Assembly: GCF_042453785.1 (NCBI RefSeq) | Contig: NC_091675.1 | Location: 53,792,501-53,856,500, forward strand | DNA: 64,000 nucleotides | Direction: 5' to 3' | DNA from: Malus domestica | Taxonomy: Eukaryota > Streptophyta > Magnoliopsida > Rosales > Rosaceae | Shown: positions 1 through 64,000 of the stretch, piece by piece | Layout: each line of letters begins with the position of its first letter | How positions within the stretch are numbered: position 1 is the stretch's first letter | Made by a program: the position numbers and the translations under genes | Notes under the pieces: generated by a model | What the model was told of the DNA's origin: nothing | The model's input: the letters and a program-made list of their open reading frames with translations, nothing else | The model's database searches: none

Positions 1-356
1 GGTATGTGTTTAAGCTTGGTTCCGGAACAATTTCTTGGTGTAGCAAGAGACAGCCGACGGTATCATTATCAACCACTGAAGCTGAGTATAGAGCAGCAGC
101 AATGGCAGCTCAAGAGAATGCATGGCTGGTACAGTTGATGAGTGATCTACATCTACCAGTAGATTATCCAGTACCATTGTACTGTGATAACCAATCGGCA
201 ATTCGCTTGGCGGAAAATCCAGTCTTTCATGCAAGAACTAAACATGTGGAGGTACATTATCATTTCATTAGAGAGAAGGTCTTGCAAGAAGAGATTGAGA
301 TGAGACAAATCAATACAGATGAACAAGTTGCGGACTTGTTCACTAAAGGTTTGAGT

Positions 357-3300
357 TAGACTTAGCAGTTTTTGACACGACACGGTGACATGACACGAAA
401 ATGACACGAAAATAATAGGTTTCGAGTCAACACGATAACTTATCGGGTCACTATCGGGTGACCCGTTAAGAACCCGTTAATAACGGGTTCTTAACAGGTA
501 TACACGCGGGTAACACGTGGGTAACCCGTTTCGACCCGTTAAGAAAAAAAATTATTTTAATAATTTTAAAGTTTAATTACTAAAAGATTTATTATAAAAT
601 ACAATAGTCATATTAATATATACAATATATTCTATATTAAATATATAGTTTTGTATTATCGTTCTATATAAATTATAAAAAAAAAAAAAAAAAAGTTGTA
701 GTCATTATTTATTTTTATTATGAGAGTTTCTTATTATCATTACTAGGATAAATTTTACATAACATATTCTTGTTCAAAATTAAAATATACTAGTATAGTA
801 TTTGTATATGCAAGAACTAAGAAGACATACATACAAGTATGAAAAATGTGAAAGAATATATAAACACTTGTGATTTATCATTATTCCTCTACGAATAGAT
901 AATTGTTACACTTATATTATCGTTTAGATTTTTTAAATCCTTCAAACCCTCATGAATAATGTTTTTTATTTGAGGGCAAAATTAATAAAATTAATAATAA
1001 TTATTTTAGAAGTGTAAAAAATGTAAAAATATATATATATACAATCACTCATATATAAAAAAATGTAAATGCTTTAAATTAAAGATCAAATTTATTCATT
1101 ACATTCTTATAGGGTCGAAGAGTGTATATGTACAAAATCATCAAAATCAAAGCTAAAATAACCGTTAAATTGTAATTTTTCGTTTATAACCGTCGAAAAC
1201 TTTTGTTCCGTTACGTAATCTCTGAATGTTTGTTTTTTACGATATTTTAATTTTGCAATCTCGTAATGTGTAAAAATAAGTTTGACAGTTGGATCGTTGA
1301 AAAAAGTTTCGTAGAATGCATATTGCATCAAAACGGTAGATTAAACAAACACTTCGAGTTAATATTATACTTCTATTAAGTATAAAATAAGTTTTTGTAG
1401 TATCCACTAGTGTAAATACTTTAAATTAAAGATCAAATTTATTCATTACATTCTTATAGGGTCGAGGAGTGTATCTGTAAAAAATCATCAAAATCGGAGA
1501 TAAAATAACCGTTAAATTTTGATTTTTCGTTTATAACCATCGAAAAGTTTTGTTCCATTACGTAATCTCTGAATGTTTGTTTTTTATGATTTTTTATGTA
1601 TGCGATCTCAGAATGTGTACAAATAAGTTTGATGGTTGGATCGTTGAAAAAAGTTTTGTAGAATGCATATTGCGTCAAAACAGTAGATTAAACAAACACT
1701 TAGAGTTAATATTATACTTCTATTAAGTATAAAATAAGTTTTTGTGGTATCCACTAGTGTAAATACTTTAAATTAAAGATCAAATTTATTCATTACATTC
1801 TTATAGGGTCAAGGAGTGTATCTGTAAAAAATCATCAAAATCGGAGATAAAATAACCGTTAAATTGTGATTTTTCGTTTATAACCGTCAAAAACTTTTGT
1901 TCCATTACGTAATCTCTGAATGTTTGTTTTTTACGATTTTTTACGTATGCGATCTCGGAATGTGTACAAATACGTTTGACGGTTGGATCATTGAAAAAAG
2001 TTTCGTAGAATGCATATTGCGTCAAAACGGTAGATTAAACAAACACTTAGAGTTAATATTATACTTCTATTAAGTATAAAATAAGTTTTTGTAGTATCCA
2101 CTAGTGTAAATACTTTAATTAAAGATCAAATTTATTCATTACATTCTTATAGGGTCGAGGAGTGTATCTGTAAAAAATCATCAAAATCGGAGATAAAATA
2201 ACCGTTAAATTGTGATTTTTCGTTTATAACCGTCGAAAACTTTTGTTCCATTACGTAATCTCTGAATGTTTGTTTTTTACGATTTTTTACGTATGCGATC
2301 TCGGAATGTGTACAAATAAGTTTGACGGTTGGATCGTTGAAAAAAGTTTCGTAGAATGCATATTGCGTCAAAACGGTAGATTAAACAAACACTTAGAGTT
2401 AATATTATACTTCTATTAAGTATAAAATAAGTTTTTGTGGTATCCACTATTGTAAATACTTTAAATTAAAGATCAAATTTATTCATTACATTCTTATAGG
2501 GTCGAGGAGTGTATCTGTAAAAATTCATCAAAATCGGAGCTAAAATAACCGTTAAATTGTGATTTTTTGTTTATAACCGTCGAAAACTTTTGTTCCGTTA
2601 CGTAATCTCTGAATGTTTGTTTTTTACGATTTTTTACGTATGCAATCTTGGAATGTGTACAAATAAGTTTGACGGTTGGATCGTTGAAAAAAGTTTTTGG
2701 ACCGCCAGCAATAGATAGTTTTGTAGTAGTGAAACCTTAAATTTATTTAACCATCGATTGTCATTTACGCTTTATTCTTCTTATTGAATTTCATTTTTAA
2801 AATTTTATTTTTTGAAAACATGATCATCTGGCGGATGTAAGAAGATGATATCACGTTTCGATATTTACGATTAACTGAAATATGAGTCAATGTCATATAA
2901 TTTGTAGAAACTTTATAAACATCAAGCAATATTTTCACTAACCGTAAAACTCTAAATATAATATCAACAATCCAAACCGTTCATCTACCTGCACCCTCTA
3001 ATAGATCATGTTTTCAAAAAAGAAAATCTGAAAAAACGAAATTTGATGAGAACAATGAAGCATAAATGTAAACAACAATCAACGGTTACATTTTGATCTA
3101 TGAATTATATGATTATAGTGGCGAATTTCGAAGTTAAGCTCTTCATGAAAGTTATAAAGCTTGTCATTACGAGTGTTTATATATTTTTTTCTATATTTTT
3201 TTACACTTCTACATTAATTAAAAAACTATTAAAGACTTTAGGTAAGCGAAAATATACTTAAAACAAAATTGTGTTTTTATGTTTTGGATGTGATAATATG

Positions 3301-3545
3301 GAATATATATACTTATTTAGTATGATGTTTTTCATTTGATTATTTATTGGTTTAAAATATATTTTCCTTAACGGGTAACGGGTCGGGTCATATTACCTGT
3401 TAATATTATCGGGTCGATTTCGGGTCGGGTCATTTTACCCGTTTATTTTAACGGGTGTTACACGACACGACACGACCCGTTAAGATATCAGGTATGACAC
3501 GAAAACGACACGAACACGGAAAACACGACACGAATGCCAAGTCTA
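357..3545. mobile_element. Non-autonomous hAT element (3.19 kb) inside the Copia RNase H frame
   Basis: The element is bounded by a perfect 8-bp TSD, GTTTGAGT, at 349-356 and 3546-3553. Its termini are inverted: TAGACTTAGCA on the left and, read inward, TAGACTTGGCA on the right. Subterminal regions (about 375-545 and 3365-3540) are dense in CACGACACG and ACCCGTTA words in opposing orientations, as expected of transposase-binding arrays. I see no transposase. The interior holds a tandem 347-bp repeat (1080-2695). The 8-bp TSD places it in the hAT superfamily; the exact family is not determined. Confidence 0.88.
1080..2695. repeat. Tandem repeat, ~347-bp unit, about 4.6 copies
   Basis: Successive units repeat at 347, 347, 346 and 347 bp. 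They begin near the word ATTCATTACATTCTTATAG and run through GGATCGTTGAAAAAAGTTT. Units differ by scattered substitutions only, and the last one stops abruptly at about 2695. On the minus strand each full unit holds an uninterrupted 74-codon frame starting MTQYAFY or MMQYAFY (1107-1331, 1454-1678, 1801-2025, 2147-2371). I do not recognise the encoded sequence and do not call it a gene. Confidence 0.92.
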
Positions 3546-3623
3546 GTTTGAGTACTGGCAAGTTTGAAAAGTTTCGTCATCAACTCAGCATGGAGAAAAG
3601 AATGAGCTGGTGTTGAGGGGGAG

Positions 3624-4104
3624 TGTTAAAAGAGCCCAACCCCAGCCCATTCCACACAAATCCAAGCACCAAAGTCGGCGCAGCATGCAGACATGTCAAT
3701 ATGCTAGATAATTCTAGCATTATCTTATTAAGTCGGTGGATGTGTGTGTATAATCATGTGCTAGAAAGCTCTAGCAGCTTGTACAATTGTGTGGCTGCCA
3801 TGCAAAGCCCAAAGGCGATGGGCAATTGTAGTCGGCAAACACCACCTATAAATAGGTGTGTGATGTTGTGAAAGCAATCAACAAACAAGAAAGAAGTAAT
3901 CAAGCAAGCAAGCAACCAAGTGAGAGTGAGAAGTAAGAGTAGTCTTGTGAGGAGGAGTGTGAGTGATTTAGAGTTTGTCTCTAGAAAGTGAGTGAGTGTC
4001 ATTGCTTCTAAAGTGTGTCTTTATGTCCTTTTGAGTGTTGTAATATTTTGTGTGTGTAATACAAGTAATTTGTTTACTTGTGTACTCTAAGTTTTTCCTC
4101 AACA
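3624..4104 (+). mobile_element. 3' LTR of the outer Copia element
   Basis: It starts TGTTAAAAGAGCC right after the polypurine tract and ends TTTTTCCTCAACA, giving TG...CA ends and a short TGTTRAGG-type inverted repeat (481 bp). The next five bases are ATTGC; the matching TSD copy would lie beyond the left edge. What follows (4105 on) is the gag of a different, older Copia element, so this element appears to have inserted into that one. Confidence 0.82.
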
Positions 4105-5895
4105 ATTGCAGCCAATGTATTCTACTGTGATGGATCGCAGGCAATCTGGACTGAGTTACGCGAATGTTTCTCCTAGGTAAACAACGTTCAACTCTTCCAT
4201 ATTGAGAATGAAATGCATGATTATGTTCAATTCTTCAACACATGATGAACTTTCAGGTAAGGCTTTCTGTTTCTCTTCTCAGGGTAAGAAAGCCACATGG
4301 ATCCTCGATAGCGGGGCGACTGATCATATCGTTTGTAGCCCTAAATTACTTACAACTTGGAAAGCTGTTAAAAATAAGACAGTGGAATTACCAGATGGCT
4401 CCCTTGCTAATGTTACACATGTTGATGAACCACAAATCAGAAACTCAAACTCATCTCACTAATTTCATTAGCATGGTTGAAACACAATTTTCTTCCAAAA
4501 TTAAGGTTGTGCGTAGTGATAATGGCCCTGAATTCACAGTGAAAACCTATTACTTGTCCAAAGGTATTCTTCACCAAACTAGTTGCATTCATACCCCACA
4601 ACAAAACGGAGTCGCTGAACACAAACATACACTTACTCAACATGGCACGAGCTTTGCTTTTTCAAGCCCACCTTCCTAAACAGTTTTGGGGGGACTCCAT
4701 TTTAACTGCAACTTATCTCATAAATCGCACACCCACACCAGTTTTGAAGGGTAAAACACCTTATCAGCGGTTGTTCAATGTCACACCTACTTACTCACAT
4801 TTAAGGATATTTAGGTGTTTGTGTTTTACTTCCACTCATGCTCAAAAGCCATCCAAATTTGATGCACGTGCAACTAGGTGCATTTTTCTTGGTTAGCCTT
4901 ATGTGAAAAAGGGATATCAAGTATATGATATAGAACTTCGCAAGGTGTTTGTGTCTCGGGACGTCACTTTCTTCGAACATGAATTTCCCTTTAAACACAC
5001 TTCCGCTGCCAATAAGAGTCCTACAATTTCCTCTCCCATGGACCCCACCTTTGATGATGATCCTGTCACACCCATACCACAAAACAACACCGATACTTCT
5101 CCTCTAGAAAATCCTAAACCAATTACTACCGAAATCGAAACACCATCTTCTGTTTCTTCACAACCAATGCTTCCTCCACATCCTCCAACACCTCTTATGC
5201 ATCGCCATTCTAATCGACCAACCACACGGCCTGCCTTCCTCCAAGATTTTCATGTGGAAGCAACCCTCCCATCAAGGCTTGGACAGTCATTCGCCTCTAG
5301 CGTGGTCACCAAATCAAGTACCCCATATTCTCTATCCCAAGTTCTTTGCTATGATCGATTGTCATCTTCACATAGAGCTTTCACCACATCATTAACTGTT
5401 GTCAAATAACCAACTAGTTTCTTACAGGCCATGAAAGATTCTCGTTGGCGTCAAGCTATGCATGATGAGATTAAAGCATTGCAAGCGAATCAAACATGGA
5501 CCCTTGTTCATCTGCCACGGGACAAGAAACCTATTGGGTGTAAATGGGTTTACAAAGTGAAGCTCAAACCTGATGGGACTGTTGAGCATTACAAAGCTCG
5601 TTTGGTTGCCAAAGGTTATAGCCAAATTGAAGGACTCAATTATCGAGAGACTTTTGCACCGGTTGCTAAACTGACTACTGTGCGTCTCCTACTTAGTGTT
5701 GCCGCCATTCAAGGATGGCATCTTCATCAACTTGATGTCAACAATGCATTCTTGCATGGTGACCTTGATGAGAATATTTACATGTCTCTACCACCTGGAT
5801 TCAGACGAAAGGGGGAGACTCAAGTGTGCAAACTTAACAAATCATTAAATGGTTTGAAACAAGCTTCCAGGCAGTGGTTTTTGAAAAGTTATTGA
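4105..5895 (+). pseudogene. Decayed, deleted Copia polyprotein remnant
   Basis: A degraded Copia polyprotein in the same orientation. It has a gag fragment with an in-frame TAG (4105-4240), then protease (WILDSGATDHI, near 4300). After a large deletion comes integrase (VVRSDNGPEF, PQQNGVAEH; 4440-4960, with stops and shifts), a proline/threonine-rich linker, and the N-terminal part of reverse transcriptase ([16 protein letters not shown]; 5431-5895). The RT ends abruptly at 5895, where sequence related to the CMC4 intron begins. Zinc knuckle, catalytic YVDD and RNase H are missing. It is not functional. Confidence 0.9.
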
Positions 5896-6095
5896 ATATT
5901 TTGAAAAGTTATTCACCAAATATTTTCTCTTGAATTGTAATTAATATAAAATGCATTATGATTTGATTTCTAGCTGGTTAGGGGTTTTACCATTGTGATT
6001 GGCTGCTTGCTTTACAACTTCTGTTTGTTTTACTGTTTCCTGAGCTTTTCAATAAATAAATCTGGCTCTTTTCAATTTATACGATAAGACGGTAA

Positions 6096-6373
6096 GGGTG
6101 TGTTTGTTAGGGATGATTGGGTTGGATAGGATAATTGCTAGATTCAAGGAATATCCAAGTTGAAGGTAGAAGACAAGTTACTCATGAAGGAAAGTTGTCC
6201 ATTCGAATACCCGCAAAAAGGTAGGATTAGATGGGGTAACTTTCCTCTCTGATCATCGTCTTCAACATTCGACTTCGACAAATTTGGGAGTTGCGTTCCA
6301 TTTTCCCCTTGAATATGCCTTGAATCTAGTGAGTTATGCTACCCAAGCTAATCCTCCCTAACAAACGCACCCA
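6096..6373. mobile_element. MITE-like element, copy 1
   Basis: Inverted termini: GGGTGTGTTTGTTAGG on the left and, inward from the right, GGGTGCGTTTGTTAGG. The same element sits at the equivalent place at 19418-19694 and 59863-60121, so it was present before the segment was duplicated. I could not define a TSD with confidence, so the superfamily is unassigned. Confidence 0.72.
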
Positions 6374-6430
6374 AACAGTTTCCACGAGCGGTTTTCTTGA
6401 CAAAACTTTCTTTTAGCACCGTGGAGGTAA

Positions 6431-6859
6431 GGGGGGTGTATTCAATTGAGAATGTGAGAGATTTTAATGGATTTATAAATCCATGGATTTTTATGGAGTT
6501 TAATTGATTTGTAGAGATTCCATATAAAATTTTGATTCAATTCCCTCGAAATCTCATAGGAAGAGGTGAGATTTGTGAATGCTTAAAATACACTACGAAA
6601 TCTCTTCAATTCCCTCTAATTCCTCAACTTTCTCAAATTCTTTAAAATCAATTTCTAATTGAATACACCTGGAATGTTATAAACTTCTTTAAAATCTTAA
6701 TTGAATACACCTAGATTTATAAGGATTTTAATAAACTATTTTAAAATTCTAATTGAATACACCTAGAATTTCAGAGAATCACTTAAAATCATGATTGAAT
6801 ACCCCTAGATTCATTAAAAGAATTAAAATCCCCTAAAATCCCAATTGAATACACCCCCC
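6431..6859. mobile_element. Tourist-like (PIF/Harbinger) MITE with TAA target duplication
   Basis: Perfect inverted ends GGGGGGTGTATTCAATTG at both sides, flanked by TAA (6428-6430 and 6860-6862). The related copies near 19748 and 60177 have one uninterrupted GAGGTAAATCT-type site, so this insertion is specific to copy 1 and came after duplication. The 3' half carries repeated AATTGAATACACC words in direct orientation. Confidence 0.9.
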
Positions 6860-8200
6860 TAAATCTATGATATCCAACGAGGAGGAATTGTACCAATACT
6901 TGTGGATGCAGTCTATCTGTAGTGACTTGAAGTTCTATCTTAACTTCACATCTTGTTTGTTCCCTTGGCTTATGCATATGAGATTTTTTTGCATTAGGTT
7001 CTTGAAACAAGGAAATATAACCGAAAACAGAAGTTTCAATCTTTTTCTGTCAACATAACTAGTTAAAGGAAATCGATTTGTCTCTATGTTAGGTGGTCTT
7101 AGAAACAGTGGCTTAAGAGGTATAAGATTTGTCTCTGTATTTCTCTCCACATCAAAGCATTCTTTATATTTAAGATCAATTAAGTGTCGAATTATATCTT
7201 TTGAGGTGAAACTGTGGATGCCAATTAAGGTAGCTTATGCATATGAGATTCGTTAAACAAGGAAACATGACCTTAAACAGAAATTGCCGTCTTTTTCTTT
7301 AAACACAGGTAATGGAAGGAAATTTTGACACTTTCAGCTATCTTAGGTGGTCTTTACAAACAGTTGCTTAGGAGGTATATGATTCGTCTCTATCTTTATT
7401 TCTTTCCTTACAAAACCGTTCTTTGTATTAAAATCGATTACCATGATTCCATCTTGTGTCTCTACTTGGCATAAATTACATCTACTTCTTTTGAACAGTT
7501 TGAAAGACTTGCCAGTTATATCTACTTCTTTTGAATTGAAACTGTGGATGATGATAAAGGAGGTTGAATGTTAGATTTCAGTTTGTGGATTTTTCAATGA
7601 ATTGCTCCTGGTGCTTATTTACCTGATCAACCTTTCAATTGTACTTTTGTTATCAGAGGCTTGCCATGTTACCATAAATTTGAATTTGGGCTATGATGAT
7701 GTGCATCGTAATCGCTAGGTGATGAATCTGACGGGTATATTGAATCCATTTTTTAATTGCTGTCATGGGAACCGGGTGTGGTAATCTGAGGTCACATTCA
7801 CTAGTTATGACCTTACTCAGAGCATTCTCTTCCAGCTATCCTTTTTTATTCTTCATACATATTTCCTCCTATATGCCTTATCCATAAAAGCGGACACCTC
7901 CGGTTGTTTATAGCCAAAAGTTCTGTAATTGATGCAACACCTTTCACTACATCAGTGTCAAACCGACACAGAAGAGTACATGGATTTTAAGGCCTCCTAG
8001 TCAAGTTGAATTTTCCACATTTGGAGCATGTAAGCTGTCCTTTTCGTAGCATTTGCATTCTGAAAGCTGGTATACGTTTACATCATGAATTATACTCGGA
8101 ATTCTGCGGTTTCAAGTGACCACAGGTTTTTGTGGTTTGCGGCCTCAGATTACGGATTGACTTGAACACTTGTGGTTTTGGTTCACCAGATCACGAAAAG

Positions 8201-8537
8201 AATGCAAAGGAATGACTTCACAAGGACTAGAGATTTAAATGACTTCACAAGCTCTTGACCTCTTCATGCATACGGTGGTTCTGCATAATTGTTGAGAAAG
8301 TCTACTTATGTGGAAGAATGGTCAAAGTTTTAAATTTCAATTCAGGTTTTTCCTAGAACATGCCAATGCATATTATAATTTCCTTGACCAGGTCCGCGTG
8401 GAAGATGGCAAGGAAACTGCTTCGCATATTGTCAAGTCGAGAAAAGAGGCCTTATCATAAGTTCATAACACAAGAGATGGATCAGTCGTTGACATTTAAT
8501 CTCTCAGCAGCTCATCCTTTTTAGTAATCGAACGATC
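8201..8537 (+). promoter_or_regulatory. Upstream region of TIR1 with W-box motifs
   Basis: The segment ending at the TIR1 start codon is shared with TIR3 (about 37085-37257) and TIR5 (about 53180-53360). It includes TTGACC, the core bound by WRKY factors, at 8384-8389 (conserved at 37104 and 53205), and a second TTGACC at 8255-8260. Regulation by defence-type WRKY factors is an inference from the motif alone. No transcription start can be fixed from sequence. Confidence 0.5.
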
Positions 8538-8825
8538 ATGGATTCAACGACCAATGAAGGAGCCTCTTCCTCTTCGTCTTCTTCTTACATCCATTCATGG
8601 ACACAGTGGCGAAGCTAGAAATTTTCAGAGGGAGGGGCGAAATTTAAAAGCGTAAACCGTTCAAAGCAATGTAGCTTACCTTTTAGATAGTACACAATAT
8701 TAATATCGTTCATTATTTATCAATATAAACAAATTACAATTGTTGCCAATGAGGTTTCATGCTACGAAAATGTCACATCTAGGCTCATTACCAATAAAAG
8801 AAAAAACATCTCTCTCAATTAAATC

Positions 8826-9062
8826 TTAAGGATGAAATTTAGCAAAACAAATTATTTTTTGTTGTTGGTCAAAAGATGCAAAATTATTTACCGAATTCAA
8901 ATATGCCCTACAAAGAAGCAACTCAATGTTTATCTCATTGAAGCGATCATTCAATTCTTTGAGTTGCATATGAAGGACCTGAAAATAGAGGTCCACACGA
9001 TAGTAATGGAAGTTTATAAGTCTTTGAGCTTTATGTTTTGATTTTCTGAGTATAAAATGCAA
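8826..9062 (-). pseudogene. Fragment of TTF-type hAT transposase
   Basis: The 78-codon frame contains QLKELNDRFNEINIELLLC, closely similar to LQELNNRFNETNTELLLCL of the hAT transposase at 43629-44183. This is the C-terminal half of transposases of the TTF-type zinc finger/DUF4371 group, shortly before the hATC dimerisation domain. No catalytic part remains. The related right-end sequence (GCTTCG) fits an origin from the same broad group as the 40756-44487 element. Confidence 0.8.
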
Positions 9063-9510
9063 ATCCTCAATATTAGGAACATTAATATTATTTTTCTCAC
9101 AAATTTTTATACATTATGAAACAAATTCTCAAAGTAATCATCTCTCAAGGATTGAAAAAAAAATGAAATAATTTAAATTCTGGAAACATAACAAGAATTA
9201 AAAAAGACCAATAGTAAGCATCAACCTCTTGTTTTTCTTTAGTCTAAACAAATGAAAGAGAGGAAAGAGAATTGAAATGGTGGAAACAATAATCAATTAA
9301 AAGCATAGTCCGGTTGGAAAAAAGTCCACATCAATATAAAATAAAAAAATAAAAAAGAAATTAAAGGATCCCACCGTCAAACCGCACCGTTTAGTTAAAA
9401 GTAACCAAGTTTTATGACTAATAACCAAAAACAGGCAAACGACGCTGTGTGGTTTGAAACAAAATTAGGTCGTCTTCTTCCCTTGAAATCATTAAAACCC
9501 AACGGTGCAT

Positions 9511-10011
9511 TGTAAGATTGTGAATGATAATGAATGTTGTATTGGATCGTTTTGTTGTAAGCCACTTGTCTATCAAGTTGTTAGCAACCAAAGTGATCCG
9601 ATAGTCCTAACATAATAAGGATTATGGAGTCTAAACCTTTGCAATTGACTTAAAGAAATCTGATGGATTTCACTACAAAGATATAGTATCATGGTGGGAC
9701 TTAAATACTTAAGTGATAGGATTTGATTTTCACAACCAATAATAGGCCGGCTGTGATTAAACCCTAATGATATAAATACTATGGTTAAGTCCCTGCTTCC
9801 ATACGCTCAATCTCTAAAAATACGCTAAACCCTATTCACAGCAGAGAGATATTTTGAAGTACTGGAAGTAGAAGACGACCAAGAACTCTGCAATGTCTTC
9901 CGTATTCTACAAATAAGTTTAATATAATTAGTCGATCTCTATTTTATATATTGATTTGATTTATTCGTGATCCTAATGTCTTGTTGTTGTGATTTCAGAA
10001 TATGTCTTACA
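9511..10011 (+). repeat. 5' LTR of the LARD-type element
   Basis: 501 bp with TG...CA ends. A TATA-like TATAAATACTATGG (around 9770) with transcribed-leader-like sequence after it could act as the promoter. Matches 14772-15272 at all but one position by visual comparison. Confidence 0.92.
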
Positions 10012-10601
10012 TGTGGTATCAGAGCCGCACAACAAGCTTAGGGTCCGATATAAAGGTATAAGCAAATTTGTTTATTGAAGATGATTCACATACTAAAGAA
10101 AATTTGCTTATCGTTTTGGTTGGATGCCTTCTACTGTTCCATCTCATGAAAATTTGTTTTGATGCTTCCGCAATTTTGTGTTGGTATGCAATCATTTTCA
10201 TGGTTAATAACATATGGATTGGTCTAGGGGTGACTATGCATACTGCTGCCTTTAAATAGTTTTCATGAAATTTAATTATTTATTTTTCTTGTTGGCTCTC
10301 ATTTAATTATTAAGAGTGGGTTTGTTTTGGTTTGATTAATCGTGCTCTTGTGATATGATTCTGGGGTTTTTCTTGCTTCCGCGGTTTTTTTTTTTTTTCT
10401 TCTTGAATGGATATGTTAACCTTGTATTGCCGAGAAGATTGTGTCATCTATGTTGTGTTTTCTGCAAAATTTTTCTTGCAATTTTTTTTTATCACGTTTA
10501 CCTGGGCATCAAGATAAACTGAAATTAGGTATACAACTCCAACTAGGTTTGTTGTATGCGACTTTATGGACTGCTATTTGATAATTATGAATTGATAATT
10601 C

Positions 10602-10638
<37 letters not shown>

Positions 10639-10754
10639 AGGTCACTATTGTTTTCGGTGAACGATGACCTAATCTTATCTTGGGTAATATTTTGATTTAT
10701 TATATAATTTTCTGATTATTAATTTAGTTGATAAATATTACCGGTTCCTATTTG

Positions 10755-10788
<34 letters not shown>

Positions 10789-13700
10789 AAAGGGTTAAAA
10801 CATGCGAACAGTAAAGAATTTCTCCCCCGTGTGAGGGTTTCTGTTCATCAATGCCTAGCTTACACCAACCTCCTTCAATCACTGTAATGCTCGAATTGAA
10901 GCTTGAAATTTCGGGGTATTCATGCGAAGGTATGAAACTGCTTTTCATAAATTATTGCAATTTGGTTGAATTGAAATTAAGCTTTTGGTTCCAATCGAAT
11001 TGATTTTGTGATATTATAATTGAGAAGTTGAAAACTATCATGTTGTTTCTGAGCAAATATAGTGTTTTCATTTGGGATTAATTCAATTTTGCAGTTTTCG
11101 ACTCTTATCCTTATAGTGCATATGCAAATGAATAAGTAAGTTTTAGTTCTTGGTTATTTCTCTATGAAGTGATAGTCGCTTCTATTATTGCAATGAATAT
11201 TACTTTTAGTATTCTTTGAAATCGATTGTCCGTTTCAATTATGACATAGAAAAGAATAAACATTCCTTAAGTGTTTTTATGTGACTGATGTAATTTTGAT
11301 ATGAAAATCATTCAGATCAATAATTTCCGTTTGATAAGACTTCCCTAACATCAATAACATATAATATTTTGTCATGTAAATGGATTTTAGACGCTGGTAT
11401 TTTTTCACGTTTTTTGGACCAGAAATGGATTTATGGTAAATTTTTAAGTGTGATACCTTAGTGTTGGAATTCTGCAGACTTCCGCAGAATAGTCTGCTTG
11501 TGATATTATTTTGAAATATCTATGTGACTCATAAATTCATGAAATTTTAGTATGATATACATTGAGATATTTATTTCAAATCTGGAAATTTTGACGAGCA
11601 TTGGTTTAAAAATGAATTATTGGTGAATTTTTAATCTCGGGACTGTCTTGCAGAATTTATGAGGTTTCTGCAGAAAATTCCATTTCGATTTTATTTTTAG
11701 CCCACTTTTAAAATCGCATAAATCATGGAATTTTGGGTAACAATAAATTTACATGTCTACTTTATTTCTGCAAATTTTCATACACATTGGAGGAAGATTG
11801 AAGTTTTGGTGAATTATTTAGTCTCGGGTATGTACTGAACATTTTCTGCTGTTTCTGCAGCACCTCTCTTTTCAAATTCATTTTTGGCTCGCTTATAAGA
11901 TTTTAAAAATCATGAAATTTTGCAAAATAGTAGTCATATATGTCTAGTTCATACTTGAAAATTTTCATGACAATCTAAAGAGAATTGAGTTTTTAGTGAA
12001 TTTGCAAACTAAAGTAGTACTGCTGAATTTTGGTACTTCAAACTAGTTTTGTTATGTGATATTGTTTGACTGATTTGTGTACATCAATTGGTACCAATTA
12101 TTGTACAAGTTTATGGTTCCAATATGTCCTTATGTTATGCAAATTCTCAATACTAATGAATTTTATAAACAACACTGATTAAATTTTGATTTAAAGATGT
12201 ATTGGTTTGTTTTGTTTAAACCAATGTTTTGTTTGGTCTTCAATTCTGATTATGATGATAATTGTCTTTTGAGAAAATTGGAAAGTGGAATTAGTTTACT
12301 AATTGATCATTTTGGTCCCTATCGAATAACTGAATAACCATGTTTCTTCTTTTGAGAACTCTATTGTTCAATGTCAACAACGACATACTTTTTGTGTCTG
12401 ATTGAATCTTTTGAGAATCATTGAATATCCAACAAAACGGTTATTTAATACTGTTCTAAAAGATTATTTTGAAAAATCAGAATTCTAATTTATATGGTGA
12501 ATACTTTTGTCCCAATGGGAAATTCAGGAAATCACTCACCAATTATAAATTAGTATTATAACAAATCATAAAATACTTTTAACATATGTTCATCTAGCCA
12601 AAGCTGTTGAAGCTATATGTATTTTGTGTATTTTATGTTTTGGCTAGCTATGCAGGTATTTTATTTGCATGATTAGTTTCTGCCCAAAGGTGTAACAATC
12701 ATGCAAATTGGAGTTGGTTCGATCCTCCACAACTCAACTACTTCCATGATGAATCTTGCAGAATCGAGAATGAGTAGGTAAATTTGCCAATCTTTTGCCT
12801 TAATTTTCAGTGAATTCTAAATTGGATTAAAATTATTGTTGAAAAAGTTGATGTTGTTGAGATATCTATGTGTTTACTTTTATCGACTTTGTTTTAGAAT
12901 TAAAACATAAATTTTGAGTTTGGATTCTCTTATTAGGTTTCATTTTACTTTATGACCTAATCTTTAACACATATGTGGGTCTTCTCTCATACACTAAAAT
13001 AAATTTTGTAGCCATTGGTTTATCTAATCACTTGTCACTTTTAGATCGATTAATAATGTTGAGATATTGTTCCTTTTATAAGCCTAATTTTGATACATGG
13101 ATACATATAGATTGGTTTATTATGTCCAAACCAACTATTTTGTGACTCAACAAATTTGTGTAAGAAATTTTAATGTTTTGGGCATATTAGAGGTTATTTA
13201 TCTAATGAAATGAACCTTTAATTTATTTAAGAAATTTTTGTGTTTTGAGCATATTAAAGATTGTAAATTGGTTTTATTTAAATTATGATTAAATCTAAAA
13301 TTTTGGTAGAGCTTGGGAAATACTGATGGAGTTTTTACATACCTTGCAACAAATCCTATTTGATTACAATTTTGATAAATTTTCTAACTCCAAACTTTGT
13401 AAAAATTTGTCATCTTATATTATTAATGGATTGTGTACACTATCTTTATTGATTCAACTAGCCTATATTTTGTTATATGAAAACCACTTTCTCTAGTGTT
13501 TAATCTTGCAATTTTGAGTGTTTGCCCAAGTGGGAGAAATAATGTATTATGGGCTTCACACTCATCAATTTTGCATGCTTTTAATGATCATAGTTTTGGT
13601 AGATAAAACGTACATTATCATACTTGTTTATATTTTATTTGTTACATATGCAACTAATCTTGTAAGAAATTCAAGAAGGGTTAATGAGTATATTCTGCTC

Positions 13701-14771
13701 AAAAGTGTTTTGCTTATTAATTCTTGTATGTTGTTCAAGAAATTGAACTTGTGATTTATATGTTATTGATGAATAATTAATCTGCTCAAAAGTGTTTTCT
13801 TATTCAGTACAACTATAAATCAATGTATAGTGAAGCATGGAATTGACAAGATTGTATATACTTCATCTGCTCAAAAGTGTTGAAGCTATATATGTTTGCC
13901 CTTGTATTTTATGTTTTAGCTATGCAAACCTAATATAATTAGTTTCTGTCCAAAGATGATTCTAGAATTATATGCTTTTGATGCATTAGAAAACATTCAG
14001 TTAAAGTTTTCTATTTCTGTCAATTGTTAGATGAACAAAACTGACCAAATAATTTTGTATAGTTTTTCAGTCATGAGAATCACTTCCCTACAAATATCTA
14101 AAATAAAGATGTTGAGCTCATAAATTTTATGTTTTAGATCCCATGACTAATGTTTTGCTAATGGGAGTATTTGAAAGGTGTCTGTTTCATTTTATAGGCA
14201 TTTATAAAGTTTTTTTTTACTCTCTTAATCAGTGGGAGTAATAATTTGTTTATCTCTACTAATCAGTGGGAGTAAGAGATTACCTTTTGTGTTAAAAATT
14301 TGAAGTGTTAGTGGCTGATATTTTAAGAGTAAATTTTGTTTAAGTTTTGTTCATAAGTTTTAATAAGAGGTTCTCATTTTGTAAATAGTATGCCGTATTT
14401 TACTCGTTCTCTTATCATATTCTAAATTGACAGAAAAGTTGGATGTTGTTACCAACGTTGTTGAGTTCTTTTATGAACTACTTTTGTACTGAAATATATT
14501 TTCATATTTTCAGTTCGACTATTGTGAGCTAATGTTTTGACTATTAGCTCTTGACACCATGACTTAGATAGCAACAAAGTGCTTTAAGTTGAATGTGTAT
14601 GTGATCTTGGAGTGCAAGGAACAGACCAAATTGTTCTTTGTTTTCTTTGGTTCTGCATTCGATTCAAAGTGACAGGTTGCTAGGAAAGGTTATTGCATAC
14701 TTATGAAGACTCAGTGATCACCATGAGTTCTTATTTTGTTAGGATGAATCATTGACATTCAAGTGGGAGAA
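10012..14771. other. Non-coding interior of the LARD-type element
   Basis: AT-rich sequence without a recognisable gene. It holds a (TA)n run (about 10605-10635), a ~28-base A run (about 10758-10786), three degenerate direct repeats of roughly 200 bp between 11400 and 12020 (each with ATCATGAAATTTT- and TCTGCAGAA-like words), and repeated CTGCTCAAAAGTGTTTT words at 13696, 13781 and 13867. The words AATCAGTGGGAGTAA near 14227 and 14260 echo the terminal purine tract. Confidence 0.7.
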
Positions 14772-15272
14772 TGTAAGATTGTGAATGATAATGAATGTTG
14801 TATTGGATCGTTTTGTTGTAAGCCACTTGTCTATCAAGTTGTTAGCAACCAAAGTGATCCGATAGTCCTAACATAATAAGGATTATGGAGTCTAAACCTT
14901 TGCAATTGACTTAAAGAAATCTGATGGATTTCACTACAAAGATATAGTATCATGGTGGGACTTAAATACTTAAGTGATAGGATTTGATTTTCACAACCAA
15001 TAATAGGCCGGCTGTGATTAAACCCTAATGATATAAATACTATGGTTAAGTCCCTGCTTCCATACGCTCAATCTCTAAAAATACGCTAAACCCTATTCAC
15101 AGCAGAGAGATATTTTGAAGTACTGGAAGTAGAAGACGACCAAGAACTCTGCAATGTCTTCCGTATTCTACAGATAAGTTTAATATAATTAGTCGATCTC
15201 TATTTTATATATTGATTTGATTTATTCGTGATCCTAATGTCTTGTTGTTGTGATTTCAGAATATGTCTTACA
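14772..15272 (+). repeat. 3' LTR of the LARD-type element
   Basis: Second 501-bp LTR, with the purine tract at 14761-14771 just upstream and TSD TGCAT just downstream. Confidence 0.92.
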
Positions 15273-15922
15273 TGCATCACACCAAACCCAAATACCCGTC
15301 GGTTCAGAAGATCGGAGGAGCGGAATCCTCACTCTCAATGGTGATTTCCGACGACCGTAAGGGCTGGATTTTCCAGCAAGGGGAGGGCCTGAACCTGCGC
15401 TCCAGCTGTGTTTTCCGGCGAGGGGAGGGGCGGCCGCCACTCCTCGCCCTCACGTGGCTTCGCCACTGCATGGACATATGATGTCTTCCTCAGTTTTAGA
15501 GGAGAGGATACCCGCAACAATTTTGTAGGTCATCTGTACAAGAATTTGGTTCAGAAGGGAATCAAAACCTTCATAGACGAAGAGGCGCTTCAAAGAGGAG
15601 AGGAAATATCGTTGGCGCTTCTCAAAGCAATCGAGCAATCGAGGATTTCTCTTGTTGTCTTCTCAGAAAACTACGCTTCCTCACACTGGTGCTTAGATGA
15701 ACTCGTTCACATCTTTCACTGTAAAGAACAACTGCAGCAGATGGTTTTTCCAGTTTTTTACAAGGTGGATCCATCGGATGTGAGGAGGCAAAGAAAGAGT
15801 TTCGGTAAGGCACTTGCTGACCATGAAAGCAAACTCAAAGATAACATGGACAAGGTGTTGAGATGGAGAGAAACTCTTACGAAAGCAGCAAATTTGTCTG
15901 GCTGGTCATTCCAGGCAGACGG

Positions 15923-17158
15923 GTATTTTTCTGACCTCTATGTACAAATAAACTTCAATTCATAAGCATAATATGAAGGCTTTTTAGCCAAAATGGTTTT
16001 TCTGAGATGAGCATAACTCTTTACTTTGTTCTTCAAGATTTAAAATCGATAGAAGTGGTTCTTGAGATTGTCCATCGTCAATCATTTTAGTTATTCCGTG
16101 AAAAAAAAATATTTGTTAAATTGAGTGTATTTTTGTCAAATCAATCGCTTCACTTGAACTGGTGGTTTCTCCAGTTTAGTTGAGATTTCTCACAGAATGA
16201 CCAAAGTGATTAACGGTGGACACTCTCAAGAACCACTTTTATCGATTTTAAATTTCAGTGACCAAAATGAAGAGTTATAAGAATTTCAGCAACTATTTTA
16301 GCTAAAAAGACTAATATAAATATATAATATTTGAGAAATGCTAAGGAAACCCTCTCAAAGTGGAACTCTCTTCATGAGCTCTCTCACACCTCATAGTTTA
16401 ATGTTAGTTTCCTTGCCAACATTATAAAATATTGTGGCAAAAAATGAGGTGGCAAAAAGTTCATAGAGAGTATCACTTTTGAGAAATTATCCTCAGCATT
16501 TTTCATAATATTTTGATATTATTCCCTCACAATATTATAGGAAAACTTGTTTAAGTTATTCATTATTAGTATGTGAAGCAAACACATATTGGAGAATATA
16601 ATCCCACATCGGTCATATGATAAAATAATATACAACAAATATATGAGAGTTTGCACTCCTAATAGAGAATTTTTGTAGTAAAATCTAATACCGAGTAGTA
16701 GGAGATTAAATTGAGACACTATTGGTATTCTTGATGGTAAATCATGTTTGGCCTATAAAATTTATCAACACATAGCTAAACGCCATTCATCCATACTTAA
16801 TATATAATGCCAACAACCCATTTAGGGTCACGGACTTCACCAAAAAGAATGCCCCCCCTCTCCAAATAAAAAAGTTCAAAACCAGTCGAAATGAATGCAT
16901 AAAATAGTGCAGAGGCAATTTTGTCATAAAAAGAATTTTTTTATTGTTTTTTTATGATTAGTATCTTACTATTACGTGGAATATTCAGGAGTTTCTTCTA
17001 GCATGGTCTAATATTATTCATTTAATCCAAATGTTTGACTTTCTTTTTCTTAAGTAGAGTTGTCTGTCTGCTCTTGAAATATTGGTTACATGGAACATCA
17101 ACGGATTTCTTCTAGTTTAATTATAATAATGTTCTTTTTTATGCTTTTAAACTTGTAG
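15923..17158 (+). other. Intron 1 of TIR1, with two ancient hairpin elements
   Basis: Flanked by GG|GTATTT and CTTGTAG|G. It contains a foldback sequence (about 15975-16312) whose two arms, each over 100 bp, pair around CACTTGAACTGGTGGTTTC. A second inverted element follows (about 16335-16505, ends AATGCTAAGGA / AATGCTGAGGA). Both occur in the introns of TIR2, TIR3 and TIR5, so they predate duplication. Reading on from exon 1 gives a stop at 15963-15965, so a retained intron would encode a TIR-only protein. Confidence 0.75.
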
Positions 17159-17631
17159 GCATGAATCTAAATTTATTCAAAAAATTGTTGAAGATATTTC
17201 GGTCCCAGTTTTAGATAGTACCCATTTGAATGTGGCAAGGTATCCAGTTGGAATAGAGTCTCGCCGTTCCTCCGACGCCGCACCGCCCGCAACTACCGCC
17301 AATTCTGATCAAGACCGAGATCGGGATAGAGAGAGAGACCGAGACCAAGATCGAGATCGCAGTCCTTCAAAGGTGCTGCTTCCGCCCTCGCTTTCTTAGC
17401 TGGAAGATTTGTAGGATTCGCTTTCTTATGTATGCTGTGTTACTGATTGGTTTGGTGATGCAGGCACAAGATTTCAGGCAGCCGGAACCTCAGATAAGCA
17501 TGAAGACTTGTTTGCAGAAGAAGTTTGAAATAGTTTGCAAATTCTTATTCGTTTTGTGTTGGATCATCTTCTTAGTATTTTGGGTCCGTGGCGCCGCACG
17601 CATCGGTTTTTTTAGCGAGTTTTTTCAATAA

Positions 17632-18540
17632 ATTGTAAGAGACTTGTTGCATATTTAAATTAACACACATTATATCCTTGTTTCCTATGTTTTCAGTATA
17701 TTCCAATGCTTTATTATATATATGTCATTCTATTTTGTAGTTTATGATGAAATAATATATATTGTAAGTATAAGCAGACATTTATTTACACGAAATATAA
17801 TAGATTTACTTAAATCTACCTAGTCCGCTTAGGTGCTCCCTTAGCTGCCTAGGCACTAGGTTCTAATGCACCGCCCGACTAGCACCTATCGTCTTTTAGA
17901 ACCTTGGTTATGGTAGTGGTGGGAGTTAAATAGGCGTATGCCTAGCCTATGGAGCTCACAAAAAAAAACCAAGGATAATTTTTATTTTGTATTTCATTTT
18001 TTTAATAAAATGGAAGGGACTTTTGAATGCTTCGATGAACATTTATTATATGGTTGCTCATTATGTTTTCAGTATGTTCTAATACTTTATAATTTATATT
18101 ATTTTAATTTATAATGTATGTATTTCAATACAATTATGTATTTTAAAACAGACCCTGTTATACACTATTGGCTTGGTAATTTGAATCAAATCCACACCAT
18201 CTCAATAAAATTCCAATCCATCCCAATACATTTGGGTCAAAAGTTGGAGTTGCAAAGCACAGAAAAGACATATTTGGGCCTAGTGGGTCTCACGGTGGTG
18301 CTTAGATGAATCGGTTTGAGTCTGACCGAGTCTGAGTGTTCCCAAAGAAAACGAATAACTCGGTTCATGACGAGAGATTTTTCAGTGCAACCAAATCATG
18401 AGCCATACATTACATGTCACTATATAAATGATAAAATATGTGTTAAAAAATTGATAACTTAAAAATTTAAACTTTCTGCCACTTGCATAAAAATACGTGA
18501 TCATTCGGTATTCCCATCATAATAAAAAATTTCTAGTCCA
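17632..18540 (+). other. TIR1 3' flank, repeated downstream of the other TIR genes
   Basis: No gene seen. The words GGCGTATGCCTAGCCTATGG and AATCCACACCATCTCAATAA recur after TIR2 (about 21970-22290), TIR3b (about 44710-45400) and TIR5 (about 56530-56830), so the duplicated unit extends well past exon 3. Confidence 0.7.
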
Positions 18541-18594
18541 TGACAGAAGCGGCACACCTGGGAAGGTTGGTTCGTCACTGAGACTTCAATAAAT

Positions 18595-18893
18595 ACTTGC
18601 ATTTGCCTACACACTTTATGTGTATGCACACATTTTTTTAGAAAATGAGAAGGAGAGAGGGAGAGAGAGAGAGAAAGAACATGAGGGAGTGAGAGGTTTT
18701 TTTTTTGGTTTATTTTTTTTTTAAATTTTAAATATTAAAGATATTTTAACATCATATATAGGTAAAGTTTCAATAAAAAATAGTAAAATTTAGACTTGTG
18801 AAATTACATTATTATCTATCATTTTTTTTTGTGATAAAAGACTAAGTTATTTTTCATCCTCTTTTGAGACAAACAAGTTTCATTAATTAATAG
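18595..18893. other. Extra ~300-bp sequence in the CMC4 exon-1 copy's leader
   Basis: Relative to 59345-59362, where GAGACTTCTATAAATA runs straight into TTAGAAACCG, this copy has about 300 bp inserted, with a GA-rich run (18650-18680). No inverted ends or clear TSD were found, so it is unclassified. Confidence 0.5.
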
Positions 18894-18951
18894 AGATTAG
18901 AAACCGCAGGAGCTGCCATTTCCGATGATCGAATGCTTTAGAGAAAGAGAG

Positions 18952-19040
18952 ATGGCGCGGCAAGAAAGCAAAGAGCCCTGCAAGAAAGAAGCCTGCAACA
19001 TTCAAGCATGCCCCTCCAAGAACAACTTCCTCCCTCAAAA
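18952..19040 (+). pseudogene. Orphan exon 1 of CMC4 (Cx9C protein)
   Basis: 89 bp starting ATG GCG CGG, encoding the first 29 residues of the CMC4-like protein with C10-X9-C20 intact, followed by the same donor (AAA|GTACGC). The matching exon 2 is absent: after ~820 bp of CMC4 intron sequence comes TIR2. The upstream CMC4-like sequence (GGCACACCTGGGAAGG) is also present, so a promoter may survive. Without the second Cx9C motif the encoded peptide cannot form the helical hairpin. Confidence 0.88.
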
Positions 19041-19417
19041 GTACGCCCCTCCGTCCTCTTTTTCCTCCTCTTCTCTTTATTATTATCTGTATCACTTGTT
19101 TGGTTTCCGAGAAAACATTGTTTGGTTGCCGAGAAAATAGAGGAACATTTCTATCATCTCCATTTTCTTTCCCAAGAGTGAAGCTTTAAAATTCATGGGT
19201 CGAATCGAATATCTTTTCATTCAAGAACAATTTTTGTTTATTTCTCCATCGTATTGTAATTAATATAAAATGCGTTGTGATTTGATTTCTAGCTGGTTAG
19301 GGGTTTTACCATTGTGATTGGCTGCTTGCTTTACAACTTCTGTTTGTTTTACTGTTTCCTGAGCTTTTCAAAAAATATATAATCTGGCTCTTTTCAATTT
19401 ATACGGTAAGACGGTAA

Positions 19418-19694
19418 GGGTGTGTTTGTTAGGGATGATTGGGTTGGATAGGATAATTGCTAGATTCAAGGCATATCCAAGTTGAAGGTAGAAGACAAGT
19501 TACTCATGAAGGAAAGTTGTCCATTCGAATTCCCACAAAAAACTAGGATTAGATGGGGTAACTTTCCTCTCTGATCATCGTTTTCGACATTCAACTTGGA
19601 CAAATTTGGGAGTTGTGTTGCATTTTTCCCTTAAATATGCCTTGAATCTAGTGAGTTATGCTACCCAAGCTAATCCTCCCTAACAAACGCACCC
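19418..19694. mobile_element. MITE-like element, copy 2
   Basis: Same termini and context as 6096-6373. It lies in the CMC4 intron segment upstream of TIR2. Confidence 0.7.
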
Positions 19695-19869
19695 AAACAG
19701 TTTCCACAAGCTGGTTTTCTTAACAAAACTTTCTTTTAGCACCATGGAGGTAAATCTATAATCTCCAACGAGGAGGAATTGAACCGATACTTGTGGATGC
19801 AGTCTAGCTGTACTGACTTGAAGTTCTATAATCTCTCAGCATCTCATCCTTTTTCGTAATCGAATGATC

Positions 19870-21880
19870 ATGGATTCAACGACCAATGAAGGAGCCTCTT
19901 CCTCTTCGTCTTCTTCTTACACCCATTCATGGACATATGATGTCTTCCTCAGTTTTAGAGGAGAGGATACCCGCAACAATTTTGTTGGTCATCTGTACAA
20001 CAATTTGGTTCGGAAGGGAATCAAAACCTTCATAGACGACGAGGCGCTTAAAAGAGGAGAGGAAATATCGGCAGCGCTTCTCAAAGCAATCGAGCAGTCG
20101 AGGGTTTCTGTTGTTGTCTTCTCCGAAAACTACGCTTCCTCAGAGTGGTGCTTAGATGAACTCGTTCACATCTTTCACTGTAAAGAACAACTGCAGCAGA
20201 TGGTTTTTCCAGTTTTTTACAAGGTGGATCCATCGGATGTGAGGAACCAAACAAAGAGTTTGGGCAAGGCACTTGCTCACCATGAAAGCAAACTCAAAGA
20301 TAACATGGACAAGGTGTTGAGATGGAGAGAAACTCTTACAAAAGCAGCAAATTTGTCTGGCTGGTCATTCCTGGCCGACGGGTATTTTTCTGACCTCTAT
20401 GTACTAATAAGCTTCAATTCATAAGCATAATACGAAGACTTTTTAGCCAAAATGATTTTTCTATGATGAGCATAATTCTTTACTTTGTTCTTTAAGATTT
20501 TAAATCGATAGAAATGGTTCTTGAGATATCCATCGTCAATCATTTTGGTTATTCTGTGAAAAAAAATCTCAATTTGTTAAATCAATCACTCCACTTGAAC
20601 TGGTGGTTTCTCCAGTTTAGCTGAGATTTCTCACAGAATGACCAAAGTGATTAACAGTGGACACTCTCAAGAACCATTTTTATCGATTTTAAATTTCAAT
20701 GACCAAAATGAAGAGTTATAACAATTTCAGCAACTATTTTAGTTAAAAAGACTAACATAAATATATAATATTTGAGAAATGCTAAGGAAACCTCTCAAAG
20801 TGGAACTCTCTTCATGAGTTCTCTCACACCTCATAGTTTAATGTTAGTTCTCTTGCCAACATTATAAAATATTGTGGCAAAAAATAAGGTGGCAAAAAGT
20901 TCATAGAGAGTATCACTTTTGAGAAATTATCCTTAGCATTTTTCATAATATTTTGATATTATTCCCTCACAATATTATAGGAAAACTTGTTTAAGTTATT
21001 CATTATTAGTATGTGAAGCAAACACATATTGGAGAATATAATCTCACATCGGTCATATGATATAATAATATATAACAAATATATGAGAGTTTGCACTCCT
21101 AATAGAGAATTTTTGAAGTAAAATCTAATACCGAGTAGTAGGAGATTAAATTGAGACACTATTGGTAATCTTAAAAGAATTTTTTTTATGATTAGTATCT
21201 TACTATTACGTGGAATATCCAAAGGTTTCTTCTAGCATGGTTTAATATTATTTATTTAGTCCAAATGTTTGACTTTCTATTTCTTAAGTAGAGTTATTTG
21301 TCTGCACTTGAAATATTGATTACATGGAACATTCACGGATTTCTTCTAGTTTAATTATAATAATGTTATTTTTTATGCTTTTAAACTTGTAGGCCTGAAT
21401 ATAAATTTATTCAAAAAATTATTGAAGATATTTCGGTCCAAGTTTTAGATAGTACCCATTTGAATGTGGCAAAGTATCCAGTCGGAATACAGTCTCGTGT
21501 CAAACAATCCAGTTCGGTTTTTTTGGATCTTGGATCTGCTCCTGTCCTCGATCGCGAGCAATTCGAGAGAGACCGAGATCGAGATCGCAGTCCTTCAAAG
21601 GTGCTGCTTCCGCCCTCGCTTTCTTAGCTGGAAGATTTGTAGGATTCGCTTTCTTATGTATGCTGTGTTACTGATTGGTTTGGCGATGCAGGCACAAGAT
21701 TTTAGGCAGCCGAAAACTCAGATAAGCAGCAAGATGAGTCTGAGGAAGAAGTTTGAAATAGTTTGCAAATTCTTAACCGTTTTGTATTACATCATCATCG
21801 TAGTACTTGTGGCCAGACACCACGATTTTTTTAGGGAAATTTTTATAGAAAGTATAATAAATTTACCTAAAGTTGTCTAG
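19870..21880 (+). CDS. TIR2: TIR domain - linker - VAMP72-like membrane tail
   Basis: Predicted exons 19870-20381, 21393-21600 and 21692-21880 give an open 302-codon product. The TIR domain (about residues 21-165) shows YDVFLSFRGEDTR, the BB-loop region FIDDEALKRGEE and SSEWCLDEL with the putative catalytic Glu97. Plant TIRs cleave NAD+ to make immune signals; activity here is inferred. Exon 2 supplies PEYKFIQKIIEDIS (the region before NB-ARC in TNL proteins) and a short D/R repeat. Exon 3 starts AQDFRQ and ends in a hydrophobic helix (about 264-281) plus 21 residues. The start at 19870 was chosen because MDSTTNEG is conserved; an upstream ATG at 19864 is private to this copy. No NB-ARC motifs or LRRs exist. 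Its upstream region is CMC4 intron sequence, not the W-box segment of its relatives. Splicing is predicted, not shown. Confidence 0.78.
20382..21392 (+). other. Intron 1 of TIR2
   Basis: 1011 bp, GT-AG, with the same foldback element (about 20425-20755) and the AATGCTAAGGA element (about 20778-20945) as the other copies. Readthrough from exon 1 stays open to 20424, so intron retention would give a TIR-only protein with 14 extra residues. Confidence 0.75.
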
Positions 21881-22784
21881 TCCGCTTAAGTGCCCCTAGC
21901 CGCCTAGGCACAAGGTTCTAATCCATCGCCCTACTAGCGCCTATCGTCTTTTAGAACTTTAGTTATATTAGTGGTGGGAGTTAAATAGGCGTATGCCTAG
22001 CCTATGGAGCTCGCGAAATAAAGGGATAATTTTTATTTTGTATTTCATTTTTTTAATAAAATGAAAGAGACTTTTGAATACTTCGATGAACATTTATTAT
22101 ATGGTTGCTCACTATGTTTTCAGTCGGTTCTAATTTTTTATCATTTATGTTATTTTAATTTGCAATGTATGTATCTCAATACAATTATGTATTTTAAAAC
22201 AGACCTCGTTATGCACTATCGGCTTGGTAATTTGAATCAAATCCACACCATCTCAATAAAATTCCAATCCATCCCAATACATTTGGGTCAAAAGATGAGT
22301 TGCAAAGCATAGTAAAGACATATTTTGGCCCAGTGGGTTTCAAATTTTTTTGGCCCAGCCCTTTATCAAAAATGAATTTTGTATCAAAACGGATTATGTT
22401 TTGACATATAGTCATTTGGCCGGTTCTGTTGGAAATTGCCTTAGCTTTGTTATTTTAGGCTGACATCATAGTGGCTTTTAAGTGAAAATGATTCGAAAAT
22501 GGTTCAATTTTCACATTGACCCTCTACTCTACCCTTTACAAAAGTTCACAAAATTTACATTAGCAAGAAAGACACACCAAAACCAATACGCGCTAAAATT
22601 ACCGTAAACTCCCTCCATGACAACTCTAACTGGCACAATTTCAACGAAGGTAATATATCTCCCAACCCAAATGATATAATAAAGTAATTCCGGATATAAA
22701 TGATAGAAAAAGTAAAATGAGACATAATATAGAAAGGTAAAATTAGAAATTTTGTGGAACTAGAGGAACACTTGTTTCAATTGT
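21881..22784. other. TIR2 3' flank and CMC4-upstream-like sequence
   Basis: No gene. 21881-22330 matches the other TIR 3' flanks. 22440-22770 matches the sequence upstream of the intact CMC4 gene (57975-58290 plus 58970-59070, for example ATTACCGTAAACTCCCT). This places a CMC4 promoter-like region next to the following TIR remnant. Confidence 0.65.
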
Positions 22785-23969
22785 ATTCATTATTAGAATG
22801 TGAATCAAACACATGTTGGAGAATGGGATTTCACATCCGTCATAATCACATGACAAAATATGTGCTATTAATATATGGAAGTTTCAACACCTAATATCAA
22901 CGAGATTTTTGTAATAAAATCTAACACCTAGTAATAAGAGATAAAATTGAGACAATATCATAATGTTGATGGTGGACTATGTTCCACCTATGAAGTTTAT
23001 CAACACATAGCTAAATGTCATTTATCTAAATATAATAATGTTCTTTTTTTGGCCTTTAAACTTGTAGGCATGAATCTAAATTTATTCAAAAAATTGTTGA
23101 AGAGATTTCGGTCCAAGTTTTAGATAGCTCCTATCTGAATGTGGCGAAGTACCCGGTTGGAGTAGAGTATCGTGTCAATCAATCCGGTTCGGTTTGTTTC
23201 GATTTTCGATATGCTCCTGTCCTCACTTGCCAGCAATTAGAGCAGTTCCAGCCTTGCATATAGGCCGGGGGACAGGGGAGAAGAAAGGGCCCGAGGGCCT
23301 GTCAATCACGTCCAGCCTTGAAGGGCCCGAGCTCGTGGAGAAGGCCCGAGCAGGGGCCTGTCAATTTGTGACAGCCCCGGAGCCCGAGCTCCATGCCCAT
23401 TTTTTATTTTTTTCTGTCAGGCGCGTGCACCCCACTCGCGAGTGGGGGCGCGTCGCCCGACCAGTTTTCAGAAAAGTCAGCCGACTTTTCAGACAGAAAA
23501 GTTACCGTTGGGAAGACACGTGGCTTCCCACGGTCCGTTCGATCTCAACGACTCCTTCATTTGGACCGTTGAATCTCAACGGTAAAAAAAAAAAATCTAA
23601 TTTAATATCAACCGTTCGATCTGAGATCAACGGTCGATATTAATATGCTTTATAAATAAAGAAAAAATAGTTTTAAAATTAAGAAAAGTTACCGTTGTGA
23701 CACGTGGCACAATCTGGAGTGTTGGAATTCAAATTTTTTTAAATCCAACGGCAGAGATTAATTATTTGAATAAAAATTAAAAAAAATGGAAAAAATCCGA
23801 AAAAAAATTGTAAAAAATCTGAAAAAAAATTGTAAAAAATTGTTTTTACTTTTCTATAAATACCACTTCTTCTCCATCTACCTTACACCACAATTTCATA
23901 TTTTCTCAACTACTTTCAATCAAATTCCTATCTTTCTCTCAAAGTTTCAATCCAATTTTTTTCCACAAA

Positions 23970-25408
23970 ATGACTATTGATGCAGGTACGAATTGGTCGC
24001 TTCTTGAAGATGTTGCGTTGTGCACTAGCTGGGTTGAAGTTACTCATAATTCCCTTACGGGTAATGAGATGCAGTTGCGAGAAATGTGGAGTTTAATTCA
24101 TACCAAATATCTTGAGCAAATGAGTGGGAAAAGAACCAAAGAATCGATGTCCAGTCGTTAGAAAATACTTAGCCATTCCTTTAGTACATGGAGAGATGCA
24201 TTGACACAAGCTAGTAGTAATGTTCGAAGTGGGGCAAATTATGCGGATGAGGTAAGAATATATTATAATTATTTGTTTGTATTATTATTTTGTTACCTAA
24301 TTTGATTATAATTATTTGTTTGTATTATTTATTTGTTACCTAATTTCATTATTATTATTATTTGTTTGCATTATTTATTTGTGACCTAATTTCAATATTA
24401 TTATTTGTTTGTATTATTTATTTGTTACCTAATAATTTCATTATTATTATTTGTTTGTATTATTTATTTGTTACCTAATAATTTCATTATTATTATTTAT
24501 TTGTATTATTTATTTGTTACCTAATTTCATTATTATAATTATTTGTTTGCATTATTTATTTGTGACCTAATTTCATTATTATTATTTGTTTGAATTATTT
24601 ATTTGTGACCTAATTTCATTATTATTATTTGTTTTTATTATTTATTTGTGGCCTAATTTCATTATTATTATTTGTTTGTATTATTTATTTGTTACCTAAT
24701 AATTTTATTATTATTATTTGTTTGTATTATTTATTTGTTACCTAATAATTTCAATATTATTATTTGTAGCAACTTCAAGCACAAGCATGGTATGCTGCCA
24801 AAATCAAATCAAGAAACAAATCATTCACCCGATGGGAATGTTGGAATATTGTTAAAGATTGTCCTAAATTCAAAGTTGTGCCTGTTGGTCCAGAAGTATG
24901 CATGAACAACATCCCTCTACACAGCACCTTTGTACACAACACCCCTCCACACTCTACACCCGATCATGGCTCCCATGTTGATGAAGAAGATGGAGAAGAA
25001 GTGCCTGAAACGCCCATTCCAGAACAAGCGTCGGGGTCGACCCGTTATCCAATTAGGCATCAAGGTAAGAAGGCTTCAAAGAGGAAAGGGAGTGCTTCCA
25101 AGAATGATTATGGAAAGTTTATGCAAGAACTTGCTCGTCAAGGTGAATTGACATTGGCGCGGGAATTGGCGAAATATGAGGCTGATAAGGCTAGAGATGA
25201 GGTAAAAGCTGCAGCTATTCAACAAGCATTTCAAGCTAAACAGAGGGAAAAAGAGCTACTTAGGCAAGAAAGGGAGTTGCTTAGAGAAGAAAGAATTGCA
25301 CAACGAGATCGTGACATTATGAACATGCGTTTAGAAGGGATGTCTCCAAATTCTAAATATTTTTGGCAGGCGTGCAAGAGAAGCGAGATCAAGACAAGAT
25401 GGTCTTAG
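23970..25408 (+). pseudogene. Harbinger ORF1: Myb/SANT-like accessory protein, interrupted by a stop
   Basis: Exon 1 (23970-24251) encodes a trihelix/SANT-like start (NWSLLEDVALCTSWVEVTHN). A TAG at 24159-24161 interrupts it where family members have a tryptophan-type codon, and the frame continues KILSHSFSTWRDAL. A donor GAG|GTAAGA (24252) opens an intron filled by a minisatellite. The acceptor TTGTAG at ~24769 leads into exon 2, ending at 25408: WECWNIVKDCPKF, a basic KKASKRKG stretch, then a long charged helix (REKELLRQERELLREERIA) as in NAM-associated C-terminal domains. In this superfamily ORF1 binds DNA and helps bring the transposase to the nucleus. Confidence 0.78.
24255..24768 (+). 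repeat. AT-rich minisatellite in the Harbinger ORF1 intron
   Basis: About eight or nine copies of a unit of roughly 45-65 bp built from ATTATTATTTGTTTGTATT and ATTTATTTGTTACCTAATTTC, with variants (GTGACC, CTAATAATTTC). It makes up almost the whole intron. Confidence 0.88.
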
Positions 25409-25976
25409 CACAACAAGACAAGATGATCCTAGCACCACAGATTAGTTAAGTGGTGAGGAATAGGGTACTTTTGTAATCGGAGCCCATAGTTTTCCAATCA
25501 CTTTGGGTTGTAATTTATTATTTATGTTGTTTCCATGTAATCGGAATAGGGTACTTTTGTAATCGGAATAGGGTACTTATGTAATTTATTATTTATGTTG
25601 TTTCTATTTTATTGAAGTTAGTACTTTATTAAAAGTGAGAGTACATATATTTAATTTCGTAATATATTTATCCTAATAACAGAATCTTTATTCATCAAAT
25701 TGTTCACGTATAATGAAATTATAAAACACACCAAATAAAACTAAAAAACTCACCAATTGGAATTACATAAACACACCAAATAAAATTACATAAACATACG
25801 AAATAATAAAAAACTCACTACAAAAAACACACCAAATAAAATTACATAAACATACCAAATAATTCACACCAAATAAAATTACATAAACATACGAAATAAT
25901 AAAAAACTCACTACAAAAAACACACCAAATAAAATTACATAAACACACCAAATACAAACAAACATACTAAATAAAC
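25409..25976. other. Spacer between the two convergent Harbinger genes
   Basis: Non-coding. It holds repeated GGAATAGGGTACTT words (25520-25580) and a duplicated block of about 90 bp built on CACCAAATAAAATTACATAAAC (25720-25970). The two genes converge here, so their 3' ends and polyadenylation signals must lie in it. Confidence 0.65.
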
Positions 25977-27392
25977 TTAAGTATTTTCAGCTTGTTTCAA
26001 TGCCCACTGGTGCTCTATCAAGTCAATTTGCCGATCAATGTGCATAGATGACCTTTGAAGTGCAGTATATCGTTGAATGACCTTTTCATTGTAACGTCCA
26101 TCCCTTTCTAATGGGTCGTGTTGCACGGGTTCTTCAGTGGCATCATGCGCACAATATATCCGTGTTCTTGAATTGTTCATCGTGTCTGGCTCTGGCTCAT
26201 ATTCATCAACCGCATCATAATCGAACTCATCTTCCACAATCATGTTGTGAAGAATGACGCACGTCATCATGATGGATCGAAGTGACTCTACATCGAACAT
26301 TCTGGCAGCACCCCTGACGATCGCCCAACGAGCTTGAAGGATACCAAAACAATGCTCCACATCTTTCCTGCACCCCTCTTGACAGCTTGCAAAGTGTTTT
26401 TCCTTTGCACTTCGTGGACGTGGCACTGTTTTGACAAATGTTTCCCACCGTGGGTAAATGTCGTCAGCTAGGTAGTATGCCCCTTCGTACCTACGTTCGT
26501 TGACGACGTACGTGACTTTTGGTGCCTTTCCTTGCAGGACGTCGTTGAACACTGGGGATTGGGCAAGGACGTTGAGATCATTTTGAGCCCCCGGAACCCC
26601 GAAAAAGGCGTGCCATATCCATGTATCAAAAGATGCCACTGCCTCCAAAATGATAGATTTTGATCCTTTTCTTTCCCCATATGCGCCTTGCCATGCACTT
26701 GGACAGTTTTTCCACGTCCAGTGCATACAATCGATGCTTCCTATCATCCCAGGAAAACCTCGCATCTCGCCCTTCTTCAGAAGCCTTTGCAAGTCCCAGC
26801 GAGTAGGTTTTCGGAGGTACTCTGCGGTGTACAAAGATTCGACTGCTCCGCAAAACCTCATCAGGGCCTCAAGAATGGTTGATTTCCCCATCCTCGTTAT
26901 CTCATCCACTTGGTCTGCAGATGCTCCATACGCAAGCATCCACAACGCAGCAGTGATTTTTTGCTCAGGCAGGAGACCCATAACACCACAAGCATCCTTC
27001 TTTTGCACAAAGTAAGAATCATGGTTGCAAACATCAGTCATGATTTTGTTGAACAAATGTCGTTCCATTCTAAAATGGCGTCTGAAGTACGTATCAGGAA
27101 ATGCACTGTTATGGACAAAGTAATCGTCCAACAGCTCTTCACCCCGTCGTTGCCTGCTTCTATCAAGGTTTCTTGAACGGTTGGGCCTGCATATATGAGC
27201 AACAGTCTGGATGACTCGACGGGAATGTGAGGCTCTGGTCATTCTTGTTTCGTCATCTCTCCTTCTACGTTCCTCATCCTCTTCCATCTCATTTTCGGCT
27301 ATCTGAAGGTTGAACATTCCTTCAGATTGGTTAAACAATTCTTCCTCTTGCTGATCGATTTCCCACATCATCCTTGATGAAGAAGAAGACAT
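25977..27392 (-). CDS. PIF/Harbinger DDE transposase (HARBI1-like nuclease)
   Basis: A single open frame of 471 codons, close to full length for the family. The acidic catalytic residues fall in MIGSIDCMHW (first Asp), YYLADDIYP (second Asp) and KDVEHCFGILQARW (Glu), as in DDE_Tnp_4 proteins. The N-terminal part carries the helix-turn-helix-like segment LPEQKITAALWMLAYGASADQVDE. It cuts element ends and integrates at TTA/TAA sites, working with the ORF1 protein. The catalytic gene is intact while the partner gene is broken. It may still supply activity to the related non-autonomous elements here (39334-40170, 44818-45191), whose ends also begin GAGCA; that is inference. Confidence 0.92.
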   Translation of the reverse strand: MSSSSSRMMWEIDQQEEELFNQSEGMFNLQIAENEMEEDEERRRRDDETRMTRASHSRRVIQTVAHICRPNRSRNLDRSRQRRGEELLDDYFVHNSAFPDTYFRRHFRMERHLFNKIMTDVCNHDSYFVQKKDACGVMGLLPEQKITAALWMLAYGASADQVDEITRMGKSTILEALMRFCGAVESLYTAEYLRKPTRWDLQRLLKKGEMRGFPGMIGSIDCMHWTWKNCPSAWQGAYGERKGSKSIILEAVASFDTWIWHAFFGVPGAQNDLNVLAQSPVFNDVLQGKAPKVTYVVNERRYEGAYYLADDIYPRWETFVKTVPRPRSAKEKHFASCQEGCRKDVEHCFGILQARWAIVRGAARMFDVESLRSIMMTCVILHNMIVEDEFDYDAVDEYEPEPDTMNNSRTRIYCAHDATEEPVQHDPLERDGRYNEKVIQRYTALQRSSMHIDRQIDLIEHQWALKQAENT

Positions 27393-28068
27393 TGTAATGA
27401 TGGATGGAGAAGAAGAAGCAGAAACTATGAATAATGAGATAGAGATGTTGAGAAAATTGGTGTGAGATTTGTGAGGATGGATGGTGGATTATATGGACGA
27501 TTCAGAAAGGATCGGATTGTAGATAAGGCCACGTGGCATGCCGTCATTCGTTAAAAATCTGATCGAAATCTATCCTCAAAGATTCTGAAAAGATAATGAC
27601 ACGTGGCACGATCGTATTAGATAAAAATCTTATCGAAATCGATCTCCAATAATTATATTTTCGGATAATGACATGTTGCGCAATTTTGAACGAGTTAAAA
27701 TCTGATCGAAATCTATCGTCAAAGATTCTCAAAAGATAACGACACGTGACACGATGACATTGGATAAAAATCTTATCGAAATCCATCGCTAAATAATTGT
27801 TTTTTTTATAAAATGACACGTGACGCAACGAGAACGATTTAAAAAATCTTATCCGAAATTACAAATAATTTTATTTTGTATTATTTAAACAAACAAAAAA
27901 ACTAATATTTTATTGCCTATTGCCAGGGGGAGGGCTCCAAAGGTGAAGATGCAAATGGCAATTACTGTTCATTTATGGTAGTTACTATTCATTAAAGGCA
28001 GTTACTGTTCAAAATGGTGGATTCACTAGTGGATTGCCAGGGGGAGGGCTCCATGGGTGGAGTTGCTC
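27393..28068. other. Right subterminal region of the Harbinger element
   Basis: It contains degenerate direct repeats (period ~120 bp, 27530-27860) with GACACGTG-type words and GATCGAAATC. A duplicated GCCAGGGGGAGGGCTCCA follows at about 27923 and 28036, the second being part of the terminal repeat. It also includes the transposase gene's promoter region, read on the minus strand. Confidence 0.6.
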
Positions 28069-28260
28069 GCCATCCAACGCCATCAAGAACAAACCGAGGA
28101 TCAAAAGGGCCACCAGCACCTTCCCCTCTCCAGTCTCTCCCACCCGTGTCGTTCCTCTGACGCCGCACCACCCGCAACCACCACCAATTCTGACCGAGAC
28201 CGAGACCGAGACCGAGATCGGGATAGAGATAGAGACAGAGATCGAGATCGCAGTCCTTAA

Positions 28261-28640
28261 TCGTGCTGCTTCCGCCCTCGCTTACTCAGGTGGAAGATTT
28301 GGTAGTATTGGCTTCGATCACTGTCGCAGTCCTTCAATGGTTGCCATTGTGGCTGCTTTGATCCTTAAAAATTGTATTTTGATTTGAGTTTTGACAGTGG
28401 TTTCTGTGCACACATCTGTTTATTTTAGGTGATGACAAAATTACAAAATGCATGTAATTTTATATTAAAAGAATTTTTGGGACTAGAAAAACTCACAGAT
28501 ACATTTCAGCTTTTTTCTGGAGAAAATTCTCCTCTTCTTTGCCACAAGTCTTTGAGTTTCAAACCCGAGATTTCCAGTTTTTAGTTTTAAAAAAGTCTCG
28601 TAATTCTCCATTTATCACTGAACCACCGGCTAGTAATTGG
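28261..28640. other. Unassigned sequence after the headless TIR remnant
   Basis: It starts with a degraded copy of intron 2 (GTGCTGCTTCCGCCCTCGCTT at 28263) and a short unrelated reading frame. No gene or element seen. Confidence 0.5.
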
Positions 28641-28921
28641 TTATGCATAATTGTTGAGAAAGGTGAAATAGATAAGAAAAATATAGAAAATAACTGAAAC
28701 TATCATCTGACTAATCACCAATAAAATGGAAAGTCTGCTTATGTGGAAGAATGGTCAAAGTTTTAAATTTGAATTCAGGATTTTTCCTAAAACATGTCAA
28801 TGCCTTATTTGTGTATCGCCTAATTACGACGGGCCTTCATTTTCAACTATCTATTTTGTCGTGGGTTAAAATTTTTTCCCTTCCACGTCCCTCCGGGTGC
28901 TAGTGTAATTAAGTTAAAATT
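28641..28921 (+). other. 5' part of the TIR3 upstream region, left of the LINE
   Basis: Matches 52366-52620 upstream of TIR5 (shared GAAAGTCTGCTTATGTGGAAG and ATTTTGAATTCAGG-like words). The match continues after the LINE at 36130, showing that the LINE split this upstream region. Confidence 0.8.
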
Positions 28922-30617
28922 AGTAATTTGCTTGTATTTTTTTTTTTGAATAAAAGTACGATATTTATTGAGCAAATCAGAAAACGTATAAACTGAAGAT
29001 ATTGTTTACTCTGGGCCTCGATAAAACTTTGCCGGAACTTTTAATCCGGTTGAAGGGAAAAAAGTGTCCCGCACAACAAGAAAACCTATCCTCAAATGAC
29101 AATACATAGGCAAGTTACGAAACATCTTCGAACAAAATATCCCTAAGCAAATTAGGGGGTTCTTAAAACCACATAAACTGTTGATTACTACCAATTCCCA
29201 CTCAAGCAAGGCGATACGTTGCCAAGTTACGTTCCCGCTGAACGTGGTTTAACAACGGTTGAGGCAAGGTTTTGAGTAAATAGCAAAGGTCGTTGATAAT
29301 AGGACCAAAAGGTGAACAATCTTCATCCTGACCCTTCATGGCAGCCAATACCATAATTGAGTCTCCTTTGAATACTACACTCTTACCAACTGGGCAATAA
29401 GCTTGGGCCAATAAAACAGCTTTACTGGCAGCAAAGAGCTGATCAGCATGGAAAGCAGAGCTTGTCCTTCCAATGGTACCAGCAGCAGCAACGATGAACT
29501 CCCCCATGTGATCCGGAAGAACAACACCAAAGCCACCTCGTAAACCTTGTTGAATCCACGCCCCATCAAAGTTACATTTAACCCAATCTACATAAGGTTT
29601 TCTCCACTTCTGGGGGGTACGGTTTGACTTCCTCGCAATAGATTATGCCATTTTTGATACTCTTGCAGTCAACGCTCTGCTCGAAACACCACCTCCTGCG
29701 ACGACAAAAAGGATCCATTCCAAAGCGCATCATTTATATTCTTCCGCAGCATCCATAAGGTCATCAAACAAAAGTAAAAAACCGAGGATGGAAAGTGCAT
29801 AGCAATTTGTAAAAACCATTGTATAAGTTGTTGAGTGTTGCTATTCTCAAGCCTGAGTCCCAAACCACCAAACCAAACCGCCTTCGCCATGTTGCAATCC
29901 CTTAGTACATGTTCTGTCGATTCGCCGCTTGAACCACAAAAACCACATAAATTATCCACAGCCACTCGGCTCTTTGTAAGGTTCGATTTTGTGGGAAGAG
30001 AGTCCAAACACGAATCTTGACGTTCCCGGAAACACATGCCTTCCATAATTTCTTCTATGACTTTTCCCTTCCATCATCAGATGAAGAATAAGAAGAAGCA
30101 TTTGCGCCATCCCCGGCTGAGGGAATGACTCTACGTGCCACATGGTAGGCACTTCGGTCTGAGAACTTCCCATTGCGTTCATAATGCCAAATTCGACAAT
30201 CCACAACCGAACACATACTGATGGGAAGGCTGACAATTAGTTCCATTTCCTCCTGAGCCCATTGTCACGAGTCGGCAAGGAAGAGATTATCCACCGTCAC
30301 TGCAACATCCCAGTACACCAACGGTTGTTAAAGGAAAGATAATCTCATGATCTGATTGTGAGCTATTCTAGCATTTGGTGATTGGTCAACTCTTGGGCTA
30401 GAGTAATTGTAGGATGTAAATACAATTAGCTTGATTATAGACTCTGTTTACCTAATATAGCTTATAGCTTCTGTATAAATCGATCTCCATGTATCTCAAT
30501 ATTCATATCAATGAAATATACAATTCCACAATTTATCTTGGTATCAGAGCACCGATCTTGGTGACTCTATTACGCTTCCGCCACAATAAGCTTTCCTCAA
30601 ACACCATAGCCACCACA

Positions 30618-33600
30618 ATGGCAGAACCAACCAAACCTGAAATCAAATCAGCCGAGAATTCCATGGAGTTCTCAAACCCGTATACCTTACACCACTCGGA
30701 TCATCCGGGACTGATCCTAGTTTCCAAAACACTTGACGGAAACAATTACGGACAATGGAGCCGTGCTATGCGCATGGGTCTTAGCGCAAAGAACAAGATC
30801 GGATTTATCGATGGAACCATTAAGGCTCCAGCATCCTCAGACGCGAAACATGCAGCCTGGAAGAGATCTAACGACATGGTCACACTGTGGATTGTAAACT
30901 CAGTCCACTCAGACATAGCAGGCAGCATCATGTACACTGAAACCGCAGTTGCAGTTTGGAACGATCTGAGGGACAGATTCTCACAAAGCAGCGACTCAAG
31001 AATCTATCAAATTCGACAAGAAATTGTCGAGAACCGCCAAGGGCAGCTCACTGTCTCTGCCTATTACACCAAGATGAAAGCATTATGGGACGAGTTAGCA
31101 TCCTACCATGACCCATTCACCTGCACTTGTGAAGGTTTGAAAGGGCTTGCTGAGCGAGAAGAGAAGGAAAGAGTTATGCAATTCCTAATGGGATTGAACG
31201 ACTCTTACTCAGTCGTACGAGGCTCGATTTTGATGATGAGTCCACTTCCGGATACACGCCGAGTTCATGGCCTAATTCTCCAACACGAACGACAAATGGA
31301 TGTGGTAAGTCGTCGTGAAATGGGGACGAGTTCTCATGCAATGCAAGTTCAGCGCCCTCCAGCGCCGTCATCATCTAATGACAGGTTTCCTAGCCCTTCT
31401 GCAGGTTCATTCTCACGCAAATCACTTAAGTGCACTTACTGTGATGGAGATGGGCACTTGGTGGACAGATGCTATTACATCATTGGGTTTCCAGTGGGCC
31501 ACAAGTGGCATGGCAAAAATGTGAAGCCTAAGAACAGGAAAGCAGCAGCCCATAATGCCGAGATCACCAAGCCTGCTGCGACCACCAACCCAACCACTTC
31601 CAACGGCCCAACTTTCACTACCGAGGAATATAATCAGATAATTGCCATGCTCCGCAACGGTAATGGTCAATCACTCGCAGATGCGAAAGGTATTTTCTCA
31701 CCCACATGCAATATAGCACAAAAGGATGCACACTCAACTTTATATTGGATTGTTGATAGCGGAGCTACCGACCATATATCTCATTCACCACCAACTCACA
31801 ACATCGTTGCTACTCAGCATGACTTTGTTGGTTTACCAAATGGGGGGCAAGCGGAAATACAAAATATTGGCTCAATAAAATTGTCGCATGACTTATCCCT
31901 TGATAAAGTTCTTTATGTACCAAAGTTCCGCGTCAATTTGTTGTCTGTTAGTAAGTTGACAAGAGCTTTGCGGTGTATAGTGACATTTTATCCTGATTTT
32001 TGTGTTGTGCAGGACATGGATACGAAGAGGATGATTGGCCTGGGCAAGCATTTTGATGGGCTATACTACCTTACACCAAGTCAAAATCCTCACCTCGCCA
32101 ACCATATTACTCACACCACAAGTCTTTGGCATCGGCGCCTCGGGCATCCCTCATCCGCACCCTTACTCTCGCTAGCTAAGAATAATACTGAAATAATGTT
32201 TGATTCCAAACACCTTTGTGAAGTTTGTCCTTTAGCCAAACAAACTCGATTACCTTTTTCTACTAGTACTATTAAATCTACTGCACCATTTGATTTAATT
32301 CATTGCAACATTTGGGGACCTCACAAAATACAAACACATTCTGGGGCACGCTATTTCCTTACTATTGTGGATGATTTCACTCGTTTCACATGGGTACATC
32401 TTATGAATTTTAAGTCAGACACACAAATGTTATTAAAATCATTTTTTTCTTGGGTAAAGACTCAGTTCCACACCAACATTAAGGCTCTTCGTGCCGATAA
32501 TGGTGGTGAATTCATTTCCATGCGTTCTTACCTAGACTCTTGTGGCACTATTTTACAACATTCTTGTCCTTACACACCACAACAAAACGGGGTAGTCGAA
32601 CGTAAACATAGGCATCTTTTAAATGTAGGTCGTGCTCTCCGTTTTCAGGCCAACTTACCTTTAAAATTTTGGGGGGAAAGTATTCAAACCGCTTGTTATC
32701 TCATAAATCGCCTACCTACACCCTTGCTCTCTCACAAGTCTCCCCACGAGATTTTACATGGCAAACCACCCTCTTATGAGCACTTGCGAGTTTTTGGATG
32801 CCTTTGTTACGCCACCAACCTCACACCCACCCACAAATTCGACATTCGTGCTATACGTTGTGTTTTCATTGGATACCCTCTTCATCACAAGGGTTATACA
32901 GTATATGATCTAGCCACCCATAAATTTTTCGTGTCCCGCGACGTTACATTCCATGAACACATTTTCCCTTATACCACTTCACCACCCACGGACCAAAATG
33001 ATTTTCCCATTTTACCAATGGGGGTTCGAGACTTGGGAGCAGCCTCTCCATAAATGGGGGTAAGGCTAGCCGACATTCACCTCTCCCAGACCCTGCGTAA
33101 AGCGGGAGCCTTGTGCACTGGGTACGACCTTTTACCAATCCTTTATTCACCACATTACCCAAATGAACCCATCATTCCCAATGCACATGAATCCCACGGC
33201 CCACATGCAACCAATGGCCCATCTAACCCACATGCAAACCCTGGCCCCTCTGACACCACAAATCCCACCCCTTTACCTGCTACCCCCACTGCCCCGATTC
33301 CCATTACCCTTAGCCTTCCAGCAAATCCTGATCCCTTATCTGTTCCTGCTGCTGCCGACCTACCTCCTGACACTGTGCCCACACCGACCCACCCCCCACC
33401 ACCTCTCCGTCACTCTAATCGCTCCACGCACCCACCTGCTCATTTCAAAGACTATGTGGCTCATCATTCCGTCTTGCTCACGCCCCCGGCTCCCTCTCAC
33501 TCCATGTCCAGCACTCGGTATCCTTTACATCGGTACGTCTCTTATTCATGTTTATCTCCTGGATATCGACAATTTGTTTCTCACATTTCCCATCTAGTGG

Positions 33601-35135
33601 AGCCAAATACTTATGAACAGGCCTGTCAAGATCCTCAATGGGTTGCTGCAATGCAAGCTGAAATTATTGCTCTCGAGAACAACAAAACTTGGAGTTTTGT
33701 CCCTCTTCCGCCTGGACAACGTCCCATTGGCTGCAAATGGGTTTTCAAACTCAAGTACCACTCCGATGGCACCTTGGAGCATTACAAGGCCCGGCTCGTC
33801 GCCAAGGGCTTCACCCAACGCGAAGGCATTGACTACAAAGAGACTTTCGCACCGGTAGCTAAACTTATCACTGTGCGCTGCTTATTAACTGTGGCTGCTG
33901 TTCGACACTGGCCTTTACATCAAATGGACGTCCAAAACGCCTTCTTACATGGCGAACTTCAGGAGGAGGTATATATGCTGCCACCTCCGGGTTTTAGTCG
34001 ACAGGGGGAGAATGTCGTGTGTCGACTCCACAAATCCTTATATGGTCTCAAACAGGCATCGAGAAGTTGGTTTCGTGAATTCTCCACAGCTATATGTGAC
34101 ATTGGTTTTAGTCAATCTAAGGCAGATTACTCCTTGTTCACTCAAGTCAAGGGCAATTCTCTCACTATTGTGCTGTTATATGTTGATGATATGGTCATTA
34201 CAGGAAACAATGAGGCTGAAATCAACAACCTGAAGGCATTTCTCAGCAGTCGATTTCGAATTAAGGATCTCGGACCCTTGAAATATTTTCTTGGAGTTGA
34301 GGTTGCGCGTTCGAAAGCCGGAGTCACGATTTGCCAAAGAAAATATACACTAGACATATTGGAGGAGGCTGGATTGCTTGGTGCTAAGCCTGCGAAGGTT
34401 CCCATGGAACCTGAGTTGGTGTTAACACCCACAGGTAGTGCTTCACTTCATGAACCTGCTCGATATAGACGCTTGGTTGGAAAATTAATTTATCTAACAA
34501 TCACGAGGCCAGAAATTGCATATACCGTCAACACCTTGAGCCAGTTTATGCAAGATCCTCAACGACACCACCTTGATGCAGCATATCGACTTCTTCGATA
34601 TCTCAAAGAGGCTCCTGGACAAGGTTTGGTGTTTTCTTCACAAAGCAACTTACAATTAACTGGTTATTGTGACGCAGATTGGGCTTGTTGTCCCACTACG
34701 CGTCGATCAGTGACCGGTTATTGTATCTTTCTTGGTAAATCACTAGTGTCCTGGAAAAGTAAGAAGCAAGTCACGGTGGCTCGTTCATCTGCAGAAGCAG
34801 AGAATCGATCGATGGCTACAGCCACTTGTGAATTAAGCTGGTTGCGGTATCTGTTGGAGGATTTACATGTTAAGCATCCCCAACCAGCAAAGTTATTTTG
34901 TGACAATCAAGCAGCCTTATACATTGCTGCAAATCCTGTGTACCACGAGCGTACAAAGCACATTGAGATCGATTGTCACACTGTCCGTGAACGAATCCAA
35001 AAAGGAGAAATCAAGACTGCCTATGTTCGAACAGGGGAACAAGTCGCTGACTTATTTACTAAACCACTACGTGTGCCTGTTTTCCATTCGCATCTAGGCA
35101 AGTTGGGTGTCATCGACATCCACACTCCAACTTGA
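30618..35135 (+). pseudogene. Copia polyprotein, one in-frame stop from a SINE insertion
   Basis: Domains in order: gag (YGQWSRAMRMGL, VWNDLRDRF); zinc knuckle CTYCDGDGHLVDRC; protease WIVDSGATDHIS; integrase (LWHRRLGHPS, TIVDDFTRFTW, RADNGGEF, PQQNGVVERKH); reverse transcriptase (GCKWVFKLK, QMDVQNAFLHGEL, LLYVDDMVI); RNase H (YCDADWA, CDNQAALYIAANPVYHERT, VADLFTKPL). The sole interruption is a TAA at 33051-33053, which lies inside a small SINE between integrase and RT. The SINE plus its duplicated target adds 120 bp, so the frame is kept. The product would stop after integrase unless read through. Confidence 0.93.
33020..33129 (+). mobile_element. 5'-truncated Au-like SINE inside the Copia polyprotein
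   Basis: It starts GGGGGTTCGAGACTTGGG (a Pol III B-box-like GGTTCGAGACT) and includes CGGGAGCCTTGTGCACTGGG, the conserved 3' portion of Au-type plant SINEs. A perfect 10-bp TSD, TTTTACCAAT, occurs at 33010-33019 and 33130-33139. The A-box half is missing, so this copy is 5'-truncated. Confidence 0.88.
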
Positions 35136-35284
35136 GGGGGAGTGTTAAAGGAAAGATAATCTCATGATCTGATTGTGAGCTATTCTAGCATTTGGTGATT
35201 GGTCAACTCTTGGGCTAGAGTAATTGTAGGATGTAAATACAATTAGCTTGATTATAGACTCTGTTTACCTAATATAGCTTATAG

Positions 35285-35535
35285 CATCAGATGAAGAATA
35301 AGAAGAAGCATTTGCGCCATCCCCGGCTGAGGGAATGACTCTACGTGCCACATGGTAGGCACTTCGGTCTGAGAACTTCCCATTGCGTTCATAATGCCAA
35401 ATTCGACAATCCACAACCGAACACATACTGATGGGAAGGCTGACAATTAGTTCCATTTCCTCCTGAGCCCATTGTCACGAGTCGGCAAGGAAGAGATTAT
35501 CCACCGTCACTGCAACATCCCAGTACACCAACGGT
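35285..35535. repeat. Second copy of 30074-30325 (LINE sequence), 251-252 bp, at the truncated 3' LTR
   Basis: The sequence from CATCAGATGAAGAATAAG to CCAACGGT is, by eye, identical to the LINE sequence immediately left of the Copia's 5' LTR. It lies directly against the cut 3' LTR, and unique LINE sequence (GGACTCAAAATTC) resumes after it. Confidence 0.93.
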
Positions 35536-36129
35536 GGACTCAAAATTCAAAAGTAGGAGTCTCTCGACAACCAATTATCTTGCCAAATTCTGATATTCTT
35601 CCCAACACTCAAAGTAATGCTAGGAAGACTAAATTTGTAGATAAAGTTTTAGAAACTAAAAGACATGAAAGTTGTTAATTGGTTTATTACCTAAGCTTTG
35701 ATAAACGTGCTCATTCTTATTGGTGACACATCATTTAGTTTGTAAATTTTGTTTCAAAATTTTGTTTCCCTAGCATTAGAAAAAGTACCACGGATGAAAA
35801 TAAGGTGAAAAAATAGGATACCACCACATCTTCCATTCCCTTACGGTCTTCATGCCATACCCCACCATCATCCTCATGACTATGTGGCCAATTCCTCTTT
35901 TATCTTCAATCAGCTTTTTGGTAGAAAATTTGGTGTTACGATCGCCAAGTTTGACCCAATTTTCTTTTGCTCTTTGTCTCCAAAATAGCTCCTCTTGTTC
36001 AAGCAAATTATTTAGTCTTCCACTTAGCTCATTCTTTTGCTCGATATTGACTCTTCAGTAGAAGGTTGACCCAAAATACTTGTAACTTTATCCTCCACTT
36101 CCATAACTGCACGCGGCCCAGTCGTGGCA

Positions 36130-37257
36130 AGTAATTCGCTTGTATTAAAACAACCATAAATAATAGTTCAGTAAAGACTTATGATAAAAACCAAATTAGG
36201 CTAAGCCACACAATTGAATGCATAATAATGTGGATCAAACTCGCCATTTATGAATCGAACTTGAGACTTCTCATTTAAATGTGAAAAAAATACCACTAGG
36301 TCATAATATTTCACTACGTCAAATTTTGTCTTTATGAACTAGCCAAATCTAAACTGAACGGGAAATTTTATTTGAACCCAAATATCTTATCTCTACACCC
36401 AACTAACAAGTTTTATCTACCAAACTTCCAAGTTTACCCTTAAATAAATAAGAATAAGAAAAGAAAAGAAAAGAAATATTGGTGTTTTTATCTCTAGACC
36501 CCATAACTCCAAAAATGGCACACCAGTGTACTCCTCCATTATTTCTGGCAAAACCCACCCAAATAACAACAAAATATTTTCTCGAGTTTATCAACGAATC
36601 AACTTACTAGAAACCCTCATCAACCCTCATTTATAATTTCAATGTAGGTTTTTGGCTGATATATTTGCTTGTTTGAACCATTATTTAGGAGTTGGCTACT
36701 TGCATAAATTATTAAAACTAACAAGTCAGCTTGCTAGAAACCCTTGTTGCTATCTCTTCTAAATAGACACTGACATGGAAACTTTTTTCTCATATTGCAG
36801 GAATTTGTTTCATGCAACACGGATTTCTAGCCAACTTACTTGTTGATGAACTCAGGAGCATATTTTGTTGTCATTTAGGGTGTGTTTAGCGGGAAATAAT
36901 GGAGGAGTGCAAATGTGTGCCCTTTTTTTGAGTTATTGGGTGTAGAGATAAAAACACAAATGTTTATTTTCTTTTATTTTCTTATTCGTATTTATTTAAA
37001 GGCAAACTTAAAAGTTTAGTAAAGAAAATTTTTTAGTTGGGTGTAGAGATAAAATAGCTGAGTCCAAATAAAATTTCTCAATGGCCACGTGATTATAATA
37101 TCCTTGACCAGGTCAGCGTGGAAGATGGCAAGGAAACCGCCACGCATATTGTGAAGTCAAGAAAAGAGGCCTTATCATAAGTTCATAACACAAGAGATGG
37201 ATCAGTCTTTGACATTTATTCTCTCAGCATCTCATCCTTTTTAGTAATCGAACGATC
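36130..37257 (+). promoter_or_regulatory. TIR3 upstream region with a large foldback insert
   Basis: The parts outside the foldback match the TIR5 upstream (36145-36340 with 52630-52830; 37085-37257 with 53180-53360). TTGACC sits at 37104-37109. Between them, an inverted repeat spans about 36358-37082: its outer arms (~200 bp each) begin GAAATTTTATTTG and share TTATCTCTACACCCAACTA. I found no clear TSD, so its superfamily is unassigned. Confidence 0.65.
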
Positions 37258-39413
37258 ATGGATTCAACGACCAATGAAGGAGCCTCTTCCTCCTTGTCTT
37301 CTTCTTACACCCAGTCATGGACATATGATGTCTCCCTCAGTTTTAGAGGAGAGGATACCCGCTAAAATTTTGTAGGTCATCTGTACAACAATTTGGTTCA
37401 GAAGGGAATCAAAACCTTCATGGACGATGAGGCGCTTAAAAGAGGAGCGGAAATATCATTGGCGCTTCTCAAAGAAATTGAGGATTCGAGGATTTCTCTC
37501 GTTGTCTTCTCCGAAAACTACGCTTCCTCAGAGTGGTGCTTAGATGAACTCGTTCACATCTTTCACTGTAAAAAGCAACTGCAGCAGATGGTTTTTCCAG
37601 TTTTTTACAAGGTGGATCCATCGGATGTGAGGAACCAAAGAGAGTTTCGGTAAGGCACTTGCTGACCATGAAAGCAAACTCAAAGATAACATGGACAAGG
37701 TGTTGAGATGGAGAGAAACTCTTACAAAAGCAGCAAATTTGTCTGGCTGGTCATTCCTGGCCGACGGGTATTTTTCTGACCTCTATGTACTTGCAAACCT
37801 ATCATTCAAATGTAAAATAAGTGTATTATTTGCTTCAATTCATAAGCATAATTTGAAGGCTTTTTAGCCAAAATGGTTTTTCTGAGCATAACTCTTTATT
37901 TTTTTCTTTAAGATTTAAAATCAATAGAAATGGTTCTTGAGATTGTTCATCGTCAATCATTTTGGATATTCTGTGAAAAAAAAATTTCTATTAAATTGAG
38001 TGTATTTTTGTCAAATCAATCACTCCACTTGAACTGGTGGTTTCTTCAATTTAGCTGAGATTTCTCATATAATGACTAAAATGATTGACGATGGACACTC
38101 TCAAGAGACACTTCTATCGATTTTAAATTTCACTGACGAAAATGACGAGTTATAACAATTTTAGCAACTATTTTAGTTAAAAAGACTAACATAAATATAT
38201 AATATTTGAGAAATGCTAAGGAGACCCTCTCAAAATAGAACTCTCTCACATCTCATAGTTTAGTGTTAGTTCCCTTGCCAACATTCTAAAATATTGTGAC
38301 AAAAAGTTCATGGAGAGTCTCACTTTTGAGAAATTATCCTTAGCATTTTTTTCATAATATTTTGATATTATTCCCTCACAATTTATAGGAAAACTTGTTT
38401 AAGTTATTCATTATTAGTATGTGAAGTGAACACATATTGGAGAATATGATCCCACATCGGCCATATGATAACATAATATACCACAAATATATAAGAGTTT
38501 GCACTCCTAATACTAGCAAGAATTTTTGTAGTAAAATCTAATACTGAGTAGTATGAGAGTTTTTATGATTAGTATTTCACTATTATGTGGAATATCCAAA
38601 TATTTTTTTTAGTATGGTCTAATATTATTCATTTAGTTCAAAAATATTTGACTTTCTTTTTCTTGAGTAGAGTTGTCTGTCTACACTTAAAATATTGATT
38701 ACATGGAACATCCACGAATTTCTTGTAGTTTAATTATAATAATGTTCTTTTTTATGCTTTTAAACTTGTAGGCATGAATATAAATTTATTCAAAAAATTG
38801 TTGAAGAGATTTCGGTCCAAGTTTTAGGTATTACCCATTTGAACGTGGCAAAGTACCCATTTGGAATAGAGTCACGTGTCAAACAATCCAGTACGGTTTT
38901 TTTGGATCTTGGATCTGTTCCTGTCCTCGATCGCGAGCAATTAGCCCTCCAACTCCGTCAAGGACAAACCGAAGATCAAAAGCGCCACCAGCACCATTTC
39001 CTCTCCAGTCTCTCCCCCTCACGCCGTTCCTCCGACGCCGCACCGCCCGCAACCACCGCCAATTTTGATCAAGACCGAGATTGGGATAGAGAGAGAGACC
39101 GAGAGAGAGACGGAGATCGAGAACGCATTCCTTTAATGGTGTTGCTTCCGCCCTCGCTTTCTTAGCCGGAAGATTTGTTAGGATTCGCTTTCTTATGTAT
39201 GCTGTGTTACTGATTGGTTTGGCGATGCAGGCACAAGATTGCAGGCAGCTGGAAAGTCGGATAAGGAGGAAGAAGAAGGATCTGATAGTTTTGGGATTCT
39301 TAACCGCTTTGATGGTCATCATCGTTATAGTTAGAGCAAGTCCACCCCTGTGGACTTTGCGCCAACACCCAGCGCATTTATCCACTCAAATGAACAGTAA
39401 CAGACTCCAATGA
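37258..39413 (+). pseudogene. TIR3: TIR - linker - VAMP72-tail pseudogene
   Basis: Exon 1 (37258-37767) has a TAA at 37363-37365, right after FRGEDTR-type sequence, and a 2-bp loss near 37640-37648 (AGAGAGTTTCGG against AGAGAGAGTTTCGG in TIR5) that shifts the frame. Exon 2 (38772-39138, 122 codons plus the split codon) and exon 3 (from 39231: AQDCRQLESRIRRK, then a hydrophobic stretch) stay open. The end of exon 3 is cut by a Harbinger insertion at 39334, which adds ~26 foreign codons up to 39413. Exon 1 decay against intact exons 2-3 suggests TIR function was lost first. Confidence 0.88.
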
Positions 39414-40170
39414 ACAGTAATAGGCCAAGGCATCTCCACCCCTAAAACTAAATAGCCTAGTCAATTTTATTAAAATATTATTAATTTTTATTATAAAATA
39501 ATAATTTTTATTAAAGTACTCTCTGGACTCCATTCTTCTTTTTCTTCCGTGATTTTCCAACTGTGCTGTCAAGCACAGTTTCACCACTTTTTCTTCCCTT
39601 CTTCTTTTTCTTCTCTTCAAACCACCAAAACCCATGTGAGATTTTAGCCAAGTTCGGCCCTACCCCACGAGCCGCAACCACCAAACGAACCCGACGACCC
39701 GCAATCCCACCCAACCCTCCTCCCCCATCCCCTCACCCATTGGTGCGCCAACCAAAACTGCAAACCCTTCGCCGTCGATCCTCTCGATCCCCGGAGCTCC
39801 TCCGATTGCGACTGGTTCTCCGACGCCGCCTCCGATTCAGACCATGACGTCAGCTACTTCGTCACCGATCTATTCAATCGCTGCAGCTCCGAGCAACAGC
39901 CCAAGACCGAGAGGGAGAGTTTTGGATATGGAAGCTCGAGTTGGGGTGGTGGTGGAAGGAAAGCAGAGAGCTTCGAATTCAGCTCAAGGAGATGTGGCGG
40001 TATCGCCTGGCATCATGTAGGCCGGGCAAGAGCTCAGCACATTCTGAGCCGGCCTAGAGACCAGCTTGGGCTGGGTGCCAGCCTATCTGCTCGGCTGGAA
40101 TGGATTGGCTGGGTGCCGGGCCAATAATTTGGCTGGGTGCTGGCCTAAAGGTTCCCCGGTGGAACTGCTC
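39334..40170. mobile_element. Non-autonomous Harbinger element carrying a captured coding-like fragment
   Basis: Ends GAGCAAGTCCACC and, inward from the right, GAGCAGTTCCACC, with TSD TTA at 39331-39333 and 40171-40173. The tandem copy near 44690 has the empty site TATAGTTATAGGAG. The interior is GC-rich (about 39600-40000) and reads as possible coding sequence on the plus strand (for example DWFSDAASDSDHDVSYFVTD), unlike ordinary MITE filler. I do not recognise the source gene. Confidence 0.85.
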
Positions 40171-40173
40171 TTA

Positions 40174-40575
40174 TAGGAGTGGTGGCAGCTTGATAGGCGT
40201 CCGCCTAGCCAATGGAGGTGGCGAAAAAACGATATTTTTTTATTTTTTATTTCATTTTTTCAATAAAATCGAAGAGACTTTTGAATACTTAGAGCATCTC
40301 CAAAAAATATGTTAAATATAATAGGTTAAAATTTTATTTGATGGTTGATGTGATAAATTGAATACAAGTGCTTTTTTTTTTTACCCAATGAATGTATCAA
40401 ATATTTATTTTATTATTTTATTGGGCCTAAAGTTACATTAACTATTAAAAAATAATAAAAAAATATTGTAGTTTTATTTTATTGGTTGTTAATGAGACCC
40501 ACGTATTAAAAAATTCAATTAAATATATTTGATTCCTTCTTTGTTTGTTGTAAAAAAAAGACAGCTAGAAAGTAA
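40174..40575. other. TIR3 3' flank with truncated MITE, left member of a tandem duplication
   Basis: Matches 44693-45094. The MITE that is complete at 44818-45191 is cut here at 40575, where exon-2 sequence (ACCGAAGATCAAAAG) starts again. This is the tandem-duplication junction. Confidence 0.88.
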
Positions 40576-40755
40576 ACCGAAGATCAAAAGCGCCACCAGC
40601 ACCATTTCCTCTCCAGTCTCTCCCCCTCACGCCGTTCCTCCGACGCCGCACCGCCCGCAACCACCGCTAATTTTGATCAAGACCGAGATTGGGATAGAGA
40701 GAGAGAGAGAGAGACCGAGAGAGAGACGGAGATCGAGAACGCATTCCTTTAATGG

Positions 40756-43700
40756 CAAGGACGGAGCTACCATGGGCCTAGGGGCGGATGCCCCCACTGA
40801 GATTTTTCTGATGCTGACTCTTTTGCGGGATTGATTCTCAGAGGACGAGTACTGTGTGCTGCCTTATGATTGCCATCCTCATTATATGGCATAGAATAGA
40901 TTGACATTCGAGCCCATATTCATTGATTAATTTTTCCTTTTCCAGATTAATCCCTATCTTCTTCACCCTGAGATGAATATCATCAGCAGTTCGTTGGTCC
41001 TACAAAGCGTCGTGCACCAACATTTATCTTGTCTCCACCTTTCGGCTTTCACATTAAGCTTATAGTTTGACAAATGTCCCAGCGAAAGATAATTTTCATC
41101 ATGCTGGCATGCTGCTCAAACTGATCGGGTTTTGCAGCAGCAGAGGCAGAGCCCCCACTGATATTTTTCTGGTTTTGCTCTCCGATCTGGTTCTGCAAAA
41201 GCAGAGCTAGGTTTTATTTTTTTTTTAAATCCAGGCCAAAACGACGTCGTTTTGGTCCTGGTATAAAAAAAATAGTAAACGAAACGGCGTCGTTTCGTAT
41301 ATGTTTGAAAAAAATAAAAGGTATGTTATAGTGGGGGACTGCTTGTCCCCACCCGGTCCACCCCCATTCCATTATTTCCATCTTTCCGTTTCCTTTGCCA
41401 ATCAGAGAGCAGCTCTTCACCAATTCCCCAAATTCCAAGCAGGCAGCAGCAGAAACGGAACAGAACAGAAGCAACAAAGGTGTTGTTCCCAGGCTCCCAG
41501 CCAACCACGCGCAGCCAGCCACTCACCAGCCAGCCGCTCTAGTCGACATATATATATTTAGGTAATTTTTTTAATTTCTAAATCTATAATCCCTAACCCT
41601 AATTAATTATTTAAGATGAATTTTTGTTTAATTGGTATAGAAATATAGAATCATATGGTAATGCACTAATATGGTTATTGGTTATTGATATGAATTCTAT
41701 GATTATTGATGAATGAAATTATGAAATTACAAATTCTATGAATATGGGTATACATTTATTCATATGATTAGTTGAATTAAATGTTTATTTGTTGAATAAT
41801 TTGTATGTTTATTGGTATTGCCATATTGGTTATTGGTTAATTGAATTGTTGCCTTGGTTGGATATGGATTAGTTATTAAGTATATTAATATAGTATACTC
41901 TAGGATTAAGAGTCTAAGAATTTTATTGAGATTTTTATTCTATAAATTCTACAAATTACGTATGAACCTTATTTGTTATTGGTATCAATATGATTGACTT
42001 TGCAGACTGAAACATCATGGAGAGGTTTTTTAAAAAAAAATATTAGTGCCGCCATCCCCAGTTATTGAGAAAAATTATGATACTCAAGGACAAGATAGTA
42101 CATAATTTATTTTATCAAATCTTCCATTAGATCCTGGTAAGCGAATTCGAATTTTGGATTACAATCCTAATATTCGAGATCAAGTACGAAGAGCGTATGT
42201 GCTAGCTGGTCCTCAACAACCTAAAACCCATAATTTTCCTTACAAGAAATATGGAGACACGCAAAGACGATTCAACCCTGCTTGGTTTGATGATTTTCCT
42301 ACTTGGTTGGAATATAGTGTAGAAAAAGATGCTGCCTTTTGTCTGTGTTGCTACCTTTTTAAACCAAACATTGGAGAACAAGCAGGTGGTGATTTCCTTG
42401 TTGGCGAAGGATTTTCTAACTGGAAGAAGAAAGAAAGACTTCTAACTTATATTGGAGGCGTCAATAGTGCACACAATCAAGCATGGAATAGTTTTGAAGC
42501 TTTAAGGAGTCAAAAGCAACATATCCAATCTTTTTTCTCTAAAACTCATGATGAAGCTCGGATTCAATATAGGGCTCGGTTGAATGCATCAATCGATTGT
42601 TGTCGATTTCTTTTGAGACAAAGACTTGCATTTCGTGGTAATGATGAATCTGAACATTCAAGCAATCATGGGAACTTTCTTGAGCTTCTACAGTTTCTTG
42701 CCAACCATAATAAGGATGTGAAAGCCGTTACTTTGAAAAATGATCCGGAGAATCACTAATTGACATCACCAGATATTCAAAAAGACATTGTAAATGCTTG
42801 TGCAACTGAGACCATCAGGGCTATTATTAAAGACATTGGCACTTCGTTGTTTTCTATTTTGATTGATGAATCTCGCGACGTATCAACAAAGGAACAAATG
42901 GCTATTGTATTGCGTTATATGGACAAGAATGGGCATGTCATTGAGCGCCTTATTGGCATTGAGCATGTTACTAGTACCGCTGCTCTCTCACTCAAGGAAA
43001 CCATTGATGAGGTATTTTCTAGGCATAAATTGAGCATGTCTAGGTTGCGTGGGCAAGGTTACGATGGGGCCAGCAATATGCAAGGTGAGTTCAATGGTCT
43101 TAAAGCTCTAATTATGAAAGAAAATGGTTGTGCTTATTATATTCATTGCTTTGCACATCAACTTCAATTAGCTCTTGTAGCTGTGGCAAAGAAGAACATC
43201 CAAATTGAGTCTCTTTTAGTATAGTTACTATTTTGGTAAATGTTGTTGGAGCTTCATCGAAGCGTTGTGATCTTCTTCGAGAGAAGCAATCTATTGCAGT
43301 TATTGAAGCACTAAACAGTGGTGAGTTTACAAGTGGGAAAGGCAAAAATCAAGAAACTACTTTGAAACGTGCTGGAGAAACACGTTGGGGTTCACATTTG
43401 GGTACTTTAGTAAGTATAATGACTATGTTTTCATCCATACTTGATGTACTTGAAGTAATAGCAGATGATGGAGTAAGCTCTCAACAAAGATGTGAAGCGA
43501 ATAATTTATTGGATTCCATGCAATCATTTGATTTTGTGTTTAATCTACACTTGATGAAAGATATACTAGGAATAACCAATGAATTGTCACAAGCATTGTA
43601 AAGGAAGGATCAGGATATTGTAAATGCCATGAAGTTGGTTGGAGTTTGTAAGCAAAGGTTGGAGATAATGAGGAAAACTGGTTGGGATTCTTTACTTAGT

Positions 43701-44487
43701 GAAGTCTCAAAATTTTGTCTTAAACATAATATTGATGTGCCTAATATGGATGATATGTTTCTTTCTCAAAGGCGAGGGCAACGAAAAGCACAAGCAGTCA
43801 CAAATATGCATCATTATTGTGTTGGGATATTTTATGTTGTTTTGGATTGGCAGCTCCAAGAACTAAATAATCGTTTCAATGAGACCAACACTGAGTTACT
43901 TCTTTGTTTGGCATGTTTATGTCCAGCTGACTCCTTCTCTGCTTTTGATAGCCAAAAGCTATTGCGTCTTGCCCAGTTTTATCCTAAAGACTTCTCTTTG
44001 AATGAGCTGGTGATACTTAAGATTCAACTTGAGACTTACATTGTGGATATGCGATCTAGCATTGAGTTTTCAGGTTTAAAAGACATTGGAGATCTTGCAA
44101 AGAAAATGGTTCACTGCAAAAAGCACAAGGTGTATTCGCTGGTTTACTTGTTTTTGACATCCAGTTGCTACTGCAACCGTTGAAAGAGCATTTTCGGCCA
44201 TGAAAATTCTGAAGAATCGATTGAGAAATCGGATGGGAGATCAATGGATGAATGATAACATGATTATTTTTATAGAGAGAGAGATATTTGATGGTATTGA
44301 TAATGATGTTGTCATGCAACGCTTTCAGAACATGAAAACGCGTCGAGGGATATTGTAAGGGACTGTTGTATGAAAAACTTTCTGGATTAATATACAAGTA
44401 TGTGTTTAGTAAATTCTTGAGCTTTTTAATTATGACTTTATTATTTGATGATGCCCTCATTCACACAAATCTCTGGCTTCGTCCCTG
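40756..44487 (+). mobile_element. hAT element (TTF-type) with decayed transposase
   Basis: 8-bp TSD TTTAATGG at 40748-40755 and 44488-44495; the unduplicated site is seen at 39132-39139 in the sister copy. Ends CAAGGACGGAGCTACC and, inward from the right, CAGGGACGAAGCCAG. A leader of ~1.3 kb precedes the transposase frames. Confidence 0.94.
42154..44358 (+). pseudogene. hAT transposase, TTF zinc-finger/DUF4371 type, decayed
   Basis: The frames in order: the TTF-type zinc-finger region (RRFNPAWFDDFPTWLEYS, FCLCCYLF; 42154-42759); a TAA at 42757-42759; the DUF4371/RNase H-like core (SILIDESRDVSTKEQ, GQGYDGASNM, IHCFAHQLQLAL; 42760-43224); stops and a shift near 43220; then 43233-43601 and 43629-44183. 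The last part includes LQELNNRFNETNTELLLC. The hATC dimerisation segment (TVERAFSAMKILKNRLRN) lies in a different frame at about 44170-44358. At least three stops or shifts and an apparent internal deletion make it non-functional. Confidence 0.9.
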
Positions 44488-44817
44488 TTTAATGGTGCTG
44501 CTTCCGCCCTCGCTTTCTTAGCCGGAAGATTTGTTAAGATTCGCTTTCTTATGTATGCTGTGTTACTGATTGGTTTGGCGATGCAGGCACAAGATTGCAG
44601 GCAGCTGGAAAGTCAGATAAGGAGGAAGAAGAAGGATCTGATAGTTTTGGGATTCTTAACCGCTTTGATGGTCATCATCGTTATAGTTATAGGAGTGGTG
44701 GCAGCTTGATAGGCGTCCGCCTAGCCAATGGAGGTGGCGAAAAAACGATATTTTTTTATTTTTTATTTCATTTTTTCAATAAAATCGAAGAGACTTTTGA
44801 ATACTTAGAGCATCTCC

Positions 44818-45191
44818 AAAAAATATGTTAAATATAATAGGTTAAAATTTTATTTGATGGTTGATGTGATAAATTGAATACAAGTGCTATTTTTTTTTTC
44901 CCCAATGAATGTATCAAATATTTATTTTATTATTTTTTTGGGCCTAGAGTTACATTAACTATTAAAAAATAATAAAAAAATATTGTAGTTTTATTTTATT
45001 GGTTGTTAATGAGACCCACGTATTAAAAAATTCAATTCAATATATTTGACTCCTTCTTTGTTTGTTGTAAAAAAAAGACAGCTAGAAAGTAAGGCGTCAA
45101 ATGACTCACATGTCACATCATATATGGCATATCCATTGGATAACACCTAAATGTCTTTTAATCTTATTTGACATCTCCTTTGGAGATGGTC
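44818..45191. mobile_element. Harbinger-type MITE in the TIR3b 3' flank
   Basis: Ends GAGCATCTCCAAA and, inward from the right, GACCATCTCCAAA; TSD TTA at 44815-44817 and 45192-45194. TIR5's flank has the empty site near 56620 (GAATATTTAGATGAACACTT). 374 bp, AT-rich, non-coding. Confidence 0.85.
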
Positions 45192-45194
45192 TTA

Positions 45195-46743
45195 TATGAA
45201 CATCTATTATAAGGTTGTTCTCTTGTTTTCAGTATGTTCTAATATTTTATAATTTATGTCATTTTAATTTGCAATGTATGTATCCAATACAATTATGTAT
45301 TTTTAAGTATGCCACGTTATGTACTATTTACTTGATAATTTGAATCAAATCCACACCATCTCAAAAAAATTCCAATCCATCTCAATACATTTGGGTCAAA
45401 ACTTGGAGTTGCAAAGCACGGCAGACTACAATTTGAAAATTACTTTTCAGGTTTTATAAATAAATAAAAAATCACTTTTCAATTAAAAAAAAAAACACCT
45501 AACCCGAATCAAAAAAATTGAACCAAAATCAAACTTAACCTAAGAAAATTGAATGAATAGTAATTTCAGTTTGATTTTCGTTTTGACAAAAAACTGAACC
45601 GATTGAAACGGACCCACCCTTTATGATAGGTTTGGTTCCTTGTATAATGAATAGGTGACATGCATCAAAATCTACTATGTTTCATTTCTTGTATTTATGC
45701 AACAAAAAGTTCTTCTCCTATAATTAATCATGTATATCAATTCTTTCTTAGTAATTCTCAAAACTACATTTTCAGCCAAGAGTTAATCAAATGTGGTAGT
45801 TACATGTAAAGACAGAGAAGACACTTACATATTAATATTGAACTAATATTAAAGCATTACAACTAGAATATTTTCAAGTTAAATCATCACTTTATTGAAC
45901 CTAAAAGAGAGAGAAGCTAATAAATTAGGAAAAGGAAATTGATAGCAGGTATTGTCAAATCTATGAAAAAAGGATATGGATACTCTAAGCTTGAGAGGAA
46001 TGCAAAGAACATGCTAATTAGTCATTCCCCATAAAATTAATTAAGTTCCTTCAATTTTATTATCATAAATTGTTTGCATGATTAATTTATTAGGTGTGGC
46101 TAGTGATGAAAGAAAGCATGTTGTTCCTAATTGGAGGACTAGCAAGGTGTTTAAGATGCAACAAATGAGGTGATGGGTAGAGTCTTGAGAAACTATGGGG
46201 AGGGGAGCAGGAGAAACTAGTTCACGAAAAAGAAAACCCATTTCTATTCAAACCCTAAAGCCCATTTCTATTCAAACCCTACACCCAAGTCAAAGCCACA
46301 ACAACCAAACCAAAACCATTAAACAATGAAGGAATTTAACACAAAGTGACAAACATATACATTGGGATAGCAGAAAAGTCTAAACCCACTTCAAACCCTC
46401 AAACACTGACATTACAAAACAACCCACCGACAAATTTCACAAGAAAACAACACCCACTTATCAAACTGAACAAAAGCCATATTGGGACCACTAAAAGTAA
46501 AGGAGATTCGATTTACTAACCATATTGTGGAGGCTTTCCATTTTTTCGATATATTTTTGCATCGCAATCAACCTAAATCACCCTCGCAAACAACCAAATT
46601 CGAATTATTCTTGACAATCCTATAATTTAGTCGAATCTAATAGGTTTCATTGAATCTTATGTAAAAAATCCCCAATATTTTTTCAAACCCCAAGTCTTAC
46701 AGTAGAAAAGAATTTGTAGAAAGTGAAGAAAAGTAAGGGATTA
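45195..46743. other. TIR3b distal flank and unassigned sequence
   Basis: 45195-45650 matches the TIR5 3' flank (56640-57080, for example GAAACGGACC-type words and TTATGATAGGTTTGGTT). From about 45650 to 46743 I see no gene, no repeat unit and no element ends. Confidence 0.55.
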
Positions 46744-47130
46744 GGTGGGACCAAGGTATTAAATATCGATGATATCGGAAATATCGGTAGTCCGAAAACA
46801 CGGAAATATCAGGATATTATCGATATCGATAAAAATAATATGGAAACCACAGAAATTGTAAGAAAAACTTGAAAATTTTTATTGAAACTTTGCAGGATGT
46901 TTATTTAGTCAATTATCTATTAGTTTATCACAAAAAATTGGAAGGAAATGCATTGCATGATGGATTTAACATTATCAAGTTGATTATATAACGAGCTGGC
47001 AAACATTGTGAATGTAGAAAATATGTAGTAATTAATGAAAGAAGTTTAAACACACCATAATCATTTATATATAATGAATTAGTACAATATTTTACACTTT
47101 ATACATTGCATGGTAAAATACATGAGTGAC

Positions 47131-50100
47131 TTAGTACCACATAGAGTTCCTATGAGGTTCAAATTTTTCACTATCTTCATCATCTCTATGTGTAGAGTGA
47201 GTGTATTGTGAAGAGTAGTTATCAAATGATAAATCCCCAAAATAGTTTTGCATGTAATTGTTAACATGCCACCCATATGGATCCGAGATTGGTTGACGTT
47301 GTTCATAAGCAAAATCATTTGAAGATTGAGTCTCGGATTGTTTCCATGAGTCGCTCGATTCCATTCCAACATGAATGGGATATGAAGGGTAGGGAAATGG
47401 TTGGTTATGAGTATAACCATAGTTACTACTTCCCACTCCAACAGAGTTTGAAGTTATAGATAACGAGTCATCTTCTTGACTTGACAAAATCCCCTTACCT
47501 CTTTCTCTACGAGTATAGTCATTCCCTATGGCACCAATTCCTAGTCATGCCCGCCTACTGCCATAGTCCTCATCATGTGTTGCATGCGTGAAGTTTGCCT
47601 CACCAGTGAAAGGGCTCATAAATCCGGGAGGTGGTCCAACATAGTTTCCATATCCACCACCACTACCTCCAGCTCCACTATATCCTTCATCATTCCCACC
47701 TCTGGTGGTAGGTGAGTCTCCTGATCTTGTACTAGAGCTATCATTAGTATCAGCACGATATTGTGGTTGTGTAGGGTTGGAAGAATGTGGACTTCCAGTG
47801 TTTCTTGGTCTTGGGCACAAAAGTTCTTCCAAAGAGTCAGCGCTGCTAGATCCCACCTCCTCCTCTAATACTCTTTCTACATTTATCCCTTCATTACGTG
47901 CTTCTTCAGCAACTCTGAGAGCTGGGTTGCCTTCATCATCATCTAAATGAAGAGGTCTAATCCAATGATAAAGTTGGTTACCCTCTGTATCATCATCTTC
48001 AGCAATAATATCAAACACATCTAGTGGGTCACCATGGTCGACATGATCTATTTTTGCTTCCTTATCTCGAATTTGAAGCTTCATGTTGTAGTAGCAATAA
48101 ACTAATTTTTCCAACCTACTATGAGCCAACCTATTTCTTTGCTTTGTGTGTATGAGTGCAAATGTGCTCCAATTTCTTTCACAAGCAGATGAGGAAGCTG
48201 TTTGTGATAATACTTTGATTGCTAACTTTCTCACAGTTGGTGCATCGGTCCCATACATAATTCACCATTCAGCTACAATGAAAAACAATGTTGATAAGCC
48301 TAATAACTCCAACAAATTCTATTATAAACTTATCGTGAAATATGTTTACACTCACTAGGAGACATTTTTGTTCGAGCAGCAACTGATGTTGGTTCTCCAA
48401 AAGTTCTTCTTACATCTTTAAACCATGTTAGCTGAATTCAATAAATCGTATTAGTTTAATCCAACAAAGTAATTATTATCATTTAAGTAATTGTGTACCT
48501 TATTTCCAAATTGGTCAACTGCTGGTGATGCAGGGTCTAATTTAGAGTATACATTATGTAAAGCACGTATAAGGGTACCATCATCTCCAATACCGGGTTT
48601 GTATTGGTATCGAGGATTTAAATAATATATTGTTCAAAGAAACACATACTCTAATAAGAGAAATAATACTTATGCAACTAAAGAAATGAATTGCAAATTA
48701 TGACATAATTTATACATGCTGCATGCAAATCGTGGTATAATGTTTTATACCATCGGTCTTCAATTATCTTTATGACCCACCTTGCACCATGTTTTCTTTC
48801 CAATTCATCCTTCACTACACACATCAACTCATATATTGCCCCTACAGTAGGATACACTTCTGTGTCAACGATCCGTAAAACTTTGTAAAGAGGTTCAAAC
48901 ACTTGGCACACATGTTCTGATTGAGTCTAAAAAGCATGATCAAGCATTATACTTTCCACCATACGACCTACATTTGAGCGGCTCAAATTGTGGTTATCCC
49001 AATCGTCACTAGTGAATAGTTGCTTCAACCCTATTTTCTTCTTAAATAGGTTGTCTAATGCAATATAGTTGGTGGTGAATCGAGTGGTAGCTAGACGAAT
49101 AATGTCTCATTTGCAAAATTCACGCATCTTTGCCAACAACCAACCGTGATTGTAAATATAATTTGTGATCGTTCTAGCTCTTTTTACCACAGTAGCAACA
49201 TTCTCTCTCTTCCCCATTGCCTCAAACATGAGATCAATAAAATGTGTTGCACATGATGTCCAAAACACATTATGATGCTTCATTAACTTTTTTTCAGCTT
49301 TGACAAATGCAGAACCGTTGTCGGTCACGACTTGGACAACATTATGCTTTCTTACCTCCATGATTACATCCCTCAATAATTTGTAAATATACTTGTAGTT
49401 CTTTATATGGTCTGAAGCATCAACAGACTTAAAAAAAATGTCTTTCCCTTGGAGTATACCATGAAATTTATGATAGACAATCTGGTCGGGCTAGTCCATC
49501 CGTCACACATGATTGTGCAACCATTAGTTTCCTACTTTGACCTCAACTTGTTAACATACTCGCCAATGTCTTTATACTTCATATCCAAATATTTGTTTCT
49601 TATCTCATAGGGAGTGGGAGGTTGTACTTCAACACCGGCCTGTTGACATCCCACTACCATATTTTTGAAATGATGTGATGATACTTTCTTAGCAGGGACA
49701 TTTTCATAGATAAAGAACTTGCTAATTAGACGCCTCATTCCCTCCTTCACATTACCTCCAATGAAATAACTCCAAACACTCTTTTGACGTGCTTTGGATG
49801 ACTTATATAAATTTGGGGCTATTGGTGGTGTTAGTTGTGATTCTTTAAGACTGCCTCCCCGTATCATTTGTACACCACCACTTGTCCCTGAACCTTGTGC
49901 TCTATTAGGAATTTTATGAAGGTGTTCTCTTTCCCATGTTGATTGTTTGGAGGCACGTAATGCTTGTTTCAAACTGCGTCGTTCTTCAAGTCTCATGCCA
50001 TCATCACATTCGTCCTCATCGTCATCATCATCACTGCCAACCGCTTGGCCAATGACTTCTCCTCGTAGCCCAGCTCGAATATTTTCCATTCCATGTGTTA

Positions 50101-50348
50101 TCTTTTCCTTTTGCTGTTTTTTATTTTTTTAATAATGTGCTGATGAATGCCTTCACTTCTGGGGGGACATTATCGCATAGTTGGACATTTTTTGCTGGAT
50201 CTAATCCACTAAGATGGTACTTAAGTCGTGTCACTCCGCCACTCTTCATTACCCGACCACAATATTTGCAAATTGTGCCATGTTTGTTTCCGTCTATTGG
50301 GTCTCCATGTTCCCAAGCTGGATCACGTTTAGCAACTCCACTGGACAT
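47131..50348 (-). pseudogene. hAT transposase (BED zinc finger, DUF659, hATC), broken
   Basis: Minus-strand segments in order: a BED zinc finger (CKYCGRVMKSGGVTRLKYHL; 50121-50348); a basic/acidic linker and DUF659 start (49532-50089); the DUF659 core (TIMCDGWTSPTRL, VVTDNGSAFVKAEKKL, WTSCATHFIDL; about 49107-49520), entered through an in-frame TAG near 49525; a middle region (48678-48911); and the hATC domain (VLSQTASSSACERNWSTFAL; 47545-48258) with a Gly/Ser-rich tail. A further tail-like frame lies at 47131-47487. Some breaks may be introns, but the TAG and the shift near 50100 suggest decay. Confidence 0.88.
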
Positions 50349-50364
50349 CTTAAACGTACCTATA

Positions 50365-52135
50365 TTTATTTTTCATGAAAATTAGATAATTATTTTTTGG
50401 CCAAAAAATATAGTAGTGATGACGGTTATATAAGAGAACCTAAATAATAAAGTTATTCTAGAGAAGAATTAAATGAAAATGATTGTAAAAATTTAAGTAA
50501 TTATAAAAATAATATGGAATAATAAAACCTAAATTAATGAATAATAATCCAATTTGATAAAAAAATAATCCTAATATAAAACATAGTGATGAATAATAAT
50601 CCAATTTGATAATAATCCAATTTAATAATAATCCAATTTGATAATAATCCAATTTAATGAATAATAATCCAATTTGATAATAAAAAAAAACCTAATATTA
50701 ATGAATAATAATCTAATTTGATAATAAAACCTAATATTAATAAAATAATAATAACATTAAACATATTAAAATTATCCTAGGGAATAATTATACAACATTA
50801 CTTAATTACTTAAAAAAATTAACATGTAATTGTTAACATTACTTAATTACTTACAAAAATTAACATGCAAGTATTAATTACTTAAAAAAATTAACATACG
50901 AGTCCACACAAATTTTTTTGTTGTTGTATAAATTACAATAATATAAATATAAGTTTGTAAACTTACTTTAACTATGGAACCCTTTGTGTTCAAGCTCTGG
51001 AATGGATCTGGAATGGCTTTGAAAGGGGTAAGGGAAGAAGAAGAAACGAAAATGCTCTGAATGGCTCTGATACTCCACCTCTGAGAATGTGAAAGAATAT
51101 CATAGACAGTGGCACACGGTTTTGAATGTGAAAGAATATCATAGACTCATAGTGGCACACGGTTTCATTATGAAAGCACTATTACTTTTGTCCATGGTCT
51201 GAAATTGTAAAAAGTGATTGTAAAAGTTGTCAGGTGAGTCAAATAACCCAACCACACACACACACAGAGACACGCCACCACACACGCACACAACACAACA
51301 CACGCACACAGTCCCTCCCTCTCGATCCTTCTCTCTTCTCTGAGCTCCCTTATCCCCTTTCTCCATTCTCCCACACACATGCACAGAGACCCAAGGTCTC
51401 TCGATCCTTCTCCCACACACACGCACAAAGACCCAAGGTTTCTCGATCCTTCTCTCACATCGCCTTCTGCTCCTCCCTCGTTGGCGCCTTCTCTCTCCTT
51501 TCTCTCTGCACCGAGGGTCCGAGACCCACATACACACACGCACACCATCGCACCTGCTTCAGGAAGACACCCATCATCATCAGCAACCTTGTCTTTCTCC
51601 CTCTCCTTCTCATCTCTGCAACTCGGCGAATACAGGAACTCTGGCAAGTTTCTTGAATTTCTCCAGTTAGGTAAGCTTCGGGTTTGCCTCTTTTTGTTCT
51701 AGATTGAAGCTTATATGTGAAATTTAAGTTCAAAATCGTGTTTTTGCAAGGTTTTTGGGATGAAATCGGCTCAGGAATAGGCACACCCATCTCCGGCGAG
51801 GCCGTGGGTGTCGACGAACTTTCTTAACACCTTCGACCGTTTCACGGAAAACGGAATTTATAAAAACATTCATCTCGTCTTCTATTTCATTTTGATACCT
51901 AGATCGGAGTCTAGGGTGTTCTTTTGCAGTCGGCCGGAGCTGTAGAAGCTCCGGCGTTTTTCTTCGATTAGCACAGTTTCAAAATATCGCGATAGTTTTG
52001 GAAATATCGCGATATTATCGATAATATCGCGATATTTTGACGAAAACCCGTTGGATACCTATTAAAATATCGGTAACGTGAAAAATCGATAATATCGACG
52101 AAATATTGCCAATATTATCAGCATTTGAGACCTTG
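50365..52135. other. Transposase upstream region with CA/CT-rich leader-like block
   Basis: 50450-50760 is a run of ATAATAATCCAATTTGATA repeats. 51240-51560 is strikingly CA/CT-rich with ACACACAC runs and repeated CCAAGGTYTCTCGATCCTTC words (about 51391 and 51433). On the plus strand it reads like a 5' leader followed by a donor-like TTAG|GTAAGC (about 51668), facing away from the transposase. No convincing protein on either strand. Confidence 0.5.
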
Positions 52136-52143
52136 GGTGGGAC

Positions 52144-53360
52144 AAGTGAAAAAGTGGGAAGGGAGGAATAAGATTAGTAGGGTATTATTGTCATTTACCA
52201 TGAAAAAGTTGTCACATATCCTTTTTTAACTTTGATTTGGATGGAACACTAATGGAAGGTCGACATTGATTCGCGAGGTTAAAATTCAGGGACTACACTG
52301 ATCGATTTTCAATTTCAGAGAACATCATGATTGATAGGGTCAATTTCATAAATCATTTGTGATAAAAACCCAAATAGAAAATAACTGAAAGTATCATCTG
52401 ACTAATCACCACTAAACGGGAAAGTCTGCTTATGTGGAAGAATGGTCAAAGTTTTAAATTTGAATTCAGGATTTTTCCTAAAACATGCCAATGCCGTGTG
52501 TATGTATCGCCTAATTATGATATGACTGTTGGGCCTTCATTTTCAACTATCTATTTTGTCTTGGGTGTGAACTTTTTTCCTTCCGGTCCTTTCCGGTCCT
52601 AGTGTAAGTTAAAAATAGTAATTCGTTTGTATTAAAACAACTATAAATAATAGTTCAGTAAAGACTTATGATAAAAATCAAATTAGGCTAAGCCACACAA
52701 TTGAATGCATAATAATGTGGATCAAATTCGCTATTTATAAATCGAACTTGAGATTTCTCACTTAAAAATGAAAAATAATATCTCTAGATCATAATACATC
52801 AGTACGTCAATTTTTGTCTTTATAAACTAGCCAAATAAAAAATGAATTGGCCTAATGGAGGTTGTTAATAGAGAAATGACTTTACTGAAATCGGGAATAC
52901 AACTTTAAAAGAAGAACAATTAGAGAATACTCTCTGCTTACGTAAACTTCAAAATTCAAATCCCCCTTTGCTGTCTCTAATGTTTTGAGTACTTAGAGAA
53001 CCTAGCCAGCAACCATAATAACCACAATCACAAGTTCCTAGCCCACTATAGCATAGTAAATGACTATTACTAAATGACAGCACAATTCCTAATTAAAACA
53101 CCGCGTGCAAGAAATCAAGTTAGTAAGAAGTATTCAATCGAATTTGAACCAGCCACCAAACTACATTGATGGCACTGCATCATGGCCACATGATTATAAT
53201 TTCCTTGACCTCAGGTCAGCGTGGAAGATGGCAAGGAAACTACTTCGCATATTGTGAAGTCGAGAAAAGAGACCTTATCATAAGTTCATAACACAAGAGA
53301 TGGATCAGTCTTTGACATTTAATCTCTCAGCCTCTCATCATTTTTAGTAATCGAACGATC
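52144..53360 (+). promoter_or_regulatory. TIR5 upstream region
   Basis: From 52366 it matches the TIR3 upstream region, without the LINE and foldback inserts. TTGACC lies at 53205-53210. 52840-53160 is private to this copy or deleted elsewhere. 52144-52365 shows nothing recognisable. Confidence 0.55.
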
Positions 53361-56328
53361 ATGGATTCAACGACCAATGAAGGAGCCTCTTCCTCTTCTT
53401 CTTTCACCCATTCATGGACATATGATGTCTTCCTTAATTTTAGAGGAGAGGATACCCGCTACAATTTTGTAGGTCATCTGTACTACAATTTGGTTCAGAA
53501 GGGAATCAAAACCTTCATAGACGATGAGGCGCTTAAAAGAGGAGAGGAAATATCGTTGGCGCTTCTCAAAGCAATCGAGCAGTCGAGGATTTCTCTTGTT
53601 GTCTTCTCCAAAAACTACGCTTCCTCACAGTGGTGCTTAGATGAACTCATTCACATCTTTCACTGTAAAGAACAACTGCAGCAAATGGTTATTCCAGTTT
53701 TTTACAAGGTGGATCCATCGGATGTGAGGAACCAAAGAGAGAGTTTCGGTAAGGCACTTGCTGACCATGAAAGCAAACTCAAGGATAACATGGACAAGGT
53801 GTTGAGATGGAGAAAAACTCTTACAAAAGCAGCAAATTTGTCTGGCTGGTCGTTCCTGGCCGACGGGTATTTTTCTGATCTCTATGTACTTGCAAACCTA
53901 TCATTCAAATGTAAAATAAGCTTATTATTTGCTTCAATTCATAAGCATAATATCAAGGCTTTTTAGCCAAAATGATTTTTCTGAGATGAGCATAACCTTT
54001 TACTGTTCTTGAAGATTTACAATCGATAGAAGTGGATCTTGAGATTGTTCATCATCAATCATTTTGGTTATTCCGTGAAAAAAATCTTTGTTAAATTGAG
54101 TGTATTTTTGTCAAATCAATCACTCCACTTGGACTGGTGGTTTCTTCAGTTTAACTGAGATTTCTCACAGAATGATCAAAGTGATTGACAGTGGACTCTC
54201 TCAAGAACCACTTCTATCGATTTTAAATTTCAATGACTAAAGTGAAGAGTTATAACAATTTTAGTAACTATTTTAGTTAAAAAGACTAACATAAATATAT
54301 AATATTTGAGAAATGCTAAGGAGACCCCTCTCATAGAAAGAGTCTCCGTGAGCTCTCTCACACCTCATAGTTTAGTGTTAGTTCCCCTGCCAACATTATA
54401 AAACATTGTAGCAAAAAGTTCATAAAGAGTCTCACTTTTTAGAAATTATCCTTAGCATTTTAATTTTTCATAATATTTTGGTATTATTCCCTAACAATAT
54501 TATAGGAAAACTTGTTTAAGTTATTCATTATTAGTATGTGAAACAAACACATATTGGTGAATATTGTGACATCCCACATCGCCCAGGGGAGTGCTTCTTA
54601 AATGTATATTTTCATCCCTACCTAGCACGAGGCTTTTTGGGAGCTCACTGGCTTCGGGTTCTGTAGGAACTCCGAAGTTAAGCGAGAAAAAGGCCAGAGC
54701 ACTTCCAAGATGGGTGACCCACTAGGAAGTTGCTCGTGAGTTCCCAAAAACAAAACCGTGAGGGAATGGTAAGCCCAAAACGGACAATATCGTGCTACGG
54801 TGATGGAACAGGCCCGGGATGTGACAAATGGTATCAGAGCCAATCCCTGGTCGGAAATGTGCCGACGAGGACGTCGAGCCCCTAAGGGGGGTGGATTGTG
54901 ACATCCCACATCGCCCAGGGGAGTGATCCTTAAATGTATATTCTCATCCCTATCTAGTACGAGGTCTTTTGGGAGCTCATTGGCTTCGAGTTCCGTAAGA
55001 ACTCCGAAGTTAAGCGAGAAATAGGCCATAGCACTCCTAGAATGGGTGATCCACTGGGAAGTTGCTTGTGAGTTCCCAAAAACAAAACCGTGAGGGAATG
55101 GTAAGCCCAAAGCGGACAATATCATGCTACAGTGGTAGAGCATGCCCGGGATGTGGTGGACCCGGGCCAGGATGTGACAAATATGATCCCACATCGATCA
55201 TATGATAAAATAATATATAACAAATATATGAGAATTTGCACTCCTAATATTAGCGAGAATTTTTGTGGTAAAATCTAATATTGAGTAGTAAGAGATTAAA
55301 TTAAGACAATATCAGTAATGTTGATGGTGAATCATGTTCGGCCTATAAAATTTATCAACACATAGCTAAACGTCATTCATCTATACTTAATATATAATGC
55401 CAACAATCCATTTGGGGTCACGTGCTTCACAACAAAGAATGGGACACAAATGCCCCCAAACAGAAAAGTTCAAATCTAGCCGAAATGAATGCATATAAAA
55501 TAGTGAATGGGTAATTTTGTCATAAAAAAGAATTTTTTTATTTTTTATTACCTTTTTGTTATGATTAGTATCTTACCATTATGTGGAATATCCAATGATT
55601 TCTTTCTTCTGGTCTAATATTATTCATTTAGTCCAAATGTTTGACTTCCTTTTTCTTGAGTAGAGTTGTCTGCACTAGAAATATTGATTACATGGAACAT
55701 CCACGAATTTCTTCTAATTTAATTATAATAATGTTCTTTTTATGCTTTTAAACTTGTAGGCACGAATATAAATTTATTCAAAAAATTGTTGAAGAGATTT
55801 CGGCCCGAGTTTTAGAGAGTACCCATTTGAATGTGGCAAAGTACCCAGTTGGAATAGAGTCACGTGTCAAACAATCCAGTTCGGTTTTTTCGGATCCTCC
55901 TGTCCAACGCCCTCAAGGACAAACCGAAGATCAAAAACGCCACCAGCGCCATTTCCTCTCCAGTCTCTCCCCCACACGCCGTTCCTCCGACGCCGCACCG
56001 CCCGCATCCACCGCCAATTCTGATCAAGACCGAGATCGGGATAGAGAGAGAGACCGAGACCGAGATCGAGATCGAGATCGCAGTCCTTCAATGGTGCTGC
56101 TTCCGCCCTTGCTTTCCTAGCTGGAAGATTTGTATGATTCGCTTTCTTATGTATGCTGTGTTACTGATTGGTTTGGCGATGCAGGCACAAGATTGCAGGC
56201 AGCTGGAAACTCAGATAAGGAGGAAAATGTGGTTGCAGAGCGGGAGGAAGAAGTTGCTGATAGTTTTGGGATTCTTAACCGCTTTGATGTTCATAATCGT
56301 TGTTGTTGCGGAAATTAAAGCCTGGTAA
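53361..56328 (+). CDS. TIR5: TIR domain - linker/RD region - VAMP72-like tail anchor
   Basis: Predicted exons 53361-53866, 55760-56093 and 56185-56328 give an open 327-codon product. TIR domain: YDVFLNFRGEDTR, the BB-loop region FIDDEALKRGEE, SQWCLDEL (Glu95 as putative NADase residue). Exon 2: HEYKFIQKIVEEIS and KYPVGIESRV as in the TIR/NB-ARC linker, then a polar stretch ending in alternating Asp/Arg and SPSM. Exon 3 (281-327): QDCRQLETQIRRKMWLQ, matching the end of the VAMP72 SNARE motif and its juxtamembrane RRKMW, then a hydrophobic helix (~304-322) and five residues. Such an end is typical of tail-anchored proteins, so the TIR would face the cytosol on a membrane. Most of the SNARE motif and the longin domain are absent, so SNARE activity is not expected. 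TIR5 is the best-preserved copy. Splicing is unverified. Confidence 0.8.
54565..55179 (+). mobile_element. Cassandra TRIM retrotransposon in intron 1 of TIR5
   Basis: Two LTRs (54565-54826 and 54897-55179) start TGTGACATCCCACATCGCCC and contain a 5S rRNA-like block (ACTCCGAAGTTAAGCGAG, GATGGGTGACCCACT), the hallmark of Cassandra. Between them lie the primer site TGGTATCAGAGCC (54829-54841) and a purine tract CTAAGGGGGGTGG. TSD AATAT at 54560-54564 and 55180-55184. The right LTR is ~20 bp longer (extra GGACCCGGGCCAGGATGTG near its end). It has no genes and sits in the same sense as TIR5. Confidence 0.96.
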
Positions 56329-57233
56329 GGCTTATTTAACGTGATATGATATCGGTCTGATTCCTTTTCTTTCATGTAGACGTGTAAAATAAGGAACAAC
56401 TTATAGAGGCATAAATTGTAGGATCTTAATTGATCATTGTATATGTATAAAGACCTCTGTATTGAATTATTAGAAATCATTGAATTCATACACAATTATT
56501 GAATTCTTTACAGTTATAGTTATGGCAGTGGTGGCTGCTAAATAGGCCTAGGTAGCGAAAAAACGATAATTTTTATTTTGCATTTATTTTTTTTATTAAA
56601 ATAGAAGAGATTTTTGAATATTTAGATGAACACTTATTATATAGTTGTTTTCTTGTTTTTAGTATGTTTTAATACTTTATAATTTATACCATTTTAATTT
56701 GTAATGTATATATTCTAATACAATTATGTATTTTTAAGCATGCCCCGGTATGTACTATTTGCTTGATAATTTGAATCAAATCCACACCATCTCAAAAAAA
56801 ATCCAATCCATCTCAATACATTTGGGTCAAAAGTTGGAGTTGCAAAGCACAGCAAAGACTACAATTTGAAAATTACTTTTCAGGTTTTATCAAAAGAAAA
56901 AAAAAACACTTTTCAATTTCATAAAAAAAAAACACCTAAACCGAATAAAAAAAAATTGAACCAAAATCAAACCTAACCTAAGAAAATTGAAATGAATAGT
57001 AATTTTGGTTCGATTTTTGTTTTGACAAAAAACTGAACCGATTGAAACGGACACAACCTTTATGATAGGTTTGGTTATGTAAGTAGGATTATCATAACAA
57101 CAAGGTCAAGGAGTTAAATTGTCATGACGCTCTTGACCTCTTTATCAGTTGGAATGACTTTTCACGCGAGCTAGAGATTTAAATTATGATTATGTATAAT
57201 TAGCAAAATCGTTAGTACCCTATGCTCAAGGCC
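56329..57233 (+). other. TIR5 3' flank
   Basis: No gene. 56530-57080 matches the flanks of the other TIR copies. 56345-56515 is an additional stretch not seen after the other copies. Confidence 0.6.
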
Positions 57234-57236
57234 TTA

Positions 57237-57959
57237 GGCCATCTTTAACCGAGGGCTGGACAGATAACTCGTTTTAACCCTCTGGCCCTCCAAAAAATTA
57301 ATATTTTAATGAACAGTACATGGCCATATTTGCCTTCATCTCCAACCGAGGGCCATAGGGCTTTTTTTAGCCATGTCACAAAAAACCATCTCCAACCGAG
57401 GGTCAACGGGCCATAGGGCCAAACATAATTTATTATTTAAAAACTACAACTTAAATTCAAATTCAACCGCTAAGTGAAACAAATTATGTAAAATTTTGTA
57501 AAAAAAAAATATGAAACAAATTTTGTAAAATAGAAGTTATAGGAAAAAAAAATAGAATGAAGTGATATAGTATGGAATGGTGAAAATTATGTGAGAAATG
57601 GTGTAGGAATGACTTAGGTATTTATAGGAAAAAAAAAGGTTTAAATTCATTATATATATATATATATAAAAAAAATTGAATACAATGGCTAGTTAGGTAG
57701 CCGTTGGATTCAAACTCTTGTTTAAGCATTCTTGTCGGTTAATATAAATACATTCCTGTCGGTTATATCCGACATGATTTTTTGAATTTCTAGCCAGTCG
57801 CGGGCTAGCTGGCTGATTGGATTGGGCCAGCTCTTTGGCCTTTTGGCCCTTTCAGATTGTGTGGGGCCCACGAGCCCTCTGCCCTAGCCCTCGATTGGAG
57901 ACGATTTTCAGGTTATTTTCGGCCCTCTAGCCCTCTAAACCCTTCGATTGGAGATGGCT
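57237..57959. mobile_element. Harbinger-type MITE
   Basis: Ends GGCCATCTTTAACCGAGGG and, inward from the right, AGCCATCTCCAATCGAAGGG; TSD TTA at 57234-57236 and 57960-57962. 723 bp with a (TA)n run near 57650. Non-coding. Confidence 0.8.
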
Positions 57960-58289
57960 TTACATTAGCTTTGGTTATTTAGGCTCACATCTTTGTGGCT
58001 TTTAAGTGAAAAGGATTTGAAAATGATTCAATTTTTTCAATGACCCTTTACCCTTTACAAAATTTCACTTTACTTCTACACACTGTTATATCTTACCTTA
58101 TCTCATATACTCGTTTCATTCGTGAAATTGATCAAAGGAGGATACTTTAGTTTTAGTTTTGCTGATGCAGCATAGACTCTCATTTTCATATTTGGGACTC
58201 TAAAATAGCAACAATCACATTGGCAAGAAAAACACACCAAAACTAACAGCTACTAAAATTACCGTAAACTCCCTTTATCACAACTCTAA

Positions 58290-58878
58290 GACCAAACCCA
58301 ACCCTGGGCTAAATGCTATTTTTTAGGTTTTATTCCCCCCCCCCCCAAAAACCCAACCCAACTCAACTCATACTAAATGTGTGGGCTAAAAGCTAAAAGC
58401 CAAACAAAAACCAAATCCCCCCCCCCCCAGGATTTAGCCAGAAAATGGTGTGGGCACCACCAGCGGGACCCCACCCACATGGGCATGTCTCCTAAGATTT
58501 ATTGAATCCAACGGCTGAGATCGAATATAATCAAATATAACAGTAAAAAAAAGATTTAACAGCCCAAATTTAAATCCAACGGCTAAAATAATTTAAAAAA
58601 TTATTTAACTCAAAATTCACCCAAATTTAGTGATTTTTCAATATTTATCAGAATTTAAATATTTTTAGGTTAAAATATTCATAAAATTAAATTATGATAG
58701 TGTACATAATTTTTTTAAAATTACTTTAAACGAAAAAATTAGCCTAAATTTATTCTTTAATAATTGCAGGCTAAAAAATTTAGACCAAAATGTTAGAGCA
58801 GAAAAACTGTTTTTGGGCTAAAACCTAAATTTTCTGAACTAAAAATTTTAGATTTTTGCTCAAAGGTTAGAGATAGTC
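58290..58878. mobile_element. Probable Harbinger-type MITE with two poly-C runs
   Basis: Flanked by TAA (58287-58289 and 58879-58881), with imperfect inverted ends (GACCAAACCCAACC against GACTATCTCTAACC). The matching region downstream of TIR2 (about 22630) lacks it. Contains C runs at about 58337-58348 and 58418-58429. The ends are weak, so this is a moderate call. Confidence 0.55.
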
Positions 58879-58881
58879 TAA

Positions 58882-59412
58882 TCAGCTCAATTTCTCAAAA
58901 TTGTCGTTAAACGCTAAAAAGACCAAAGAGTTCTTGTCACATCAACGAAAGTAATATATCTCTCAACCTAGCTGATATAATAAAGTAATTTGGGATATAA
59001 ATAATACAAAAAGTAAAGTGAGACGTAATATGGGAGGTAAAGTTAGAAATTCTGTGGAAGTAGAGGGTCATCAAAAAAAATCGCCAAAATCGAATCGGTC
59101 CGAGTCCGACCGAGTGTTCCCAAAGAAAAAAAAAACTAATGAAAAAGATTTGAAAACTTTGAGTTTTAATGATAAGGACAAAATAAAGAGTAAAATAAAT
59201 AGTACCAAAATTGATCTTTTAATGTAAAAATATGATTTTTCATTAAAATAAACAGGACCGAGTGTTTTTTATGTTAAAGTTGCAAGAAAAAGAATAAGCC
59301 GGCTCATGACAGACGCGGCACACCTGGGAAGGTCGCTCGCTGAGACTTCTATAAATATTAGAAACCGGAGGAGCTGCCATTTCCGACGATCGAATGCTTT
59401 AAAGAGAGAGAG
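58882..59412 (+). promoter_or_regulatory. Upstream region of the intact CMC4 gene
   Basis: 58960-59070 matches 22660-22770 downstream of TIR2. The proximal part (GGCACACCTGGGAAGGTCGC, then TATAAATATTAG at ~59351) is shared with the orphan exon-1 copy at 18552-18951. TATAAATA about 60 bp before the ATG could be the TATA box, leaving a very short leader, or part of the leader itself. Confidence 0.5.
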
Positions 59413-61660
59413 ATGGCCCGGCAAGAAAGCAAAGAGCCGTGCAAGAAAGAAGCCTGCAACATTCAAGCATGCCTCTCCAAGAACAACTTCCTTCCTCAAA
59501 AGTACGTCCTTCCGTCCATCCTCCTTTTCCTCCTCTTCTCTTTATTATTATGTATCACTTGTTTGGTTTCCGAGAAAATATTGTTTGGTTGCCGAGAAAA
59601 TGGAGGAACATTTCTACCGTCTCCATTTTCTTTCCCAAGAGTGAAGCTATAAAATTCATGGGTCGAATCGAATATCTTTTCATTCAAGAAGAATTTTTGT
59701 TTATTTCTCCATCGTATTGTAATTTATATAAAATCCACTGTGATTTGATTTGTAGCTGGTTAGGGATTTACCATTGTGATTGGCCGCTTGCTTTACTCTT
59801 CCCTGAGCTTTTCAAAAAATATATAAATCTGGCGCTTTTCTATTTATATAAGAAGACGGTAAGGGTGTGTTTGTTTGGGGTGATTGGGTTGTATAGGGTA
59901 ATTGCTAGATTCAAGGCATATCGAAGTTGAAGGTAGAGGATGGGTTACTCATGACAGAAAGTTGTCCGTTCGAATGCCCACAAAAAGGTAGGATTAGAAG
60001 GGATGACTTTCCTTTCTGATTAACTTGGACAAATTTGGAAGTTATGATCCATTTTTTCCTTCAATGTGCCTTGATCTAGTGAGTTATGCTACCCAAGCTA
60101 ATCCTCCCTAAAAATGCACCCTAACGGTTTCCACAAGCGGTTTTCTTGACAATACGTTCTTTTAGCACCGTGAAGGTAAATCTGTGATCTCCGGCGAGGG
60201 GGAATTGTACTGATACTTGTATATACAATCCAGCTATAGTGATTAGGAGTTCTATCTTAACTTCACATTTTGTATGTTTCCTTAGCTTATGGATATGAGA
60301 TTGTTTGAGTTAGGTTTTTGAAACAAGGAAATATGACCGAAAAAAGAAGTTTCCATCTTTTTCTGTCACAAAACTAATTAAAGGAAATTGATTTGTCTCT
60401 ATATTAGGTCGTCTTAGAAACAGTGGCTTAAGAGGTATAATATTTGTCTCTGTATTTTTCTCCACATAAAATCATTCTTTATATTTAAAATCAAACTATA
60501 AGTCGCGAATTATATCTTTTGAGGTGAAACTGTGGATGACAATCAAGGAGTTGCGTCCCTATCTTAGCCTCACATCTTGTTGTTCCATTAGCTTACACAT
60601 ATGAGATTCGTTAAACAAGGAAACATGACCGAAAACAGAAATTGCTGTCTTTTTTTTCTTTTTAAACACAGGTAATGAAAAAAGATCTTAGCACTTTCAG
60701 CTATCTTAGGTGGTCTTTAGAAACAGTTGCATAGGAGGTATATTATTTGTCTCTGTCTTTATTTCTCTCCTTACAAAACCATTCTTTGTAATAAAATCGA
60801 TTACTATGATTCCATCTTGTGTCTCTACTTAGCACAAATTACATCCACTTCTTTTGATTAGTTTCAAAGACTTGCGAGTTATATCTACTTATTTTGAAGT
60901 GAAACTTTGGATGATGATCAAGGAGGTTGAATGTTATTTTCAGTTTGTGGATTTTTCAATGAATTGCTCCTGGTGCTTATTTACCAGTTCCCGATCAAGC
61001 TTTCAATTGTACTTTTGTTATCAGAGGCTTGCCATGTTACTATAAATTTGAATTTGGGCTATGATGATGTGCATCGTAATAGCTAGGTGATGAACCTGAC
61101 CGGTATATTGAATCCACTTTTGAATTGTTGTCATGGGAACTGGGTGTGGTACGATGCATAATCTGAGGTCACATTCACTAGTCATGACCTTACTCAGAGC
61201 ATTCTCTTCCAGCTGCCCTTTTTTGTTCTTCATACATATTTCCTCCTATATGCCTTATCCATGAAAGTGAACACCTGTGGTTGTTTATAGCCAAAAGTTC
61301 TGTAATTGATGCAACACGTGTCACTATTTCAGTGTCGAACCGACACAGAAGAGTATATGGTTTTAAGGCCTCCCAGTTATCAAGCTGAACTTTCCACATT
61401 TGGAGTATGTAAGCTGTCCTCGTAGCAGTTGCATTCTGGAAGCTGGGATGTGCTAGCGTAACGTCGAATGTTATGCATTTATGATGCTTCTAATGCACTA
61501 TGTTCTTTTATACATGTTAATGTTTACTTTGTAACTAGTGCTTATACTTGGCAGGTGCTGGAAAGTCATTGAACAGCTGCAGGCGTGCTGCGAGAAATGC
61601 ACTTACAACTCAACACACTGTGCTTCAGTCTCTGGTCTTTTGAAGCAAAAGCCCAAGTGA
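59413..61660 (+). CDS. CMC4: CMC4/p8MTCP1-like twin Cx9C mitochondrial protein
   Basis: Two exons, 59413-59501 and 61555-61660, with consensus junctions (AAA|GTACGT and TTGGCAG|G), encode 64 residues. The twin Cx9C motifs are C10-X9-C20 and C31-X9-C41. Further cysteines at 15, 42, 45 and 52 fit the extra bridge of the human p8MTCP1 family. Members of this group are small helical-hairpin proteins imported into the mitochondrial intermembrane space by the Mia40 disulfide relay; the precise role of CMC4 is poorly known. Length and sequence are complete, with no defect. The 2-kb intron contains the old GGGTGTGTTTGTT MITE. Partial copies of this gene at 5930-8200 and 18952-19860 show that it was part of the unit duplicated with the TIR genes. 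Confidence 0.93.
59863..60121. mobile_element. MITE-like element, copy 3 (CMC4 intron)
   Basis: Ends GGGTGTGTTTGTTTGG and, inward, GGGTGCATTTTTAGGG. The same element as at 6096 and 19418, more diverged at its right end. Confidence 0.65.
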
Positions 61661-62483
61661 CAACCACCGTCGAATTCACACCCAAATTGATCAAGTGTAG
61701 CTCTCCCTGCATCATCTTCATCTTCCAGGAAGATACCGCTGAGGCCAAATGCTTGATGTGGTTATGACTTACAAGATGCTAAAGCTTACAGTACATTAAA
61801 TGCAATAAAAGGTGGGAGAGGTAAAGCAAAATGATTTACACAATAATGTCACCCGATAAATGATGCTAGAAATGTTCTATGTTGATGTCATGATTCAGAA
61901 ATACTAATGTGCATATAGTTTTATACGCATGCGTATGATTTGGATTGAAAAGTCTTGATACAGGACTACCAATGTGCATACACACTATACATGGTATACT
62001 TTTACATCATGAATTATACTCGGAATTCTGCGGTTTCAAGCGACCACAGGTTACCGATTGACATGAACACTTGTGGTTTTGGTTCGCCACATCACGAAAA
62101 GAATGCAAAAACTACGTTTTCACTTCTCTGATTTGTCACGGACTAACTTTTTTACTTCTGTCAAAATGTGGATTTGTTTGTATGTGATTTAGCACTCCTT
62201 TGGGTTGCTCATTTAAATCTGCTTCTGCTTTTTCTAAAAGTTTTGAGTTGCTAGGGCGTTTGGTAAATGTGCTTTTTGAAAAGAAAAAAACTGTGGTGTG
62301 AGAAGGCAATTCTAGGGTTTAGGCGTACGAAGTAAACCCTAATAAGTTTACATCCAACCCCAAAACCTTAATGCACGAAAAGCAGGTCGCAAGTTGGAGT
62401 TGTCTACGAAATGCAACTCGGTATTTTCATTTCCCGTGTTCCACTTTTTCTCAGAAAGTTTTCGTTTAGCAATACCATTAGAG
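61661..62483 (+). other. CMC4 3' flank
   Basis: Includes the CMC4 3' untranslated region (possible polyadenylation word AATAAA at 61803). 61985-62105 matches 8070-8200 in the first CMC4-derived block. No further gene seen. Confidence 0.6.
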
Positions 62484-62667
62484 GACAAGGATCCTCTTCG
62501 AATATCATTTATTGTACATCGTACGGTTATAAATCATTTTAAATTTTAAATTTTAAATTGAATATAAATAGTATCTAATGAAAACTGACTGTACGATGTA
62601 CGATGAACGGACACGATTTATTGATCATCCAGATCCCCACAAAGAGAATCCGAAGAGGATCCTATTC
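62484..62667. mobile_element. Small MITE with GGATCCTCTTCG ends
   Basis: Inverted GGATCCTCTTCGAAT and, inward from the right, GGATCCTCTTCGGAT, with internal inverted TGTACATCGTACGG-type words. A CCATTA repeat flanks both sides, but the exact TSD is uncertain. Confidence 0.6.
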
Positions 62668-63326
62668 CCATTACAAATTCGTTATGCAAGCATTACGTTT
62701 CTGCCTTGTTTCAGGCCGTGCTTGCAACGGGTTTTTCAGAAGCCCTAAAATGAATCCAAAAAAAAAAACCCATGGTTGACCTCTTGAGATGGTGCAAGTA
62801 TCTCTTGGCTTTTTGTTGTCTTTTCTTTTGGTCAGTGATCCAAGTTGAAAAACAAGCGCTGTCCGAGCAAGATCACGCGGTTTCGACCAACCAAAACAAA
62901 AGGTTCACGCAGTGACCTCTAATCCCAATAAAGGCACTACACAACCGCGAACACGGTTATCATCCAGGATATCCAACATCTACTGGGACGCAGTAACAAG
63001 TAGTACAAAGACAATAAACACAAAGTTCAAGAAGGAAAGGGGGTTGTGCTTTTCTTTAGAAATTCAATGAATGGCAAATGTTAGCCAGGATATACTGCAG
63101 AACCAATTTGCGTAAAATTACAACCGGCGAATGTCTTTCTCAAGTGGGCTGTAACTGTAAAGCCAATCTGAGAAACAAAAAAGGAGGAAACTCTTACCAA
63201 TCTCTGAAACTATGCAAAAATATATGATTCGATAGGTGGCCTAGATACGATGCTCCATAAAATACAGTTTCGCTTAGCAAGGTCCCGGAAAATAAGCAAC
63301 CAAGCTTGTGGGACGGCAGATGTGAG
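62668..63326 (-). other. Intergenic sequence and 3' untranslated region of the NIPA-like gene
   Basis: No open gene. The part nearest 63326 should be the 3' untranslated region of the minus-strand NIPA gene. The rest shows no feature I can name. Confidence 0.5.
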
Positions 63327-64000
63327 CTATAAGGAGTTATCTTGCCGTCTGAGAGGGATGCCTTCAGAACCATCGATTCCATCTTCATCTGCATGCTTAG
63401 ATAGTCGCACGGAGGACATTGATGTTGGCAAACCTATACAATTTGATAAAATAACCCATCCAAGGTTCAGAATCGTAAAAAGAATTTAATTGTTTTCATG
63501 CAGTCCAAAAACCAGGCAGACAAATACCAGACACCCAACCACAGGTCCGTTGTTAACAATCTAAGATTGATGATAATCCGTGATAAAAATATTTAAGGAA
63601 GCATACCATCAACCATATCCTTCGTTCTGTGAAGAAGAAAAGTTCCTCCAAGGATGGTCACAAACCCACACATTTCTGTCACAACCTGAGTTGGACTCTG
63701 TCTGTCCCAATCCTGAAAGCACAATAAGACACCATGATAAGGTGCAAATGGAAATTTACCAGTGTGAAATATTGCACCTCAGGTGAAAGAAAAAGAGAAC
63801 CGGATTATAAGAAACAAAAACACAGAAACCACTTGGGCTCATTTGATAAGGTTTTTGTTTTTATTAAAGAGATTGGGGGAGAGAATTGGAAACCGAAGAA
63901 GCCAAAATACGTGAGAAAGTAAACCAATTAGAATACATAAATTTAAAAAATTGAGAACTAAGACAATTATTAAATGGACCATTATTTATCTGTGTAATCT
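63327..64000 (-). CDS. 3' end of a NIPA-type magnesium transporter gene (partial)
   Basis: Two terminal exons on the minus strand. 63607-63712 encodes DWDRQSPTQVVTEMCGFVTI and FLLHRTKDMVD, the last conserved membrane segment of plant NIPA (DUF803) magnesium transporters. 63327-63433 encodes the cytosolic tail ending EGIPLRRQDNSL before TAG. Junctions are canonical (TTTCAG|G, G|GTATGC, GTATAG|G) and the phases join. 63713-64000 is intron on this model; upstream exons lie beyond the right edge. Plant NIPA proteins are polytopic, with about nine predicted helices. Specificity for magnesium is inferred from family membership. Confidence 0.88.

Follow-up and report, generated by a model that had tools for sequence, protein, structure and literature searches.

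Between positions 53361 and 56328 of a 64,000-nt stretch of Malus domestica DNA (referred to as a whole as the window), a TIR exon is followed by a linker exon and by an exon whose translation resembles the C-terminal end of VAMP72 R-SNAREs, which raises the question of whether these exons form one gene, where the last of them originated and what the product might do. An earlier note had described this exon set in four genes (TIR1, TIR2, TIR3 and TIR5) and had proposed that a VAMP72 fragment was captured by a TNL-derived gene in place of NB-ARC and LRR. For TIR5, the claimed exon order, coordinates and motifs held throughout: three exons make up the gene, and their joined product is identical over 327 of 327 residues to the deposited Malus sylvestris protein P0001, which is named "disease resistance protein RPV1-like" and is, like all deposited proteins of the family, a prediction.

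Structure and product of TIR5

The features of the gene are as follows.

53361..53866, plus strand: TIR5 exon 1, with start codon and complete TIR domain (PF01582, E=9e-57), ending in GACGG before GTATTT
53867..55759, plus strand: TIR5 intron 1, whose splicing gives the deposited P0001
54565..55179, plus strand: Cassandra-like TRIM in intron 1, with two LTR-like repeats, a small core and AATAT on either side
55760..56093, plus strand: TIR5 exon 2, a TNL post-TIR stub from HEYKFIQKIVEEIS to YPVGIESRV, then an alien linker with a DRDRDR repeat; ATG precedes the donor GTGCTG
56094..56184, plus strand: TIR5 intron 2 (91 nt), its donor weak by eye
56185..56328, plus strand: TIR5 exon 3, VAMP72-derived, with the end of the SNARE motif, juxtamembrane RRKMW, membrane helix and stop codon TAA

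The encoded tail consists of AQDCRQLETQIRRKMWLQ, a 19-residue hydrophobic stretch (Kyte-Doolittle 3.12), five further residues and the stop codon at 56326-56328. As read from the DNA, a transcript that keeps intron 2 would meet a stop at 56118-56120 and yield a protein without the tail. A second open frame of 156 codons (55858-56325) was also observed, running from the linker through intron 2 into the tail without a break. The LTR-like repeats of the intron 1 TRIM lie at 54563-54823 and 54895-55155 with 89.7% identity, and the element is a gap in the three other aligned TIR copies; the family name Cassandra and the 5S-rRNA likeness of the repeats are our presumption, and Rfam gave no hit at gathering threshold. 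In the AlphaFold model of TIR5 the TIR has a mean pLDDT of 36.9, and values of 70-90 are reached by the tail helix alone.

Exon 1 encodes a full TIR domain, matching PF01582 with 192.2 bits (curated cut-off 21.3), and a TIR match at E<=1 was obtained for all eight members of the deposited family described below. The nearest solved structures are RPV1, ROQ1 and RUN1. The glutamate of the WCLDEL motif (residue 95) aligns with a RUN1 position occupied by Glu in 6o0w and by Ala in 7s2z, which we take to be that of the catalytic glutamate of TIR NADases. On these features of domain and conserved Glu, TIR5 is a plant TIR protein, for which NADase or cell-death activity may be inferred. Downstream of the TIR, the first half of the exon 2 stub weakly matches RPV1 and RUN1 (E=0.03-0.05), and the remaining stretch up to YPVGIESRV is presumably of TNL type; beyond this point exon 2 departs from TNL sequence. 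Pfam matches to NB-ARC and LRR at E<=1 were absent from all eight family members, which, without an NB-ARC core, are by sequence neither TNLs nor NLR-ID fusions. The proposed replacement of NB-ARC and LRR is thus upheld as far as their absence goes, but the capture was not confined to VAMP72 sequence: about 75 residues of exon 2, including the DRDRDR repeat, resemble neither TNL nor VAMP72, so that the captured DNA exceeds the VAMP72 exon. A word search with this linker returned 64 candidates, eight of them at E<=10 and all from Malus or Pyrus; as to the source of the linker, these eight of 64 were only Malus/Pyrus TIR proteins or the remnant of one.

The tail exon and its relation to VAMP72

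The relation of exon 3 to VAMP72 was assessed with a tail profile. The best 120 of 1989 VAMP721 matches were listed; 115 protein records with AQDFR gave 79 distinct tails, those of 40-60 residues entering the profile. Every stop-to-stop ORF of the window with at least 20 aa, 1994 in total, was searched with it, the 2121 ORFs of the reversed window serving as control. The five tail copies of the window took ranks 1-5 (TIR5 E=1.4e-12, TIR2 3.4e-4, TIR3 3.1e-3, a copy at 44587 0.03 and TIR1 0.073), followed by the next window ORF at E=0.11, and the reversed window reached E=0.39 at best. When the profile was extended 40 residues upstream, the values were 2.1e-11 for TIR5, 3.6e-5 for TIR2, 1.5e-4 for TIR3, 1.1e-4 for the 44587 copy and 0.012 for TIR1, as compared with 0.97 for the next window ORF and 0.10 for the best of the reversed window. 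The TIR5 tail scored 48.3 bits against a maximum of 16.2 over 6988 scored shuffles of deposited tails, and 27 of its 46 residues are identical to those of a Malus VAMP72 tail (P0084); TIR1 and TIR2 share 15/46 and 20/46 residues with Malus VAMP72. The reading of exon 3 as a fragment resembling the last exon of VAMP72 is borne out by these scores, and, judged by its sequence, the derivation of the TIR5 tail from VAMP72 is certain; a chance or out-of-frame match is ruled out for TIR5 by the profile ranking, the reversed window and the shuffles.

For other copies the signal is fainter. The seven deposited tails scored 48.3, 40.0, 29.0, 18.3, 17.1, 13.6 and 8.3 bits, two of them not above the shuffles, and two of the five window tails, TIR3 (15.0 bits) and TIR1 (11.7 bits), likewise do not exceed the best shuffle, so that their VAMP72 origin rests on homology to the other copies. 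The TIR1 and 44587 tails would be assigned mainly by this route. Other searches were less sensitive than the VAMP72 profile: the Pfam model Synaptobrevin matched the TIR5 tail with 20.1 bits, below its curated cut-off of 26.4, and TIR5 only over positions 45-87 of 89 (19.1 bits); 3/8 family members matched at E<=1, with a best E of 1.1e-5. Among the Pfam families listed for the eight members there was no longin domain. As far as sequence can tell, the TIR genes share the C-terminal homology of VAMP72 and lack the longin domain and a complete SNARE motif. Direct search of solved structures with the TIR5 tail found only VAMP2 (E=0.081 and 0.15), and direct protein search with it returned five candidates, two Malus TIR-family proteins among them and no VAMP72.

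Capture of a retrogene was considered and judged unlikely, because the captured DNA opens with intron-like sequence ending in TTACTGATTGGTTTGGCGATGCAG ahead of the tail exon.

In all 12 tails examined (10 distinct), the Kyte-Doolittle maximum lies between 2.65 and 3.61 (3.45 in Malus VAMP72), with 1-24 residues following the most hydrophobic 19-residue stretch and, in TIR5-like members, basic residues preceding it. Since the part kept comprises the end of the SNARE motif and the membrane helix, it would act as an anchor rather than a fusogen, and the earlier suggestion to this effect is a sensible one. Alternatively, the VAMP72 piece might be an integrated decoy that baits effectors aimed at VAMP72 exocytosis. 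VAMP721/722 act in defence secretion, TN2, a truncated TNL, is tied to EXO70B1, a SNAP33 binder (PMC4305288), and apple led one survey of NLR-ID fusions with 93 (PMC4759884). A bait of this kind is nevertheless hard to reconcile with the missing longin match, with a Synaptobrevin profile that is matched at its end only, and with the tails of TIR1 and TIR2, which have shed most VAMP72 residues yet keep the hydrophobic stretch; moreover, an association of TN2 with VAMP721 was absent in the BiFC assay reported in PMC4305288. We consider the decoy explanation highly improbable.

Related copies in the window and in Malus and Pyrus

TIR exon, linker exon and AQDxRQ exon are present at TIR1, TIR2, TIR3 and TIR5, with RRKMW in TIR5 only. 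The exon set was therefore correctly described at all four loci, but only TIR2 and TIR5 are intact; TIR1, though its exons are present, has its first exon broken about 22 codons in, where an insertion (8604-15468) separates it from the rest, and to the four named loci a further tail at 44587 and a stray linker at 28073-28314 have to be added.

8372..8603, plus strand: TIR1 5' flank, start and first ~22 codons, severed by the insertion (92% to the TIR5 5' end)
8604..15468, no strand assigned: hAT-like insertion in TIR1 exon 1, with terminal repeats CAGTGGCGAAGC and GCTTCGCCACTG and an 8-bp duplication CATGGACA
15469..17631, plus strand: TIR1 remainder, with the rest of the TIR exon, linker exon 17159-17372 and tail exon from 17464
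19870..21880, plus strand: TIR2, second intact copy (302 aa), exons 19870-20381, 21393-21600 and 21692-21880
22761..23203, plus strand: partial copy, intron 1 end and exon 2 stub, lacking TIR and tail
28073..28314, plus strand: stray linker fragment, no TIR or tail
37258..39413, plus strand: TIR3 pseudogene, exon 2 38772-39138, tail from 39231
40574..44688, plus strand: partial linker and tail duplicate, 40574-40755 and 44488-44688
44587..44709, plus strand: extra tail exon without a TIR of its own

A nested, young LTR-like pair (9511-10013 and 14772-15274; 503 bp, 99.8% identical) lies within the TIR1 insertion. In TIR3, an in-frame stop (TAA) and a deletion of 2 bp lie in exon 1, and the linker and tail duplicate is split by a 3732-bp hAT-like element (40756-44487) with an 8-bp TTTAATGG duplication and a DUF4371 ORF inside. 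The stray linker stops about where VAMP72-intron-like sequence starts in the TIR genes. Two further elements were observed: a Plant_tran transposase ORF on the minus strand (25980-27488), with a NAM-associated ORF nearby (24770-25405), and a Copia-type retrotransposon (30468-35132) whose gag, integrase and RT domains are found in two adjoining ORFs.

The layout is not confined to the window. Eight deposited proteins of Malus and Pyrus (P0001, P0002, P0123, P0124, P0125, P0126, P0127 and P0128) share the linker, in a search that covered relatives with exact words in common and predicted proteins whose length was 0.55-1.75 times that of the query. In seven of the eight the tail is joined on at one and the same place (SPSM, SPSK, SPSE or IPLM followed by AQ), which supports the proposed family layout. 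As the tail family occurs in both genera, the capture would predate the split of Malus and Pyrus, unless it was exchanged later. P0002, a Malus domestica protein of 188 residues called "isoform X2" in one source, corresponds exactly to 37691-37767, 38772-39138 and 44587-44709, which are the last part of the disrupted first exon of TIR3, its second exon and the 44587 tail, with the nearer tail at 39231 skipped; the label "isoform X2" on P0002 and P0127 hints at transcript support without proving it.

The eighth protein, P0124 of Malus baccata, has no tail; its reading frame continues into the intron, which encodes its last residues, VLLPPSLS. This ending, together with the intron 2 donor that appears weak by eye and the common occurrence of TIR-only proteins such as RBA1 in plants (PMC9153377), would fit a scenario in which a soluble TIR-X protein, made with intron 2 retained, is the working product and the anchored form is minor. 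With the tail in 7/8 deposited members and its frame kept, such a division of roles seems distinctly unlikely. The donor may offer a choice between soluble and anchored products, P0124 modelling the soluble form.

The broken copies call for consideration of a further explanation, according to which the family is decaying debris, i.e., truncated copies of TNLs lying in a cluster rich in transposons, with exons strung together by gene finders and a tail that is functionless. TIR1 split by an insertion, the stop and frameshift of TIR3, the partial copy at 22761-23203 and several transposable elements in the window are what such decay would leave. Reading frames in exons 2 and 3, however, have mostly been kept: among pairwise indels of the four aligned copies, those divisible by three number 5/5 in exon 3 and 13/15 in exon 2, the other two being a compensating 38/41 alignment pair, as against 6/43 in intron 1, where it should be considered that the pairs are not independent and that the DRDRDR repeat unit is 6 bp. 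In exon 1 the figure is 3/9, the rest being the edge of the TIR1 insertion and the TIR3 2-bp deletion. Over six pairs, broken copies included, dN/dS of the TIR exon is 0.44-0.58 (0.54 for the intact pair TIR2-TIR5), and values of about 0.5 likewise speak against debris. For the exon 2 stub it is 0.43-1.65, with broken copies among the pairs. The tail, with 0.75-2.83 on only 18-21 synonymous sites, is not clearly below 1, which amounts to no demonstration of purifying selection on its residues and, like the weak-looking intron 2 donor, is compatible with decay. The identical junction in Malus and Pyrus members and the two intact copies in the window speak against it, and we regard debris as an unlikely account of the family.

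The tail exon has diverged strongly. Between TIR1/TIR2 and TIR3/TIR5, divergence is 25-28% in exon 3, 8-12% in intron 1 and 2-4% in intron 2, and 17-19% in the 3' flank (TIR1/TIR2 vs TIR5 only). Exon 3 evolved faster than the introns in the pairs TIR2-TIR5 (p=2e-5) and TIR1-TIR2 (p=7.5e-5), and no significant difference was found for TIR3-TIR5 (p=1.0) or, in TIR2-TIR5, between exon 3 and the 3' flank (p=0.21), because of which the faster evolution may partly be a local effect. Hydrophobicity was discarded as strong proof of selection: when the whole tail was evolved neutrally in simulation, an open hydrophobic tail persisted in 29% of runs at 10% divergence, in 15% at 15%, in 8% at 20% and in 4% at 25%, and hydrophobicity alone is therefore moderate evidence.

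A putative tail-anchored TIR family

Taken together, we consider it fairly probable that these genes represent a tail-anchored TIR enzyme family of Malus and Pyrus, derived from a TNL by gain of a linker and of a VAMP72 end. In this model, a TNL ancestor in the Malus/Pyrus lineage would have been cut short ~36 codons into its second exon, with two fragments taking the place of the lost part, a ~240-bp piece that is now the linker and the 3' end of a VAMP72 intron with the last exon. The product would combine a single TIR, a charged linker and a membrane helix near the end of the chain. Such a protein would be inserted post-translationally into the ER with its TIR in the cytosol, and might stay in ER or Golgi or travel onward to the plasma membrane. 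ER or Golgi would be expected more than the plasma membrane, because ER exit of the phytolongins Phyl1.1 and Phyl1.2 depends on a longin-domain motif (PMC4861013) that is missing from the TIR genes.

With the proteins crowded at the membrane, TIR self-association and NADase-type signalling via EDS1 helpers would set in at a lower threshold. That tethering should favour self-association is expected because truncated TNLs without sensor domains keep enzymatic and immune activity, condensation activating TIR proteins (PMC10972746), and because the TIR of L6 with its N-terminal Golgi anchor is autoactive in a chimera and becomes ligand-dependent when the anchor is replaced (PMC7414095). As a sensor is missing, switching would be left to expression level, to a partner or to splicing of intron 2, whose retention would release soluble TIR-X. 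A more far-reaching version of the model holds that a class of membrane-bound immune enzymes arose from a TNL through capture of the SNARE tail, that a weakly spliced intron selects between soluble and anchored forms, and that the anchor exon has diversified faster than the adjoining introns while still encoding a membrane helix; we put this forward tentatively, as it is somewhat more doubtful than probable.

The proposed family shares features with several known systems. Like TIR-only or TIR-X proteins (RBA1) and truncated TNLs, its members have a single TIR with the conserved Glu, are TNL-derived and lack NB-ARC and LRR, and they differ by the SNARE-derived tail anchor and the charged linker. 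L6 and other N-terminally anchored TIR-NLRs likewise have a TIR tethered to an endomembrane, as would be the case in the apple family, where, however, the anchor is C-terminal and from VAMP72 and an NB-LRR part is absent. With the VAMP72 R-SNAREs (VAMP721/722/727) they have the C-terminal AQDxRQ, RRKMW and membrane helix in common, but neither the longin domain nor the complete SNARE motif. Phytolongins, relatives within the longin family, have also lost the SNARE motif and kept the C-terminal anchor; they retain the longin domain (PMC4861013), which the apple TIR genes lack. As in NLR-ID fusions, a host domain is joined to an NLR-derived gene, although here the NLR core is gone and the added piece would be an anchor, not a folded bait.

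The view that no family of this layout had been described requires some modification, since a review names TIR domains that carry short extra segments, transmembrane regions among them, as a general architecture found in several kingdoms (PMC9153377). The VAMP72-derived C-terminal anchor would be a new version of this architecture: among the literature matches listed, from searches partly aimed elsewhere, no paper reports a TIR with a SNARE-derived C-terminal anchor. Synaptobrevin, SNARE and VAMP are absent from the main text of an inventory of domains integrated into the NLRs of 305 angiosperm genomes (PMC12787737) and from that of a 2016 NLR-ID survey (PMC4759884), and a study of Rosaceae NBS-LRR genes used NB-ARC as query, by which the TIR-tail genes would therefore be missed (PMC9685399).

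The family would exemplify how exon capture gives an immune enzyme a new address. To our knowledge, the cellular site of plant TIR enzymes and the sufficiency of membrane crowding for signalling are not settled, and a natural TIR protein with a borrowed tail anchor and a soluble form from one gene would allow a direct test of both.
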